Assembly (NCBI RefSeq): GCF_003966695.1
Contig: NZ_AP018827.1
Span: 1,364,001 to 1,428,000, forward strand
Source of the DNA: Asticcacaulis excentricus
Lineage (GTDB): Bacteria > Pseudomonadota > Alphaproteobacteria > Caulobacterales > Caulobacteraceae
Direction: 5' to 3'
Length of the DNA: 64,000 nucleotides
Shown: piece after piece, positions 1 to 64,000 of the stretch
How positions within the stretch are numbered: the stretch's first letter is position 1
Layout: each line of letters opens with the position of its first letter
The notes under the pieces: generated by a model
Database searches by the model: none
What the model saw: only the letters and a program-made list of their open reading frames with translations
What the model was told of the DNA's origin: nothing
Program-made: the position numbers and the translations under genes

Positions 1-1
1 T

Positions 2-217
2 CGCATTGCGCCGGCGGCCATCCGCCGCCTCAGCCGCCGCCTGACCACCGACGCCAATCTGCGCGATCAGGCGCAGGAATTCGTCACCTTCTACGACCGG
101 CAGCTCAATATCGCCCTGTTGACCCGTGATCCACGCGGTGCCCTGACAGAGATACTGGCCACCCCGACGGGGCGCACCTATCTGCTGTTCGACGCCGCCA
201 TCAGCGACCTGATCTGA
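2..217 (+). CDS. C-terminal end of an unidentified protein (partial)
   Basis: The frame is open from the first bases of the window and stops with TGA at 215-217, leaving 71 residues. The tail ends in ...LLFDAAISDLI and carries several Arg-rich helical stretches; I recognise no domain. The stop codon overlaps the ATG of the dipeptide epimerase (ATGA-type overlap), so the two are probably translationally coupled. A DUF1611/DgcN-type partner was considered because some epimerases of this family sit next to one, but the tail does not look like it. Confidence 0.6.
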   Translation, partial: RIAPAAIRRLSRRLTTDANLRDQAQEFVTFYDRQLNIALLTRDPRGALTEILATPTGRTYLLFDAAISDLI

Positions 218-1176
218 TGCACCTGACCTGTCGCTCCGAAGCCTGGCCCATTGCCGGGCGTTTCACCATTGCGCGCGGCTCCAAGACCGAGGCGCATGTC
301 ATCTATGTCGAGGTGACGGACGGCACGCACAGGGGCCACGGTGAAGCGGTCCCCTATGCCCGCTATGGCGAAACGGTCGAAGGCGCGCTGGCCGCGCTTG
401 ACGCCGCACGCGCCGACATCGAAGCGGGGCAAATACCCGACCTGACGGGGGCTGCCGCCAATGCGCTCGATTGCGCCCTGTGGGATTTGCGCGCCAAGGC
501 GTCAGGGGTTCCCGCGTGGAAGGCGGCGGGTTTGCGTAGTTTCAGTCCGCTGAAGACCGCCTATACGCTCAGCCTCGATACGCCCGAAGCCATGGGGGCG
601 CAGGCCGCCGCCAATGCCCGCCGCCCGCTGCTCAAACTGAAGATCGGCGGGCCGGACGATCTGTCGCGCGTGGAAGCCGTGCGACGCAATGCGCCCAAGA
701 CACGCCTGATCGTCGATGCGAATGAAGGCCTGACGCTCGATAGCCTCAAGGCGCTGGCGCCCGAACTGCAACGCCTCGGCGTCGTGCTGATCGAACAGCC
801 GCTGAAGGCGGGCGAAGACGACGCACTGGAAGGTTATAAATGCCCCGTGCCGCTGTGCGCCGACGAAAGCCTGCATACGCGCGCCGAACTGGAGCGCTGC
901 GCGCGCCTCTATGATGCGGTGAACATTAAACTCGACAAGACCGGTGGCCTGACCGAGGCTCTGGCCCTGAAACAGGCGGCGCAGGCCAAGGGGCTGAGGA
1001 TCATGGTCGGCTGCATGGTCGCCACCTCGCTGAGCATGGCTCCGGCCATGATCGTGGCGCAGGGGGCCGACTTTGTCGATCTCGACGGGCCGCTGCTGCT
1101 GGCCAAAGACCGTGAGCACGGGCTGAAAGTCACCGGTTCGATGCTGGAACCGCCCGAACCGGCCCTGTGGGGGTAG
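217..1176 (+). CDS. Dipeptide epimerase (L-Ala-D/L-Glu epimerase type, enolase superfamily)
   Basis: A 319-residue member of the mandelate racemase/muconate-lactonizing branch of the enolase superfamily. The expected layout is visible: an N-terminal capping domain, the KxK motif LKLK (K140, K142), metal ligands in VDANEG (D167), IEQPL (E193) and CADES (D216), and the second catalytic lysine in NIKLDK (K238). The family epimerises L-Ala-D-Glu released from murein, allowing recycling. Homologues called DgcA act on N-acetyl-glutamate; sequence reading alone cannot separate these. The ATG overlaps the upstream stop codon. The stop TAG lies in the first bases of an intergenic repeat. Confidence 0.85.
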   Translation: MHLTCRSEAWPIAGRFTIARGSKTEAHVIYVEVTDGTHRGHGEAVPYARYGETVEGALAALDAARADIEAGQIPDLTGAAANALDCALWDLRAKASGVPAWKAAGLRSFSPLKTAYTLSLDTPEAMGAQAAANARRPLLKLKIGGPDDLSRVEAVRRNAPKTRLIVDANEGLTLDSLKALAPELQRLGVVLIEQPLKAGEDDALEGYKCPVPLCADESLHTRAELERCARLYDAVNIKLDKTGGLTEALALKQAAQAKGLRIMVGCMVATSLSMAPAMIVAQGADFVDLDGPLLLAKDREHGLKVTGSMLEPPEPALWG

Positions 1177-1297
1177 AGCGGATTTCGTTCAAATTGAATC
1201 GAAACGAAATTCGGCGAAGCCAAATCACGCTCTACATTTTTGGTTTAACGCGCTTTTTTATCCGAAAAGTGCGCCCCACTTTTCGGAAAGCGCTCTG
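1173..1297. repeat. Composite palindromic intergenic element between convergent genes
   Basis: Three nested inverted repeats: an outer TAGAGCG (1173-1179) with CGCTCTA (1228-1234), an inner ATTTCGTT/AACGAAAT pair, and a strong CCGAAAAGTG ... CACTTTTCGG hairpin at about 1261-1286 flanked by AGCG-type ends. It lies between the converging epimerase and transporter genes, so it may act as a two-way terminator. Similar AGAGCG/CCGAAAAGTG elements are common between genes in alphaproteobacteria (remembered, not searched). Confidence 0.6.
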
Positions 1298-1298
1298 A

Positions 1299-2279
1299 TC
1301 AGCCCTTTTTCAGGCGCGGAGCCAGAAACGCGCAGACGATCAGTTGCAACTGATGGAACAGCATCACCGGCAACAGAACCGGCCCCAGCACCGCGGCCGG
1401 AAACAGCGTCCCCGCCATCGGCACGCCTGAGGCCAGAGACTTCTTCGAGCCACAGAACAGCACCACCACGCGGTCTTCGTGGCTGAGGCCCATACGTCCG
1501 GAAACCCACCAGGTGCCGCCCATGACCAGCGCCAGAAGCCCGGCCCCGATGACGAAGATCAGGCCCAGATCGCTCAGGCCCACCTTCGACCACAGGCCTT
1601 CGACCACCGAGGCCGAAAAGGCCGTATAGACGACCAGCAGGATCGACCCGCGATCGACGCGCCCGACCAGCGTCTTGTGCCGGTCGAGATAGCCCTTCAG
1701 CCACGGCCGCATCAGGTGCCCGACCACAAAGGGCAGCAGCAGTTGCAGGGCGATGTCGATGATCGAATCGAGCGACACGCCGCCGCCCGTCGTCTTCATC
1801 AACACCGCAACCAGCAGCGGCGTAATGACAATCCCCAGAATATTGGACAAGGAGGCGCTGCACACCGCCGCGGCGACATTGCCGCCCGCTATGGCCGTGA
1901 AGGCGATGGACGACTGCACGGTCGAAGGCAGCAGGCAGAGGAATAGCACGCCCGACAGGATCATCGGGTCCATCAGCGGTTTCAGTACCGTCTGTATGCC
2001 CAGCCCCAACAGCGGAAACACGGCAAAGGTGGTCAGGAACACCACCAGATGCACCTTCCACGCCATCAGCCCGGCGAAAATGGCTTCGCGTGACAGCTTG
2101 GCCCCATGCAGGAAGAACAGCAGCACGATGGCCGCGTCCTTGACCCAGCCGGCGACCACAGCACTGTCGCCCCGCACCGGCAGGACGGAGGCCAGCCCCA
2201 CCATGCCCAGCAGGGCCAGGATGTAGGGGTCGAAGGTCTTGATCAGGTTACGCAGCGTAAAGGCGGGAGCATCGGTCAT
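1299..2279 (-). CDS. Bile acid:sodium symporter family (SBF-like) transporter
   Basis: A 326-residue inner-membrane protein with about ten hydrophobic segments. The stretch LFLCLLPSTVQSS followed by GGNVAAAVCSASLSN is the signature region of the SBF-like (YfeH/Rch1-type, PF13593) branch of the BASS superfamily. The start ATG at 2279 leads MTDAPAFTLRNLIK, a short cytoplasmic tail before the first helix. Substrate is unknown; members have been linked to ion or organic anion transport. It stands alone, convergent with the epimerase and co-directional with the ketopantoate reductase-like gene 30 bases upstream. Confidence 0.85.
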   Translation of the reverse strand: MTDAPAFTLRNLIKTFDPYILALLGMVGLASVLPVRGDSAVVAGWVKDAAIVLLFFLHGAKLSREAIFAGLMAWKVHLVVFLTTFAVFPLLGLGIQTVLKPLMDPMILSGVLFLCLLPSTVQSSIAFTAIAGGNVAAAVCSASLSNILGIVITPLLVAVLMKTTGGGVSLDSIIDIALQLLLPFVVGHLMRPWLKGYLDRHKTLVGRVDRGSILLVVYTAFSASVVEGLWSKVGLSDLGLIFVIGAGLLALVMGGTWWVSGRMGLSHEDRVVVLFCGSKKSLASGVPMAGTLFPAAVLGPVLLPVMLFHQLQLIVCAFLAPRLKKG

Positions 2280-2309
2280 GCCCCCTTGTCGGCGTCTTTG
2301 GGCCGATAA

Positions 2310-3200
2310 TCAACCCGGCACGCCCACCTTTTGCGCCGCCAACAGAGGCACGATCAGATCACTGACCGGTGTCGGGATGCCGTGCAGACGCCCTTTGCGC
2401 GCGATGACGGCGTTGCGGGCGTCCCATTCGGTTTCGCGTCCGGCGGCGCGGTCATCATACATCGAATTGGTGTCGTCGGGCGTGGCGGCCATAAACCGCG
2501 CCATCTGTGTGTCAATCAGATCGTCGGGCAGGTCCGCCCCTTCGGCCCGCCCCACGGCCACGCATTCGCTCAGAATGGCGCGCGCAATCGCGGCGATACC
2601 CGGCTGATGGAAGACCTGCATGGTTTGTCCCGTCAGCGCCAGTATGGCCCCGCCCGGCGCGTTGACACACAGCTTTTTCCAGTTTTCGCTCACATAATCC
2701 GGCGTCGGACGTGCCGTGACAAAGCTGCCCGTAAACAGCGCGCAGAAGTCCTGACCTTCCGGTGTATCAGCCGTGAGCACGCCTGCCCGGCCCCGCCACT
2801 CGGCCACGCCCGGCGCAGAGCGTCCTGCCGGAATATCGACCACCACCGGCACCAGCACCGTCCCCGCCGGAACCACCGGCGTGACCCGCTCACGGTGCTC
2901 GACGCCGTTTTGCAGGATAGCGACACGGGTGTGAGGTCCGACCGTAGCATCGAGCCACGCCTTTGCCCCTTCGACCTGATGCGCCTTGACGCACAGCAGC
3001 ACCCAATCGGCGGGCGTGAGCGCTTCCGGCACGGTGACCACCGACACCCGGCGGCGCGGCGCCATCTCACCGGCATTGGCTACTTTGAGCTGCGCGAAGG
3101 CCTGCCGGGCGGCAAACACCACCTGATGGCCCGCGTCGATCAGGGCCGCCCCGACGCTCAGACCGACCGCGCCGGGCCCGATGATGACAATGTTCGCCAT
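2310..3200 (-). CDS. panE: 2-dehydropantoate 2-reductase (ketopantoate reductase family)
   Basis: NADPH-dependent reductase of the ApbA/PanE family; in pantothenate synthesis it turns ketopantoate into pantoate. From the ATG at 3200 the protein is 296 residues and opens with the Rossmann motif MANIVIIGPGAVGLSVG. The central LQNGVEH is the family's substrate/cofactor region, and the C-terminal helical half includes ENWKKLCVNAP with the usual conserved lysine. A longer reading to 3317 is possible, but GGGGAAGGAAAC just upstream of 3200 is a good ribosome site and the nucleotide fold starts there. Members of this family also act on other 2-keto acids, so the pathway is not certain. Confidence 0.85.
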   Translation of the reverse strand: MANIVIIGPGAVGLSVGAALIDAGHQVVFAARQAFAQLKVANAGEMAPRRRVSVVTVPEALTPADWVLLCVKAHQVEGAKAWLDATVGPHTRVAILQNGVEHRERVTPVVPAGTVLVPVVVDIPAGRSAPGVAEWRGRAGVLTADTPEGQDFCALFTGSFVTARPTPDYVSENWKKLCVNAPGGAILALTGQTMQVFHQPGIAAIARAILSECVAVGRAEGADLPDDLIDTQMARFMAATPDDTNSMYDDRAAGRETEWDARNAVIARKGRLHGIPTPVSDLIVPLLAAQKVGVPG

Positions 3201-3282
3201 TTTATTACGTTTCCTTCCCCAAGGTGATTCTATCGCGTCGTGCGTTTTGACGATAACGTAAACCTCTTCTGCGGGGTGTGTG

Positions 3283-3735
3283 ATGACCGACTTTGCCAAA
3301 CGTTTCAAGCTGATCAACTACTATCCGCCATTTATCGGGGCGGGCATCCGCGTCGTGCGCACCGATGCCGATTTCACCGAGATCGAGGTGCAGATGAAGC
3401 TGCGCTGGTGGAACCGCAATGTGGTCGGCACGCAGTTCGGCGGCTCGCTGTACATGATGTGCGACCCGTTCTTTATGGCCATCCTGATGACGCATCTGGG
3501 GCGCGGTTACATAGTCTGGGACAAGGCGGCGCGCATCGACTTCCTCAAACCCGGCCGAGGGCGGGTAACGGCCATTTTCCGCATTCCGCCTGAAGAGATC
3601 GCGCGCCTCCGCACAGAGGCCGACCGCCAGTCCAAGCTGGAGCCGGAATTTGAGGTCGATGTGGTGGACGACGCCGGCGTGGTGGTGGCGCGCGTGCACA
3701 AGACGCTGTATGTGAGGAAAAAGCCTCCGAAATAG
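3283..3735 (+). CDS. DUF4442 family hot-dog fold thioesterase-like protein
   Basis: A 150-residue protein with the features of the DUF4442/YiiD C-terminal hot-dog family: WWNRNVVGTQFGGSLYMMCDPFFMAILM, here seen as the helix after the first strand, then KAARIDFLKPGRG as the next strands. These proteins resemble acyl-CoA thioesterases, but activity is rarely shown. A GTG lies directly before the ATG (3280); ATG 3283 is preferred. It is divergent from the ketopantoate reductase gene with about 80 bases between them. A CTCTC/GAGAG hairpin follows the stop at about 3741-3760. Confidence 0.8.
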   Translation: MTDFAKRFKLINYYPPFIGAGIRVVRTDADFTEIEVQMKLRWWNRNVVGTQFGGSLYMMCDPFFMAILMTHLGRGYIVWDKAARIDFLKPGRGRVTAIFRIPPEEIARLRTEADRQSKLEPEFEVDVVDDAGVVVARVHKTLYVRKKPPK

Positions 3736-3740
3736 CCGCT

Positions 3741-3761
3741 CCCTCTCGTTTGAGAGAGGGA
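3741..3761 (+). terminator. Hairpin after the DUF4442 gene
   Basis: CCCTCTC-GTTT-GAGAGAGGG lies just after the stop codon at 3735. There is no long T tract, so it may be a weak terminator or a repeat-type stem; several similar CCCTCTCC-type stems occur elsewhere in the window. Confidence 0.4.
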
Positions 3762-3784
3762 CAGAATTTGCAACAGAGTGACGA

Positions 3785-4822
3785 ATGGTCTGGTTCGCCA
3801 GCGACAATACCGCCCCCATGCACCCCGCCGTTCTGACCGCCCTGAGCGCCGCCAATACAGGCCACGCGGCCTCTTACGGCGCGGACGAGATCACGGCGCG
3901 CCTCAATGCCCGCCTGCGCGAGGTGTTTGGCAACCCGCACCTGAGGGCCTTCCCGACCTTCAACGGATCGGCGACCAATGGCGTGGCGCTGGCCTCTGTC
4001 ATGCGACCGTTTGAAGCGACAATCGCCACGCGCGACGCCCATATCCAGAACGACGAATGCGGCCTGCCGGAGTTTTTCACCGGGGCCAAGATCCTGATTG
4101 CGCCGGACGTGCTGGGCAAGCTGACGCCCGAAGGGATTGAGGCCATCGTCGCCCTGTCGCAGGATCACGCCCCGCACGCCGCGCGCCCCAAGGTGATCAG
4201 CCTGACCCAATCGACGGAGATCGGCACGATCTATAGCGTCGAAGAGTTGCGCGCCCTGCGGGCCGTGGCCGACCGGCACGGTCTGCTGATCCATATGGAC
4301 GGGGCGCGGCTGGCCAACGGTGTGGCAGCCTTGGGCGTATCGCCGGCCGAGGCCGTGACCGGCGTGGATATTCTGTCGTTTGGCGGCACCAAGGCGGGCG
4401 CGGCCCTGGCCGAAGCGGTGGTGATTTTGAACCCCGCCCTGATCCGCGACTTCGAATACTGGCACAAGCGCATGGGGCAGTTGCCGTCCAAGATGCGCTT
4501 CGTGTCGGCGCAGTTGCTGGCCCTGATCGAAGACGATCTGTGGCTGACACTGGCGTGGCACGCCAATGGCATGGCGCGGCGTCTGGCCGAAGGACTGAGC
4601 GCGCTTGAGGGCGTGTCTCTGGTCTATCCACAGGCGGCCAATGCCCTGTTTGTCGCCCTGCCCCCGGCGCTGGCCGAGGCGTTGCAGGCCGCCGGGCACC
4701 GCTTCTATCCGTGGTCTCTGGCGGGGGAGCATGTCTATCGGCTGGTGTGCAGCTTCGCCACGACCGAGGACGAGGTCACGGCGTTTCTGACGGATTGCCA
4801 GACGCACCTCCCCGGCCGCTGA
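3785..4822 (+). CDS. Low-specificity threonine aldolase family PLP enzyme
   Basis: A 345-residue fold-type I PLP enzyme of the beta-eliminating lyase/threonine aldolase family, which splits threonine or related beta-hydroxy amino acids to glycine and an aldehyde. Visible motifs: SDNTAPMHPAVL at the N-terminus, NGSATNG around residues 60-66, HMDGARLANG for the PLP-contacting Asp/Arg region, and SFGGTKAG carrying the PLP lysine. Length is normal for the family. The next gene (ybaK-like) starts 10 bases after the stop, so the two are probably cotranscribed. Confidence 0.88.
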   Translation: MVWFASDNTAPMHPAVLTALSAANTGHAASYGADEITARLNARLREVFGNPHLRAFPTFNGSATNGVALASVMRPFEATIATRDAHIQNDECGLPEFFTGAKILIAPDVLGKLTPEGIEAIVALSQDHAPHAARPKVISLTQSTEIGTIYSVEELRALRAVADRHGLLIHMDGARLANGVAALGVSPAEAVTGVDILSFGGTKAGAALAEAVVILNPALIRDFEYWHKRMGQLPSKMRFVSAQLLALIEDDLWLTLAWHANGMARRLAEGLSALEGVSLVYPQAANALFVALPPALAEALQAAGHRFYPWSLAGEHVYRLVCSFATTEDEVTAFLTDCQTHLPGR

Positions 4823-4831
4823 GAGCTTAAC

Positions 4832-5308
4832 ATGTCCAAAACCACCGCCGCCACCGCCGCCCTGCAAAAGGCCGGGATCGCCTTTGATCTCCACCCCTAT
4901 GCCTACGACCCGGACGCGCCGCGCGTCGGCCTGCAGGCCGCCGAAGCCCTGGGCGTCGATCCGTCCCAGACCTTCAAGACCCTGATGGCCGAGGTCGATG
5001 GCAAGGGTGTCTGCGTCGTCGTGCCGTCCGACGGCGAGGTGTCGATGAAGAAGCTGGCCGCGCACTTCAAGGGCAAGTCGGCGCAGATGATGAAGGTGCC
5101 CGAGGCCGAAAAGGTCACGGGCTTCAAGGTCGGCGGCATCTCCCCCTTCGGCCAGCGTAAAACCCATCCGACCGCCATAGACGAGACGGCGCAGCTTTAT
5201 GACCGCATCTATATCAATGCTGGTCAGCGAGGCCTGCTGCTGTCGATTGCACCCGATGCGGCTGCGCATGTCTTGAATGCCGGATATGTGGATGTAATGG
5301 CGGAATAG
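4832..5308 (+). CDS. ybaK: Cys-tRNA(Pro)/Cys-tRNA(Cys) deacylase, YbaK/EbsC family
   Basis: A 158-residue trans-editing protein that hydrolyses mischarged Cys-tRNA(Pro). The sequence shows the family's pattern: FKTLMAEVDGKGVCVVVPSD, then MKKLAAHF, then KVTGFKVGGISPFGQRK and the C-terminal INAGQRG. The conserved lysine and GG(I)SP loop that line the active site are present. It follows the threonine aldolase gene closely. Start ATG at 4832 gives the expected length. Confidence 0.9.
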   Translation: MSKTTAATAALQKAGIAFDLHPYAYDPDAPRVGLQAAEALGVDPSQTFKTLMAEVDGKGVCVVVPSDGEVSMKKLAAHFKGKSAQMMKVPEAEKVTGFKVGGISPFGQRKTHPTAIDETAQLYDRIYINAGQRGLLLSIAPDAAAHVLNAGYVDVMAE

Positions 5309-5351
5309 CACAACCCGTGATAGTGTTCCTGTGGTCTATCAGGAGGCACAT

Positions 5352-5756
5352 ATGGCGGACGGTAATCCCTTCTTCGATCCCTTCGGATTGTGGCGCTTCG
5401 CGCCGCACACCCTGACGCAGGACATATTGCGCGGCTGGTCGCTGATCAGCATTACCGAGAACAATTCGTCAGCGCCCGACACCGAAAGACGTATTGTCGA
5501 ACAGGAAAGCTATGGCCGCCAGATCGGTAAGCTGAGCGCGGCGGTGCTGTGCCTGATCGACGACCTGCCCGCCGATCAGCGCGATAAGGAGGCCTATAAG
5601 GAGTTGAGGGACCTCGTTAAGCGCATAAATGCGCTGAAGGCCGAGAGCGCCTCCCAACGGCTTGACCGCTGGAAGGACGATCTGACACGGCTGAAAACCT
5701 TCAATCCGGCGGAATATGAGCGGCAAATCCGCGAGTTGAAGGCGCTGCTTGGCTAA
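5352..5756 (+). CDS. Hypothetical protein, about 134 residues
   Basis: ATG at 5352 is chosen because AGGAGGC lies 7-8 bases before it; an upstream GTG in frame at 5331 lacks this. The N-terminus MADGNPFFDPFGLWRF is aromatic and proline-rich, and the remainder is charged and helical, with possible coiled-coil character in the last 60 residues (ELRDLVKRINALKAE...). The opening resembles short phasin-like or Caulobacterales-specific proteins, but I cannot name a family. Confidence 0.65.
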   Translation: MADGNPFFDPFGLWRFAPHTLTQDILRGWSLISITENNSSAPDTERRIVEQESYGRQIGKLSAAVLCLIDDLPADQRDKEAYKELRDLVKRINALKAESASQRLDRWKDDLTRLKTFNPAEYERQIRELKALLG

Positions 5757-5784
5757 ACGGACTGGCCTGCGTGGGTGGCGGCGA

Positions 5785-6411
5785 TCACGTCGCCGTCTTA
5801 CCGACCGTCATGCCCTTTTGCACCGCCGGACGCGCGCCGACCTTATCGAACCACGCCCGGATATGCGGCGTGTCAGCGAGCAGGGCCTCCTGCTGATAGA
5901 AGGTGCGCAGCGTATTGATCCACGGATAGATGGCCATATCGGCGATGGTGTAGTCATCCCCCGCCACATAGGCGTGCTTCGAGAGCTGCGTTTCCAGCAC
6001 ACCGAGCAGGCGTTTGGCTTCGTTGGTATAGCGGTTCAGCGCATAGGGCACCTTTTCCGGCGCAAAAACCGCAAAATGCCCAAGCTGACCGAACATCGGC
6101 CCCAGCCCGCCCATCTGCCAGTTCAGCCATTCCAGCACCTTGTAACGCGCCTCGCCCGACGTCGGCAGGAATTTACCCGTCTTTTCGGCCAGATAGACGA
6201 GGATAGCGCCGGTTTCAAAGACGCTGATGCCCGTCTCTTCATCGACAATGGCCGGAATCTTGTTGTTGGGAGAGATTTTCAGAAAGTCCGGATGGAACTG
6301 CTCATCAGCGCCGATATTGACCGGCCTGACCTTATACGGCAGGCCCATTTCTTCGAGGGCGATGGAGGCCTTGAAGCCGTTGGGCGTGGTCCAGGTGTGC
6401 AGAACAATCAT
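5785..6411 (-). CDS. Glutathione S-transferase family protein
   Basis: A 208-residue cytosolic GST with an N-terminal thioredoxin fold (IVLHTWTTPNGFKASIALEEMGLPY) and the cis-proline/glutathione segment NNKIPAIVDEETG followed by SVFETGAILVYLAEK. The helical C-terminal domain contains ADMAIYPW, the N-capping/hydrophobic staple motif. TPNG in place of a catalytic Ser/Tyr motif is typical of the bacterial YfcG/Ure2p-like (Nu) group, which acts as a disulfide-bond oxidoreductase with glutathione. ATG at 6411 has GAGGGAAAAG in front; a TTG at 6426 is the only longer option. Confidence 0.88.
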   Translation of the reverse strand: MIVLHTWTTPNGFKASIALEEMGLPYKVRPVNIGADEQFHPDFLKISPNNKIPAIVDEETGISVFETGAILVYLAEKTGKFLPTSGEARYKVLEWLNWQMGGLGPMFGQLGHFAVFAPEKVPYALNRYTNEAKRLLGVLETQLSKHAYVAGDDYTIADMAIYPWINTLRTFYQQEALLADTPHIRAWFDKVGARPAVQKGMTVGKTAT

Positions 6412-6527
6412 GGTCTTTTCCCTCAATAGGTCGAGTATGCCGAAAACATGGGCATGAAACCGTAAACGTCAAGGTTACGGTTCATATCCCACTGAGCAGC
6501 CTTGGAGCCGTTTGATATCGTCACGGC

Positions 6528-7316
6528 TTAAGCGCCTTTCAGCTTCTTCTTCTCTTGCTGGATATAGATCAGCTCATTTTTAGCGATCTGATTTTTCGGG
6601 TCCAGTTTCAGCGACGCCTTGTACGCCGCCTCGGCCTCGTCCCAGCGGTTGAGTTCGATCAGGGCATAGCCCTTGCGGCGCAATATCGCGGCCTTGCCCA
6701 TATCTGACAGGCCCAGCATGAAGTTGTTCAGATGCTTGTCGGCCGTTTCAATGGTTTCCTCGCTGCGTCCCGCCTGCCCCAGACAGAACAGGTGTTCAGC
6801 GATCATCACCTCATCAAACGGGTCACGCTTGAGACCGTCCTCAAGCATCGCTATGCACCGCGCATAGTCCTTGCGATCCGCGTAGACCCAACCCAATCCA
6901 TGCGCAATGGTCGCATAGGGCGTCGGCCCCGACAAATTGATATTGAGCTTGGTCTTCCCGTCTTTATCGCCACCCGCCGCCATAACGCCAACCATCAGGG
7001 CCGCGGTCATATTGCGGGTGTAAACATTGATGTGGTCATCGCAACGTTCAAGATAATAGGGCGCGGGGGCCGTGGCCATGACAGCTTCCATATCCGGCAC
7101 CAGCGCAAGGACTTTTGCCCGGTCAGCCGACTGAAAGGCCGCGGAAAAGGCTTGCGCGACGGCCTGCGCCTTCGCCTCGGCGGCCTTGTCCCGCGACTGG
7201 CACGCCACTACATCCAGCTCTGGTTTATCGGCGTCGGTGGTTGCGTCCTGCGCCAACGCGCTGCCGGAAAAAGCCAGTGCCGCACCTAAAGCGAGAAGTG
7301 TGGTTCGAAACAGCAT
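6528..7316 (-). CDS. Exported tetratricopeptide-repeat protein
   Basis: 262 residues with a clear signal peptide (MLFRTTLLALGAALAFSGSALAQ, cleavage after ALA). The C-terminal half has TPR-like helices: AHGLGWVYADRKDYARCIAMLEDGLKRDP and GYALIELNRWDEAEAAYKASLKLDP both match the TPR consensus. A periplasmic scaffold or envelope role is likely, with no specific partner visible. Confidence 0.75.
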   Translation of the reverse strand: MLFRTTLLALGAALAFSGSALAQDATTDADKPELDVVACQSRDKAAEAKAQAVAQAFSAAFQSADRAKVLALVPDMEAVMATAPAPYYLERCDDHINVYTRNMTAALMVGVMAAGGDKDGKTKLNINLSGPTPYATIAHGLGWVYADRKDYARCIAMLEDGLKRDPFDEVMIAEHLFCLGQAGRSEETIETADKHLNNFMLGLSDMGKAAILRRKGYALIELNRWDEAEAAYKASLKLDPKNQIAKNELIYIQQEKKKLKGA

Positions 7317-7378
7317 GAAAAAGCCCCCCGTTGTTAAAACAGGAGGCTAAACTCATCCCTGCAGGGTGGCAAGAGCGC

Positions 7379-7900
7379 TTACAACCCGCCGCGCAGATAG
7401 TCCGTCTTGCCCAGTTCGACGCCATAATGGCGCAGGATGGCGTAGGCGGTCGTCACGTGGAAGAACAGGTTGGGAAGGACAAACCCAACCACATAGCTGT
7501 AGCCCGTAAAGGGGATTTCGCGGCCCGGTAGTTTCAGCACCACATCGCGGCTTTCGGCGCCATCGAACAGGGCTGGATCGACGGATTCGATATAGGCAAT
7601 GGTCTTTGCCAGACGGTCTTTCAACTCGGCAAAGCTCGTCTCCGTGTCGGCCATGGAGGGGATCTCCGTGCCGGTCAGGCGCGCCACAGCCCCCTTGGCC
7701 GTATCCGAGACCGACTGGATCTGACGGCGCAGCGGGTGCATGTCAAGCGCCAGACGCGCTTCGATGACCACCGACGGGTCGATCTTTTTCGCTTCGGCAA
7801 AGGCTTCGGCCTTGCTGAGGATATGGGTCAGGTTCTTCATCGCGTTGATGAGAACAGGCACGGTCATCGAATAGATCGAAACAGGCGGTATCTGGGTCAT
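7379..7900 (-). CDS. DUF1993 domain protein
   Basis: 173 residues matching the DUF1993 pattern: MYSM-like opening (ISIYSMTVPVLINAMKNL variants), the RLALDMHPLRRQIQ segment, the GTEIPSMADTE segment and FFHVTTAYAILRHYGVELGK at the C-terminus. The family is helical and related in shape to the DinB/YfiT four-helix proteins; no function is established. It is a single gene between the TPR protein and PhoD, all on the minus strand. Confidence 0.85.
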   Translation of the reverse strand: MTQIPPVSIYSMTVPVLINAMKNLTHILSKAEAFAEAKKIDPSVVIEARLALDMHPLRRQIQSVSDTAKGAVARLTGTEIPSMADTETSFAELKDRLAKTIAYIESVDPALFDGAESRDVVLKLPGREIPFTGYSYVVGFVLPNLFFHVTTAYAILRHYGVELGKTDYLRGGL

Positions 7901-7986
7901 GGACAGTCTCTTATAGGTGCCCGGTGCGGCACTTCACCCCAGATGGGCAGGGAGCGGCGACAGTCAAGGCCGAAGCTCGCATTAAT

Positions 7987-8025
7987 ACCAACGGCCGAAG
8001 ATGCTGACCGCATCCGGCCGTTGAA
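7987..8025. repeat. Interspersed palindromic repeat, copy 1 of 2
   Basis: A 39-base segment with inverted ends (ACGGCCG ... CGGCCGT) that recurs at 43417-43455 with only two differences (T/G and C/T). It lies upstream of the DUF1993 gene and downstream of phoD. Its compact palindrome suggests an RNA hairpin or a dispersed small element. Confidence 0.75.
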
Positions 8026-8028
8026 GAC

Positions 8029-8068
8029 ACGAGACTGTTTCATATGTATCCGCGACATGAGACAGTCT
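8029..8068. repeat. Long imperfect hairpin beyond phoD
   Basis: CGAGACTGT near 8029 pairs with ACAGTCTCG near 8068, extending through TCAT/ATGA with one mismatch and one bulge. It directly adjoins a second hairpin at 8077-8108 and the repeat at 7987-8025, so three stems lie head-to-tail in about 120 bases. Confidence 0.6.
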
Positions 8069-8076
8069 CGAATGGA

Positions 8077-8108
8077 ATACCAAGGGTCATTTTCAATGAC
8101 CTTGGTAT
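8077..8108 (-). terminator. Stem-loop at the 3' end of phoD
   Basis: ATACCAAGGGTCATT and AATGACCTTGGTAT form a 14-bp stem with one bulged base and a 3-base loop. The arm touches the phoD stop codon on the minus strand. There is no T tract, so factor-independent termination is uncertain; RNA end protection is another option. Confidence 0.5.
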
Positions 8109-9814
8109 CAGGCGACAGAAATCACCTTCAGCGGTCCCACACGATCGGCCTCGGCCTGAGCGGCGAAGGTGCCATCGACCGTAACCTGATAGTCGCGCGC
8201 GGTGATGGTCGAAACCGACACCCACTCGCCCGTCGCCGTTTCCGGCGTCAGGGTCAGGCGCACAAAGCCGTTGCGGTCGGTCGAGGCGGCCAGCACTTCG
8301 TCGTTCTGATCCGCCAGCACCTTGGCGAGGCTGAAATTGGGCAGCAGATGATCGAACCACACGGTCGGGCTCGAAATCGCCGTAACGCCCAGTTCCACCG
8401 CCACGCGCTCGCCCTTGGCGTCGTGCAGTTCGTTGGCCCAGGCCTGATGGCTGTCGCCCGACAGCACGACGGCGCGCGCCCTGGCCTCGCGGATCAGGCC
8501 ATAGAGGCGCTCGCGCTCGGCCGGATAACCGTCCCAGGCGTCGAGATTGAGCGGCAGCGGGTCTTCTGTCTGGCTGAACAGGTCGATCATCGGCCCAATG
8601 ACGCCGGCCACATTGGGCGGCAGCATCTTCAACATACCAGTGATGCGTTCCTCGCCATACAGCGCCTTGAGGTCCGGGCCCTTGACCTTGGCCATCACCA
8701 CCTGATTGCCAAGCACCTGCCAACGCACGCCATCGGCCACCGAGGCCTTCAGGCCCGTCTGAAGCCACTGACGCTGCGTGGCCCCCAGCAGTTCGCGCGA
8801 CGGTGCATTCAGTTCGGCACGAAAGGCGGCGTAATCGGCCTTGCCCGCCGAATCGCGCTTGAGATCGGTCTGGTAGTCGAGTTGTTTGGAACGCGCCAGA
8901 AAGCGCGTCTCGGTCATGAACAGCTCGGCCAGTTGCCCGAAGCGGAACGAGCGGTAGATGGCTTCGGACAGCATACCCGGTTGCGGGTCACGAATGGGCA
9001 TCCATTCACGATAGGCCTTCAGTGCCGCGGCCTTGCGCACATCGAAGTCGCCTTCGGTATCCGGCTGATGGTTCTCGGCCCCGTGCATCCACGGGTCGTT
9101 GCACATTTCGTGGTCGTCGAAGACACAAATCCACGCGGCGCGGGCGTGCGCCGCCTGAAGGTCGGCGTCGGCCTTGTACTGGGCGTGGCGCGTGCGGTAA
9201 TCGGCCAGAGTGACAATCTCGTGCGGCGGCTCAGGAATCCGGCCCAGCAGGCGGCCATTGCCCATGCCGTAGTCGTTCAGGCCCGCACCGTATTCGTAGA
9301 TATAGTCGCCCAGATGCAGGACGGCATCGACCTCTTTCAGATCGGCAATGGCGCGATAGGCATTGAAATAGCCGTTGGAAAACAGCGAGCACGAGGCCAC
9401 CGCCAGCACGACGCGATCGGTCTGCAGCGGCAGGGTTTTGGCCTGACCGATGGGTGAGATCACGCCCTGACAAACGAAGCGGTAATAATAGGTCTGCCCC
9501 GGCTTGAGCGCCGCCGCATCGACCTTGACCGTATAGTCACGCCCGGCGTCGGTCACCATGCGACCGGTGCCGACGAGGGTTTTGAAATCGGCCTGTTCGG
9601 CGATCTGCCAGACGACTTCAGTGGCAGCCTCAAGACCTGACACCCGCGTCCACAGGATCAGGCGGTCGCTCAACGGGTCGCCCGCCGCCACGCCGTGTGC
9701 AAAGTGCGCGCCCTTGATCGGCGCCTGACCGGACCCGGATACGGCCGGAGCCGCCCCCATCAGACCGAAGGCCATCAGCGCCTTGCGGCGGCTTACCTTA
9801 TACGTCGCGCTCAT
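8108..9814 (-). CDS. phoD: Alkaline phosphatase D family protein (PhoD), Tat-exported
   Basis: 568 residues from the ATG at 9814, which has GGGGACGG upstream; a GTG at 9841 would add nine residues. The N-terminus has a Tat signal (SRRKALMAFGLMGAAP). The PhoD N-terminal domain is followed by the metallophosphatase core: FAHGVAAGDPLSDRLILWTRV, then ASCSLFSNGYFNAY, LHLGDYIYEYG, VFDDHEMCND and LSGDSHQAWANEL, holding the Ca/Fe-binding Asp, Asn and His residues of the family. It hydrolyses phosphate mono- and diesters outside the cytoplasm. No Pho-box was identified. Confidence 0.92.
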   Translation of the reverse strand: MSATYKVSRRKALMAFGLMGAAPAVSGSGQAPIKGAHFAHGVAAGDPLSDRLILWTRVSGLEAATEVVWQIAEQADFKTLVGTGRMVTDAGRDYTVKVDAAALKPGQTYYYRFVCQGVISPIGQAKTLPLQTDRVVLAVASCSLFSNGYFNAYRAIADLKEVDAVLHLGDYIYEYGAGLNDYGMGNGRLLGRIPEPPHEIVTLADYRTRHAQYKADADLQAAHARAAWICVFDDHEMCNDPWMHGAENHQPDTEGDFDVRKAAALKAYREWMPIRDPQPGMLSEAIYRSFRFGQLAELFMTETRFLARSKQLDYQTDLKRDSAGKADYAAFRAELNAPSRELLGATQRQWLQTGLKASVADGVRWQVLGNQVVMAKVKGPDLKALYGEERITGMLKMLPPNVAGVIGPMIDLFSQTEDPLPLNLDAWDGYPAERERLYGLIREARARAVVLSGDSHQAWANELHDAKGERVAVELGVTAISSPTVWFDHLLPNFSLAKVLADQNDEVLAASTDRNGFVRLTLTPETATGEWVSVSTITARDYQVTVDGTFAAQAEADRVGPLKVISVA

Positions 9815-9937
9815 CTGTGCCGTCCCCTGCCGTGCGTTCACGACCGGCCATAAGCCGCTTCGGTGACAGGGTTATTGCGCCTGCGTGACAGTTTTGTTCA
9901 CAGACTTATGCACAGGGGTGCGCAGGAAGAGGTGTGT

Positions 9938-10885
9938 CTACTCAATATATTCCGGGGCGTCGATGCGCTTGCCCAGCAGCATGGCGTCGGCGACGATGCG
10001 CAGCGGCGAGAAGTCGGCGTCCGACTGACCCGCGCGGACCAGCTTTTCAAAGTGGGCATAGAGGCCGGGATATTCGGCTTCCTTTTCCTTCATGATCTCC
10101 TTGCCGTCGATGGCCAGGCCCGTGCCGCCCATGCTCAGTTCCAGCTTTTCGCCCTTTTCGGACTCAACGAAGATAGACCAGGTCTGAATGCCGGTTTGCA
10201 GGAAGTCGTAATCGGCGCGGATGGCGACGCCGCTTTCGGTCGCCATGTCCATCTCGACCTGAATCGGGGCTTCGCAATTGACCGGAATGTGCAGGTCGGC
10301 CTTTTTGACGATGACCTTTTCCGGCACGATGCGCGTCAGGATAGACAGGGAATTGATGCCCGGATCGAAGACGCCCATCCCGCCGGCCTCGAATATCCAC
10401 TTTTGACCCGGATGCCACTGACGCACATTTTCCTTCCACACGACATGGATGGATTTGATCTTGCGCCCGGCGATCCATTGGCGGGTCGTTTCCACCGCCG
10501 GCGCATAGCGCGAATGCCAACTGGCCAGCACGGTCACGCCCTTGGCGCGCGCCAGATCGGCAATGGCCTCAGCCTCGCCCAAAGTCGCCGCAGGGGGTTT
10601 TTCAAGGAAGACGTGCTTGCCCGCCGCGATGACCTGCCTGGCTATCTTATGCCGGATTTGCGGCGGCGTGCAGATGGCCACGGCCTCGATTTCCGGGTGG
10701 GCCGCCAGCATTTCTTCCAGCGAATCGTAGGCGGTGACGCCCTCCGGACGGGCATTGGGCGAACACCCGGCCACCAACTCCAGCGCCGGGTTGGCGCGGA
10801 TCGACGGTATGTGCTGGTCGACGGCGATCTTGCCCAGCCCCACCAGACCGATCTTCAGCGGCTTGACCTTTTTTTTCCCGAACAT
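9938..10885 (-). CDS. L-arabinose/D-galactose 1-dehydrogenase (Gfo/Idh/MocA family)
   Basis: 315 residues, with the Rossmann motif KIGLVGLGKIAVDQHIPSI, the cofactor-contacting EKPPAATLGEA and the substrate region ASWHSRYAPAVE. These segments match the remembered Azospirillum brasilense L-arabinose 1-dehydrogenase (EKPPGATLGE, TWHSR, WHPGQ.W, GVFDPGIN) far better than generic MocA oxidoreductases. It oxidises the C1 of the sugar to a lactone. It is divergent from fucP with about 275 bases between the starts and likely feeds the same lactone/aldonate chemistry. Whether galactose, arabinose or L-fucose is the main substrate cannot be read from sequence. Confidence 0.85.
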   Translation of the reverse strand: MFGKKKVKPLKIGLVGLGKIAVDQHIPSIRANPALELVAGCSPNARPEGVTAYDSLEEMLAAHPEIEAVAICTPPQIRHKIARQVIAAGKHVFLEKPPAATLGEAEAIADLARAKGVTVLASWHSRYAPAVETTRQWIAGRKIKSIHVVWKENVRQWHPGQKWIFEAGGMGVFDPGINSLSILTRIVPEKVIVKKADLHIPVNCEAPIQVEMDMATESGVAIRADYDFLQTGIQTWSIFVESEKGEKLELSMGGTGLAIDGKEIMKEKEAEYPGLYAHFEKLVRAGQSDADFSPLRIVADAMLLGKRIDAPEYIE

Positions 10886-11160
10886 GGACGCTTCCTGCTT
10901 AACTTTGGGCTGACTTAACCTTGAGCGGCTTCGTTATCATGGCCGAAACGCTTTCGGCAATATTTATATGATAATTTAAGCCATTACCCGGACAATTGCT
11001 GACAACGCCCATATCACGCCTGTCTGATCTGTCAAAGGCCCTCGCCTTTTCGCACATTGCGATGCGCAGCATTTCATATTTGACAATCAACTTCATATGT
11101 GGTGCCTTGCGCGCAAGACGCTCGGCAGCCATGACCGGGCATAATGGGAAAGAAACGCAC

Positions 11161-12462
11161 ATGACCTCCGAAACCGCGCCGGGCCGGGGCCTGAAAAGCC
11201 TGTGGCCGCTGATCCTGATTACCAGCCTGTTCTTTTTCTGGGGTGTGGCCAATAACCTCAACGACGTGCTGATTCCGCAGTTCAAAAAGGCCTTTGTGCT
11301 GACCGACCTGCAATCGGGTCTGGTGCAGTCAGCCTTCTACATGGGCTATTTCCTGCTGGCCCTGCCCGCCGCCTTTGTCATGCGCAAGCTGGGTTACAAG
11401 ACCGCCGTGGTCGTGGGCCTGCTGCTCTACGCCGCCGGGGCCTTCATCTTCTATCCGGCCGCCGACAATCACCAGTATAGCTGGTTCCTTGGCGGGCTTT
11501 TCGTCATCGCCTCGGGTCTGGCGTTTCTCGAAACCTCCGCCAACCCGCTGATCACGGTTCTGGGCTCGCCGGACAAGGCCGCCTTCCGCCTCAACCTGGC
11601 CCAGAGCTTCAACCCGTTGGGGGCGCTGTCCGGTATCTTCATCGGTCAACACTTCATCCTGTCGGGTATCGAACACGATGAAACCGCGCTCGCCGCCATG
11701 ACCGACACCGCGCGTCAGGCCTTCTACATTTCGGAAGTCAAGGCGGTGCAGGGGCCCTATCTGGTCATTGGCTGCGTTGTGCTGTTGTGGGCGCTGCTGG
11801 TCTTCCTGTCGAAATTCCCGGCGGCCGCCACGCAAAACGCCCACGAAGACAGCGGCGAAGAGGTCGGCTTCTTCCAGTCGGTCGTTCAGTTGCTCAAACG
11901 CCCACGCTTCATGTTCGGCGTCATGGCGCAGTTCTTCTATGTCGGCGCTCAGGTCGGTATCTGGAGCTATATGATCCGCTATGCCCAGAGCGAAATGGGC
12001 CTGACCGACAAGGTGGCAGCCACCTATCTCTACTACACCCTGATCGCCTTTGCCGTTGGTCGCTTTATCGGCACGGGCCTGATGACCAAGGTGCGTCCGA
12101 CCCTGATTTTGGGTCTGTTTGCCCTCGTCAATATCGGCCTGATGCTGTTTGCCGTCGTCAACGGCGGTGAAAGCGGCCTGTGGGCGCTGGTGGCCTCCAG
12201 CTTCTTCATGTCGATCATGTTCCCCACCATCTTCGCCACCTCGGTCGCGGGGCTCGGCAACCTGACCAAGACCGGTTCGTCGCTGCTGGTGATGAGCATT
12301 GTCGGCGGGGCGGTCCTGACGGCGGTGATGGGCTTCGTCTCCGACCACAGCCATATCCGCACGGCCTTTACCGTCACGGCGGTGTGCTTCGCGGTGATCG
12401 CGCTTTACGCCTTCCGCGCGCCGAAGGACGCGACGGGCCCCGTACAGATGACCGGTCACTGA
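11161..12462 (+). CDS. fucP: L-fucose:H+ symporter (MFS)
   Basis: 433 residues from ATG 11161, with GGGAAAG upstream; a frame open from 10996 has no matching start. About twelve transmembrane helices. The N-terminal SLFFFWGVANNLNDVLIPQFKKAF contains the Asn/Asp region used by FucP for proton and sugar binding, and FLETSANPLITVLG with AFRLNLAQSFNPLGALSGI are family hallmarks. Length is close to E. coli FucP (438). It is the first gene of a tight run: the lactonase starts two bases after its stop. Glucose/galactose transporters of the same subfamily are an alternative, but the neighbours favour L-fucose. Confidence 0.88.
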   Translation: MTSETAPGRGLKSLWPLILITSLFFFWGVANNLNDVLIPQFKKAFVLTDLQSGLVQSAFYMGYFLLALPAAFVMRKLGYKTAVVVGLLLYAAGAFIFYPAADNHQYSWFLGGLFVIASGLAFLETSANPLITVLGSPDKAAFRLNLAQSFNPLGALSGIFIGQHFILSGIEHDETALAAMTDTARQAFYISEVKAVQGPYLVIGCVVLLWALLVFLSKFPAAATQNAHEDSGEEVGFFQSVVQLLKRPRFMFGVMAQFFYVGAQVGIWSYMIRYAQSEMGLTDKVAATYLYYTLIAFAVGRFIGTGLMTKVRPTLILGLFALVNIGLMLFAVVNGGESGLWALVASSFFMSIMFPTIFATSVAGLGNLTKTGSSLLVMSIVGGAVLTAVMGFVSDHSHIRTAFTVTAVCFAVIALYAFRAPKDATGPVQMTGH

Positions 12463-12463
12463 G

Positions 12464-13318
12464 ATGTCCCCGGTCATCGACGCCCATTTCCACCTGTGGC
12501 AGGTCGGGCGCCACGGCTTTGAATGGCCGACCCCCGACCTGACGGCCATCTATCGCGACTTTGCCGCATCGGATTTGCGCGCGGCGGCGGGGGACGGTTT
12601 GCACGGCGCGGTGGCGGTGCAGTCGCAGCCGTTAGACGCCGATACGCAGTGGCTGCTTAGTCTGGCCGAAACCGATCCGTTGATTCTGGGGGTTGTCGGC
12701 TGGACCGACCTGTCGGCCCCGGACGCGGCGACACGGGTCGCCGAACTGGCCCGCCACCCCAAGCTCAAGGGTCTGCGCCCGATGTTGCAGGGCCTGCCCG
12801 ACGACAACTGGATTGTGCGCCCGGACGTCGCCCCCGCCCTGTCGGCCATGCAAGCGGCGGGGCTGGTCTTTGATGCGCTGGTCTTTACGCGCCACCTGCC
12901 GGCCATAGAGACGGTGGCGCAACGCTATCCGGATTTGCGTATCGTGATCGACCACGCCGCCAAGCCCCCGATCGCCACGACTGAGGCACAGCCCGAAGCG
13001 ACGCGCGGCTGGACCGAGGCCATGACCGCTATCGCACGTCACCCGAATGTGGTGTGCAAACTGTCGGGCCTGTTTACCGAGATGCGCCCAGATCAGCCCT
13101 TCGATGAGGCGGCCCCCTACGTGGCGCATCTGCTGACCGTCTTTGGCCCGCAACGCCTGTTGTTCGGCTCTGACTGGCCCGTGGTGCGGCTCAACGGCGA
13201 CTGGCAAAAATGGAAACACTGGCTTGAGGACCAATTAAACCCATTGACGTCGCCAGAGCGTCAGGCCATCTTTTTCACTAATGCAAAAAGAATTTATGAC
13301 CTACAGGGGGTCCCATGA
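12464..13318 (+). CDS. Amidohydrolase, probable L-fuconolactonase
   Basis: 284-residue TIM-barrel amidohydrolase of the L-fuconolactonase/L-rhamnonolactonase/2-pyrone-4,6-dicarboxylate lactonase group. The HxH metal motif is in VIDAHFHLW near residue 8; the catalytic Asp lies in LLFGSDWPV near the C-terminus, and IVIDHAAKPP carries the third histidine. It opens L-fucono-lactone to L-fuconate. The gene follows fucP at once and its stop overlaps the iclR start (ATGA). Confidence 0.85.
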   Translation: MSPVIDAHFHLWQVGRHGFEWPTPDLTAIYRDFAASDLRAAAGDGLHGAVAVQSQPLDADTQWLLSLAETDPLILGVVGWTDLSAPDAATRVAELARHPKLKGLRPMLQGLPDDNWIVRPDVAPALSAMQAAGLVFDALVFTRHLPAIETVAQRYPDLRIVIDHAAKPPIATTEAQPEATRGWTEAMTAIARHPNVVCKLSGLFTEMRPDQPFDEAAPYVAHLLTVFGPQRLLFGSDWPVVRLNGDWQKWKHWLEDQLNPLTSPERQAIFFTNAKRIYDLQGVP

Positions 13319-14094
13319 TCAGCGAAGATACCCGTCATAGCGACGGTGAAAAGGCTATGAAATACCGCGCACCCGCCCTTGAGAAGGGGCTGGACGTGCT
13401 GGAGCTTCTGGCCGCCAACAAACGGCCCATGACCTTGTCGCAGATTTCGCACCGGCTGGACCGCTCGGTGTCCGAACTGTTCCGCATGGTGCAGGTGCTG
13501 GAAAATCGCGGCTATGTGGCGCAATCGCAAAAGGGCGACGGGCTGGAACTGACCAACAAGCTGTTCTCGCTGGGCATGAGCCGCGGCCCCAGCCAGAACC
13601 TGCTGGCCTCGGCCCTGCCCCTGATGCAGGCCCTGTCGGAACAGGTGCGTCAATCCGTGCATCTGGCCATCGCCTCTGACGATCACATGGTGGTCATTGC
13701 CCGCATCGAAGCGCCGGGCGATCTCGGCTTTTCGGTGCGTGTCGGCTATCAGCGGCAACTGGTGCAATCGACCTCCGGCCTCGTTCTCTATGCCTTTCAG
13801 CCGCCCAAGCTGAAGGAGCAGATGAAGCACATGCTGCGCGGCACGGCGACGCCGCAGGAGTGGCAACTGTTCGAAACCGTGGCCGAACGCGCCCTGCATC
13901 AGGGCTATGTGCAGGCCAAGAGCGATTTCGTCGATGGTGTGCTGGACGTCTCCTGCCCGGTGATGAACGACACCACGGTCATCGCCGCCATGACCATCCC
14001 CTGGCTGAAGACGCACGGCTGTCTGAGCCTCGAAGACACGGTGGCGCGGCTGAAAGGCACGGCGGCAGCCCTGTCGCGCACGCTGGGTGGATAG
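13315..14094 (+). CDS. IclR family regulator of the fucose cluster
   Basis: 259 residues: an N-terminal winged helix (MTLSQISHRLDRSVSELFRMVQVLENRGYV, about residues 35-65) and a C-terminal effector-binding domain with the typical VHLAIASDDHMVVIARIE and SCPVMNDTTVIAAMTIP segments. Coupled by ATGA overlap to the lactonase, so it is probably coexpressed with fucP and may sense a fucose-derived acid. Campylobacter jejuni's fucose island also carries an IclR regulator, which fits this role. A likely target is the palindrome at 14232-14247. Confidence 0.88.
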   Translation: MISEDTRHSDGEKAMKYRAPALEKGLDVLELLAANKRPMTLSQISHRLDRSVSELFRMVQVLENRGYVAQSQKGDGLELTNKLFSLGMSRGPSQNLLASALPLMQALSEQVRQSVHLAIASDDHMVVIARIEAPGDLGFSVRVGYQRQLVQSTSGLVLYAFQPPKLKEQMKHMLRGTATPQEWQLFETVAERALHQGYVQAKSDFVDGVLDVSCPVMNDTTVIAAMTIPWLKTHGCLSLEDTVARLKGTAAALSRTLGG

Positions 14095-14231
14095 GCGTTT
14101 CGCCTGATTTGAAAATTGGCAGAGCGCTGATTTCATGAGCGAAAAGGAAAATGCGCGCGGTCGGCGCAATCGCGTCTGAGGCCTCTTGCGTCGACATTAC
14201 GTCGGTTATACATATTTTTTATAAGCAATAA

Positions 14232-14247
14232 TCATTTTTAAAAATGA
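14232..14247. promoter_or_regulatory. Palindrome upstream of the aldo-keto reductase
   Basis: TCATTTTTAAAAATGA is a perfect 16-base palindrome in an AT-rich patch, 13 bases before the GTG start at 14261. Position and symmetry fit an operator for the adjacent IclR protein; this is inference. Confidence 0.45.
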
Positions 14248-14260
14248 ACAGGGATGCGTC

Positions 14261-15268
14261 GTGCCTATCAGCGATCTCCATACCATAGGCCGCACACAGG
14301 TCCGGGTCAGCGCGCTGGGTTTCGGCGCGGCGGCCATCGGCAACCTGTATCGCCCGGTCGATGATGCCACGGCGGCAGCGACGCTCAAGGCCGTGACGGA
14401 TGGCGGCATCGCCTATATCGACACCGCTCCGCGCTATGGGCACGGCCTGTCCGAGCGCCGCCTCGCCGACCTGAGCGCCGACGCCACCCTGTCCACCAAG
14501 GTGGGGCGCGTGCTGACCCCCATCGCTGCCCCGCCGCCCGGCACCGAACGCCACGGCTTTGTCGATGGCGACCCCTTCGATGAACACTTCGACTATAGCT
14601 ATGACGGCGTGATGCGGTCGTTTGAGGACAGTCAGAAGCGGCTGAAGCGCGAACGCATCGACATGCTGCTGGTCCACGATCTGGGGGTCGAAACCCACGG
14701 CAGCGGTCATGCCCGACATCTCGCCGCCTTTCTGGGCGGCGGTTTGCGCGCCCTGCACGAACTGAAGGCGCAGGGCCTGACGCAGGCCATCGGTCTGGGT
14801 GTCAATGAGACGGCCATCTGCGACCTCGTTATGGCCGAAGCCGATATCGATGTCCTGATGCTGGCCGGACGCTATACCCTGCTGGAACAGACACCGCTGG
14901 ACGGCCTGTTTGAACGCTGCGCGGCGCACGGCGTGTCGGTTCTGGCGGCGGCCCCTTTTAATTCGGGTCTGCTGGCCGGAGGCGCGCATTTCAACTATGA
15001 GGCCCCGCCGACGGACATCCTGACCCGCGTGCGCGACATCGAGGCCGTCTGCACCCGCCACCATGTGCCGCTGGCCGCCGCTGCGCTTCAGTTCCCTGGC
15101 TTCCATCCGGTCGTAGCCAGTACCGTCGTCGGCATGGCCCGCCCGCAGCAGGTGGCGCGCAATATCGAGCTGTTCAGCCATCCCATCCCTGCCGAGCTGT
15201 GGCACGACCTGAAAGCCGCCGGTCTGCTGCGCGCCGATGCGCCGGCGGGTGATGTTTCGCAAGCGTAA
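14261..15268 (+). CDS. Aldo-keto reductase, D-threo-aldose/L-fucose 1-dehydrogenase type
   Basis: 335 residues. The AKR catalytic set is visible: the Asp and Tyr in YIDTAPRYGHGLSE, Lys in STKVGRVL and His in LLVHDLG. The subfamily resembles D-threo-aldose 1-dehydrogenase/pyridoxal 4-dehydrogenase, which oxidise L-fucose and similar sugars with NAD(P). It likely makes L-fuconolactone here. The GTG start at 14261 is the only in-frame start near CAGGGA; the nearby ATG is in another frame. The next gene begins 14 bases after the stop. Confidence 0.85.
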   Translation: MPISDLHTIGRTQVRVSALGFGAAAIGNLYRPVDDATAAATLKAVTDGGIAYIDTAPRYGHGLSERRLADLSADATLSTKVGRVLTPIAAPPPGTERHGFVDGDPFDEHFDYSYDGVMRSFEDSQKRLKRERIDMLLVHDLGVETHGSGHARHLAAFLGGGLRALHELKAQGLTQAIGLGVNETAICDLVMAEADIDVLMLAGRYTLLEQTPLDGLFERCAAHGVSVLAAAPFNSGLLAGGAHFNYEAPPTDILTRVRDIEAVCTRHHVPLAAAALQFPGFHPVVASTVVGMARPQQVARNIELFSHPIPAELWHDLKAAGLLRADAPAGDVSQA

Positions 15269-15282
15269 GAGTTCAACTGTCC

Positions 15283-15591
15283 ATGTCCCTGCCCTCTCCC
15301 CTGATTTTACTGCACCCTGATGACAATGTGGCGGTGTGCCGCGCGGCGATCGCAGCGGGCAGCATGGTGACGGTGGGCGCCGAGGCTTTGTCGATTACCG
15401 AGGCCATCGAGGTGGGTCACAAGGTTGCCGTGCGCGATCTGAAGGCCGGGGACAAGATTGTCAAATACGGCGCGCCCATCGGCTCAATGACCAAAGACAC
15501 ACCCAAAGGTGGCCACGTCCACATGCACAATATGAAAAGCGACTATATTTCGTCCCACACCCGCGAAGCCTCCGGAGGCGGTCATGCTTAA
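15283..15591 (+). CDS. UxaA family dehydratase, small (SAF domain) subunit
   Basis: 102 residues covering only the N-terminal SAF domain of altronate/galactarate dehydratases: LHPDDNVAVCRAAI, then SITEAIEVGHKVAVRDLKAGDKIVKYG and GHVHMHNM, which includes the metal-binding histidines. E. coli UxaA is one chain; here the enzyme is split. Its last 8 bases overlap the start of the large subunit, so the two are coupled. C. jejuni's fucose island also has a split UxaA pair, supporting a role as L-fuconate dehydratase. Confidence 0.85.
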   Translation: MSLPSPLILLHPDDNVAVCRAAIAAGSMVTVGAEALSITEAIEVGHKVAVRDLKAGDKIVKYGAPIGSMTKDTPKGGHVHMHNMKSDYISSHTREASGGGHA

Positions 15592-16783
15592 GGGCTATTT
15601 GCGTCAGGATGGCCGAAAGGGTATCCGCAATGTCATCGCCGTGGCCTATCTGGTCGAATGCGCCCACCACGTGGCGCGCCAGATCGTCACCAAGTCCGAC
15701 GACAGCGAGGTGCACCTGATCGGCTTTCCGGGCTGCTATCCCAACGACTACGCCTTCAAGGTGATGTCGGCGGTGACGACGCATCCCAATGTCGGCGGGG
15801 TGCTGCTGATCTCTTTGGGCTGTGAGAGCTTCAACCGTGAGCGCCTGAAGGCCGCCATCGAGGCGTCCGGTCGCCCGTGCGAAACTCTGGTCATCCAGCA
15901 GTCGGGCGGTACGCTTTCAACCATTCAGAAGGGGCTTGAGGCCGTGGCCCGGCTGCAAGCTGTAGCGGCGCAGACCCCGGTGGTCGAGATGGCGGTGTCG
16001 GAGTTGGTCATCGGCACCATCTGCGGCGGCTCGGACGGCACGTCGGGCATCACTGCCAATCCGGCGGTCGGTCGTGCCTTCGACTGGTTCGGGACGCAAG
16101 GGGCGGCCTGCGTGTTCGAAGAGACCGGCGAACTGGTCGGCTGCGAAACCATTATGGCCAGCCGCGCCGTCACGCCGGAACTGGGGGCCGAACTTGAAGC
16201 CTGCGTACAGAAGGCCGAGGCCTATTACACCGTCATGGGCTTTGGGTCGTTCGCGCCGGGCAATGCCGAAGGCGGCCTGACCACGCAGGAAGAAAAGTCG
16301 ATGGGGGCCTATTCCAAGTCAGGATCGGCGCCCATCTGCGGCATCCTGAAACCCGGTGATCTGCCCCCGACGGGCGGGCTCTACCTGCTCGATGTGGTGC
16401 CGGATGGTGAGCCGCGTTTCGGCTTCCCCAATATCTCGGACAATGCGGAAATCGTCGAACTGATCGCCTGTGGCGCGCACGTGACCCTGTTCACCACAGG
16501 CCGCGGCTCTGTGGTGGGTTCGGCCATTTCGCCCGTGATCAAGGTCTGCGCCAATCCCGACACCTATCGCAAGCTGAGCGAGGATATGGATATCGACGCT
16601 GGCAAGATCATGGAAGGTCGCGCCACGCTGGATGAGGTTGGGCAGGAGATTATCGACAGCGTGCTGGCCGTCGCCGGTGGCGCACCCACCAAGTCCGAAG
16701 CCATGGGCCATCAGGAGTTCATCCTGACCTATAAGGCCTTCGACCCTCTGGGCCCGGCCTGCCTGCCGCTGCGCCGGGCGTAA
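15584..16783 (+). CDS. UxaA family dehydratase, large (catalytic) subunit
   Basis: 399 residues matching the C-terminal domain of altronate/galactarate dehydratases: MLKGYLRQDGRKGIRNVIAV, GCYPNDYAFKVM, the conserved LGCESFN and ICGGSDGTSGITANPAVGRAFDW, and the late segment ARGSVVG-like GRGSVVGSAISPVIKVCANPDTY. Conserved cysteines of the iron-dependent family are present. With the 102-residue partner it should dehydrate L-fuconate (or a related aldonate) to 2-keto-3-deoxy-L-fuconate. Substrate is inferred from the cluster. Confidence 0.85.
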   Translation: MLKGYLRQDGRKGIRNVIAVAYLVECAHHVARQIVTKSDDSEVHLIGFPGCYPNDYAFKVMSAVTTHPNVGGVLLISLGCESFNRERLKAAIEASGRPCETLVIQQSGGTLSTIQKGLEAVARLQAVAAQTPVVEMAVSELVIGTICGGSDGTSGITANPAVGRAFDWFGTQGAACVFEETGELVGCETIMASRAVTPELGAELEACVQKAEAYYTVMGFGSFAPGNAEGGLTTQEEKSMGAYSKSGSAPICGILKPGDLPPTGGLYLLDVVPDGEPRFGFPNISDNAEIVELIACGAHVTLFTTGRGSVVGSAISPVIKVCANPDTYRKLSEDMDIDAGKIMEGRATLDEVGQEIIDSVLAVAGGAPTKSEAMGHQEFILTYKAFDPLGPACLPLRRA

Positions 16784-16788
16784 CCTAA

Positions 16789-16858
16789 TTATACCTCCCC
16801 AGTTTACTGGGGAGGGGGACCGCACGAAGCGAAGCTGAGATGCGGTGGTGGGGGTTCT
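16789..16858. repeat. Intergenic repeat family A, copy 1
   Basis: Starts TTATACCTCCCC, has a CTCCCC/GGGGAG stem, then GGGGGACCGCACGA and GAGATGCGGTGGTGGGGG. The same order occurs at 52391-52469 and, inverted and shorter, at 52516-52576. It sits just behind the UxaA gene. A further CTCCCC/GGGGA stem follows near 16908-16930. Confidence 0.75.
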
Positions 16859-16952
16859 GGATGCGCCAGACCGTCACCGTCAGAGTCTTTGCCCCTCACC
16901 CCAACCCTCTCCCCATAAAACGGGGAAGGGAATGATTTCAAGAGACCGCACC

Positions 16953-17690
16953 ATGTCACGACTTTCCGGAAAAACCGCCCTGATCACCGCCGCCGGGCAA
17001 GGCATTGGCCGCGCCACCGTCGAAGCCTATGTGCGCGAAGGGGCCACCGTCATCGCCGCCGACATCAACGACGCCAGCCTCAGCGAACTGGCGGCGCTGG
17101 AGAATGTCATCGCGCGCAAGCTCGACGTCACCGACGCCGAAGCGGTCAAGGCCATCGCCGCTGAGTTCCCGAATATCGACATCCTCTATAACTGCGCCGG
17201 TTTCGTGCACGCCGGTACCATTCTCGATTGCGACGAACAGGACTGGGCCTTTTCCAACAGCCTGAACGTCACGGCGCAGTACCGCCTGATCCGCGCCGTC
17301 CTGCCCAACATGATCGCACGCGGCGGTGGCTCGATCATCAACATGTCGTCGATCGCCTCGTCGGTCAAAGGCATCCCCAACCGCTTCGCCTATTGCGCCA
17401 CCAAGGCGGCAGTGATCGGCCTGACCAAGTCGGTGGCGGCGGACTTCGTGGCGCAGGGCATCCGCTGCAACGCCATCTGCCCCGGCACGGTGGAGACGCC
17501 GTCTCTGCTGCAACGCCTGCACGACACGGGCGATTTTGAGCAGGCCTATAAAGACTTCACCGCGCGTCAGGCCATGGGCCGCTTCGGCAAGCCGGAAGAA
17601 CTGGCGGCGCTGGCCGTCTATCTGGGTTCGGACGAATCGAAATTCACCACCGGCCGCGCCCATATCATCGACGGCGGCTGGGTGATGTAA
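16953..17690 (+). CDS. SDR oxidoreductase, probable 2-keto-3-deoxy-L-fuconate dehydrogenase
   Basis: 245 residues from ATG 16953. Classical short-chain dehydrogenase: TAAGQGIG cofactor motif near residue 12, NCAG, active-site Ser in SIINMSSIAS, YCATK with the catalytic Tyr and Lys, and PGTVETPSL. It resembles the BDH2-like group that contains Xanthomonas 2-keto-3-deoxy-L-fuconate dehydrogenase and LRA5, which oxidise C4 to the 2,4-diketo acid. In this cluster it would follow the UxaA-type dehydratase. A longer frame runs back to 16845 but crosses repeat DNA. Confidence 0.85.
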   Translation: MSRLSGKTALITAAGQGIGRATVEAYVREGATVIAADINDASLSELAALENVIARKLDVTDAEAVKAIAAEFPNIDILYNCAGFVHAGTILDCDEQDWAFSNSLNVTAQYRLIRAVLPNMIARGGGSIINMSSIASSVKGIPNRFAYCATKAAVIGLTKSVAADFVAQGIRCNAICPGTVETPSLLQRLHDTGDFEQAYKDFTARQAMGRFGKPEELAALAVYLGSDESKFTTGRAHIIDGGWVM

Positions 17691-17697
17691 GCCTCCT

Positions 17698-17727
17698 CAC
17701 ACGTCTATGGCGCGCCATAGACGTGTG
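17698..17727 (+). terminator. Perfect 30-base palindrome after the SDR gene
   Basis: The arm CACACGTCTATGGCG (17698-17712) is followed directly by its exact reverse complement (17713-17727). It begins 8 bases after the SDR stop. As RNA it makes a 13-bp stem with a GCGC loop. No T tract follows, so it may end the transcript or protect its 3' end. Confidence 0.6.
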
Positions 17728-17795
17728 GATTGCATGGACGGACAAATGCGGGCTCGAAGCGGTTCTTCGCCCGCATTTGACATTTTGGGGCGATG

Positions 17796-17820
17796 CGTTT
17801 CTCTTCTCCGAAGAGAAACG
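17796..17820 (+). promoter_or_regulatory. Hairpin in front of the cupin gene
   Basis: CGTTTCTCTTC and GAAGAGAAACG form a perfect 11-bp stem with a TCC loop, ending just before the cupin ribosome site (GAGG at 17825-17829). It could act as a leader structure or as the end of the preceding transcript. Confidence 0.45.
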
Positions 17821-17835
17821 TAAATGAGGAACCCC

Positions 17836-18249
17836 ATGCGCCTGATCTTAGTGGCTGCGCTGATCGCCCTGCCCTCGTTCGCCCTCGGAGCCCCGCCCAT
17901 GGTCATTATCGACGAAAAGGATACGGTGGTCGAAGAGGCCCCGCCGCACGGCCGGATCGGCATGTCCACCGCCTGGCGCATCAGCGACAAGGCCCCACAG
18001 CGCAGTATGGAGTTCCGCAAACGCAGCCTGCACAAGGGCGCGGCCATCGGCATCCACCCCATCGACCACGACGAGGTCTATTACGTCGTTTCCGGCACCG
18101 GGATTGTGGAATCGGACGGCGTGACTCACACCCTTACCGAGGGCATGACCGCCTATCTCTATGAAGGGGCAAAGGTCGGCATCACACAGGTGGGCGATGA
18201 GCCGCTGACCCTGATCATTTCGTATCCGTTGAAAGCCCGCACGAAATAG
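17836..18249 (+). CDS. Exported cupin-domain protein
   Basis: 137 residues from the ATG at 17836 (GAGGA six bases ahead; an ATG at 17824 would add four residues). A signal peptide (MRLILVAALIALPSFALGAPP) is followed by a single cupin: IGIHPIDHDEVYYVVSGTGIVESDG holds the metal His/Glu motif (HxH-like H..D.DE), and VGITQVGDEPLTLIISYP completes the barrel. Periplasmic location is expected. It may bind a sugar or lactone of the fucose route; no activity can be assigned. Confidence 0.75.
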   Translation: MRLILVAALIALPSFALGAPPMVIIDEKDTVVEEAPPHGRIGMSTAWRISDKAPQRSMEFRKRSLHKGAAIGIHPIDHDEVYYVVSGTGIVESDGVTHTLTEGMTAYLYEGAKVGITQVGDEPLTLIISYPLKARTK

Positions 18250-18252
18250 TGC

Positions 18253-19116
18253 CTACCCGTGCAGGCTTATATCCATCCAGATCAGCGCCACTTCGCCGGG
18301 CTTGAGGCAGCGCAGGCCGGAATTGGCGTGGTGGAAGGGATCGGGCATATGGTTGACCGGCTCGGCGCAGAAATAGTCCTGACCCGGCGGCACATAGACG
18401 TGCAGCCAATGACAATCCGGTGAGGCGCGTAAGGTCAGGACCGGTGTCGCGTCCTCATAGATGTCGGCGCGCCCGGCAAAGCCCGTATGACAATGGTCGA
18501 TCAGACCCGTGTCGCTGACGAAATCCCCCTTCGTCCAGTCCTTGCGCCACACGCCCGCGTACCATTCGGTCGGCAGGCAGTCCATATCGGCGATCCACAC
18601 CCCATCGACGGGCGCCTTGAGCCGCGTCTGAGAGGTGCGGTTGAAATAGGGGTGAAAGCCCAGCCCCGCCGGCATGGCGGTTGAGCTGAGGTTCTTGACG
18701 CTCAACCAGACGCGCAGCCCCGCCGGACGCAGTTCGAACACCTGCCGCGCCTCATAGGCCCACGGCCATTCGTCCGGCTGATGACGATAGGTCAGAACGG
18801 CCCGCGACGGCGATTGCTCCGTCACGCTCCAGCGCGCGCGCCAGCCCTGACCGTGCAGGGTATGCGGATGGTCACCCAGATTGGGGGCCATCTTCACCTT
18901 TTGCGTACCGATGGAGAAGCTGCCGTTACGGATGCGGTTACAGAAGGGCACCAGAGGAAATGACGCCGTTTCCAGCACATCGCGCGGATCTTCGGGGGTC
19001 GGGCGCATGTAGTCGCGGCCCCTGTGGCTCAAAGCGCCGATGGAGCCGCCCAGGTCCGGATGCAAGGCCAGCGTGGTGTCGCGTACCGTAAGGGTCAGCG
19101 TCGAAAGAGCGATCAT
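18253..19116 (-). CDS. galM: Aldose 1-epimerase (galactose mutarotase family)
   Basis: 287 residues of the aldose 1-epimerase beta-sandwich. FCNRIRNGSF carries the substrate Arg; GDHPHTLHGQGWRARW holds the first conserved His; LGFHPYFNR holds the second His; AEPVNHMPDPFH lies near the C-terminal catalytic Glu/Asp region. It interconverts sugar anomers, useful upstream of C1 dehydrogenases and sugar porters. It now lies next to the integrase of a mobile element; before insertion it was probably about 85 bases behind xylE in the same direction. Confidence 0.88.
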   Translation of the reverse strand: MIALSTLTLTVRDTTLALHPDLGGSIGALSHRGRDYMRPTPEDPRDVLETASFPLVPFCNRIRNGSFSIGTQKVKMAPNLGDHPHTLHGQGWRARWSVTEQSPSRAVLTYRHQPDEWPWAYEARQVFELRPAGLRVWLSVKNLSSTAMPAGLGFHPYFNRTSQTRLKAPVDGVWIADMDCLPTEWYAGVWRKDWTKGDFVSDTGLIDHCHTGFAGRADIYEDATPVLTLRASPDCHWLHVYVPPGQDYFCAEPVNHMPDPFHHANSGLRCLKPGEVALIWMDISLHG

Positions 19117-19148
19117 ATGGCATTTCCATGTTTTTGTTTTTCAGACGC

Positions 19149-19173
19149 AAACGGCGGAGCCTGATCGCAGCTC
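19149..19173. repeat. Candidate attL (left end of the integrated element)
   Basis: 25 bases matching 33145-33169 with two mismatches; the identical core is CTGATCGCAGCTC. It lies between galM and the integrase gene, the usual place for an att site. Its left arm ACGGCGGAG is the exact complement of the CTCCGCCGT found just outside the right end, so the uninterrupted site would have been a perfect hairpin. Confidence 0.75.
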
Positions 19174-19240
19174 AGGTCGGCACGCCATATGTGGATGAAT
19201 TCTCTTATCATATTGCAGTATATAATCTTTTAGTCAAAGT

Positions 19241-19274
19241 GCGACACAAAATTTGTCACACAGACTGTCACACA
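19241..19274 (+). repeat. Left copy of TGTCACACA double repeat (possible integrase arm site)
   Basis: 34 bases starting GCGACACAAA and holding TGTCACACA twice, 12 bases apart (19254 and 19266). It matches 33062-33095 at 31 of 34 positions, in the same orientation. It ends at the integrase start codon, so it could bind integrase for recombination and also autoregulate the gene. Confidence 0.65.
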
Positions 19275-21077
19275 ATGTCCAAGTCACCTGATCATCTGCT
19301 CCTCCGTAGTGGCGTCTACTATTACCGCCGGAGATACCCCCGCGAGCTAGAGAAGCTGTTGGGCCTAGACAAGCCTCAGTTCTTTCAAAAGTCGCTCAGG
19401 ACTAAAAACCTCCGAGAGGCACACAGGCTGGCAGCTATCGAAGACAAGCTATTTGAGGAAGAATGCACCCGACAGCTCACGGGAGAAACACCGGCAACGA
19501 CGGCGGAGGTGGTCTTGACCGACGACTTCCTCAGAGAACTGGCCGCGAAGCAATATAACCGATACATCGAAGAAGACCGGGAACTGATGCGCAAGGCAAA
19601 AAGCGACCCATTGGTCGCTGAACAGGTTGAGCGCATGGCTACATCGCTCGCGCCCTCTGTGGCATTCTCGGCTAAAGGACAACCCCTTCCCCCCCGTCCC
19701 AATGCTCGATCCCATTCGCAGATAGTTCGAGACTACTTTGAACCCGATGTGATGGTTGACGCTGCCATCATTGAGCAAAGACTTGGGTTACGAGGTCACC
19801 CCGGCGCGCGTGACCTCCTATCAGAGGCGTTACTTGACGCTAGGATCAAAGCCTATTGGGCGCAACATACCCTCCCTACCGGAGCGGTTTTTCCTGATGA
19901 CTACAAGCCAACGAGCGGCGAGGATATTCCAGCGCACCCTTCTGAGACCTGGACTATTCGAACGCTAGCTGAGGAATTTATCTCTCAGTGTGATCCCAGC
20001 TCCGGATGGCGTCATAAGATTGAAGTCGCCGCCGACGCCTTCGAGCAAGCACTCGGCACCGCCATACCTTTATCAAAAATCACCAAGCGTCACGTTACCG
20101 CCTACGTTCAACTCATGCTGAGGGTACCCAGTCGCTACACGCATCGTTTCCCCGGAATGAGCCTTCACGATGCTATCGCAGCGAACGGACAACTCCCTGC
20201 TCCATATGAGACTCTCGGTCCCACTACTGTGAAAGAGAACTATCTGTCACCAATAGGTCGATTGTTCGACTTTGCAGAAAACGATTTGCACGCTCGCATA
20301 ACCAGCCCAGCGCGCGGCATTAAAGTGAAGGGTGCGAGCAAGAGCATAGGACGCCGGACGAGCTTTGAGATCGACGAACTCTCCAGACTCTTCAAACAGC
20401 CATTGTTCTCTGGCTGTAAGTCACCGGATCGAACACTGACCCCCGGCGACTTTTTGGTGACCGACCACCAATTCTGGACGCCCCTTTTGATGCTGTTCAC
20501 CGGTGCGCGAGTCAGTGAAATAGCCCAACTCTCGATCACCGATGTCAAGGTTGAGGCATCGACACCTCATATTTCGATACTGACGGAGTTCGATCCCGAC
20601 GACCCCGAAGAACGAGAATACGTAAAGTCCTTCAAAACGGAAAACTCAAAGCGATTGATCCCTTTGCACCCGCAACTGGTAGAGCTGGGCCTCGGTGAGT
20701 ACGTGAAGCATGTTGCGGCGCGAGGATCGAAGAGGCTTTTTCCGGAATGGCCCCTCTCGACAAACGAGAGGAAACTCTACTCATCTGCGACTTGGGTACG
20801 GCGTTTCAATGAGAAAATCATCCCGGAGGTTACGAGTCGTGTGCCTCGGCCGAAAATTTACAACCTACGTCACACGTTTAAAACCCGGCTTGCGATCAGC
20901 GAAGTGCCGCCGCAATATCAAAACAAAATCCTCGGTCATGCACCGATTGCGATGGACAAGCGCTATCTCGACGTTATCCCCATCGACGTGCTCTACAAGT
21001 CGATGCTTTCCCTAAATTACGACGGCTTGGACCTATCCGGCATTGCCAGATACTCACGACGGACGAGCACAAGGTGA
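19275..21077 (+). CDS. Tyrosine site-specific integrase
   Basis: 600 residues from ATG 19275. The N-terminus SPDHLLLRSGVYYYRRRYPREL is the DUF6538-type arm/N domain found in many alphaproteobacterial phage and island integrases. The catalytic domain holds TGARVSEIAQL (first Arg), IYNLRHTFKTRLAISEVP (HxxR as RHTF..R), LGHAPIAMDKRY (His and the nucleophile Tyr in RYLD). A longer frame to 19128 would run through the att region and the repeated arm sites, so it is not preferred. The enzyme should integrate and excise this element at the att core. Confidence 0.9.
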   Translation: MSKSPDHLLLRSGVYYYRRRYPRELEKLLGLDKPQFFQKSLRTKNLREAHRLAAIEDKLFEEECTRQLTGETPATTAEVVLTDDFLRELAAKQYNRYIEEDRELMRKAKSDPLVAEQVERMATSLAPSVAFSAKGQPLPPRPNARSHSQIVRDYFEPDVMVDAAIIEQRLGLRGHPGARDLLSEALLDARIKAYWAQHTLPTGAVFPDDYKPTSGEDIPAHPSETWTIRTLAEEFISQCDPSSGWRHKIEVAADAFEQALGTAIPLSKITKRHVTAYVQLMLRVPSRYTHRFPGMSLHDAIAANGQLPAPYETLGPTTVKENYLSPIGRLFDFAENDLHARITSPARGIKVKGASKSIGRRTSFEIDELSRLFKQPLFSGCKSPDRTLTPGDFLVTDHQFWTPLLMLFTGARVSEIAQLSITDVKVEASTPHISILTEFDPDDPEEREYVKSFKTENSKRLIPLHPQLVELGLGEYVKHVAARGSKRLFPEWPLSTNERKLYSSATWVRRFNEKIIPEVTSRVPRPKIYNLRHTFKTRLAISEVPPQYQNKILGHAPIAMDKRYLDVIPIDVLYKSMLSLNYDGLDLSGIARYSRRTSTR

Positions 21078-21366
21078 CAGCCGCCCCTGACCCCTACGAT
21101 GTCAACGTACTGATAAACCATACTTTTCAATGGCATGGACCGGCAAACACGGGCAAACGTGTTCAAGCGTTTTCAGGGTTTGCCGTTTCTTGGCGTGTCA
21201 CTTGCGTGGCGCCCATCGGATTTTAAGTCCGAAGAAAGTGACTGAAAGATATGGCCTTTTCCTCAAACCAGAGAGGGAAAAGCCCCTTTTCTTTCATGTG
21301 CTTATAGAATCTCGTCAAACCAAAATCGACACCGAGCTGCATGGAAATTGTGAGGTTGAGAGCAAG
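21078..21366. other. Gap between the integrase and hsdR: no gene supported
   Basis: A 126-residue open frame (21130-21510) crosses this gap on the plus strand but runs into hsdR on the opposite strand and has no recognisable motif or ribosome site. A short CGGATTTTAAGTCCG segment near 21220 looks like a tRNA anticodon arm but has no other tRNA parts. Confidence 0.5.
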
Positions 21367-24300
21367 TCAGCTATATCGGGTCGTCACGAAATCCCAAACC
21401 TGCCGCACCTTTTGGTCCCAGACTTCCATTGGGTAAGGCATCTCCGGAAGTTGGTTCAGCCGGACCCTGATCTCGCTGTAAACCGCTCCCCGCGTTTCCT
21501 GAGCCCGTAGCCAGTCCAGATGGTCGGTTAGCTCGTGCAGCTTGCTTAACAGGTCACGAGCGACCTTTTTCACCTCAACCTGCTCTGCGCTCGACAGGAC
21601 CGGCTCAGGCTTTGTCAAGAGGTCGTAGATAGCCAGCTCGTCTTCTGTCAGACCCTCCTTGACCGCACGGTGCTCCTCTTCGTCCATCTCACGGACGAAG
21701 GTTTGTAAGTCTTCAAAGAGGCGTTCAACATCAATGGCACCGGTATTGTAAGCGTCGATTAGCTTCTCCAGCTTTTCGACAAGGTGCACTCGCGTGGGGT
21801 TAGCCCTTGCCATCGACTCAACTCTCGCCTCGGCTTCTTCCCGGAGGGTTTCCGTGGTGACCCTGGGGCTCTCGTGAAACAGGTCGGCAAGCCTGTCGAA
21901 ATCTATGTTTGAAAGGTCAACTCGACCTTCTGCCTTGTCACCGGTGATGATGGGCGCAAGGATGGCTACCCCCTCGATATGTTCGTCCAGCAGTTCGGCA
22001 ATCTGTCTTTGGATAGCGGTGATATCGACCGGTGTGAGCTTGGCCCGGACTGCCTCCGCCAAGGTGTGCAAAACCGCGACGGGCCTAAGGTAAGTTGCCG
22101 CCCGCTCATCCGGAAGGAGTGCCTTATAGGCTTTGGTGACCTCTGAGGTCAGCCTGAAGAACTCCTTGCGTACTTCATCCGGCGCAATCAAAGCCTCTAC
22201 AGCCGACGCAATAAGCCTTAGCCGCGTTAGGGGCTCAGCCTGTGCGATAACAACGGCATCTACATTGTGCGCTTGGACATAGGTTTGCGCCACGTCCAAT
22301 GCCCCTTCCAGCGCCGCGACAAGAGCCGCTTTGTCTTGGATAGGCTCGCCCTCGCCCTCTCCGTCTTGACCGTTCGCACCGCCCGCATAGATGGCGAGGG
22401 CTCGCTGAAGGTTGTTGAAAACACCAACATAATCGACAATGACGCCCGATGTTTTACCGCTCGCCTTACGGTTCGCGCGGGCGATGGTCTGCATCAGCGT
22501 ATGGTTCTTCATGGGCTTGTCGAGATAGACCGTGCCTATAGACGGCACATCAAATCCCGTGATCCACATGGCGCATACAAACACCAACCGAAGTGGATCA
22601 TTCCCGTCTTTGAACTTCTCTTCAAGGTCTTCGGTCTGCATCCGACGACGGTGGTGCGTGATGTCCAGCCCCTTCTTGCGCAGGTCGTCCACCTCGTTCT
22701 GACCCTGACTGACCACCACAGCCATGTCCAGTTCCCGCAACCATGTCAGCCGTTCGGAGATAGCCGCGCCCTCAGCTTCATGAGCCGTCTTCAGCTTGAC
22801 TTCATCTTCCGCGATCAATCGCGCGATAGACAGTTTGACGCGGTTGTACATCGCAACCGCCGTTGCCTTGTCGATGGCAACGAACATGGCCTTTCCGCGA
22901 TAGCCGCGTTGAGAGAAATGCAGCGCCACATCGTCCGCCACCTTGTCCAGCCGGTCAGGGTTGGTGATCAGCGTATACTGCCGGGCGAACTCGCGATTGA
23001 GCTTGGCTTCCTGTGCTTCATCCAGCATGGCATCTTCGAGTAGAGCGTCTAAACCGTCCTGGAGGACGTCTTTATCAAGCTGAAGCTCTGGTTTTCGGGC
23101 CTCGTAATAGAGCGGCACCGTCGCTCCGTCCTTTACCGACTGCGAGAAATCATAAATCGAGACATAGTCACCGAAGACCTCTCGCGTGCGGCTATCCGAA
23201 CCTTTGATCAGCGGGGTGCCGGTGAATCCAATGAAGGCGGCATTCGGTAAGGCCTTCCGCATGTTCATCGCTAAGATGTCATACTGGCTGCGGTGCGCCT
23301 CATCGGTAATAACGATAATGTCTGAACGATCCGACAATACCGGCATGGGCTCGCCGTCACCGGTCGAGAACTTTTGGATGAGAGTAAAGACATAGCGCTC
23401 ATTGCTCGCCAGCAACTCGCGGAGATGTTGCCGACTTGCCGCCTGAGCGTTCTGAATATCCTTGGTCAGTGCACCGGCAGTTTTGAATTGCCCAGAAATC
23501 TGAATATCCAATTCGTTACGGTCAGTCACGATGACAAAGGTATAATTCCCCCCAAGCCGACGAAGAACCTTCTCGGCAAACATGACCATAGAAAGGCTCT
23601 TGCCTGACCCTTGGGTGTGCCAAAAAACCCCCAGCTTCCCTTTGTTGTCGTCGATTTTCTGAACGGCTTCGATAGCGCGGTTGACACCCAAGACCTGGTG
23701 ATACTTGCCGACGACCTTCCGTAAACCGTTTTTGGTTTCATCGAAGAGAAGGAAATTTTCGATCAGGTCAAGGAACCGCTGGGGCTCACAGGTAGCGCGC
23801 AACAGCGTCTCAAGTGACAAGTCTTCCGGCCCGTCCTCGTGCAGCTTTTTCCAAGGGGCAAACACCTCAAAATCAGCATGTGCCGGACCCATCACGGTTT
23901 CGATCCCATTCGACAGGATGACAAAACCGTTGGCGTGGAAAACCTGCGGGATGGTATCGCGATAATCGCGGACATTGTCCTCGTGGGCGCTGGCCAGCGG
24001 CTTCGTTGGCGCCTTCCATTCAGCCAACAACAACGGCAGACCGTTCACATAGCCAATGGTATCCGGGCGACGTTTGTGAAGAAGCCCTTGTAACCAGACC
24101 TGACTGGCGGCGACAAAGTCATTGTTGTGCGCGTCTCGCCAGTCGATAACACGAACCCGATGGTCATCATAACCACCTTTCTCATTCCGGACCTGCACGG
24201 TAACCCCATCGACCAATAGCGCCAAGACATCGCGATTGGCATTGACCGGTGACAAAGCCGACCGATCCTTCGTCAGCTCAATCTCAGCGGCTTCAACCGC

Positions 24301-24519
24301 GCTGATGGGTAGAGATGAGTTGAGCTTCACCAGTGCTGCCCGTAGCCGCGCCGGAAGGTAGGACTGGTGAAAACCGGTTCGGCCCGTTGGATTGGTTGCT
24401 CCCGGTATCTCATGCATCAGATTGATTGCCGTCCAGCCCAAGGCCTCCAATAGCGCTAAGGCGGGCTTTTCCACCACACCGTTTTCAGAGGCAACCATAC
24501 CAGTCAGCGAAGGGGGCAT
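21367..24519 (-). CDS. hsdR: Type I restriction enzyme, R (motor/nuclease) subunit
   Basis: 1050 residues from ATG 24519, one base after the hsdS stop; a longer in-frame start at 24555 would overlap hsdS. The PD-(D/E)xK nuclease motif is visible at D153, E167 and K169 (LLLAEWKAP). The SF2 translocase follows: QGSGKS (Walker A, about 303-308), TDEAHR (about 405-410), FTGTP (about 432-436) and later ARANRKASGK with the motif VI arginine. The C-terminal helical region contacts the methylase core. It cleaves unmethylated DNA after ATP-driven translocation. Full length with no break. Confidence 0.93.
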   Translation of the reverse strand: MPPSLTGMVASENGVVEKPALALLEALGWTAINLMHEIPGATNPTGRTGFHQSYLPARLRAALVKLNSSLPISAVEAAEIELTKDRSALSPVNANRDVLALLVDGVTVQVRNEKGGYDDHRVRVIDWRDAHNNDFVAASQVWLQGLLHKRRPDTIGYVNGLPLLLAEWKAPTKPLASAHEDNVRDYRDTIPQVFHANGFVILSNGIETVMGPAHADFEVFAPWKKLHEDGPEDLSLETLLRATCEPQRFLDLIENFLLFDETKNGLRKVVGKYHQVLGVNRAIEAVQKIDDNKGKLGVFWHTQGSGKSLSMVMFAEKVLRRLGGNYTFVIVTDRNELDIQISGQFKTAGALTKDIQNAQAASRQHLRELLASNERYVFTLIQKFSTGDGEPMPVLSDRSDIIVITDEAHRSQYDILAMNMRKALPNAAFIGFTGTPLIKGSDSRTREVFGDYVSIYDFSQSVKDGATVPLYYEARKPELQLDKDVLQDGLDALLEDAMLDEAQEAKLNREFARQYTLITNPDRLDKVADDVALHFSQRGYRGKAMFVAIDKATAVAMYNRVKLSIARLIAEDEVKLKTAHEAEGAAISERLTWLRELDMAVVVSQGQNEVDDLRKKGLDITHHRRRMQTEDLEEKFKDGNDPLRLVFVCAMWITGFDVPSIGTVYLDKPMKNHTLMQTIARANRKASGKTSGVIVDYVGVFNNLQRALAIYAGGANGQDGEGEGEPIQDKAALVAALEGALDVAQTYVQAHNVDAVVIAQAEPLTRLRLIASAVEALIAPDEVRKEFFRLTSEVTKAYKALLPDERAATYLRPVAVLHTLAEAVRAKLTPVDITAIQRQIAELLDEHIEGVAILAPIITGDKAEGRVDLSNIDFDRLADLFHESPRVTTETLREEAEARVESMARANPTRVHLVEKLEKLIDAYNTGAIDVERLFEDLQTFVREMDEEEHRAVKEGLTEDELAIYDLLTKPEPVLSSAEQVEVKKVARDLLSKLHELTDHLDWLRAQETRGAVYSEIRVRLNQLPEMPYPMEVWDQKVRQVWDFVTTRYS

Positions 24520-24520
24520 C

Positions 24521-25759
24521 TTAGGCGATCTCCAATTCCTTCTCGGCTGCGGCAACCGATAATTGACCCGTCATTAGGCGCGGCAGAAGAAGGTCGCGTG
24601 AGGCAGCGAGATGTTGGTTGGCAAGTGTCAACTTCGCTATAAGATCCAACAACGGACCCGCAAAATCGTGATAATGGCTCATCAATTCATCGGTGGGGAT
24701 AGCTATTTGCACGCTCGAGAACTTCTGCTTGTTCACGTTCGTCATTGTCGCCCCGTTCGACCCAAGATTCTGCAAGTGAGCCTTAAGGCTCTCCAAAGCG
24801 AAATAAAGGTATTCTCGCCAATGAGGATCATGTGGCACGAGAGTGTTAATCTGCTGATTGGTTTGGGACGGTTTGGTGGTAATTGAAACAAGTCCGACAG
24901 TGGCAATGCAACTTACACACAGGGAACCCGCAGGCACTGTCTTACTCATCTGGGAAGATGCACCTTGCGAAGATAGGCTATCCGCCGTCTGCCAAATGAA
25001 CATCGATTGGTGCATATCAGGTATCTTTACGAATGGAACATCGGCACCATAGAAAGCTGGATTAGCCTTGCTCGGTGTTTTCCCCGTTATCACCGCACCC
25101 ATCTGTCCCAGAGTCTTACAGTTCCACCCCTCCGGAAGGGGACCATTGGGAGTGTCAACCAGCGGGACGCTTTCGTGACCGGGAAAGCGGAACCGGACGA
25201 ACCACTCTTCAAAGAGCCCGCGCGCCATCTCCTCTAGAACAGCGATGCGTCGCTGGTTCACCTCGATAAGATCGTCATAGGCACCAAGAATCCCCGCGAT
25301 CCGAGCCTGAGTTTCGAGACTAGGACAATTAATCTCAAGGTCCGAAAAGACTGACTTGTTGATGATCGGTGTGGCTGTACCTGCGGCTCGCGTCCTCAGC
25401 TCGTCGGTCTTTTGTCGCATCGAATAATACACAAAGTGTGCATCAAAAGCTGACGGATCAACAACGATGCTATTGATTTGCTGATTAGTATGGGACGGCT
25501 TCAAGGTCATGCAGACCTTGCCGATAGACGCAATACAGACCACGCATATCGAGCGAGATGGCAGGATCAACCGCTCCTTTACATCCCAAGCTGTCGATAG
25601 ATAACGCTCTGTTTGGATATGCCGCGCATCGTCAGACATGTCGCTCGGTGTAATAAAAGGAATGCCCCCTATAAATAGCTCCGGTTGCGCTGATGGTGGA
25701 GTTTTGCCTGTAATGACTCTTCCCAGATCGCCAATCCTAACGGTCCGCCACTCGCTCAC
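24521..25759 (-). CDS. hsdS: Type I restriction-modification, specificity subunit
   Basis: 412 residues with two target-recognition domains, each starting with the same phrase: WRTVRIGDLGRVITGKTPPSAQPE at the N-terminus and WNCKTLGQMGAVITGKTPSKANPA near residue 205. The first central conserved helix is ILGAYDDLIEVNQRRIAVLEEMARGLFEEWF; the second lies near the C-terminus (LDLIAKLTLANQHLAASRDLLLPRLMTG). The two domains read the two halves of a bipartite DNA site. It overlaps hsdM by four bases (ATGA). Confidence 0.92.
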   Translation of the reverse strand: MSEWRTVRIGDLGRVITGKTPPSAQPELFIGGIPFITPSDMSDDARHIQTERYLSTAWDVKERLILPSRSICVVCIASIGKVCMTLKPSHTNQQINSIVVDPSAFDAHFVYYSMRQKTDELRTRAAGTATPIINKSVFSDLEINCPSLETQARIAGILGAYDDLIEVNQRRIAVLEEMARGLFEEWFVRFRFPGHESVPLVDTPNGPLPEGWNCKTLGQMGAVITGKTPSKANPAFYGADVPFVKIPDMHQSMFIWQTADSLSSQGASSQMSKTVPAGSLCVSCIATVGLVSITTKPSQTNQQINTLVPHDPHWREYLYFALESLKAHLQNLGSNGATMTNVNKQKFSSVQIAIPTDELMSHYHDFAGPLLDLIAKLTLANQHLAASRDLLLPRLMTGQLSVAAAEKELEIA

Positions 25760-27312
25760 GCCAACACCTCTGCCACATTTTGCGCGATTACCGCCTGTAT
25801 GCGCGACGCCTCTGCGTTGAGCCCTTCCAACTCTTCCTGCAAAGCCTCCAGCCGTAACTTGAACTCCTCATCATCTGAGTGTTCACCCTGTGCCACTCCA
25901 ACATACCGTCCAGGATTGAGACTCCAATCCTGAGCCAGAATATCCGAGCGCTTGGCGACGCAACACAAACCGGGAATATCCTTATAACAGTCGTCACCAA
26001 ATAGCTCAGCCAGTCGAGATGCACTTCCGGCCACCGTTTCGATCTCGTTGCCGCGCCATAGCCGGACAATGTTTGCCAGAAGCTCTATCTGGTCCGGCGC
26101 AAAGTCACGGTGAGCGCGTGTGACCTGTCGGAAGATGGTGCGGGCATCTATGAACAGCACCTCATCCTCTCGGGCGGTGGTGCGTTTGCCCTTGTCAAGG
26201 AACCACAGGGTCACCGGTAAGGTAACGGTGAGAAACATGTTTGGCGAGGTCGTGATGATGCAGTCCACGACCCCGCTCTCGATCAGCTTACGGCGCATTT
26301 CGCGTTCACTGCCGCCCGCGTCCGAAGCCGAATTCGCCATGACGAAACCTGCACGGCCTGTCTCGTTTAAAGCAGCCGTAAACAGCCCGATCCAAAGGTA
26401 ATTTGCGTTGTTTATTGAGGGGATACCCAACGAAAATCGTGCATCAACCACGCCAGTCTGTTGTGACAATAACGAGCGGTCAACCTCAGACTGATTAAAG
26501 GGAGGGTTCGCCATGACATAGTCAAATTTACCCACCAGATCGTGCGGGTCTTCGTAATAACTGTTTGCCTCGCGTATATCGCCAGATAACCCATGAACTG
26601 CTAAGTTCAGACTGCACAATTTACGGGTGTCAGGCATCTTCTCAGTACCGTAAACGCTGATCTCGCGGCTTGGCGACATATGATGACGTCGCACAAACTC
26701 TGCCGAATGCACAAACATGCCGCCAGAGCCGCAGGCAGGGTCGAAAATCTTTCCATGGTAAGGCTCGATCACTTCGACGATTAGCTTCACAATGGACGAC
26801 GGAGTGAAATACTCTCCACCCTTCTCCATAAATGCAGAGGCAAACGCATCCATAAAGTATTCAAAGATCAAGCCATAGGCGTCACCTGTGATCTCCAGTG
26901 GCTGAAGCAATCGCAGCAGTTCACGCAATACTCGATCCGGAAGGGCTCCATATCCCTGCGGCAGGATACCTCTAAGATCGGGATTGTGCTCGGCCACCAA
27001 CTCCATTGCTGTATTTAGAGCTCTTCCGAGGTCCTCAGCTTCTGGGAGTGCAAGCAGGAAAGAGAAACGCGCTTCTTCTGGGAGGAACATCGCACCTTTG
27101 GCATGATAATCAGGTGCTGTAGCACGCAGCCGCCCTGTGAATGTCTTCGATAGTGCGGCGTGGACATCGTTGAACTTGGCTTCCATCTGACGAAGCGCAA
27201 TGAGCGCGAGGACCGGCTGAGAATACTGGTGTGGTCGAAGCGTCGTATTGGTCCATAGCTGATTTGCAGTCTTAAAAAGACGTCGCGAAAGGTCCTGAAG
27301 GTCAACAGACAT
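25756..27312 (-). CDS. hsdM: Type I restriction-modification, methyltransferase subunit
   Basis: 518 residues. The SAM-binding motif I is DPACGSGG (191-198) and the catalytic motif IV is NPPF (269-272), the pattern of N6-adenine methylases. EKGGEYFTPSSIVKLIVEVI precedes motif I as in the N6_Mtase family, and an HsdM N-terminal helical domain occupies about residues 1-140. The order hsdM-hsdS-hsdR with ATGA or one-base junctions makes one operon. No strong ribosome site is visible before the ATG at 27312. Confidence 0.93.
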   Translation of the reverse strand: MSVDLQDLSRRLFKTANQLWTNTTLRPHQYSQPVLALIALRQMEAKFNDVHAALSKTFTGRLRATAPDYHAKGAMFLPEEARFSFLLALPEAEDLGRALNTAMELVAEHNPDLRGILPQGYGALPDRVLRELLRLLQPLEITGDAYGLIFEYFMDAFASAFMEKGGEYFTPSSIVKLIVEVIEPYHGKIFDPACGSGGMFVHSAEFVRRHHMSPSREISVYGTEKMPDTRKLCSLNLAVHGLSGDIREANSYYEDPHDLVGKFDYVMANPPFNQSEVDRSLLSQQTGVVDARFSLGIPSINNANYLWIGLFTAALNETGRAGFVMANSASDAGGSEREMRRKLIESGVVDCIITTSPNMFLTVTLPVTLWFLDKGKRTTAREDEVLFIDARTIFRQVTRAHRDFAPDQIELLANIVRLWRGNEIETVAGSASRLAELFGDDCYKDIPGLCCVAKRSDILAQDWSLNPGRYVGVAQGEHSDDEEFKLRLEALQEELEGLNAEASRIQAVIAQNVAEVLA

Positions 27313-27566
27313 ATATACTCGCTTAGTGTGGGTTATCCCGTGACTCTACCAGAGAGACACCATATGCACGTTGGACCATGTTCCGAGAGGCACCGTCAAG
27401 CCCGCATAGATGGCACTGCGCCTCATATGTGTATACCCCGGCTAGGCGCCCCCACGCTGCCGGGAAACCCTTGAAGCCGTCCACAAGAGGGTGCCTTATT
27501 CGGTGGACGCCGAAATAATGAGGCGGTAATTTCGGAAGGTCATAGACCCACACGAGACACCTTACC

Positions 27567-28121
27567 ATGAGCCTCACCGTCGGTTACGCCCGCGTTTCAT
27601 CCTCCGGCCAATCCCTCGAAGTTCAGGAGGAGCAGCTTCGCGCCGCAGGCTGCACAGAGCTATTCGCAGAGAAGAAGTCCGGGACCACCACGGACGGACG
27701 CGAGCAGCTTGAAGCCGCCCTCAAGTTCGTCCGTAAAGGCGACATATTCGTAGTGACCCGCCTCGACCGCCTCGCCCGCTCAATTACGGACCTCCGCCAG
27801 ATCATTGACCGTCTGACTGAAAAGCAGGTGGACTTCCGGTGTCTCCAGCAAAGCGGGCTCGACACCACGAAGGCCGAGGGGCGGCTGATGCTTAACATCC
27901 TCGCCAGCTTCGCTGAGTTTGAAACCGAACTGCGCAAGGAGCGCCAGCGCGAGGGTATCGACAAGGCTAAAGCCGCTGGTGTCTACAAAGGACGTCCCAA
28001 GACCATTGACGCCGAACAAGTCAAAGCGCTCCGTGACGCGGGCGTCGGTGGTACGGAAATCGCCAAGCGTCTGGGTATCGCCCGCGCGTCCGTCTACCGG
28101 ATGCTGACGGGGTCGCAATAA
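27567..28121 (+). CDS. Serine recombinase (resolvase/invertase family)
   Basis: 184 residues: catalytic domain with the nucleophile serine in VGYARVSS (S11), the RLDRLARS motif, and the dimer helix LASFAEFETELRKERQREGI; then a C-terminal helix-turn-helix GTEIAKRLGIARASVYRML. This is the small resolvase/Pin layout, used for resolving cointegrates or inverting DNA. It is divergent from hsdM with about 250 bases between. No paired resolution site was identified with confidence. Confidence 0.9.
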   Translation: MSLTVGYARVSSSGQSLEVQEEQLRAAGCTELFAEKKSGTTTDGREQLEAALKFVRKGDIFVVTRLDRLARSITDLRQIIDRLTEKQVDFRCLQQSGLDTTKAEGRLMLNILASFAEFETELRKERQREGIDKAKAAGVYKGRPKTIDAEQVKALRDAGVGGTEIAKRLGIARASVYRMLTGSQ

Positions 28122-28248
28122 AACCCTTCGAGCTTAAATCGCATAAGCCTAAGAGACGTTTCGCAGCCCTCCGCTCCTATGTCCGGAGAAAATGTCAAGT
28201 TTGCAGGGTAGCCCAGAAGGTCTAGCCGTCACGACATTTCGCTCCCAT

Positions 28249-28617
28249 TTAGCAGTAACGTCGAGTGCAAATTTCCCATTTTTTGCCAGATTGATCCTCA
28301 CCAGTCAAATTGCCGAAGCTCGGAAGACATGAAACCGAAAATTCTTGATTGCAAGACACGAAGATATTTTCAAGTTTAATGATAGCTACTTCACCTTCAC
28401 CAAAAAATAGGAGGGCATACTTATCCCAAGCACTATAATTGAAAGATTTTGTGGCTCTATTTAGCTCACTTCCGAGCAAGAAGGTCACCCGCATGTCGTA
28501 CCAGTCAGATTGCCCGTAACTGACATCGTACCTCACCTTGGCAGCGGTCGTGACCTCGGCTCCCGCTGGTGAAGCGACCGTCGCCATAGCGAGTAGTGCC
28601 AGTACAAACGCTCTCAT
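28249..28617 (-). CDS. Small exported hypothetical protein
   Basis: 122 residues with a clear signal peptide (MRAFVLALLAMATVASPAGAE). The mature part has several Cys residues near the C-terminus (VSCNQEFSVSCLPSF, ICTRRYC), consistent with periplasmic disulfides. No family recognised. Confidence 0.6.
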   Translation of the reverse strand: MRAFVLALLAMATVASPAGAEVTTAAKVRYDVSYGQSDWYDMRVTFLLGSELNRATKSFNYSAWDKYALLFFGEGEVAIIKLENIFVSCNQEFSVSCLPSFGNLTGEDQSGKKWEICTRRYC

Positions 28618-28724
28618 AATCTCCCCCTAATGAAACCATCCAGACAATCACATCTCAGCGTTGCATTCAGTTGTGGCACGACAGTTTGAGTCCGGCAAGG
28701 TCGTATTGACGTTCGATCATTGGG

Positions 28725-29156
28725 TCACCGCCCCTGCCGGACAAGCGCGATTGTCAGCCCCTTCATAGTCAAGTCATCCGGGTCATTCGCCATCTGTGCC
28801 GCGAACGCCCCAAGGTCGCCACCGCATCCTTCGATAGCGTCCAGCCATGAATTGATCATGTGGTCGCGCTGAGCCGCCGAAACCAATTCCGGACGGTGGA
28901 TCAGGAATGTCTGATAGTGGGCCTCCTCCGTGGCGACGCTCACTCGACGCGCGGCACAGTCCATCGTCTTGTTGTACTCCCCCGGATGCGCCTTCATGCG
29001 CTCGACCAGCTTCGCCTTCTCCGTTGCTATTTGCTCGCGCCAGACAGCCTCTTCGGCGGCTTCACGCTCGCGCTGTTCCTGCGGGCTTTCGCATCCGTAC
29101 AGGGCGGCAAAAAAACCACCAACCATCAGCAAGCCAACCACATACCGTTTCTTCAT
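28725..29156 (-). CDS. Small putative lipoprotein
   Basis: 143 residues from ATG 29156 (GGAAAGGG upstream); a longer frame to 29270 lacks support. The N-terminus MKKRYVVGLLMVGGFFAALYGC looks like a lipoprotein signal with an atypical LYGC lipobox. The mature chain begins with a charged helix (EQREREAAEEAVWREQIATEKAKL), probably a coiled coil. No family recognised. Confidence 0.6.
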   Translation of the reverse strand: MKKRYVVGLLMVGGFFAALYGCESPQEQREREAAEEAVWREQIATEKAKLVERMKAHPGEYNKTMDCAARRVSVATEEAHYQTFLIHRPELVSAAQRDHMINSWLDAIEGCGGDLGAFAAQMANDPDDLTMKGLTIALVRQGR

Positions 29157-29392
29157 AGGAATACCCTTTCCAAAAGCAACGGTTACAGAGCGGGACGGCA
29201 ATCGGCACAAGGGTGAATTCCACCTGAGACCGCAGCCGTCCACAGACGGCTTCTCCTGAATTATCTGCAATAACCCCTAGACTTGCGAGTTATCCACATG
29301 GTATCATAGTATGTCCGGACGATATAACTCCCTCGAAGCCTACCTTGACGTAGCATGGAGACATCCCCGGCTCACTATAACCCCCTTATGAA

Positions 29393-29992
29393 ATGACTAC
29401 CCACTCTCTCAGCTCTGTACCGGGTCCTCGTGCGTACCCCGCGTACATAACCGCCAGAACGCACCGCGAAAAGCTCATCGAAGGCTACGCTGATCTTTAC
29501 AAGCAGAACGGAGCTACCCACGCACTGACCATTGCGTTGGGCCTTCATCCCCGGCGGTTTGATCCGGAAACGGAGCTTCTTCCTCAACTTCGCCGGATCG
29601 CCAGAGAGATCGCAGATCAGCTCCGTGACGTCCCAAAACGAAAGCTCATGAGATTACGTCCGGAAGACGCGGTGTTCATGGCTGGTTTCTACGAGCCCAA
29701 AGATGGGGCGGGCGAATTGTACCCACACTTTCATGGTGTCATCTCCCTTCGGGAGGGTGAGGAGCGTTTGCTCCGGAGCGTCCTCACCGAGACCGTGGGA
29801 GCCGACAGCTCTCAGCCGAGTTCTTTGCTGGTTCCTCCGTCACGGCCCGTCATATCGACGCCGCGCGCGAAACCTAGCTTTGACCTGCAACCACTGACGG
29901 AAGACGCCAGGTATATTCGGTATGCCACTAAACAGGTCCAAGGGTTAGACGTCACCCATTGGACCATAGCCGACATACTGAGCCACCGCTAA
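29393..29992 (+). CDS. HUH-type replication initiator-like protein
   Basis: 199 residues with the three rolling-circle Rep motifs in order: THALTIAL (42-49, motif I), PHFHGVI with the HxH pair H112 and H114 (motif II) and RYIRYATKQ with a YxxK pattern Y177-K180 (motif III). HUH enzymes nick DNA through a tyrosine to start replication or transfer. The chain is short and lacks a helicase, as in small plasmid and satellite Reps. It lies just ahead of an 8-bp tandem repeat array. The call rests on motifs only; a degenerate or regulatory relative is possible. Confidence 0.65.
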   Translation: MTTHSLSSVPGPRAYPAYITARTHREKLIEGYADLYKQNGATHALTIALGLHPRRFDPETELLPQLRRIAREIADQLRDVPKRKLMRLRPEDAVFMAGFYEPKDGAGELYPHFHGVISLREGEERLLRSVLTETVGADSSQPSSLLVPPSRPVISTPRAKPSFDLQPLTEDARYIRYATKQVQGLDVTHWTIADILSHR

Positions 29993-30017
29993 GCCAAGTA
30001 TCAGAAAACCAAAGAAC

Positions 30018-30105
30018 CTACGACCTTACGACCCCACGACCCCACGACCCCACGACCCTACGACCCTACGACCCTACGACCCTACGACCCTACGACCCTA
30101 CGACC
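30018..30105. repeat. Tandem array of 11 copies of an 8-base unit
   Basis: Eleven uninterrupted units of YYACGACC: CTACGACC, TTACGACC, three CCACGACC and six CTACGACC, followed by CCAAAAAAAA. It starts 26 bases after the Rep-like gene. The period of 8 is not a multiple of 3, and no supported gene crosses it. It could be an iteron-like origin or a slippage-prone spacer. Confidence 0.85.
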
Positions 30106-30402
30106 CCAAAAAAAAGATCAATCAAAGAAAAGCAACCCCAAGAAGTGTCTTGAAGCTTCGCGGGTCAAAATTCCTCTGAAACGTCCGAACCGCCTCGCGT
30201 GCGAGGGCAGGTGGCTCAGAGGTCCCGGTGGTGGATTTGCCATAGCCGGTGTTCCGGAAACGAAGGACACAACGTTTTCCGAGACTGCTAGAGCGCGGTC
30301 AGCCGACAGTGTCACGCACCACGCGCCCGTCATTAATGACCCGGAGACCCACCGACTTGGGTCGCGATGGCCTCGGTTCAAAACCGAGCGCCAATTTAAG
30401 TC
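30106..30402. promoter_or_regulatory. Leader region of the HTH gene with a small palindrome
   Basis: No gene is supported. CTCGGTT-CAA-AACCGAG (30372-30388) forms a 7-bp hairpin about 15 bases before the HTH gene and could be its operator. Nothing else distinct was seen. Confidence 0.4.
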
Positions 30403-30627
30403 ATGTCTAAAACACAAACGAAAGCCATCAAAATGAACAACGAAACGATCACCTCTCAATACCTGAACGCCAAACAAGCCGCACGCTTCACAAACCTCTC
30501 CACACAAAGCCTCTACAAGTTCGATAAGCAAGGAAAGGGACCAATCAAGATCAAGGTAGGCGGACGGGTCCTCTTCGATAAGAACGACCTCACAGCTTGG
30601 ATGGACGCACAGAAGATCAAGCACTAA
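30403..30627 (+). CDS. AlpA/excisionase-type helix-turn-helix protein
   Basis: 74 residues with a MerR-like HTH_17 domain: YLNAKQAARFTNLSTQSLYKFDKQGKGPIKIKVGGRVLFDKNDLTAWM, the pattern of AlpA and recombination directionality factors that bend att DNA or control the integrase. A second in-frame ATG at 30433 would still include the whole domain. In this element it is the best candidate for an excisionase or main regulator. Confidence 0.8.
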   Translation: MSKTQTKAIKMNNETITSQYLNAKQAARFTNLSTQSLYKFDKQGKGPIKIKVGGRVLFDKNDLTAWMDAQKIKH

Positions 30628-30647
30628 GACACATCATAAAACAGACA

Positions 30648-30680
30648 GGGAATGCCGCTCGATAAACGGACGGTATTCCC
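30648..30680 (+). terminator. Hairpin after the HTH gene
   Basis: GGGAATGCCG and CGGTATTCCC pair over 10 positions (one G-U in RNA) with a 13-base loop, starting 20 bases after the stop at 30627. No T tract follows. Confidence 0.45.
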
Positions 30681-31274
30681 TCCCACCCTTCACCGGGACC
30701 ATGACGATCAATCGTGTCTCTGGAATAACCGAGGTCTTAGACGTCTCGACTGCCCTGTCACCCGGTTGCCTTATGTGGGGACTGGGAAATAGGTCACCTC
30801 CCTTATATAAGGCTCGCATGAATATGATGCTCGGCCTGTCGGTGGTGACAGCCACGATCACCGCAGCCGCTTAGAAGGTTCCGGGGTCAGAATGCGATAA
30901 GGTCGCGACCCGCTACAGCGTCCCTCTCACCCCAGCGATGGCTCCGGAAGCCTGAAACCGTACAATAGCGAACAATAGCGAACGATTTTACCACATACGT
31001 TTAATAATTGTCAGTTCTTACAATATCTGACTACAGCTTACCGCCTGGCCCCCATTTCCAGTTTTTGCTGGCTGGGGACGGGTCTTAGAGGGCGCGCAAC
31101 CCATACAAAACAAGTCAGGTGCGACGGCATAAGGACCCACGGTGTAGGCACAGACCAGCCCCTTTGCGCCGCTGAAAGTCTCTTTCCTGCGCCGCACGTT
31201 TTTCGGTTCTCTTACCCCTCGACCGCGACTCAACAGGATCGTCGCGCCGTCGGTGGTGGACATCCGGACAGAAG
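30681..31274. other. Gap inside the element without a supported gene
   Basis: Short open frames on the minus strand (30634-30861 and 31018-31323) have no motif, ribosome site or typical composition. AATAGCGAAC occurs twice in tandem near 30965-30984. An 18-residue hydrophobic plus-strand frame at about 30818 has no ribosome site. Confidence 0.45.
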
Positions 31275-31412
31275 CTACCCCCAGCGCCACAGCAGATAGG
31301 TGGCAGGCAGTAGCAATAGCCATGACGGATTTGGCTGCGAAACCAGCGGCAACAGACCGCCAAGCACCAGCAACACGACATAACCTGCGATTTTGAGCTG
31401 TTGCCGCTTCAT
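31275..31412 (-). CDS. Small membrane protein, 45 residues
   Basis: ATG at 31412 is preceded by GGGGGAGG, the strongest ribosome site in this part of the element. The protein starts MKRQQLKIAGYVVLLVLGGL and has two short hydrophobic stretches (GYVVLLVLGGLLPLV and WLLLLPATYLLW) separated by a QPNPS turn, so a two-pass or hairpin membrane peptide is likely. The family is unknown. Its size hides it from usual length cut-offs. Confidence 0.6.
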   Translation of the reverse strand: MKRQQLKIAGYVVLLVLGGLLPLVSQPNPSWLLLLPATYLLWRWG

Positions 31413-31495
31413 GACCTCCCCCGGACAGGTTGGCAGGTTACCCACACTGGCGCGAATTTGTCCACAGAACGTTAACGCCGCAGCGCGTCACTCCA

Positions 31496-31512
31496 GATTG
31501 ACTCTGTCAATC
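31496..31512. promoter_or_regulatory. Palindrome upstream of the Cys-rich protein gene
   Basis: GATTGAC-TCT-GTCAATC is a perfect 7-bp inverted repeat. It contains a TTGACT that could be a -35 box, and it lies about 38 bases before the ATG at 31550, so an operator overlapping a promoter is plausible. Confidence 0.4.
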
Positions 31513-31549
31513 AATGAGAACAAATTAAGAACACTCACGGAGAAGTCAG

Positions 31550-31858
31550 ATGCAACAGCCCACCGAACTCGAACGCCTTGTGTCCGCTCTTGAAGGTCAG
31601 TGGTTAAAAAGGACGAAGTTAGAAGACCTCCCGCCATCATCCCGGTTACGCTGCACCTGTCGCACATGCGGCAAGTCTCGAACAGAGTCCGTCGGGCTTA
31701 TGGTTCGCGGGCCTCGCCTCGGCAGGGTCACTGTCGGCGACTTGGAGACGCTCCTGACCTGTCACAGCCCGAAATGCGGCGGGGCTCTGGACATGGCACT
31801 GGCATATGAACGCGCGGGCTTAACCTCTCTTCCTTTGAATTATGGTCGCCTCCACTGA
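31550..31858 (+). CDS. Cys-rich hypothetical protein, possible zinc-binding
   Basis: 102 residues, with GGAGAAG before the ATG. The pattern RCTCRTCGKSR (C..C..C near residues 34-40) and LTCHSPKCGG (C..C near residues 69-74) suggests one zinc site. The last 17 bases overlap the next open frame. No family recognised; such small zinc proteins are common on mobile elements. Confidence 0.65.
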   Translation: MQQPTELERLVSALEGQWLKRTKLEDLPPSSRLRCTCRTCGKSRTESVGLMVRGPRLGRVTVGDLETLLTCHSPKCGGALDMALAYERAGLTSLPLNYGRLH

Positions 31859-32072
31859 TGACCCCGGAGCCAAATTGAAGCGCACCCCTCAAGATGAAGC
31901 CTTTCGGCTCCGGTTTCTCGCCGTGGTTCATGACGCTATGGCCTCACGTCAGAAAGAGCTGGGAAGCACAGGCCAGGTTCATTGCGAACGTGCCCGCAAG
32001 CTCCGGATACATGCCGATTTGATCGAGCAGGGCGTGATTACCGCTCGCCCGCTCCAAACACCGTCGCCGTGA
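31842..32072 (+). CDS. Hypothetical protein, 76 residues
   Basis: The frame overlaps the Cys-rich gene by 17 bases and reads a charged helical protein (DEAFRLRFLAVVHDAMASRQKELG, then ERARKLRIHADLIEQGVI). No ribosome site is visible; coupling to the upstream gene could explain this. Its final codons run into the direct repeat that starts at 32069. Confidence 0.45.
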   Translation: MVASTDDPGAKLKRTPQDEAFRLRFLAVVHDAMASRQKELGSTGQVHCERARKLRIHADLIEQGVITARPLQTPSP

Positions 32073-32144
32073 CTCAGGGAAGCTCGCTGGCGGCGGTCGG
32101 GAGGTTTTAGGTGGCGATGTACCGCCGGAGCAGTTTGCCCGCCT
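32069..32144 (+). repeat. Imperfect direct repeat, left copy (flanks the DUF805 gene)
   Basis: Starts GTGACTCAGGGA, passes GTACCG.CGGA and ends TTTGCCCGCCT. The same order recurs at 32846-32922 with scattered substitutions that preserve the ends. Confidence 0.65.
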
Positions 32145-32285
32145 GTGACCATCAGGTGAGTCGCCACGGGGCATAGGTGTCAGGCCGACGATCTAACGCG
32201 GGCGGCACACCTCTCCCCAACGAGTCAAAGTTGACTTTCTCACTCATGAAGCCGATCATCTTCACAGTCAGATATGGGGGATGTG

Positions 32286-32777
32286 ATGATAGAGTTCCTG
32301 TTTAGCTTTCAGGGCCGGGTTCGGCGCAGAGACTACTGTCTGTTCAATCTCGCACTATTCATACTAGTGTGCTGCATCACCGCCCCGGAACTTGCACAGG
32401 TTGACAAACTATCCAGCCTCCTGCGCATCCTGAGCACGGGCTATCACGACTTCTATGCGTACTTAGGTCGCATCCTTGACAGGCTCTTAGCGCCTCTGGC
32501 CGTTGCACCCGGATGGCTAAAGATGACCATCGGTTATGCGTGCTTCGGCGCAATAGCGTGGGTGCGCCTCGCTTTGGCGGTTAAACGCTGGCATGACCGA
32601 GACAAGTCCGGGTACTGGGTTCTCATTGAGTTGCTGCCGGTGGTAGGCCTTATATGGTCATTTATCCAGACCATCATTCTGCCGGGCACGGTTGGCGACA
32701 ACCAATATGGACCTGACCCTAAAGCTCAAGGTACAACAGAGGGTGGCGATGCTCATATCCCCGCCCGGTACATATGA
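32286..32777 (+). CDS. DUF805 membrane protein
   Basis: 163 residues from ATG 32286 (GGGGGATGTG just before it); an ATG at 32274 is in frame and would add four residues. The DUF805 marks are present: FSFQGRVRRRDYCLFNLALF at the N-terminus, AVKRWHDRDKSGYWVLIELLPVVGLIW and the final GDNQYGPDP. Three or four transmembrane helices. The family's function is unknown. It sits near the right end of the element, between two copies of a direct repeat. Confidence 0.85.
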   Translation: MIEFLFSFQGRVRRRDYCLFNLALFILVCCITAPELAQVDKLSSLLRILSTGYHDFYAYLGRILDRLLAPLAVAPGWLKMTIGYACFGAIAWVRLALAVKRWHDRDKSGYWVLIELLPVVGLIWSFIQTIILPGTVGDNQYGPDPKAQGTTEGGDAHIPARYI

Positions 32778-32845
32778 CCTTGTAAAGCGTACTTAGCAGA
32801 GCGCTGAGATAGTACCCTTCCGGTCAGCGACAGGCTTGCTGTGCC

Positions 32846-32922
32846 GTGACTCAGGGACGCACGCTGACGGTGATCGGCGTGATTTTTGATGGTTGAGTAC
32901 CGTCGGACCATTTTGCCCGCCT
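32846..32922 (+). repeat. Imperfect direct repeat, right copy
   Basis: Partner of 32069-32144. It starts with the same GTGACTCAGGGA and ends TTTTGCCCGCCT. Followed at once by TAGAGCG, which also opens the repeat at 1173. Confidence 0.65.
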
Positions 32923-33061
32923 AGAGCGTTCTGGCAGCTTTTTCCGAAGACTTTTATGCCGCGAGGCAAGGAATCGCATCCGCATCCAGATGCAGCGAGC
33001 CGAATCTGAGGGCGGTTCGAGCGCCCGTACCGAGCTTGAAGCGGTGTACCCAGCCCGTGAG

Positions 33062-33095
33062 GCGACACAAAAACTGTCACACAAACTGTCACACA
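33062..33095 (+). repeat. Right copy of TGTCACACA double repeat (possible integrase arm site)
   Basis: Begins GCGACACAAA and holds TGTCACACA at 33075 and 33087, 12 bases apart, in the same orientation as the left copy. It lies 49 bases inside the candidate attR core. Confidence 0.65.
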
Positions 33096-33144
33096 GCGCA
33101 GGCTAGATGAGGTCTATATAATTGATTTTATTTACAAAAAGAAG

Positions 33145-33169
33145 AAACGACGGAGACTGATCGCAGCTC
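33145..33169. repeat. Candidate attR (right end of the integrated element)
   Basis: 25 bases matching 19149-19173 with two mismatches and the identical core CTGATCGCAGCTC. It is the upstream half of the xylE terminator stem on the minus strand, so insertion rebuilt the terminator with element DNA. Confidence 0.75.
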
Positions 33170-33175
33170 CGCCGT
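33147..33175 (-). terminator. Intrinsic terminator of xylE
   Basis: Read on the minus strand, ACGGCGGAG pairs with CTCCGTCGT (one G-U pair in RNA) and is followed by TTTCTTCTTTTT. It starts 24 bases after the xylE stop. The 3' arm is part of the candidate attR. Confidence 0.8.
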
Positions 33176-33198
33176 CCTTTACTGTGTCGTTTGAGAGT

Positions 33199-34629
33199 TT
33201 ACGACTTCTTCCACAGGCTTTCAATCGCCTCAAGGGTCCGGCCCTTGGTTTCCGGCACGAACTTCCACACGAAGACCGCTGCCAGCACCGAGAAGGCCGC
33301 ATAGATGTAGTAGTTGAGGCCGTGGTTGAAGGTGGCGTTCAGCGTGCTGTCGCCATCAATCACCTTGAATGACCAGGTGACGATGTAGTTCGAAATCCAC
33401 TGGGCCGCCACGGCGATGGCCATGGCCTTGCCCTTGATGGAGTTGGGGAACATTTCGGCCAGCAGCACCCACACGACCGGGCCCCACGACAGGGCGAAAC
33501 CGGCGATGTACAGCATAGCGGCGTACAGCAGCAGCGTGCCTTCCTGCTTCTGCTGGAACAGGATGCCGAGCGCGGCCATCGACACGGCCATGACCAGAGC
33601 GCCGAGGATCAGCAGCGGCTTGCGGCCCCAGTGATCGACGGTGAAGGTCGCCACCAGCGTGAACACCACATTGGCCGCACCGACCAGCACGGTCTGGAAC
33701 AGGGCCTGATCGGTGCCCGACCCGATATTCTTGAACATCAGCGGCGCGTAATAGAGCACGGCATTGATACCGACGAACTGCTGGAACACCGACAGCAGCA
33801 CACCGACCACGACGACACCGACGCCGAACGAGAACAGCTTGCCCGAATGTTCGCTGAGCGAGCCGCGGATTTCGTCCATGGTCGCCTGCGCTTCCTGCGG
33901 GTCGTTCAACTCGCTGAGCAGCTTGCGCGCCTTGTCTTCCTTCTGCTTCATCACGTACCAGCGCGGCGTGTCGGGCATCAGGAAGGCCGCCAGGAAGAAC
34001 AGGGCCGCCGGAATACCCGCCGAAGCCAGCATGTAGCGCCAGCCGGTCGAAAGCACCCACTCGTCCGTGCCGGATTCGGCGATCTTCAGATTGACGAAAT
34101 AGACCAGCAGCATACCGCCGACGATGGCGATTTGCTGAAAGGTAATCAGCAGGCCACGCTGCTTCGCCGGGGCGATTTCTGCGATGTACAGCGGCGAAAT
34201 CAGCGACGCCATGCCGATGGCGACCCCGCCGATAAAGCGGTAGATCATGAACGGCGTCAGGCCCTCAACCCCCAGCCCCCCGATCGGTGCCAGACCCAGT
34301 TCCGGATAGCCCGACAGGATCGACGAGGCGAAGAACAGAAACGCGGCAATCAGCATCCCGGCGCGACGGCCAAGCGAGGTGGACAGCGGCCCGGCGATCA
34401 GCGAGCCCAGCACGCAGCCCAGAAGTGCAATGCCAATGGCCGTACCGGCCAGAGAGTTGCGCGCCACCTCGGTGAGGTCGGTACGCGGCGTGACGAAGTT
34501 ATGGACGATGGCTTCTTCGGCGCCGGAAATCACGGCGGTGTCGTAGCCGAACAGGAGGCCGCCCAGAGCCGCGCCGATGGCGAGCCCCATGACCAGCCCC
34601 ATATTCACTTTTCCAAGTGATGAGGACAT
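33199..34629 (-). CDS. xylE: Sugar porter MFS transporter, XylE-like D-xylose/proton symporter
   Basis: 476 residues, twelve transmembrane helices. The sugar porter marks are GGLLFGYDTAVISGA in helix 1, GRRAG, RFIGGVAIGMASLISPLYIAEIAP, the FQQFVGINAVLYYAP segment (QQ..GIN, xylose-contacting in E. coli XylE), DHWGRKPLL and the end PETKGRTLEAIE. AGGGAAGGG precedes the ATG. It lies downstream of xylD but has its own likely operator at 34862, so it may form a separate unit. Confidence 0.9.
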   Translation of the reverse strand: MSSSLGKVNMGLVMGLAIGAALGGLLFGYDTAVISGAEEAIVHNFVTPRTDLTEVARNSLAGTAIGIALLGCVLGSLIAGPLSTSLGRRAGMLIAAFLFFASSILSGYPELGLAPIGGLGVEGLTPFMIYRFIGGVAIGMASLISPLYIAEIAPAKQRGLLITFQQIAIVGGMLLVYFVNLKIAESGTDEWVLSTGWRYMLASAGIPAALFFLAAFLMPDTPRWYVMKQKEDKARKLLSELNDPQEAQATMDEIRGSLSEHSGKLFSFGVGVVVVGVLLSVFQQFVGINAVLYYAPLMFKNIGSGTDQALFQTVLVGAANVVFTLVATFTVDHWGRKPLLILGALVMAVSMAALGILFQQKQEGTLLLYAAMLYIAGFALSWGPVVWVLLAEMFPNSIKGKAMAIAVAAQWISNYIVTWSFKVIDGDSTLNATFNHGLNYYIYAAFSVLAAVFVWKFVPETKGRTLEAIESLWKKS

Positions 34630-34861
34630 TCAATTTTCCCTTCCCTGAGTGCAATCGAAGGATTGCAGACGTGTGACGCCTTCCGCTCTCTGGTCCCTGT
34701 GTATCGTTGGTGGTCGGGTGTGGCGGATAGGCGTAATGAAACTGAACCGCGCGCAGCGACTCGTAAAGGCCGCTCTCTCAAAAAGTGAGACAGGGTCTTG
34801 GCGCACCGCGCCGCGGGCGTAGTTAATGTGCCTTAAATTTTCAGTCTGGCAAGCAAAAAGC

Positions 34862-34875
34862 TGATAGCGCTACCA
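34862..34875. promoter_or_regulatory. Candidate XylR operator upstream of xylE
   Basis: TGATAGCGCTACCA is a LacI-type palindrome centred on GCGC. Almost the same sequence (TGATACCGCTACCA) occurs at 40016 in front of xylX. It lies about 235 bases upstream of the xylE start. Confidence 0.65.
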
Positions 34876-34902
34876 TGCTTGGGCCGAATTCTACCGCAAA
34901 AA

Positions 34903-34949
34903 TGCTGCGCAACATCCCTCCTCCCTGTTGCGCAGCAACAGGGAGGAGG
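34903..34949 (-). promoter_or_regulatory. Mutually exclusive hairpins in the xylD-xylE gap
   Basis: Stem A pairs TGCTGCGCAACA (34903-34914) with TGTTGCGCAGCA (34926-34937), 12 perfect pairs. Stem B pairs CCTCCTCCCTGTTGC (34917-34931) with GCAACAGGGAGGAGG (34935-34949), 15 perfect pairs. They share bases 34926-34937, so only one can form at a time. Confidence 0.6.
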
Positions 34950-34960
34950 TTGCGGTTATA

Positions 34961-34990
34961 GCGGAATGATTTCTCTTGGAATCATTCCGC
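34961..34990. repeat. Perfect hairpin in the xylD-xylE gap
   Basis: GCGGAATGATT and AATCATTCCGC form an 11-bp perfect stem with an 8-base loop. A GCCGCC/GGCGGC stem follows at 34995-35011. The rest of the 460-base gap holds no gene. Confidence 0.6.
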
Positions 34991-35058
34991 TCAAGCCGCC
35001 ATTGAGGCGGCGGCCAAGGTGGCGCGAGCCACCGCCCGGCGAGGGGCAAGCAGAAATC

Positions 35059-35093
35059 CTGATCATGATGTTTTATCAAAACATCATGATCAG
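35059..35093 (-). terminator. Perfect 16-bp stem-loop at the xylD stop codon
   Basis: CTGATCATGATGTTTT pairs with AAAACATCATGATCAG around an ATC loop. The stop codon of xylD is inside the stem. There is no T tract behind it on the minus strand, so it may protect or define the mRNA end. Confidence 0.6.
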
Positions 35094-36874
35094 TGGTTAT
35101 GCCGCGGCATCTTGTCGGCAATCTTCGTGTATTTCAGCGCCGGTTCCATCACCGCGCCCGTGTGCAGTTGCCCCACGGTCTGGCGATAGATTTCCTGCCA
35201 CATGGTCATGGACTCCGGATAGGCCGGGACACCGTCGGCCTTGCGCTTTTCGATCTCTTCGGCGGAGACCAGCATGTCGCAGGCCCCCGTATTGATGTCG
35301 ATGCGGATGGTATCGCCAGTGCGCAGCCAGGCCAGCCCGCCACCCACCGCGCTTTCGGGCGAGGCGTTGAGGATGGAAGGCGAATCCGCCGTCCCCGACT
35401 GACGCCCGTCGCCGATGGTTGGCAGCGAGGTGATGCCCTTTTTCAACAGCGCGTCGGGCGGCTGCATATTGACCACTTCGGCCGACCCCGGCCAGCCGAC
35501 CGGGCCGGAGCCACGGATGACCAGAATACAGTGCGCGTCAATATTCAGCGCCGGGTCGTTGATGCGCTCGTGATAGCCGGTCGAGCCATCAAAGACGATG
35601 GCGCGGCCTTCGAACACGCCTTCGCGGCCGGGTTCGGACAGGTAGCGCTGACGGAATTCGGGCGAAATCACGCTCGTCTTCATGATGGCGAAGTCGAACA
35701 GATTGCCCTTGAGCACCAGGAAGCCCGCCCGCTCCATCAGCGGCTCGGCCACGGTGCGGATCATTTCGCGGTCGCGGGTTTCGCGGCCTTCGACATTTTC
35801 GGCAATCGTCTTGCCGGTAATCGTCGCCGCCGTGCCGTCCAGCATCCCGGCCTTCAACAGCTCGACATGGATAGCCGGGACGCCGCCCGCGCGGTGGAAA
35901 CGCTCACCCAGATACTTGCCCGCCGGCTGCATGTTGAGGATCAGCGGGATGTCATAGGCCGCCATCCAGTCTTCCGGCGTCAGCTCGACCCCGGCGTGGC
36001 GCGCCATGGCCACGATGTGCGGCTGGGCATTGGTCGAACCACCCAGCGCCGCCACCGCCGCAATGGCGTTGAGGAAAGAGGCCTTGGTCAGGATTTTTGA
36101 GGGTTTAAGGTCCTCATAGGCCATTTCGACGATGCGGCGGCCCGTCTCATAGGCCATCTGCCCACGCTCCCGATAGGGTGCCGGAATGGCCGAGCAGCCG
36201 GGCAGCGACAGGCCCAGTGTTTCGGCCACGGCATTCATGGTCGAGGCTGTGCCCATGGTGTTGCAATGCCCCGCCGACGGGGCCGAGGCACAGGCGGCTT
36301 CGAGGAATTCGTCTTCGGTGATTTCACCGGCGGCCAGCTTGCGGCGTGAGCGCCAGATGACGGTGCCGGAACCGACCAGATCGCCGTCGTGCCAGCCATC
36401 CAGCATCGGCCCGCCCGACAGCACAATGGCCGGAATATCAACGGCCGTGGCGGCCATAATGCCCGCCGGCGTGGTCTTGTCGCATCCGGTCGTCAGCACC
36501 ACCGCATCGAGCGGATAGCCGTGCAGGATTTCCACCAGCGTCATGAAGCTGAGGTTGCGATCGACGGCAGCCGTCGGACGGCGACAGTTTTCAAAGATGG
36601 GGTGGCAGGGAAATTCCATGCAGATGCCGCCCGCATCGCGGATGCCTTCGCGCACGCGCTGGGCCAGATCGAGGTGGATGCGGTTGCACGGGCTGAGGTC
36701 CGACCCCGATTGCGCGATACCGATAATGGGCCGCCCCGACCGCAGTTCCTGCGGCGTGATGCCATAGTTCATGAAGCGCTCCAGATAGAGCGCCGCCATG
36801 TCGATATGGCCGGGGGCTTCGAACCATTCCTGCGAACGGAAACGGCCATTGGGGGTCGCGGGTTTACGGCTCAT
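35090..36874 (-). CDS. xylD: D-xylonate dehydratase
   Basis: 594 residues, IlvD/Edd family with an Fe-S cluster. Key places: FENCRRPTAAVDRN (Cys ligand region), TTGCDKTTPAGIMAA with the second cluster Cys, APSAGHCNTMGTASTMNA with the third, GGSTNAQPHIVAMARHAG, and the C-terminal GSAEVVNMQPPDALLKKG. It converts D-xylonate to 2-keto-3-deoxy-D-xylonate. Length and motifs match Caulobacter XylD. GAGGGCAA precedes the ATG. xylC starts 10 bases upstream on the same strand. Confidence 0.93.
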   Translation of the reverse strand: MSRKPATPNGRFRSQEWFEAPGHIDMAALYLERFMNYGITPQELRSGRPIIGIAQSGSDLSPCNRIHLDLAQRVREGIRDAGGICMEFPCHPIFENCRRPTAAVDRNLSFMTLVEILHGYPLDAVVLTTGCDKTTPAGIMAATAVDIPAIVLSGGPMLDGWHDGDLVGSGTVIWRSRRKLAAGEITEDEFLEAACASAPSAGHCNTMGTASTMNAVAETLGLSLPGCSAIPAPYRERGQMAYETGRRIVEMAYEDLKPSKILTKASFLNAIAAVAALGGSTNAQPHIVAMARHAGVELTPEDWMAAYDIPLILNMQPAGKYLGERFHRAGGVPAIHVELLKAGMLDGTAATITGKTIAENVEGRETRDREMIRTVAEPLMERAGFLVLKGNLFDFAIMKTSVISPEFRQRYLSEPGREGVFEGRAIVFDGSTGYHERINDPALNIDAHCILVIRGSGPVGWPGSAEVVNMQPPDALLKKGITSLPTIGDGRQSGTADSPSILNASPESAVGGGLAWLRTGDTIRIDINTGACDMLVSAEEIEKRKADGVPAYPESMTMWQEIYRQTVGQLHTGAVMEPALKYTKIADKMPRHNH

Positions 36875-36883
36875 GGATTGCCC

Positions 36884-37795
36884 TCAGAGGAAGTTTATTT
36901 CGTTTTGCGGCTGACCCGCTACGTCGCTGCGGAAGTTGAACAGACCACCCGCCAGCGGCTGCGATTTCAGATCATCGGCGCTCAAGCCCTTGGCGGCGGT
37001 CGTCGCATAGACGGTTTTCAGGTCGCGGCCGCCAAAGGCGATCTTCGTGACGTTCGACACCGGTAGATCGACCTTGCGGATCAGAGTCCCATCCGGCGCA
37101 TAGACATGCACGCCCCAGCCGAAGAACAGCCCGACCCACACCTGACCCTGGCTATCGACGATCGGGCCGTCCATATAGCCTTCGCCGTGCGCGCCGGTTT
37201 TGCCCCCGATTTTGCCCATGGCGTCCAGTTGCGCGAACAGGCGCTTGTTATGGATGTCGCCGTGGTCGTCGAGATCGAAGGCATAGATGTGCTTTTTCAG
37301 CGTGTCGTTGTGATAGAGGGTCTTACCGTCGGGGCTGACCGCCGGGCCATTGGTGATGACATAGTCGTCGTCCATAACTTTCAGACCTCGCGCATCGTAG
37401 CGGTAGAGGCGACCGGTGGGCTTTTCCTCATCATCGTCCATCGAGCCGAACCACAGGCGGCCCTTGGCATCGACAAAGCCGTCATTGAGACGGTTGGTCG
37501 GCAGGCCCGGTTCAACATGGCTCAGCAGGGTAAAGGTGCCGGTTTTGGGGGCGAAATCGTAGAGGCCCGTCTTGCAGCCGACGACAAAGCCGCCGCGTGT
37601 TTTGGGAGCGAGGAAGCCCGGCTCGGACGGGGCGAGGAAGGACTGATGCGAACCGATGTCGGGATCATAGCGGTGGACGCGCTTTTGTTTGATATCGACG
37701 AACCACAGGGCGTGATCGCGCGCCGACCATACGGGCCCTTCGCCCAGCGTGGCCTTGAGGTCGAGAACACAGGTGGGGTGGAAGAGCTGGGTCAT
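36884..37795 (-). CDS. xylC: Xylono-lactonase (SMP-30/gluconolactonase family)
   Basis: 303 residues from ATG 37795 (GGGAGA upstream); a longer frame to 37960 is out of keeping with the family. A six-bladed propeller with the typical ATLGEGPVW opening (metal Glu), TNRLNDGFVDAKGRLWFGSMD (Asn/Asp ligands) and NGPAVSPDGKTLYHNDT (Asp). It opens xylono-lactone to xylonate. A strong hairpin separates it from xylB. Confidence 0.9.
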   Translation of the reverse strand: MTQLFHPTCVLDLKATLGEGPVWSARDHALWFVDIKQKRVHRYDPDIGSHQSFLAPSEPGFLAPKTRGGFVVGCKTGLYDFAPKTGTFTLLSHVEPGLPTNRLNDGFVDAKGRLWFGSMDDDEEKPTGRLYRYDARGLKVMDDDYVITNGPAVSPDGKTLYHNDTLKKHIYAFDLDDHGDIHNKRLFAQLDAMGKIGGKTGAHGEGYMDGPIVDSQGQVWVGLFFGWGVHVYAPDGTLIRKVDLPVSNVTKIAFGGRDLKTVYATTAAKGLSADDLKSQPLAGGLFNFRSDVAGQPQNEINFL

Positions 37796-37807
37796 CTGTA
37801 TCTCCCG

Positions 37808-37841
37808 CCTCCCCTGCAAGCCCTTGGGCTTGCAGGGGAGG
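37808..37841 (-). promoter_or_regulatory. Perfect 16-bp hairpin between xylB and xylC
   Basis: CCTCCCCTGCAAGCCC and GGGCTTGCAGGGGAGG pair completely around a TT centre. It lies between the xylB stop (37851) and the xylC ribosome site (about 37802-37806), where it could adjust xylC expression or mark an RNA processing point. Confidence 0.6.
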
Positions 37842-37850
37842 TGAATTCGC

Positions 37851-38600
37851 TTATCGCCAACCGGCGTCGATCCAGTAGCCGTGGCCGGTGCACAGGGCCG
37901 CGTCGTCAGAAGCGAGGAACAGGGCCAGAGAGGCCACGTGCTGCGGCTCGATACGGCCATCGAGGCACTGGGCTTCGACGATCTGACGCTCGCCTTCGGG
38001 CGTGTACCACTTCATCTGGCGCGGCGTTTTGACATTGCCGGGGATGATGGTGGTGACGCGGATATTGTCGCGGCCCAGTTCGCGGGCCAGAGCGCGCGTC
38101 ATGCCTTCGATACCGGCCTTGGCCGTTTCATAGAGCGTCAGGTCGGGCAGACCGAGGTGCCAAGAGATCGAGCCGAAATTGATGATGGCCCCGCCGCCCG
38201 CCGCCTTCATGCCCGGCGCAATGGCGCGGGTAACCATCAGCATATGCTTGAGGTTGACGCCGATATTCTTGTCGAAAAATTCCGACGTGATTTCCGCCAG
38301 CGAATGACGGTCGTCGCGCGCCGCATTGTTGAGTAGGATGGTCACCGGACCGTCCGCCTGAATGGTGGCCAGCACCTTTTCCAGCGCCGGCGTATCGGTC
38401 AGATCGCACTGATGAAACACAGGCGCGACGCCCAGAACACCGGTGTCAATGGTGGCGGAGACTTCATCGACCAGGTCGATGAAGTGCACCTTCGCCCCTT
38501 GATTGACGAAGGCCTTGACCAGCCCTCCGCCGATACCCGACCCCCCGCCGGTGATGAGAACCTTACGCCCTTTCAGGCTCGGATAGATGGCAGACGACAT
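37851..38600 (-). CDS. xylB: D-xylose 1-dehydrogenase (SDR)
   Basis: 249 residues from MSSAIYPSLKG (ATG 38600), nearly the length of Caulobacter XylB (248). SDR marks: LITGGGSGIGGGL, NNAARDDRH, GGGAIINFGSISWHLGL with the active Ser, LYETAKAGIEGMTRALA with Tyr and Lys, and the ending TGHGYWIDAGWR that matches the remembered Caulobacter protein. NAD-dependent oxidation of xylose to xylono-lactone. The frame extends 8 residues further upstream, but the family start is clear. Confidence 0.93.
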   Translation of the reverse strand: MSSAIYPSLKGRKVLITGGGSGIGGGLVKAFVNQGAKVHFIDLVDEVSATIDTGVLGVAPVFHQCDLTDTPALEKVLATIQADGPVTILLNNAARDDRHSLAEITSEFFDKNIGVNLKHMLMVTRAIAPGMKAAGGGAIINFGSISWHLGLPDLTLYETAKAGIEGMTRALARELGRDNIRVTTIIPGNVKTPRQMKWYTPEGERQIVEAQCLDGRIEPQHVASLALFLASDDAALCTGHGYWIDAGWR

Positions 38601-38687
38601 GTCTTCAGAACTTTCTACAAACAAACACCAAGGGGCACCCGGAAACGGTTTCTGCGTTTCTTATAAAGGATGCACGTTTAATTACAT

Positions 38688-39863
38688 CTAGGCCGCATCG
38701 GCCTTGGCCGTTTCGACCTTCAGCAGACCCCGCGAGACGAGGTTCTGCATCAGGGCGACGATACCAAAGGTCCAGGCGCGTGCGTCTTTTGAGGTGGTGA
38801 CGCGGTTTTCCAGCGTACCGAGCTTTGGCGAAGTGACGGTGACGATGTCGCCGACCTTGTGCGTGAAGCCGCGACCCGGCGTGTCGCGGTCCTGCGTCGG
38901 GGCAAACAGCGTGCCCAGCATCAGGACGAAACCGTCGGGATAGTGGTGCTCGCTCAGCGCCTGACGGATCAGCTCCAGCGGATCACGGCTGATCTGATCC
39001 ATCGAGGAACGGCCTTCCAGCACATAGCCTTCCGGCCCGTCGATGCGCAGATCGAGCACGGCGGAACGCACATCCTCAATCGTGAAGCCTTCGTCGAACA
39101 GGCGAATGAACGGCCCCAGCGCGCACGAGGCGTTGTTGTCCTTGGCCTTGCCCAGCAGGAGCGCCGAGCGGCCTTCGAAGCAGCGCAGATTGACGTCGTT
39201 ACCGAGCGTCGCCCCCAGCGCGCGACCCTTCGGATCGACGACCATCACCACTTCGGGCTCAGGGTTGTTCCATGTCGAGTCGGAGCGCACGCCGACCTCT
39301 TCGCCCCAGCCCACCGACGACAGGACCGGCGATTTGGTGAAGACTTCGGCGTCAGGACCGATGGCGACTTCGAGATATTGCGACCACAGGCCGTCGGCGA
39401 TCAGCGCCTCTTTCAACTTGGCCGCCGCTTCGGTCCCCGGCACGACCGAGCGGATATCGCCGCCGACGCGGGCGGCCAGATCATCGCGAATGGCCTGCGC
39501 CTTGTTATAATCGCCGCGCGCGCGTTCTTCGATGACGCGCTCGACCGCCGACACGGCAAAGGTGACGCCCGCCGCCTTGACCACCTGAAGGTCGATGGGC
39601 GACAGCAGGGTCGATTTCCCTTCCCACGCCTTCTGGAAGGCAAAGTCTTCCAGCTTGCCAAGGCTCTTGCCGCCAGCGGGGACGCCCTTTTCCGGCCAGT
39701 TCGCCAGAAGCTGCGCCACGGTCGGGGCCACCGCGCTCATGTCGAACACCTCGCCCCCCTTGACCAGAACCGGGGTCGGGCCTTCGGGCAGAAGGATGCG
39801 GCCCACCAGCGTGGCCTCACGCCAATCTACCGGAAGCATGGCGGCGGGGAGGAAATCGGTCAT
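38688..39863 (-). CDS. xylX: 2-keto-3-deoxy-D-xylonate dehydratase (FAH superfamily)
   Basis: 391 residues. The N-terminus DWREATLVGRILLPEGPTPVLVKGG matches remembered Caulobacter XylX. The fumarylacetoacetase-like core shows FAVSAVERVIEERARGD, GVRSDSTWNNPEPEVVMVVDPKGR (metal Glu region) and GNDVNLRCFEGRS. It converts 2-keto-3-deoxy-xylonate to alpha-ketoglutarate semialdehyde. The gene encoding the next enzyme (xylA-type semialdehyde dehydrogenase), adjacent in Caulobacter, is absent here. A XylR-type operator lies about 150 bases upstream. Confidence 0.92.
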   Translation of the reverse strand: MTDFLPAAMLPVDWREATLVGRILLPEGPTPVLVKGGEVFDMSAVAPTVAQLLANWPEKGVPAGGKSLGKLEDFAFQKAWEGKSTLLSPIDLQVVKAAGVTFAVSAVERVIEERARGDYNKAQAIRDDLAARVGGDIRSVVPGTEAAAKLKEALIADGLWSQYLEVAIGPDAEVFTKSPVLSSVGWGEEVGVRSDSTWNNPEPEVVMVVDPKGRALGATLGNDVNLRCFEGRSALLLGKAKDNNASCALGPFIRLFDEGFTIEDVRSAVLDLRIDGPEGYVLEGRSSMDQISRDPLELIRQALSEHHYPDGFVLMLGTLFAPTQDRDTPGRGFTHKVGDIVTVTSPKLGTLENRVTTSKDARAWTFGIVALMQNLVSRGLLKVETAKADAA

Positions 39864-39936
39864 GGTGACGCACCTTTGCTTTTACGAATCGTCCGGACAG
39901 CCGGAAAGAAGGGACTCTGCTCAACCTGTAGCGTCC

Positions 39937-39963
39937 GGCCACTAACCACCGGACTTTTTTGTA
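39937..39963. promoter_or_regulatory. Hairpin with T6 in the xylX leader
   Basis: GTCCGG and CCGGAC bracket an 11-base loop, followed on the plus strand by TTTTTT. On the minus strand it falls in the presumed 5' leader of xylX. It could block transcription coming from the left or act as a leader structure; the sequence does not decide which. Confidence 0.4.
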
Positions 39964-40015
39964 TTTTTTTCCACACGGCCTCGCGCGCAACCGTGGTTAC
40001 GCGGTTAAGCTGTTA

Positions 40016-40029
40016 TGATACCGCTACCA
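40016..40029. promoter_or_regulatory. Candidate XylR operator upstream of xylX
   Basis: TGATACCGCTACCA matches the site at 34862 at 13 of 14 positions and has the TGRTANCGNTAYCA shape of LacI-family sites. It lies between xylR and xylX. Confidence 0.65.
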
Positions 40030-40090
40030 TTTCCAGCAGAAGTAGTCACTTGTCAAGAGGCGACACCCTTCGGGTTACATTTTTCGGCCC

Positions 40091-41152
40091 TCAGTCCGTC
40101 GCGTCTTCGCCCGGTGCCGAAGAGGACTGCCGCTCAATGATCGCGAAGTCGCGGATTTCATGCACGGGTGCATAGGGCTGACCCGAACGGCGCGTGCGAA
40201 TCTGCTCCAGCAGCATCTTCAGCCCCAGCGACGCCATGTCGGAAATCGGCTGACGCACGGTGGTCAGTTCCGGCCACACGGACGAGGCCATGGACGTATC
40301 GTCAAAGCCCACAATGGTCACATCTCTGGGCACATCGAGGCCCAGCCGGTGAGCCGAAGCCACCGCACCGGCGGCCATATCGTCGTTGGAGGCAAACAGC
40401 GCCGTCGGGCGCTCATCGCGCATCAGCAGGCTTTCGGCGGCATCGAAGCCCGAGCGATAGGTGAAATAACCCTGCCCGATCAGCTTGTCTTCCGGCGTCA
40501 GCCCGGCCTTGGTGAGGGCCGCGATGTAGCCCTCATGCCGCAACTGGCTGTAATAGGAGTTGGGGTTGCCCTTGATAAAGCCGATACGGCGGTGGCCCAG
40601 CGCGATCAGGCGCTGCGTCATGGCGAAGGCCGCCTTGAAATCGTCGATGGAGACGCTGGCCGCATCCGGCGACGGGCGCGACGTCGCCACACCGACAAAC
40701 GGCAGGCCCATCTCGCGCAGGGCCTTGGCCACGCGGGTGGAATCCGACAGAGGCGGCGGCAGGACCACGCCATCGACGCCCAGCGATTTCAGCTTGTCCA
40801 ACACATCGGCCACGCCTTCGGGGCCTTCGCAGCTTTCGATGATCAACTGACAGCCGCTTTGCGAGCTCTGGTGCAGTATGCCCAGCAGCAGTTCCGACAG
40901 GAAAGACATGGAGGGGTTGGAATAGATCAGGGCGATGCGCGACGAATCCTGAGAGGCCAGAGAGCGCGCCGCCATATTCGGCGAATAGTTCAGCGCTTCG
41001 ATAGCTTCGGCCACCTTTTTGCGCGTCTCTTCGCGGACGTTCTTCTCACCATTGATGACGCGCGACACGGTCATCGGCGACACGCCGACGTGCCGGGCCA
41101 CATCATGGATGGTGACGATGTTGCCGCCGCGACGACTGACCTTACGCGCCAA
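40091..41152 (-). CDS. xylR: LacI family xylose repressor
   Basis: About 353 residues. The N-terminal LacI helix-turn-helix reads VTIHDVARHVGVSPMTVSRVINGEKNVREETR, followed by the hinge YSPNMAARSLAS and a periplasmic-binding-protein fold with PTALFASNDDMAAGAV and TIVGFDDTSMAS. The RKVSRRGG lead matches Caulobacter XylR. The start is a non-ATG: TTG at 41152 has AAGGGG upstream; TTG at 41200 is a longer option. It should repress xylX and xylE through the TGATANCGCTACCA sites until xylose binds. Confidence 0.88.
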   Translation of the reverse strand: MARKVSRRGGNIVTIHDVARHVGVSPMTVSRVINGEKNVREETRKKVAEAIEALNYSPNMAARSLASQDSSRIALIYSNPSMSFLSELLLGILHQSSQSGCQLIIESCEGPEGVADVLDKLKSLGVDGVVLPPPLSDSTRVAKALREMGLPFVGVATSRPSPDAASVSIDDFKAAFAMTQRLIALGHRRIGFIKGNPNSYYSQLRHEGYIAALTKAGLTPEDKLIGQGYFTYRSGFDAAESLLMRDERPTALFASNDDMAAGAVASAHRLGLDVPRDVTIVGFDDTSMASSVWPELTTVRQPISDMASLGLKMLLEQIRTRRSGQPYAPVHEIRDFAIIERQSSSAPGEDATD

Positions 41153-41465
41153 TGCTTTACCCCTTGAGTGCCGCGCCCCAGGACGCTGAATCGGATACAA
41201 TCGTACAAGTGTCGCACGCTAAAGCGGCAAAGGTAAAGAGGGACAGGCGCTTTGTTTTTATTGGCAAAATAAATTGTCACTTGAAAAAAAGTAAGCGCTG
41301 TCATAAGCCTGATCGACGACCTCGACCGCAAAACAGAAGCGAGGCGAACAGGGAAGACAGCCAGATGACCGCCCCGACTCTGACAGGTGATGGCGACTCG
41401 ATCGCAGTGACCGACGCCCGAGTCATGGTAATAATTTTCAGCAAGAATCCAGTGGAGACCGCCCG

Positions 41466-43415
41466 ATGAAACTGACATCCCTGCGCCTGACCGCCGGTCT
41501 GCTGGCCCTGACGCTGCCCCTGACGTCCCCTCTGACGGCTGAGGCCGCGCCGCGCTTTGCCGCCATCTTCGGTGACCACGCTGTGTTGCAAAGAGAGGCC
41601 CCGGTGCGGGTGTGGGGCTTTGCCGATAAGGGCGAAACGGTCACCCTGCGCATCGCCGGTCAGACGGCGACCGCAACGGCTGACGCTTCAGGCCGCTGGG
41701 AGGCGACCCTGGCCCCCCTGCCCGCAGGCGGACCTTACGAGCTAAGCCTGTCGGGTGGTGCGACGCTGAAGGACGTTCTGGTGGGCGACGTGTTCCTGTG
41801 TTCGGGGCAATCGAACATGGAATTCACCACCAAATACGCCACCAATGCCTATAACGAGATCCTCAACTCGGCCAATGACCGCATCCGCTTCGTCACGGTC
41901 GAAAAGGACGCGCAGCCCGCCGGCCCGCTGAGCGACCTGCCGAAATCACCGGCGTGGCGCGCGGTCGGACCCGAAACGACCGGCGATACCTCCGCCGTCT
42001 GCTACTACATGTCGAAAGCGCTGGCGGCGAAGACCGGTGTGCCCATCGGCATGATCCATTCGTCGTGGGGCGGCACCATGATCCAGTCGTGGCTGAGCCA
42101 ATCGACCCTGCATCAGCTCAAAAGCTATGATACCGGCCTTGAGACCCTGAAACTCTATGCCCGCGACCCGCAGGCGGCGCAAAAGGGCTGGCAGAAGGTG
42201 ACGCAAGCCTGGTGGGATACCCACGAACCGCAGGCGGCCGAAAAGCGCCAGTGGGCAAACGTGGCCTATGACGACCGCGACTGGAAGATCATGGACACGA
42301 CGCGCTTCTGGGAAGAGTCGGGCGACCCGGCCCTTGCGGGCTTTGACGGCGTGGTGTGGTATCGCAGCGAGATCACCCTGACCGCCGCGCAGGCCAGATC
42401 GGCCACCACGCTGGTGCTGGGGGCGGTGGACGATGCCGATACCACCTTCCTCAATGGTCAGGTCATAGGCTCAGGCGAAGGGTGGAACACGCCGCGCCGC
42501 TATGACATCCCTAAGGGCGTGCTAAAAGCCGGGCGCAATGTCATAGCCCTGCGCGCCGTCGATACGGGCGGCGGTGGCGGCCTGTGGGGCGACCCCAAAC
42601 CGCGCGGTCTTTACCTCAGCGATGGCAAAATTATTCAAATTCCGGAAAAATGGAAATACAAGATTTCCACGCCTATGTCGGCCCTTAGCGATGTGCCGAC
42701 CACACCGTGGCTGCCCACCTCCGGGCTGGCGACCCTGTATAACGGTATGATCGCGCCGATCGCGCCCTACACGCTCAAGGGTGTGGCCTGGTATCAGGGC
42801 GAATCCAATGCCAGCAATGCCAGGGAATACAGCCGTTTGCTGCCCGCTTTATTCGCCGACTGGCGCGCCAGCTTCCGGCAACCCGATCTTCCCGTCGTTG
42901 TCGTGCAACTGGCCAATTTCGGGCCGGTGGTGAACGGCCCGGCCCCGTCGCAATGGGCGGCCTTACGCGAATCCCAGCGCCTCAGCGTCAAGGCCGACGC
43001 GAAGACCGCTCTGGCCGTCAGCCTCGATGTGGGCGACCGCACCGACATCCATCCGACACAGAAAAAGGTGGTGGGTGAGCGCGTGGCACTGGGGATGCGC
43101 AAGGCCGCCTATGGCGAAGCGGTCGCCCTGTCGCCCGAACCCGTCTCGGCCACGCGCCGCGGCGCGGATGTGGTAATCCGGTTCCGCGACACGGGCGGCA
43201 AGCTCCTCACCTATTCGTCGGATCAGGCCATCGGTTTTGAAGCCTGCGACGGTGCCTGCCGCTATGTCAGTGCGACGGTCGAAGGCGATGCGGTGGTGCT
43301 GAAAGGGGCGGCGACGGCGAAGCAGGTCCGCTATGGCTGGGCCGACTCGCCCTACGTCAATCTCTACAACGCCAGCGACCTGCCGGTCGCCCCGTTCCAG
43401 ATCGACATCCCATAA
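41466..43415 (+). CDS. Secreted sialate O-acetylesterase-like (SGNH) enzyme
   Basis: 649 residues. A signal peptide (MKLTSLRLTAGLLALTLPLTS...) and a lead beta domain precede the SGNH block: VFLCSGQSNMEF (Ser near 116) and the C-terminal DRTDIHPTQK (catalytic Asp-x-x-His). GVAWYQGESNASN supplies the third conserved block. A beta-sandwich insertion (about residues 260-380) is typical of longer family members. In a xylan-degrading context it probably removes acetyl groups from xylan or pectin; sialic acid is only the family name. A likely operator-like AGCGCTGTCA lies near 41289-41300. Confidence 0.85.
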   Translation: MKLTSLRLTAGLLALTLPLTSPLTAEAAPRFAAIFGDHAVLQREAPVRVWGFADKGETVTLRIAGQTATATADASGRWEATLAPLPAGGPYELSLSGGATLKDVLVGDVFLCSGQSNMEFTTKYATNAYNEILNSANDRIRFVTVEKDAQPAGPLSDLPKSPAWRAVGPETTGDTSAVCYYMSKALAAKTGVPIGMIHSSWGGTMIQSWLSQSTLHQLKSYDTGLETLKLYARDPQAAQKGWQKVTQAWWDTHEPQAAEKRQWANVAYDDRDWKIMDTTRFWEESGDPALAGFDGVVWYRSEITLTAAQARSATTLVLGAVDDADTTFLNGQVIGSGEGWNTPRRYDIPKGVLKAGRNVIALRAVDTGGGGGLWGDPKPRGLYLSDGKIIQIPEKWKYKISTPMSALSDVPTTPWLPTSGLATLYNGMIAPIAPYTLKGVAWYQGESNASNAREYSRLLPALFADWRASFRQPDLPVVVVQLANFGPVVNGPAPSQWAALRESQRLSVKADAKTALAVSLDVGDRTDIHPTQKKVVGERVALGMRKAAYGEAVALSPEPVSATRRGADVVIRFRDTGGKLLTYSSDQAIGFEACDGACRYVSATVEGDAVVLKGAATAKQVRYGWADSPYVNLYNASDLPVAPFQIDIP

Positions 43416-43416
43416 C

Positions 43417-43455
43417 ACCAACGGCCGAAGAGGCTGACTGCATCCGGCCGTTGAA
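43417..43455. repeat. Interspersed palindromic repeat, copy 2 of 2
   Basis: Matches 7987-8025 at 37 of 39 positions. It lies between the acetylesterase stop (43415) and the fucosidase ribosome site. Confidence 0.75.
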
Positions 43456-43483
43456 TACCCGCTTTCTCCGCAAAAGGACTCCC

Positions 43484-45115
43484 ATGCGCCCTACCCGCCG
43501 TCAGATGCTTGGTTCCGCCGCTGCGCTCAGCGGTGCCACCCTCGCCCCCGCCACGCAGGCCGCGACGGCCCCGTTCAAGGCCAGTTGGGAGTCGCTGGGC
43601 GACGCCTATGAGACGCCGGACTGGTTCAAGGACGCCAAGCTGGGCCTGTGGTCGCACTGGGGGCCGCAGTGCGTGCCGGAAGCCGGCGACTGGTACGGAC
43701 GGCAGATGTATATGCAGGGCAATCCCTATTACGACCTGCATGTGCAACGTTATGGCCATCCGGCGCATCATGGCTTTATGGAGATCATCAACGACTGGAA
43801 GGTCACGGAATGGGACCCGGAAGGCCAGATCGCCCTCTATAAGGCCGCCGGTGCCAAATACTTTGTGTCGATGGCCAATCACCACGACAATCTCGACATG
43901 TTCGATTCGAAGTTCCACAAATGGAATTCCCTGAACGTCGGCCCGAAGATGGATATTGTCGGCCGCTGGGCAAAGGTGGCGCGCGCCGCCGGTCTGCGAT
44001 TTGGCGTGTCCAACCACGCCGCCCACGCTTGGCACTGGTGGCAGACGGCCTATGGCTACGATCCGGAAGGGCCGATGCGCGGCGTGCGCTATGACGCGGC
44101 GCGCCTGACGAAGGCCGATGGCAAGGGCAAATGGTGGGACGGCCTCGACCCGCAGGACCTTTATACCGGTCCGGCCGGGGACATGGTACCGCCCGACGGT
44201 CTGACCACGATCAAGGCGATGAACGACTATCACGATCAGCATTCGGGTCAGTGGCTGGAAACGTCGCCCAACGCCTGGTACGCCCGGCAGTGGTTGCTGC
44301 GTCAGAACGATCTGGTCGATAAATACCGGCCGGATTTTGTCTATTTCGACAATTACGGCCTGCCGCTGGAGCAGGCGGGGCTCGATGCCACGGCCTATTT
44401 CTATAACCAGAACCGCAAATGGAACGGCGGCAAGCTGGAGGCCGTCGTGACCGGCAAGAAGCTGGACGCCAGACAGAAACGCGCCATCGTCGATGATGTC
44501 GAGCGCGGCTTTTCTGACCGTCTGCGCGCGGAATACTGGCAGACCTGCACCTGCATCGGCAACTGGCACTACGACCGCGGGCTCTATGAGCGCAATGGAT
44601 ATAAAACCGCCAAGGACGTCATCCAGCGCCTCGGCGATATCGTCGCCAAGAACGGCAATATGTTGCTGTCTATCCCGCAGCGCGGCAATGGTGCCATTGA
44701 CGAAAAGGAAGTCAAAATCCTTCAGGACATGGCGGCGTGGATGACGGTGAATGGTGAGGCCATCTTTGGCACCCGCGTCTGGACGATCTACGGCGAAGGC
44801 CCGGCCCGCTTTGCCGAGGGGATGCAGAACGAACACGCGCAGAAGGGCTTTACCCACGAAGACATCCGCTACACCACCAAGGGCGGGGTGCTCTACGCGC
44901 TGGGGCAGGACTGGCCCAACAGCGGGTATATGAGCCTGACGGCCATGGCGCAGGGGTCGGCCCAGCGCAAGGGCACGGTCGAGCGGGTCGAACTGCTGGG
45001 CCACGGTCAGCCGCTGGACTTCGGCCTGTCGATCAACGGGCTGAATGTGAAGCTGCCCGACGCGCGCCCGACCTTTACGCCGGTGCTGAAGATATTCGGC
45101 ACCGGCATAGTATAA
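43484..45115 (+). CDS. Alpha-L-fucosidase (GH29), Tat-exported
   Basis: 543 residues from ATG 43484 (AAAGGAC upstream); a TTG at 43451 lies in the repeat. A Tat-like signal RPTRRQMLGSAAALSG precedes the catalytic domain: WFKDAKLGLWSHWGPQCVPE, EWYG-like DWYGRQMY, AKYFVSMANHHDNLDMFDS, LRFGVSNHAAHAWHW, and RPDFVYFDNYG, where the Asp is the likely nucleophile. It frees L-fucose from plant polysaccharide or glycan chains, which FucP and the fucose cluster can use. Confidence 0.9.
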   Translation: MRPTRRQMLGSAAALSGATLAPATQAATAPFKASWESLGDAYETPDWFKDAKLGLWSHWGPQCVPEAGDWYGRQMYMQGNPYYDLHVQRYGHPAHHGFMEIINDWKVTEWDPEGQIALYKAAGAKYFVSMANHHDNLDMFDSKFHKWNSLNVGPKMDIVGRWAKVARAAGLRFGVSNHAAHAWHWWQTAYGYDPEGPMRGVRYDAARLTKADGKGKWWDGLDPQDLYTGPAGDMVPPDGLTTIKAMNDYHDQHSGQWLETSPNAWYARQWLLRQNDLVDKYRPDFVYFDNYGLPLEQAGLDATAYFYNQNRKWNGGKLEAVVTGKKLDARQKRAIVDDVERGFSDRLRAEYWQTCTCIGNWHYDRGLYERNGYKTAKDVIQRLGDIVAKNGNMLLSIPQRGNGAIDEKEVKILQDMAAWMTVNGEAIFGTRVWTIYGEGPARFAEGMQNEHAQKGFTHEDIRYTTKGGVLYALGQDWPNSGYMSLTAMAQGSAQRKGTVERVELLGHGQPLDFGLSINGLNVKLPDARPTFTPVLKIFGTGIV

Positions 45116-45119
45116 AAGG

Positions 45120-45242
45120 TTATTTCTTGGCCGGCGACAAGGTGCCCTTGGCAAAACCCGCCTTGGCCGCCGGCTCGATCTTCACCTTTGCCGCCTTGGG
45201 TTTGCGGATTTCCTTGTTGGATTTCTTTTGTCCTTTAGCCAT
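45120..45242 (-). CDS. Small basic protein, 40 residues
   Basis: Reads MAKGQKKSNKEIRKPKAAKV and ends SPAKK, Lys-rich throughout. AAGGAC precedes the ATG. Similar short MAKGQ(K/R)xSNxE proteins occur in other alphaproteobacteria (remembered). It may bind nucleic acid; no function is known. Confidence 0.65.
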   Translation of the reverse strand: MAKGQKKSNKEIRKPKAAKVKIEPAAKAGFAKGTLSPAKK

Positions 45243-45265
45243 GGTCGGTGTCCTTATGATTATGG

Positions 45266-45454
45266 TTATTGCGGATATTGAAAGACGAGCTGGCTGGTTT
45301 GCATATCATAGATGCGCGCCTGCGTCGCCCCATGCCAGCGGCTGTGGGCGGGCAGGTGGGCCTTGGCGTGGTCGATAGCCAGATTGAGGTCCGATCCCCA
45401 CGGCACCGACGTCACTTCGGCGTCTTCGGCATTGAGGAAAAAGATTCGATACAT
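45266..45454 (-). CDS. Small hypothetical protein, 62 residues
   Basis: Starts MYRIFFLNAEDAEVTSVPWGSD with GGGAGAG upstream; the strand-rich opening and ARIYDMQTSQLVFQYPQ end look like a small folded domain. No family recognised. It lies 23 bases ahead of the 40-residue basic protein and may be cotranscribed. Confidence 0.55.
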   Translation of the reverse strand: MYRIFFLNAEDAEVTSVPWGSDLNLAIDHAKAHLPAHSRWHGATQARIYDMQTSQLVFQYPQ

Positions 45455-45704
45455 CAGGGCTCTCCCGTAAGCGCACCCCGCAAAGGTCGGGCCTTGCGGA
45501 TGGGATGCGCGTCAAAGGTGGAGGCGCCGGTTCGACGGGTCGAAACGGCACCGGGCGATCCCCCGCCGGAAAAGACCGAGACCTATCGCCGCCAAATAGA
45601 GCCGCAATGAGGCGAAATCCGGCTTTTCCACGACAGAGTCCGATTATGTTACCAAGCCTTACATGCGTCGCGCGCAATCGTGACCGCCTGAGGGCAATTC
45701 GTCA

Positions 45705-45733
45705 TTGACCCGGCGGGACCAAATCCCTATGTG
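45705..45733 (+). promoter_or_regulatory. Candidate promoter of carA
   Basis: TTGACC and TATGTG are separated by 17 bases. The predicted start would leave about a 50-base leader before carA (45792), in which ATAGGAG is the ribosome site. Confidence 0.5.
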
Positions 45734-45791
45734 TGCGGCCGTTTACCCGCAGCCCTGCCCGCCTCTGGCCTTCCTATAGGAGTTTTTGACC

Positions 45792-46964
45792 ATGACTGAT
45801 CTTCTTCCCGGTGTAACGGGGGTTCTGGTTCTGGCCGATGGCACCGTGTTTCAGGGCCTGGGCTGTGGCGCGACCGGCGATGCGCTGGGCGAGGTCTGCT
45901 TCAATACGGCCATGACCGGCTATCAGGAAATCCTCACCGATCCGTCCTATATGGATCAGATCGTCGCCTTCACCTTCCCGCACGTCGGCAATGTCGGCGT
46001 CAATCCGGAAGACGTCGAACAACTGGGCGATGATCCCCGCCGGGCCGCCAGAGGCGCGATTTTCCGCGACCTGCCGACGCCGCCCGCCAACTGGCGCTCG
46101 ACCCTCAGCTTCGATGCGTGGATGGCCTCGCGCGGCGTCGTGGGCCTCGCCGGGATCGACACGCGCGCGCTGACCAAGCGCATCCGCGAAAAGGGCATGC
46201 CGCACGGCGTGATCGCCCACAACCCCGAAGGTCAGTTCGACATCCCCGCCCTGACGCAAAAGGCCGCCGAATGGGCGGGTCTTGTCGGGCTGGATCTGGC
46301 CAAGGACGCCACCTCGACCCAGTCGGCGCAATGGACCTCCGACCTGTGGAAGTGGTCCGAAGGCCATAAGGACGGTCAGAAGGCGGACTTCGACGTCGTC
46401 GTCATCGACTATGGCGTGAAGCAGAACATCCTGCGCGCCCTGATCAGCGTCGGTGCGGCGGTAAAGATCGTCCCGGCCCAGACGCCGGCCGAAGAGATTC
46501 TGGCGATGAAGCCCGATGGCGTGCTGTTGTCCAACGGTCCGGGCGATCCGGCCGCCACCGGGGCCTATGCCGTACCGCAGATTCAGAAGCTGGTCGAAGC
46601 CGGTCTGCCGGTCTTTGGCATTTGTCTCGGCCATCAGATGCTGGCTCTGGCGCTGGGGGCGAAGACGCTCAAGATGGAACAGGGCCACCACGGCGCCAAC
46701 CACCCGGTCAAGGACCTGACCACCAACAAGGTTGAGATCGTTTCGATGAACCACGGCTTTGCGGTCGATCGCGACAGCCTGCCCTCCGGTGTCGTCGAAA
46801 CCCATGTCTCGCTGTTTGACGGCACCAACTGCGGTATCGCTCTGGCTGGCAAGCCGGTGTTCAGCGTCCAGCACCACCCCGAAGCCTCGCCCGGCCCGGT
46901 CGATTCGCTCTATCTGTTCGAGCGTTTTGCGCACTATATGCGCGACGCCAAGGTGGCGGTTTAA
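45792..46964 (+). CDS. carA: Carbamoyl-phosphate synthase small chain
   Basis: 390 residues from ATG 45792 (ATAGGAG upstream). An N-terminal CPSase domain ([24 protein letters not shown]) is followed by a class I glutamine amidotransferase: [21 protein letters not shown], the nucleophile Cys in [10 protein letters not shown], and [11 protein letters not shown] with the His/Glu. It delivers ammonia to CarB for pyrimidine and arginine synthesis. In many bacteria carB follows directly; here an AT-rich two-gene island lies between. Confidence 0.95.
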
Positions 46965-47030
46965 TTAATGGTGAAATTGCACTAATATCCTATTATGCTC
47001 CTCGTGTGATCCCTTTTAAGCGCAATCATC

Positions 47031-48380
47031 ATGCTTAGTGCAATTACTATCCAAAATTTCAAAAGCTATGTGAGCGCGAAGCTTCCGCTTTCGCCGCTTA
47101 CAGTTCTTATAGGTGCAAACGCATCAGGAAAGAGCAATGCTATTGAAGCAATGCGGCTACTTGCTTGGATGGCACAAGGGCAAAAGCTTTCTGCCATACA
47201 ATACGCTGTGCAAAATGGCGATAGATTTGTCAGAGGAAATATCAAAGATTTAGGTTACTGTGGAAGTTCTCTATTTGAATTAGGATGCGAGAATAAATCC
47301 GAGACATATAATTCATATAAAATACAAATAGAGAGAAGAATAGATGGGCTTCATATAGTAGAAGAAGAATTAACTTCAAATCACACTACGGTCCCGCTTT
47401 ATCGCTTAGAGCATCCTTCCATTGGGCAGGGCACTGACGTTAGCGTTTCGTACGATAATTTTGCGCGTGGAGGCAAAAAGCCTAAAATTGTTTGCAATGA
47501 CCAGCTTGCAATTTTAACGCAGTTAACGAGCCCCGCCACATTCAACTCTGAACATAAACAATCTAGAAGACTTATTCCTAGATACACAAAACATTACGAG
47601 TCACTTTTGTCTTCCATGTTGTTTCTCGACCCCGTTCCAGCGAAGATGAGAGATTATACATTCCCGTCTGATAGAATATTACAAAGCGACGGATCAAATT
47701 TGTCTGGCGTTCTGTTTGATCTATGGAATAGTGAGATGGATCTTGAAGATTTATTAGAATCCGAAAACAATATTCCAGTTGATTTAAAACCAATTCAACG
47801 CGACATTATAAGCTTTATACAAAGCCTACCGGAACAAGATATCTCAAAATTAAGCTTTATTCGCGAGCCTCGCGGCGGGGTAATGGTACAACTTACCGAA
47901 ACCTTCGGCGATGGGGAACGGAATTACGATGCATCATTACTTTCGGATGGAACTTTAAGGGTTCTAGCAATTTCTGCGGCAATGCTATCCGCAATAGAGG
48001 GAAGCATTGTAGTTATTGAAGAAATAGACAATGGTGTCCACCCCAGCCGGGCAAAGCATCTTCTGGAAAAAATTCAGCAAATTGCAGAAAAAAGAAATAT
48101 AAGAGTTCTTCTATCTACCCATAACCCAGCACTTCTAGACGCACTACCCGATTCCGCAATCCCTGACGTTGTTTTTTGCTATAGAAGTAAGGAAAATGGA
48201 TCAAGTCAATTAATAAAATTAGAGAACATTTCTGATTATCCGGAATTAATAGCTCAGGGCACGCTTGGGCACCTCGTAACCAGCGGCCTACTAGAGCGTT
48301 TTGTGAAAAATCATAAAAGTGGATTAGAAAAAAGAAACAATGCTTTGAAATGGCTTTCAGAAATTAGTAATAGAGTCTAA
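47031..48380 (+). CDS. ABC/AAA_21-type ATPase of the carA-carB island
   Basis: 449 residues. ATP-binding parts of the RecF/SMC/ABC type: IQNFKSY opening, Walker A GANASGKS (28-35), a signature-like LLSDGTLR (304-309), Walker B IVVIEEID (326-333) and a switch histidine in STHNPALLDAL (H364). The middle, about residues 90-280, is variable and unassigned. There is no TOPRIM domain, so it is not a full OLD nuclease. It is very AT-rich compared with its neighbours. The PIN gene begins two bases after its stop, so the two form one unit. A sensor or motor that controls the PIN partner is the likely role. Confidence 0.85.
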   Translation: MLSAITIQNFKSYVSAKLPLSPLTVLIGANASGKSNAIEAMRLLAWMAQGQKLSAIQYAVQNGDRFVRGNIKDLGYCGSSLFELGCENKSETYNSYKIQIERRIDGLHIVEEELTSNHTTVPLYRLEHPSIGQGTDVSVSYDNFARGGKKPKIVCNDQLAILTQLTSPATFNSEHKQSRRLIPRYTKHYESLLSSMLFLDPVPAKMRDYTFPSDRILQSDGSNLSGVLFDLWNSEMDLEDLLESENNIPVDLKPIQRDIISFIQSLPEQDISKLSFIREPRGGVMVQLTETFGDGERNYDASLLSDGTLRVLAISAAMLSAIEGSIVVIEEIDNGVHPSRAKHLLEKIQQIAEKRNIRVLLSTHNPALLDALPDSAIPDVVFCYRSKENGSSQLIKLENISDYPELIAQGTLGHLVTSGLLERFVKNHKSGLEKRNNALKWLSEISNRV

Positions 48381-48382
48381 CT

Positions 48383-48871
48383 ATGGGAGACATAATACTA
48401 ATTGACACATCAGTGTACCTGAACGTCTTAGACGTCCCGGGATGGAACCAAGACAGAAATGCTGTTTTAACAGAATTTGCGCATAGAATTAAAAATTCAG
48501 ATAATTTTTTACTTCCTATGGCAACCATATGGGAAACCGGAAATCATATAGCGGACCTCAAAACTGGTGGCCGACGTAGAGAATATGCTACAAAATTATG
48601 CAGAGATGTGCAAAAAGCATTAGACGGCGAAACCCCTTATACTCCAACCCATTTTCCCGAGCGATCCGAATTTGCGCTTTGGCTTCAAAAATTTCCTGAA
48701 TACGCAATGCGTAACAAATCCGAAATCAAAACTCGAGAAGGTATTAGCTTATCTGATCTGTCCATAATTATGGAATGGGAAAGGATGTGCGAGCTTAGTC
48801 AAGCTCAAAGAGTATTGATTTGGTCACTGGATAGCGATTTGTCAGGTTATGATCGAGCCGCCGTTATCTAA
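48383..48871 (+). CDS. PIN-like nuclease of the carA-carB island
   Basis: 162 residues. The PIN acidic set can be placed at D8 (ILIDTSVYL), E51 (ATIWETGNHI), D125 (ISLSDLSII) and D150/D152 (WSLDSDL), in the usual spacing. PIN proteins cleave RNA and often act as toxins or immune effectors. As AT-rich as the ATPase gene in front. No separate antitoxin is seen, so the ATPase may hold it inactive. The family call rests on motif order, not on a search. Confidence 0.75.
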   Translation: MGDIILIDTSVYLNVLDVPGWNQDRNAVLTEFAHRIKNSDNFLLPMATIWETGNHIADLKTGGRRREYATKLCRDVQKALDGETPYTPTHFPERSEFALWLQKFPEYAMRNKSEIKTREGISLSDLSIIMEWERMCELSQAQRVLIWSLDSDLSGYDRAAVI

Positions 48872-49043
48872 TCATACGCAAATCTTTTTGCTCCTGCACT
48901 TGCATCCCCGTCCTTAAGGCACTAAAGCACCCGCTTAGCCTGAAAACATAACAGAGCCCACAAGGGTTCATCTTCCACCGGACAGAGGCCACACGGCGTT
49001 TGCCCGAAACTTTGCGCGCGACCAGACCTGAAGAAAGACAGAC
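48872..49043. promoter_or_regulatory. carB leader
   Basis: TTGCAT (48900) and TAAAGC (48923) lie 17 bases apart and could give carB its own weak promoter. GAAGAAAG precedes the carB ATG. Composition returns to GC-rich over this stretch, marking the island's right edge. Confidence 0.35.
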
Positions 49044-52338
<3,295 letters not shown>

Positions 52339-52340
<2 letters not shown>

Positions 52341-52378
52341 CGAAGAAAGCCCCGGTGAAAACCGGGGCTTTCTTCGTT
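52339..52378 (+). terminator. Strong hairpin terminator after carB
   Basis: AACGAAGAAAGCCCCGGT and ACCGGGGCTTTCTTCGTT pair over 18 positions around a GAAA loop. It begins at the stop codon (52340). The T-rich 3' arm supports intrinsic termination in both directions. Confidence 0.9.
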
Positions 52379-52390
52379 ATAGAGCCCCTC

Positions 52391-52469
52391 TTATACCTCC
52401 CCAACTCGTTGGGGAGGGGGACCGCACGAGCCTGCTGAAAGCAGGTGAGATGCGGTGGTGGGGGTTCTT
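52391..52469. repeat. Intergenic repeat family A, copy 2
   Basis: TTATACCTCCCC, a CCCCAAC/GTTGGGG stem, GGGGGACCGCACGAG, a CCTGC/GCAGG stem, then GAGATGCGGTGGTGGGGG. Same order as at 16789. Confidence 0.75.
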
Positions 52470-52515
52470 TCTTGGTTTCAAAGTTTCAAACGGAGCGCAG
52501 GGTTAAAGATCGCAA

Positions 52516-52576
52516 GATACCCCACCACCACGCCCTTTGGGCGCGGTCCCCCTCCCCGGCATAGCCAGGGAGGTAC
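52516..52576. repeat. Intergenic repeat family A, copy 3 (inverted)
   Basis: On the minus strand it reads ACCTCCC, GGGGAGGGGGACCGCGCCC and GTGGTGGTGGGGTATC, a shorter version of copies 1 and 2, only about 50 bases from copy 2 in opposite orientation. Confidence 0.7.
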
Positions 52577-52582
52577 AGGCTC

Positions 52583-52888
52583 TTACCCCGCCTCGTCGAT
52601 CAGGCGGCGCATGGCGTCGAGATAATCGACAAAGGCCGCGCGGCCCGCTTCGGTGAGCGTGATGGTCGTTACCGGCTTCTTGCCGACAAAGGCCTTGTCC
52701 ACCGTGACATAGTTCGCCTCTTCCAGCTTGCGCACCTGCACCGACAGATTGCCGTCCGTTGATTGCGTCTTGGCTTTCAGCGTGGTGAAGTCCGCCGACC
52801 CGGCCGTCGAGAGAAAGGCCATAATGCCCAGCCTCAGTCGGCCATGAATAACGTCGTCGATACGCTCAATATTGAACTCATCCGGCAT
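52583..52888 (-). CDS. Small winged-helix transcription regulator
   Basis: 101 residues of the PF13601-like (HTH_34) group: IHGRLRLGIMAFLSTAGSADFTTLKAKTQSTDGNLSVQVRKLEEANYVTVDKAFVGKKPVTTITLTEAGRAAF, a complete ArsR/MarR-like winged helix. It is the second gene after the membrane protein gene and overlaps its reading region closely (gap of 3 bases). The pair is typical: regulator plus membrane partner. The palindrome TAAAGTACTTTA upstream of the pair may be its site. Confidence 0.85.
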   Translation of the reverse strand: MPDEFNIERIDDVIHGRLRLGIMAFLSTAGSADFTTLKAKTQSTDGNLSVQVRKLEEANYVTVDKAFVGKKPVTTITLTEAGRAAFVDYLDAMRRLIDEAG

Positions 52889-52891
52889 GTC

Positions 52892-53506
52892 TCAGCCCTC
52901 CGATGAGCGCATGAGAACCAGGCCCGGAATGGTGGCAATGAGGGTCAGGGTGATGGCATAGCCCAGCATCTGGATCGGCTGACCGCCGACAAAGGCCAGA
53001 AACGGCGCGCTGGCAAAGCTGAGCAGGCCCACGCCCGCCATCCACTTTCGGCCCGACAGGACCGAGACGACCCACCAGCCGACTCCATAGAGGATAACGA
53101 TAGCCGGCGCGATCAACGGCTGCATCTGTTCCATGGCCTTCATCCCGACTGCGGCCGCCGTCAAGGTAACGAACAGGGCGAAGATGGCAAAACCGACGCC
53201 CGACCACACCGAACCGATGGCACGGTTCATGGCATTGCCGACCCCATAGCGGCGCTTCGACGCAGCGATAGAGGCGATACACAGGACGGCATAGATGGCC
53301 GCCGCTACGCCCCAGTTCAGGGCGATGAACCACGGGTTGGGAACGGTTAGAACACCGTCCAAAATCAAATACTGAACCACGGCCGCCGCCGAGAAACAGA
53401 TGCCGGCCCAAAAGAGCGCGCCGCCGTTCATGACCGGGGCGCGCCCGCCATCCAGAGCCAGAGACTTGAGATAGTCGATGTCGCTTTTGAGTGCGTTAGA
53501 GTCCAT
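52892..53506 (-). CDS. Multi-pass membrane protein paired with the HTH regulator
   Basis: 204 residues with about six hydrophobic helices after a short cytoplasmic lead (MDSNALKSDIDYLKSLALDGGR). It lies 3 bases ahead of the regulator gene. No transport motif recognised. Such proteins may sense envelope or nutrient state for the regulator. Confidence 0.7.
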   Translation of the reverse strand: MDSNALKSDIDYLKSLALDGGRAPVMNGGALFWAGICFSAAAVVQYLILDGVLTVPNPWFIALNWGVAAAIYAVLCIASIAASKRRYGVGNAMNRAIGSVWSGVGFAIFALFVTLTAAAVGMKAMEQMQPLIAPAIVILYGVGWWVVSVLSGRKWMAGVGLLSFASAPFLAFVGGQPIQMLGYAITLTLIATIPGLVLMRSSEG

Positions 53507-53597
53507 TGGGTTTGCCCCTCCATAAGGCAGCGTTTGATGTCGTCAGGGCCCTCTGTGTGAGCGGCCTGAGCTTGTTATGAATGAAGCGCTTTATTTT

Positions 53598-53609
53598 GTA
53601 AAGTACTTT
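53598..53609. promoter_or_regulatory. Palindrome between the divergent membrane/HTH and peptidase genes
   Basis: TAAAGTACTTTA is a perfect 12-base palindrome in the 208-base gap between the minus-strand pair and the plus-strand S9 peptidase. A site for the HTH_34-type regulator is the simplest reading. Confidence 0.5.
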
Positions 53610-53714
53610 ATGCGTATCCGTCATTACATTTTCGTAAGATTGCCCTCCGGGCTTGCCAAAGGGGCCAAAGCCGAGGTTAGTTTCAGACAAAACCAACCGC
53701 GGGAAACCCTCCAC

Positions 53715-55901
53715 ATGTCAAACACGTCCTTGTCGCGTCAGGCCTTGCGCATGGCCGCCTCGCTGCTCATCTTGGGAGCCATGCCCCTCACCTCGCAGGC
53801 CCAGATGACCAATATCACCACCGTCGCCAAATCCACTCCGGCCAATCCCGCCAGCCTGACGCCGGACGCCGCCGATCCGCGTCAGTATCTGGAAGAGGTC
53901 GAGGGCGAAAAATCCCTCGCCTGGGTCAAGGCGCAGAACGAACGCAGCCTGAAGCGCCTGACCAGCGATCCGCGCTTTGCGCAATACGAAGCCGATGTGC
54001 TGAAAATCGTCGAAGCCACCGACCGCATCCCGTCACCCGGCTTTGCCAATGGCGGCTTCATCGACAATTTCTGGCAGGACAAGGACCATGTGCGCGGCAT
54101 CTGGCGCCGCACGGACAAGGCCTCGTATCTGGCCGGGGCACCCAAATGGGACATCCTGCTGGACTTCGATGCTCTCGCCAAGGCGGAAGGCCAGAACTGG
54201 GTCTATAAGGGCGCATCGTGCCTGCCGCCGCAAAACACCCGCTGCCTGATCAATCTGTCGAACGGCGGTAAGGACGCCGTGACGGTGCGCGAATACGACC
54301 TGACGACCAAGAGCTTCGTCGAAGGCGGCTTCACCCTGCCCGAAGGCAAGCAGATCGTCACCTGGAAGGACAAGGATACGCTCTATGTGGCGCGCGAATG
54401 GACGCCGGGCGAGGTCACGCCGTCGGGCTACGCCTTCGTCACCAAGGTGCTCAAGCGCGGTCAGAGCCTCGATCAGGCGCTAGAAATCCATCGCGGTGAA
54501 AAGACCGACATGATGGCCTATCGCACCGTGCTGCGCGACATCGACGGCAATTACGTCATGGACTATGCCGAGCGCCGCCCCAGCTTCTTTGAAGTCGATA
54601 CGACGTGGTTCACTGACGCCGGCGAAGTGAAGCTGCCCCTACCGCTGACCTCAGAAATGAACGCCTACTATAAGGGTCAGGCCGTCTTTTCGCTAAAGGA
54701 CGACTGGACCAGCGCCAAGGGCACGAAATACCCCTCCGGCGCGGTGATCGCCTTTGACCTGAAGGCCGCACTGAAAGACCCGAAGAACGTCGAGCCTTCG
54801 GTGATCTTCGCCCCGAACGATCATCAGAGCGTCGCCGGCATCGGTCAGACGAAGAACCATCTGGTGCTGTCGATCCTGTCCAACGTCACCGGTCAGGTAC
54901 AGTCGGTGAGCCTCGTCAATGGCCAATGGGTGCTGAAACCCCTGCCCCTGCCGGAAAACTCGTCGCTTAGCCTCGGTTCGACCGATGACGAGTCGGATCA
55001 GCTCTTTGCCTGGTCCACCGGCTATCTGCAACCCTCGACCCTGTACATCGCCGACGCCGACAAGACGACGGTGACCAAGCTGAAGGCCAGCCCGGAACGC
55101 TTTAATGCCGAGGGGCTGAAGGTCGAGCAGCACTGGGCCACCTCGAAGGATGGCACCAAGGTGCCCTACTTTGTGGTGATGAAAAAGGACACCAAACTGG
55201 ATGGCAATACGCCGACCCTGCTCTACGCCTATGGCGGCTTTGAAATCTCGCTGACCCCGTCCTATTCAGGGGCCATCGGCAAGCTGTGGCTGGAAAAGGG
55301 CGGCGCCTATGTTCTGGCCAATATCCGCGGCGGCGGGGAGTTCGGGCCGAAGTGGCACGAAGCGGGCCTCAAGACCAAGCGTCAGGTCATCTATGACGAT
55401 TTTCAGGCCGTGGCCGAAGACCTGATCAAGAGCAAGATCACCTCGCCGCGTCGTCTGGGTATTATGGGTGGCTCGAATGGCGGGTTGCTGATGGGTGTGC
55501 AACTGACGCAGCGCCCGGACCTGTGGAACGCCGTCGTGGTGCAGGTGCCGCTGCTCGATATGCTGCGCTATCACACGCTTCTGGCCGGGGCCTCGTGGCA
55601 GGGCGAGTATGGCCGTCCGGATGTGCCGGAAGAAGCCGCCTTCCTGAAGACCATATCGCCCTATCACAATCTGAAGGCCGGGGTGAAATATCCGGAGCCC
55701 TTCTTCGTCACCTCGACCAAGGATGACCGCGTGCATCCGGGCCACGCGCGCAAGATGGCGGCGCTGATGGGGGATATGGGCCTGCCCTTCCTCTATTACG
55801 AAAACACCGACGGCGGCCATTCCGCAGCCGCCAACCTCAAGGAAACCGCCAAGCGGAACGCGCTGGAATACACCTATCTGGCGCAGAAGCTGATGGACTA
55901 A
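53715..55901 (+). CDS. Prolyl oligopeptidase family (S9A) serine peptidase, exported
   Basis: 728 residues from ATG 53715, which opens a signal peptide (LRMAASLLILGAMPLTSQAQ). A frame open from 53577 would place charged residues before it. The propeller domain fills the first 440 residues; the alpha/beta-hydrolase domain has the Ser in GIMGGSNGGLLMG, Asp in TSTKDDRVHPGHA and His in NTDGGHSAA. It cleaves short peptides, probably in the periplasm. A strong terminator follows. Confidence 0.92.
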   Translation: MSNTSLSRQALRMAASLLILGAMPLTSQAQMTNITTVAKSTPANPASLTPDAADPRQYLEEVEGEKSLAWVKAQNERSLKRLTSDPRFAQYEADVLKIVEATDRIPSPGFANGGFIDNFWQDKDHVRGIWRRTDKASYLAGAPKWDILLDFDALAKAEGQNWVYKGASCLPPQNTRCLINLSNGGKDAVTVREYDLTTKSFVEGGFTLPEGKQIVTWKDKDTLYVAREWTPGEVTPSGYAFVTKVLKRGQSLDQALEIHRGEKTDMMAYRTVLRDIDGNYVMDYAERRPSFFEVDTTWFTDAGEVKLPLPLTSEMNAYYKGQAVFSLKDDWTSAKGTKYPSGAVIAFDLKAALKDPKNVEPSVIFAPNDHQSVAGIGQTKNHLVLSILSNVTGQVQSVSLVNGQWVLKPLPLPENSSLSLGSTDDESDQLFAWSTGYLQPSTLYIADADKTTVTKLKASPERFNAEGLKVEQHWATSKDGTKVPYFVVMKKDTKLDGNTPTLLYAYGGFEISLTPSYSGAIGKLWLEKGGAYVLANIRGGGEFGPKWHEAGLKTKRQVIYDDFQAVAEDLIKSKITSPRRLGIMGGSNGGLLMGVQLTQRPDLWNAVVVQVPLLDMLRYHTLLAGASWQGEYGRPDVPEEAAFLKTISPYHNLKAGVKYPEPFFVTSTKDDRVHPGHARKMAALMGDMGLPFLYYENTDGGHSAAANLKETAKRNALEYTYLAQKLMD

Positions 55902-55905
55902 ACTC

Positions 55906-55942
55906 AAACCCCCTCTTCCCGTCGGAAGAGGGGGTTTTCTTC
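55906..55942 (+). terminator. Intrinsic terminator after the S9 peptidase gene
   Basis: AAACCCCCTCTTCC and GGAAGAGGGGGTTT make a perfect 14-bp stem with a CGTC loop, followed by a T-rich TTTTCTT. It starts five bases after the stop. Confidence 0.9.
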
Positions 55943-56032
55943 CCTCTCGTTAATCTTCGATAAGGGGCGATCTGATCGTTTCCTTACGCGCGGGCTGATA
56001 CCTCCGAAGGACCACTGAAAGAGGATCACCCC

Positions 56033-56428
56033 ATGCGCAAGATCGCCACCGCCGTCGCCCTGATGACGCTGACCGCCGCCTCGCTGTCGGCCTGCTCCAA
56101 GCCCGAAGCCCAGCAAGCCGTCGAAGAGGTGCAGGAAACCACGTCTGAAATCGCCACCGACGCCAAGGACGCCATGTCGTCGGCCGCCGCGGATTTCGCC
56201 GTCTCCGACCCGATCAGCTATACCTGCGCGCTGGGCACCAAGCTGTCGGTCGTCTTTTCCGACGACAAGGCCGATGTGACGGTGCTGTCCGACAACAACC
56301 GCAAGCTCACCCTGCTGAAAACCCCCTCCGGCGACGGCACGCTTTATCAGACCGAAGGCTACAGCCTGCACACCAAGGGCAATGACGCCACCTGGGGGTC
56401 GGCGGACGAAGCCTGCACCAAGGGGTAA
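56033..56428 (+). CDS. MliC-like lysozyme inhibitor lipoprotein
   Basis: 131 residues. A lipobox LSAC follows the signal peptide (MRKIATAVALMTLTAAS). An Ala/Glu-rich linker (about 30-55) leads to a MliC-type barrel: YTCALGTKLSVVFSDDKADVTV, then LTLLKTPSGDGTLYQTEGYSLHTKGNDATW, where the SGDG-x-x-Y block matches the C-type lysozyme-contacting loop. Members protect the wall against host or eukaryotic lysozyme. Confidence 0.8.
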   Translation: MRKIATAVALMTLTAASLSACSKPEAQQAVEEVQETTSEIATDAKDAMSSAAADFAVSDPISYTCALGTKLSVVFSDDKADVTVLSDNNRKLTLLKTPSGDGTLYQTEGYSLHTKGNDATWGSADEACTKG

Positions 56429-56450
56429 ACCCTTTGACGGGGTGGCATTT

Positions 56451-56465
56451 TGGAAATAGTTTCCA
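56451..56465. promoter_or_regulatory. Candidate IclR operator upstream of the second iclR gene
   Basis: TGGAAATAGTTTCCA is an inverted repeat four bases before the ATG at 56469. The same GGAAAT-N-NTTTCC design occurs at 59508 ahead of glcB, which points to the neighbouring IclR protein as the common binder. Confidence 0.6.
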
Positions 56466-56468
56466 TTT

Positions 56469-57317
56469 ATGGTCAACTCCCCCCAACCCACCCCGTCCCG
56501 CCCGCGTGGTCGCCCGCGCGAAGACCGGCTGAAACCCGACGCCCCGTCGACCAATCAGTCGCTGGAAAAGGCGCTGGGCCTGCTGAAAGTGCTGTCGGCC
56601 CACGACGGGATGAGCCTGACCGAACTGTCGCGTGAGGCGGGACTGGCCGCCTCGACGGCGCACCGGCTTCTGGCCACCCTGTCGGCGCACGATCTGGTCA
56701 GTTGGGACGAGCCGTCGCAGAAATGGTCCATCGGCATCGAGGCCTTGCGCATCGGCATGGCTTTTCAGCGCCGCAACCGCATCCTCACCGCCGGGCGACC
56801 GGAAATGCTGCGTCTGATGGAGGCGACGGGCGAGACGGTCAATCTGGCCATGCTTGACGGTTTCGAAGTGGTATTCGTGGCGCAGGTCGAATGCGAAGCC
56901 CCCATCCGCGCCTTTTTCCGCATCGGCGACCGCCGCTCGGCCCATGCGTCGGGTATCGGCAAGGCCCTGCTGGCGCAGCTTGAGGATCGCACTCTGGAGG
57001 CCCTGCTGAAACGCCGCGACCTGCCGCAATACACGCCCAAGACCCTGATCACGCCTGAAGCCCTACGCAGCGATCTGAGCGCCATCCGGGCGCGCGGCTG
57101 GTCGCTGGACGACGAAGAGGCCCATATCGGTATGCGCTGCGTCGCCGCACCGGTGTTCAATGAATATGGCGAAGCGCGCGCCGGGATATCGCTGTCCGGC
57201 CCGTCCTTACGCCTCAGCGATGACCGCCTGCCGCAACGGGCGCAACAGGTGCGCGAAACCGCCGCCCGCATCACTGCGCTGATCGGCGGTCACCTGTTGA
57301 ACCCCCTCTCCCCGTAA
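56469..57317 (+). CDS. IclR family regulator, probably of malate synthase
   Basis: 282 residues: winged helix at about 30-90 (GMSLTELSREAGLAASTAHRLLATLSAHDLV) and an effector domain with GETVNLAMLDGFEVVFVAQVECEAPIRAFFRIGDRR and RCVAAPVFNEYGEARAGISLSGP. The glyoxylate bypass in enterics is controlled by an IclR protein, and here the gene is convergent with glcB. Matching palindromes in front of both genes support autoregulation and control of glcB. A CCTCTCCC/GGGAGAGG stem at 57303-57328 ends the gene. Confidence 0.87.
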   Translation: MVNSPQPTPSRPRGRPREDRLKPDAPSTNQSLEKALGLLKVLSAHDGMSLTELSREAGLAASTAHRLLATLSAHDLVSWDEPSQKWSIGIEALRIGMAFQRRNRILTAGRPEMLRLMEATGETVNLAMLDGFEVVFVAQVECEAPIRAFFRIGDRRSAHASGIGKALLAQLEDRTLEALLKRRDLPQYTPKTLITPEALRSDLSAIRARGWSLDDEEAHIGMRCVAAPVFNEYGEARAGISLSGPSLRLSDDRLPQRAQQVRETAARITALIGGHLLNPLSP

Positions 57318-57328
57318 ACGGGAGAGGG
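57303..57328 (+). terminator. Hairpin between convergent iclR and glcB
   Basis: CCCTCTCCC and GGGAGAGGG pair around GTAAAC; it overlaps the iclR stop and lies just past the glcB stop on the other strand. Confidence 0.6.
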
Positions 57329-57330
57329 TG

Positions 57331-59445
57331 TTATGCCCGTTCCACCACCTGTTTCGCCGCCTGTCGCCGGGCGTGGAGGATGAACTCCGTATAGCCATTG
57401 GCCTGTTGCGCACCCTCAAAACACAGGTCACAGGCCGCCTTGAACGCCTCACCCTCATAGGTCAGCGCCATCGGGCGATAGGCGGGATCACCGGCATTTT
57501 GCGCATCAACGACCTTCGCCATGTGTTTCAGGCGCTCCAATACCTGTGCCTCAGACACCCAGCCGTGCCGCAGCCAGTTGGCGACGTGCTGGCTGGAGAT
57601 GCGCAAGGTCGCGCGGTCTTCCATCAGGCCGACATCATGTATGTCCGGCACCTTGGAACAGCCCACGCCCTGATCGACCCAGCGCACCACATAGCCGAGA
57701 ATGCCCTGCAGATTGTTGTCCAGTTCTTCGGCAATCTCTTCAGCACTGTAGGTCCGCGTCGCCAGTGGCGGCGTCAGAATATCATCGACCAAGGCGCGCG
57801 GGCGGGCGCGCAACTGCGCCTGCACGGCGGCGACATCGACGCGGTGATAATGCAGGGCGTGCAGGGTGGCTGCCGTCGGTGACGGCACCCAGGCGGTCGA
57901 GGCCCCCGCCTTTGGATGGCCGATCTTCTGCGCCATCATATCGGCCATCATATCCGGCGCGGCCCACATGCCCTTACCGATCTGGGCGTGGCCGGGCAGG
58001 CCAGCGATCAGGCCGCAATCGACATTGGAGTCCTCATAGGCCTTGATCCAGATGGCCCCCTTGATCTCGCCCTTGCGCAGGACCGGGCCCGCTTCCATCG
58101 AAGTATGGATTTCATCGCCCGTGCGGTCGAGGAAGCCCGTATTGATGAAGAAGACGCGGTCCCTGGCGGCTTCGATACAGGCCCTCAGATTGACGCTGGT
58201 GCGGCGCTCCTCGTCCATAATGCCGATCTTCAGCGTGCGTTCGGGCAGGCCCACGGCGCGCTCGGCGACGGCGAAGGTTTCGACCGCAAAGGCCACCTCG
58301 TCCGGCCCGTGCATCTTGGGCTTGACGATATAGGCCGAGCCCGTGCGGCTGTTGCGGCCGGCGTCGTGGCGCGCGATCAGGGCGGTGATCATCAGGTCGA
58401 TCAGCCCCTCCGGCACGGCCTGCCCGTTATGGCGCACCATGTCGCTGTACATATGCAGACCGACATTGCGCGCTAACATGAGACTACGCCCATGCAGGGT
58501 GAAGGCCTGACCATCGGGGGCCGTATAGGTGCGGTCGGGATTGAGGCGGCGCGTCTGCACCTGACCGCCCTTGTGGAACTGTTCGCTCAGGTCGCCGCGC
58601 GTCAGGCCCAGCCAGTTGCGATAGAGGCCGACCTTATCCACCGCATCGACGGCGGCGACGCTGTCTTCCATGTCCATAATGGCCGACAGGGCGGCTTCGA
58701 ACACCACATCGGCGACGCCCGCCGCATCGGCCACCGGGCTTTGGCGATCGATATGGATGTCGATATGCAGACCATTATGGCGCAGCAGGATCGACTGCGG
58801 CGCATCGGCCGGGCCTCTGAAACCGACGAACTGCGACGGGTCTTCCAACGGCGCGCCATTGGCCCGCAACTGTCCATCCACCACCGCATAGGCCGTGACC
58901 CCGGCGTGGCTGAGACCCTCCAGCGGCACGAATTCATCGAGATAGGCCTTGGCTGCCGCCTGCACCGCCGCACCACGCGCGGCGTCATAGCCGCCCGCCG
59001 CCGGAGCCGGCCCCAGCACATCCGTGCCATAGAGGGCGTCATACAGGCTGCCCCAGCGGGCATTGGCGGCGTTCAGGGCGTAGCGGGCATTGGACACCGG
59101 TACGACCAGTTGCGGCCCGCTCAGGCGCGTAATCTCGTCATCGACATTGGCCGTTGTGACGGTGAACGCCGCCGGTTCGGGCCGCAGATAGCCGATTTCG
59201 CTCAGAAAAGCCTTATAGGCGACCGGCTCAAAGGCGTGGTGGCGGTGCCAGTCGTCGATCTGCCCCTGCAAGGCGTCGCGCTGCGCCAGAAGGGCGGCGT
59301 TGCGCGGCGCGAAGTCGCGGATAAGCCCGGCCAGCCCGTCCCAAAACGCCGCCTCGGCCACGCCGGAGCCCGGCAGGGCCTCTTCGCGGACAAAGCGCCA
59401 CAGGATGTCATCAACCTCGATACCGGAGACAGGGGTGTAGGCCAT
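57331..59445 (-). CDS. glcB: Malate synthase G
   Basis: 704 residues, close to E. coli GlcB (723). Visible: [24 protein letters not shown], an acetyl-CoA/TIM barrel segment; [25 protein letters not shown] with the catalytic Glu region; [22 protein letters not shown]; and [17 protein letters not shown]. It joins glyoxylate and acetyl-CoA to malate. Two-carbon products of sugar acid breakdown (glycolate/glyoxylate) could feed it. Confidence 0.95.
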
Positions 59446-59507
59446 AGCGGTTTCCTTTTTAACTGATGCGAGGATAACCGCTCATGGCCCAGCGGGTCAA
59501 TTTTTCC

Positions 59508-59520
59508 GGAAATTATTTCC
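59508..59520. promoter_or_regulatory. Candidate IclR operator upstream of glcB
   Basis: GGAAATTATTTCC is a perfect palindrome about 60 bases upstream of the glcB start. A degenerate second copy, GATAAATAATTTCC, lies at 59557-59570. Both match the palindrome at 56451. Confidence 0.65.
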
Positions 59521-59580
59521 AGAAATCAATTTAAATATAAATATCTGTTTTTATTCGATAAATAATTTCCACTTTTGGTA

Positions 59581-60492
59581 CTATGCGCCGCGCGTATTCA
59601 CGTACAGCGCAAACAGCGACTGCCCTGCCGTCATGAACAGGCGGTTGCGGGCCCGTCCGCCAAACACCAGATTGGCGCAGCGATTGGGCAGGTGGATATG
59701 GCCGATGGCCGTGCCGTCCGGCGCGAAGACGCGCACCCCATTGAGGCCCGGCCCACCGCCCCAGCCGCACCACAGATTGCCGTCTTCGTCGCAGCGAAAG
59801 CCATCCGGCTGCCCAGGCACGCATTCGACAAACACCCGGCCATTCGTCAGGCTGTCGCCCGCCACTTCAAAAACCCAGATGCGTTTGGGCTCGCCCGACT
59901 GCGCGATGTAACACAACCGCTCATCCGGCGAAAAACAGATGCCGTTGGGCCGGTCGATGGCGTCGCTCACCACGCTTAAGCCCGCCTCCGTCCAGCGATA
60001 GACGTTCGTCGGCAGTTCGGGGTCTGCGCGGTGACCTTCGTAATCGCCCAGGATGCCAAACGGCGGATCGGTGAACCACACTGAACCGTCGCTTTTGACC
60101 GTCACATCATTGGGTGAGTTGAGCCGCTTGCCCTGATAATGGCTGGCCAGCGTCGTGATCGTGCCGTCATATTCAGTTCGCGTGACGCTGCGCGTGCCGT
60201 GCTGACACGAGATCAGCCGCCCCTGCCGGTCGCGCGTGTGACCATTGGCGAAATCCGCCGGCTTGCGAAAGATCGACACGGCACCCGTCTCTTCGTCCCA
60301 GCGCAGGATGCGATCATTGGGGATGTCGCTCCACAGCAGGTAGCGCCCGTCGCCGAACCATACCGGCCCCTCGCCCCAGCGCGTGCCCTCATAGAGACGC
60401 TCCACCGCCGCCAGAGACAGGCGGTACGTGTCAAAGCGCGGATCGAGGCTTTCGATGGACGGATCGGGATAAATCTCTGACGGTTGCCACAT
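59581..60492 (-). CDS. SMP-30/gluconolactonase family lactonase
   Basis: 303 residues of a six-bladed propeller: LYEGTRWGEGPVWFGDGRYLLWSDIPNDRILRW, the metal Glu and the lactonase substrate loop; SPNDVTVKSDGSVWFTDPPFG with the metal Asn and Asp; and DRPNGICFSPDERLCYIAQS with the third Asp. It would open an aldonolactone such as glucono- or galactono-lactone. It shares the minus strand with glcB but is 135 bases away. It is more distant from xylC than xylC is from its Caulobacter match. Confidence 0.87.
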   Translation of the reverse strand: MWQPSEIYPDPSIESLDPRFDTYRLSLAAVERLYEGTRWGEGPVWFGDGRYLLWSDIPNDRILRWDEETGAVSIFRKPADFANGHTRDRQGRLISCQHGTRSVTRTEYDGTITTLASHYQGKRLNSPNDVTVKSDGSVWFTDPPFGILGDYEGHRADPELPTNVYRWTEAGLSVVSDAIDRPNGICFSPDERLCYIAQSGEPKRIWVFEVAGDSLTNGRVFVECVPGQPDGFRCDEDGNLWCGWGGGPGLNGVRVFAPDGTAIGHIHLPNRCANLVFGGRARNRLFMTAGQSLFALYVNTRGA

Positions 60493-60689
60493 GTGATGTC
60501 TCCGGTTTTTCTCTGGCTACACCGGAGCGACCCCGAAAATCAAACCCGCCGTAACCATCATATAATTCACTTGCTCGCTGCTCAATTTCAGTCATTACTA
60601 ATCAAAAAAGCGCAACGCCCGACGGTGCAGGCGCGATTCTCCGTAAAATGAAACAGGCCGGAAAACGGCGGGCGAAACAGGGAAACAAC

Positions 60690-63056
60690 ATGCTGAAACG
60701 ATACGTCGTGGCTGTGGCCGCGCTGATGCTGTCTTCATCGGGCGCCATGGCCGGTGAAACCGTCAATTTCGATGCGGGCTGGACCTTTGCCAAAGGCGAT
60801 ATCGAAGGCGCGGAAAGCGTGGCCGGAGGGGCCGCCGACTGGAAGCCCGTCACCCTGCCGCACGACTGGGCCATTGCCGGGCCGTTTGATCAGACGGCCG
60901 CCTCCACGGGCTCAGGCGGCTGGCTGCCGACCGGTGTGGCCTGGTATCGCAAGAGCTTTGCCCTGACGCCAGAGCTGAAGGGCAAGCGTGTCTTTATCGA
61001 ACTGGGCGGCGTTATGGAACGCGGCGGCGTGTGGATCAACGGGATGCACGTCGGCCACCGCCCCAACGGCTATTCCAGCGTGCGCTATGAAATTACCGAC
61101 CACCTGAAAGACGGTGACAATGTGATTGCCGTGCGCGCCGACACCTCCGCTCAGCCGGCGTCGCGCTGGTACGCCGGGGGCGGCATCTATCGCCACGTCA
61201 AACTGATCGTCACCGGCGACATCCATGTCGAGGGCTGGGGCACCTATGTCACGACGCCCAAAATCGACGCCGCATCGGCCGCGGTGAAGGTCGAAAGCGC
61301 CATTCGAAATCAATCGAAGACCGACCGCACGGCGCATCTGGAAATCACCCTCACCGGCCCGGATGGCAAGCCCGCCGGGACGTTTAAGGGCGCAGCGCAG
61401 ACCCTGCCCGCCGGGCGCGTCACCAAGCTCAGCGCCGAAGGGGCGCTGGCCCAGCCGAAGCTATGGGATATCGGTCAGGGCAACCTCTATACCGCCGAGG
61501 TCAAGGTGGTGGCCGATACGGGCGAAGTGCTGGAAACCGACCGTTCGACCTTTGGCGTGCGCACCATCGCATTCCGCGCCGATACCGGCTTCTGGCTCAA
61601 TGGCCGCACTATCAAGCTGAAAGGGACGGCCATCCATGCCGATGGCGGGGCCTTTGGCATGGCCGTGCCGCTGAGCTTTTATGAGCGGCGGTTGCGCGGC
61701 CTTCAGGCCCTGGGGGTCAATGCCATCCGCACGGCGCACCACCCCTTTTCACCGGAATTCCTCGACCTGTGCGACCGGCTTGGCATCGTAGTGATGAACG
61801 AGGCCTTCGATATGTGGACGGTGGCCAAAAGCCCAAAGGACTACCACCTGTTCTTTACCGACTGGTCGTCGCTGGATGCCCGCGATTTCGCCAGACGCGA
61901 CCGCAACCATCCGTCGGTCATCATCTGGTCCATCGGCAATGAAATCCACGATACGCCCTATCCGATTGTCGCCAAGTCGATCCTGACGCGCCTGCAAAAC
62001 ATCTTCCATGAAGAAGACCCGTCGCGTCCGGTGACCATGGCCCTGTTCCGCCCGAACACCACCGGCGACTACAAGAACGGGCTGGCCGACCTGCTGGACG
62101 TGGTGGGGCAGAACTACCGCGAAAACGAGCTGATTCAAGCGCATAAGGACAAGCCGACGCGCAAGATCATCGGCACGGAAAACTCCAAAAACCGATCCTC
62201 CTGGGTGCCGGTGCGTGACTATGCCCCCTATGCCGGTATGTTCCTGTGGACCGGGGCGGACTATCTGGGCGAAGCCGACCGTGCCGGATGGCCGTTTATT
62301 TCCAACCCGTCGGGGCTGGTGGACCGCACGGACGTGGTGAAGCCCATCGGCTGGGAGCGCGCCTCATGGTGGGCGGAAACCCCCGTGGTCAGGATCGGGC
62401 GCCGCGTCACCGAAGTGATCGACACCTCGGAATTGCCGACCATGGTGGGCGTCGCCATGCCTCAGCCGAAGGGGCCGGGCGTGCTCAATGACTGGACGCC
62501 GCAGGAGAACGGACCGCACACAGAGAAGGTCGAAATCGTCGCCAATACACCGACGGTCGAGCTGTTCCTCAATGGGAAGTCACTGGGCAGGAAGCCGAGG
62601 AATGCCGACGACAGCGCCATCAGATACGACGTCCCCTTCGCCCCCGGCACAATCCGCGTGGTGGGCTATGATGCCGCCGGTAAGGTCGTAGCGCAGGATG
62701 AACTGAAGACCGCCTCCGCCCCCGTGGCGGTGCGCCTGACGGCGGAACAGACCGCGCTGAAGCCCGGCTTTGATCATGTCGGCTTTATCCGGGCCGAGGT
62801 GGTGGACAAGAACGGCGTGCGCGTGCCAGATGCGGCCCAGACCCTGAGTGTGACCGTCGAAGGCGCGGGGCAACTGGCGGCCTTTGACAATGGGTCGCCC
62901 ACCGACTCGACCATCTTCTCGTCCCCCACCCGCAAGGCGTGGAACGGCCGGGCCCTGGTCATGGTGCGTGCCAACGACACAAAGGGCAAGATTCGCGTCA
63001 CGGTCTCCGGTTTGGGCCTGAAACCCGCAACGGTGACGCTGGATGCGAAAGAGTAG
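60690..63056 (+). CDS. Glycoside hydrolase family 2 protein (beta-galactosidase type), exported
   Basis: 788 residues from ATG 60690 (AGGGAAAC upstream); an ATG at 60648 would give an unlikely charged lead. Signal peptide MLKRYVVAVAALMLSSSGAMAG. The GH2 order is clear: sugar-binding domain (PHDWAIAGPFD, WYRKSFALTP, VWINGMHVGHRPNGYSS), immunoglobulin-like domain, TIM barrel with IWSIGNEI (acid/base Glu) and GTENSKNRS (likely nucleophile Glu), then a DUF4982-like and Ig C-terminal region. Beta-galactosidase fits best; a related beta-glycosidase is possible. Confidence 0.9.
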   Translation: MLKRYVVAVAALMLSSSGAMAGETVNFDAGWTFAKGDIEGAESVAGGAADWKPVTLPHDWAIAGPFDQTAASTGSGGWLPTGVAWYRKSFALTPELKGKRVFIELGGVMERGGVWINGMHVGHRPNGYSSVRYEITDHLKDGDNVIAVRADTSAQPASRWYAGGGIYRHVKLIVTGDIHVEGWGTYVTTPKIDAASAAVKVESAIRNQSKTDRTAHLEITLTGPDGKPAGTFKGAAQTLPAGRVTKLSAEGALAQPKLWDIGQGNLYTAEVKVVADTGEVLETDRSTFGVRTIAFRADTGFWLNGRTIKLKGTAIHADGGAFGMAVPLSFYERRLRGLQALGVNAIRTAHHPFSPEFLDLCDRLGIVVMNEAFDMWTVAKSPKDYHLFFTDWSSLDARDFARRDRNHPSVIIWSIGNEIHDTPYPIVAKSILTRLQNIFHEEDPSRPVTMALFRPNTTGDYKNGLADLLDVVGQNYRENELIQAHKDKPTRKIIGTENSKNRSSWVPVRDYAPYAGMFLWTGADYLGEADRAGWPFISNPSGLVDRTDVVKPIGWERASWWAETPVVRIGRRVTEVIDTSELPTMVGVAMPQPKGPGVLNDWTPQENGPHTEKVEIVANTPTVELFLNGKSLGRKPRNADDSAIRYDVPFAPGTIRVVGYDAAGKVVAQDELKTASAPVAVRLTAEQTALKPGFDHVGFIRAEVVDKNGVRVPDAAQTLSVTVEGAGQLAAFDNGSPTDSTIFSSPTRKAWNGRALVMVRANDTKGKIRVTVSGLGLKPATVTLDAKE

Positions 63057-63079
63057 ACGCATCTCTCTCCCTTACCTCA

Positions 63080-63102
63080 GCCCTCTCCCAGACGGGAGAG
63101 GG
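63080..63102 (+). terminator. Hairpin between GH2 and GH39 genes
   Basis: CCCTCTCCC and GGGAGAGGG around an AGAC loop. Same stem type as at 57303; the GH39 ribosome site follows directly, so transcription probably reads through it. Confidence 0.5.
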
Positions 63103-63111
63103 GGCCACAGG

Positions 63112-64000
63112 ATGTCCATGATGCGCAAACTCGCTTTGACCACTACCCTGCTCGCCCTGGCCTTGCCCTCACTCGCCGTGCCCTCGCTGGCGCAAGAGTC
63201 CTTCCCGGTAACCGTGACGGTCGATGCCGCCCAATCCACCGGCCCGCTCAAGCCCGTCTGGCGCTTTTTCGGGGCGGATGAGCCCAACTACGCCACCATG
63301 AAGGACGGGCAGAAACTGCTTGGCCATCTGGGGGCGCTGAAGCCCCGGCAGGTCTATTTCCGTGCGCATAATCTGCTGAATACCGGCGATGGCACCCCGG
63401 CCTTCAAGTGGGGCTCCACCAACGCCTATACCGAAGATAAGGACGGCAAGCCGGTCTATAACTGGATGATCACCGACGGGATCATCGACTCCTATCTTCA
63501 GCGCGGCGTGCGGCCCTATCTACAAATCGGATTTATGCCTGAGGCCCTGTCGTCAGCGCCGGAAGGCACGCCCTATCGCCATGCGTGGCGGCCGGGCTTT
63601 CGCTATGAGCTGATCGAAGGGGGCTGGAACTATCCGCCGAAGGACTACGCCAAATGGGAGGAACTGGTCTATCAGTGGACGAAGCACAATGTCGAACGCT
63701 ATGGCCGCGACGAAGTCCTGACGTGGTATTTCGAGGTGTGGAACGAACCCAATGGCCCCTCCTACTGGAAGGGCACGCCGGAAGAATTCCACAAGACGCA
63801 CGACTACGCCATTGCGGGCGTCAAGCGCGCCCTGCCCGAAGCGCGGGTGGGTGGGCCGGACGTGGCCGGTTCCGGCGGGGCCTTTATGGACGGGTTTCTG
63901 AAACACGTCGTCTCAGGCACCAACTACGCTACGGGTCAGACCGGCACGCCGACGGACTTCCTTGCCTTCCATGCCAAGGGGCAGCCGACCTTCGTCGGTG
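63112..64000 (+). CDS. GH39 beta-xylosidase (partial, runs off the window)
   Basis: The first 296 residues are visible. A signal peptide (MRKLALTTTLLALALPSLAV) is followed by a GH39 catalytic domain: VWRFFGADEPNYATM, YFRAHNLLNTGDG, YLQIGFMPEALSSAPE and the acid/base Glu in YFEVWNEPNGPSYW (E212). The nucleophile region is beyond the window edge. It would release xylose from xylo-oligosaccharides for the xyl cluster. It lies 55 bases after the GH2 gene, past a CCCTCTCCC/GGGAGAGGG stem at about 63080-63102. Confidence 0.9.
   Translation, partial: MSMMRKLALTTTLLALALPSLAVPSLAQESFPVTVTVDAAQSTGPLKPVWRFFGADEPNYATMKDGQKLLGHLGALKPRQVYFRAHNLLNTGDGTPAFKWGSTNAYTEDKDGKPVYNWMITDGIIDSYLQRGVRPYLQIGFMPEALSSAPEGTPYRHAWRPGFRYELIEGGWNYPPKDYAKWEELVYQWTKHNVERYGRDEVLTWYFEVWNEPNGPSYWKGTPEEFHKTHDYAIAGVKRALPEARVGGPDVAGSGGAFMDGFLKHVVSGTNYATGQTGTPTDFLAFHAKGQPTFVG

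Follow-up and report, generated by a model that had tools for sequence, protein, structure and literature searches.

We describe here a candidate replication module within an integrated element of Asticcacaulis excentricus, found in a window (the whole stretch of DNA that was analysed) of 64,000 nucleotides. We consider it likely that its Rep-like gene encodes an HUH rolling-circle initiator of an unnamed family and that the stretch from 30018 to about 30412 is the origin region on which this initiator acts. The element has a small gene for a predicted nicking Rep, followed by short repeats and a hairpin series that are found again next to relatives of the gene in other bacteria, and so it probably brings along an origin for copying itself once it is out of the chromosome. 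The rep gene, the 8-nt repeats and the hairpin series would form a compact candidate module of about 1 kb that is common to several Caulobacteraceae genera. Since it is found in capsid-bearing as well as capsid-less elements, the module is movable and testable as one piece.

Table 1. Features of the candidate module and of the element that carries it, in window coordinates
Feature	Position	Strand	Evidence
HUH Rep-like protein, 199 aa	29393-29992	+	invariant motifs, AlphaFold model, Foldseek phage replication-protein matches
Candidate Rep-binding repeats, 11 x 8-bp YYACGACC	30018-30105	+	sequence, TRF; 8-nt period at same place in relatives
Conserved structured non-coding region	30173-30393	+	local score of window against L074; P1, P2 and last hairpin conserved
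P1, CCTCTGA / TCAGAGG	30173-30222	+	paired in 8/8 loci, sequence changing
P2, CGGT-g-GTGG atttg CCAT-a-GCCG	30226-30248	+	inner helix paired in 8/8
Last hairpin	30368-30393	+	8/8 loci, mean folding z -3.4
Motif past last hairpin, near TATGCCTRAA in relatives	30394-30412	+	speculative nick-site candidate
Integrated element, ~14.0 kb	19149-33169	.	end repeats, GC profile, empty site in L022
attL, shared core CTGATCGCAGCTC, inside host terminator-like hairpin	19149-19173	+	25-bp direct repeat
TGTCACACA repeats, likely integrase arm sites (putative role)	19241-19274; second copy 33062-33095	+	repeat family D3
Tyrosine integrase, DUF6538 N-terminus	19275-21077	+	Pfam DUF6538 1.3e-11, Phage_integrase 7.2e-12
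Type I restriction-modification cargo	21367-27312	-	hsdR 21367-24555, hsdS 24521-25759, hsdM 25756-27312
Serine resolvase	27567-28121	+	Pfam Resolvase 1.1e-41
AlpA/excisionase-like HTH protein	30403-30627	+	HTH_17 1.5e-8, phrog_66 5.5e-11
attR	33145-33169	+	23/25 bases same as attL

The Rep-like protein and its family

The three motifs reported in the initial annotation are all present in the Rep-like protein: motif I, THALTIALG at residues 42-50 with H43 and T46; motif II, HFH at 112-114 (H112xH114); and motif III, YATK at 177-180 (Y177xxK180). The protein was aligned with eight relatives, that is, all those found except L019. In this alignment (A9), 21 columns are invariant, including H43, T46, H112, H114, Y177 and K180. 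The P-H-x-H of HUH Rep motif II is identical in all nine sequences, and Y177 and K180, C-terminal to HxH and carried on the helix 172-182, have the arrangement of motif III. The two histidines, Tyr177 and Lys180 are thus retained in 8/8 aligned relatives, and the annotation of the gene as an HUH Rep withstands this comparison.

Structure prediction does not contradict it either. The AlphaFold model built from A9 (pLDDT 81.5, pTM 0.76) runs through strand 43-48, a helix, strand 96-103, strand 109-117 with the HxH, helix 123-134, strand 162-167 and helix 172-182 with the YxxK, which is the b-a-b-b(HxH)-a-b-a(YxxK) topology of the HUH (RRM-like) fold. With an earlier model (pLDDT 67.7), Foldseek returned 12 viral matches at E<=1e-3, among which the named ones are a Replication gene A protein and a Replication associated protein. 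Just behind, at E 0.002-0.003, came a microvirus initiator and the replication protein of a Vibrio phage. Solved structures gave no Foldseek match at E<=1e-3, and their ranking, which is not significant, placed AAV2 Rep first, MVM NS1 second and geminivirus Rep fourth.

Relaxases and Rep_trans proteins were considered as alternative classes and rejected. In relaxases (MOB), the catalytic tyrosine lies N-terminal to the histidine motif; here the invariant tyrosine sits C-terminal to HxH, i.e. in Rep order. Rep_trans (PF02486) is defined by a tyrosine on a beta strand together with acidic metal ligands, and the protein has a helix tyrosine and HxH. A helix-borne YxxK marks HUH Reps and not Rep_trans (PMC5714925), and because the YxxK lies on a helix here, the protein fits HUH rather than Rep_trans.

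No curated family in Pfam, PHROGs or NCBIfam matched the protein or any relative. Single-sequence searches with it found nothing in Pfam, PHROGs, NCBIfam, PDB, plasmids or phages, and sequence relatives were absent from the plasmid and phage records searched. It is therefore filed as HUH-type under no named Rep family. Scanning genome contigs with the window protein alone as query found none, and an alignment-based search of genome contigs gave three Rep loci. The relatives are the Brevundimonas loci L016, L017 and L018, the IMG/VR contigs L019 and L020, and the Caulobacteraceae genomes L074-L077; in the searches made here, the family is confined to Caulobacteraceae genomes and these two IMG/VR contigs. 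L015 and L052 were weak matches only. The protein P0001 (L004, G162) is a distant relative that can be aligned to the family and has a weak Pfam match to REP_ORF2-G2P (E 0.095). Downstream of it there is no room for the module, and we retain it as a weak link between the family and REP_ORF2-G2P.

Hairpins and repeats downstream of the gene

A structured region lies 3' of rep at eight of eight loci; upstream of rep, the window shares no sequence with L016, L017 or L018. The arms of P1 differ between loci, from CCTCTGA/TCAGAGG in the window to CCCCTCG/CGAGGGG in L074, and its summed helix length of 53 compares with a maximum of 49 in 400 mononucleotide shuffles, a test biased in its favour by borders that were picked by eye beforehand. 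In the inner helix of P2, two pairs are altered on both sides in L075. A P3 helix may also be visible by eye in the conserved region, along with a possible P1-loop pseudoknot. The fold of the window region as a whole is ordinary (z about -1), and the weight rests on the conserved helices.

Homology of the window region is clear for L074 (local score 105, shuffle maximum 43) and for L017 (46 against 38), and marginal for L018. Pairwise alignment with L075, L016, L076 and L077 was not significant, so that homology to these loci is indirect. A covariance model (R1) built from L016, L020, L017 and L018 found, over 390 genomes, strong matches at its own training loci only. It misses the window, and the genomes of L074-L077 yielded no match to it either; homology of the window region thus depends on the pairwise scores, and a model as narrow as R1 does not prove that the region is restricted to sites beside rep. 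Seven weak R1 matches (L059-L065) were rejected, as they overlap other ORFs and come with no rep-like gene of the family, and so were P2-pattern matches in 59 viral contigs, which have no convincing rep.

The main rival to the origin reading takes the conserved hairpins for part of a transcript, a regulatory element or processed RNA of the rep-to-alpA region, in which the repeats could be protein- or RNA-binding sites. In its favour, the conserved helices lie on the rep strand, the seven inner P2 pairs show more G-U pairs (8) than A-C mismatches (2), and in the window the last hairpin ends about 10 nt 5' of the first ATG of the alpA-like ORF. However, folding on one strand is also true of single-strand origins, and the genes downstream vary among relatives. 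Rfam, moreover, is blank in the window stretch and reports just tRNAs in L016-L018, and R1 revealed no convincing rep-free copy in 390 genomes, a weak argument given that it misses the window and L074-L077. We regard such an RNA as unlikely, with a small but real chance of being correct.

The array between rep and the hairpins was described exactly in the initial annotation: 11 perfect units over 88 bases, every one of which fits YYACGACC, beginning 26 bases past the rep stop codon. It is the top tandem array in the window (TRF score 152). Its 24-base three-unit pattern has no other site in the 3.79-Mb genome with 2 mismatches allowed, and in a sample of 149 genomes of relatives none of the other 148 contains it. 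Chance occurrence was rejected on the TRF score and this genome-wide uniqueness.

An 8-nt period is found at the same place in the relatives. For seven other loci (L074, L075, L016, L017, L018, L076, L077), the linker between the rep stop and the first hairpin, its end placed by eye at the first P1 arm, gave a combined z of 5.8 at lag 8 and 3.5 at lag 16, with none of the remaining lags from 4 to 15 above 0.8. Random segments from these loci reached the lag-8 value in 0 of 4000 draws, and dropping L018 and L077, one member of each close pair (L017/L018, L076/L077), gave the same z. L074 has an 8-nt array with a unit near CCTAGAAC, which lacks ACGA (lag-8 z 5.2), and L075 has CCAAACGA x 3.9 (lag-8 z 4.4); the joint lag-8 signal of the five weak loci was equalled in one of 4000 random draws. 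The periodic stretches of the relatives mostly have an ACGA core. At each locus with at least two copies of this core (11 in the window, 4 in L075 and 2 each in L018, L076 and L077), the copies stand at positions that are equal modulo 8. The number of units falls from 11 to two or three weak ones across loci. If Rep binds the repeats, the loci would be a natural series of arrays, of 2 to 11 units with drifting unit sequence, useful for studying the joint change of HUH Reps and their repeats. As a separate observation, TCACGACC-type octamer arrays occur in the apparently unrelated IMG/VR contigs L054 (2100-2400) and L055 (835-858), in the latter upstream of terminase-like genes.

It might be argued that the protein is an HUH Rep and the array an ordinary microsatellite, expanded by slippage and without a role. 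An array this long exists at the window locus only, its C/T variants occur in runs, as from recent duplication, and the similar arrays of the two unrelated IMG/VR contigs agree with this. Yet L074 and L075 hold arrays of other 8-nt units at the same place, and the period of the five further loci is hardly ever equalled by random draws. Since the 8-nt period is conserved, a functionless array is quite unlikely, though slippage may still account for the array's length today.

We give still less credence to the idea that the hairpins are a structured RNA partner of the HUH protein and not an origin, for example a guide or a scaffold whose variable part would be the 8-nt repeats. It is very improbable; if true, hairpin RNA and HUH protein would represent a new kind of RNA-associated HUH system.

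From their sequences, the 8-nt repeats and the structured region fit a rolling-circle origin, in which candidate Rep-binding repeats are combined with hairpins.

The integrated elements

The module had been placed on an integrated element, and this is confirmed by the tyrosine integrase, by att sites that match each other and by the empty site that a close relative retains. L022 has one uninterrupted copy of the site, CAAACGGCGGAGCCTGATCGCAGCTCCGCCGTCC, next to a transporter gene 97% identical to that of the window. The element stands out by its low GC content, which is 53-57% between about 19.1 and 33.2 kb and ~62% in the surrounding sequence. The stretch into which it inserted, just past the sugar-transporter gene, looks like the intrinsic terminator of that gene. 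HsdM was assigned by Pfam (N6_Mtase 2.4e-75, HsdM_N), and HsdR and HsdS from sequence and gene order. The AlpA-like protein matches HTH_17 and excisionase families, with a Pfam AlpA score of 18 bits that is below the cut-off of 21. As its first ATG (30403) lies in the conserved TATGCCTRAA-like motif, the true start is probably the ATG at 30433. Near the right end of the element, a DUF805 gene is flanked by two adjoining 35-40-base blocks that are present at 32066-32144 and again at 32843-32922, 777 bp apart and 78-86% alike. Elsewhere in the window, between carA (45786-46964) and carB (49044-52340), a two-gene cassette (47031-48871, GC 41%) encodes two proteins named from sequence only, a 449-aa AAA/OLD-like ATPase and a 162-aa PIN-like protein, and has the look of a defence-type insertion.

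The rep genes of L016, L074, L075 and L076 likewise have a resolvase nearby (recognised from sequence only in L074 and L076). In Brevundimonas guildfordensis, the element of about 14 kb composed of L016 1-8537 and L137 733-4213 adjoins a tRNA gene. Besides the resolvase and the rep module, it encodes an integrase with DUF6538, a TerL terminase, a GP7-like capsid protein and a Mu F-like head protein. With terminase and capsid genes present and no tail genes seen in it, this element is reminiscent of satellites that form capsids. In L074, an integrase-like protein that contains DUF6538 occurs together with an ATPase cargo gene and a resolvase, and L018 has an integrase and hsd-like genes. These contexts differ, and one rep module is therefore in use by elements of more than one type. 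The ATPase gene of L074 (3294-5921), beside the resolvase-rep module, encodes an 875-aa protein with an AAA/KAP-like domain and is possible defence cargo. Directly 5' of rep, in capsid-bearing elements, lies a gene for a familyless protein of roughly 185 aa (L016 7420-7971, L075 7738-8301).

The initial annotation had proposed an origin of replication or of transfer. The array indeed belongs to a module conserved with the gene, as for an origin of replication; a transfer origin gains no specific support, as the tyrosine follows HxH and no conjugation gene was seen among the element genes examined. A mobilisation or transposition enzyme, with the region as oriT or with an action on palindromes like that of REP-associated transposases, is accordingly extremely unlikely, for although HUH enzymes cover all three roles (PMC5714925) and the element is mobile, the motifs are in Rep and not relaxase order, the tyrosine integrase and att sites already explain integration, conjugation genes are lacking among those examined, and the named fold matches are replication proteins.

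Proposed mechanism and known systems

Under the origin reading, the integrase would most likely excise the element as a circle, with the AlpA-like protein probably acting as excision factor, and we infer that the element replicates after excision. An oligomer of Rep would bind the tandem 8-bp repeats and nick one strand nearby, using Tyr177 and the HxH-bound metal, with displacement synthesis to follow. The role of the hairpin series would be to expose the nick site, to act as single-strand origin, or both, and multimers may be resolved by the resolvase.

The iterons of theta plasmids are longer than the 8-bp tandem units found here, and the closest parallels are pMV158 (11 bp) and AAV (4 bp). 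RepB of pMV158 recognises three tandem repeats of 11 bp close to a hairpin that contains the nick site (PMC9943647). The parallel lies in its being a small HUH Rep whose primary binding site consists of tandem direct repeats next to such a hairpin; it differs in having three 11-bp repeats instead of 8-bp units and in serving an autonomous plasmid, and a sequence match to it was not found. The Rep of AAV5 binds a row of five tandem units of 4 bp (PMC9943647). AAV and parvovirus Reps resemble the proposed system in placing an HUH domain on contiguous, very short tandem repeats and in the solved fold ranked first, though not significantly, whereas repeat length, a linear hairpin genome, an attached helicase domain and the eukaryotic virus set them apart. 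Reps of ssDNA phages (microvirus, inovirus, replication gene A) are the best significant fold matches, but they lack a sequence match, and the family described here resides in elements with a tyrosine integrase, some of which also have capsid and terminase genes of dsDNA-phage type.

The element as a whole resembles P4-like and PICI-like satellites or islands in its size of 14 kb, its integrase, its AlpA-like gene and its defence cargo; it has the integrase and AlpA-type regulator of P4-like satellites, and the Brevundimonas relative, with its terminase and capsid genes and no tail genes seen, adds to the likeness. In contrast to them, no primase-helicase gene was seen in the ORF list of the window element, and the HUH Rep seems to be the basis of replication. 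No paper describing the Rep family or the module was found in a literature search that left most subscription journals outside. HUH Reps are a kind already known, as are Rep-binding repeats in tandem and elements that integrate and then replicate once excised; the protein family, the conserved 8-nt period with its hairpin series, and their use by both capsid-bearing and capsid-less Caulobacteraceae elements appear to be new.
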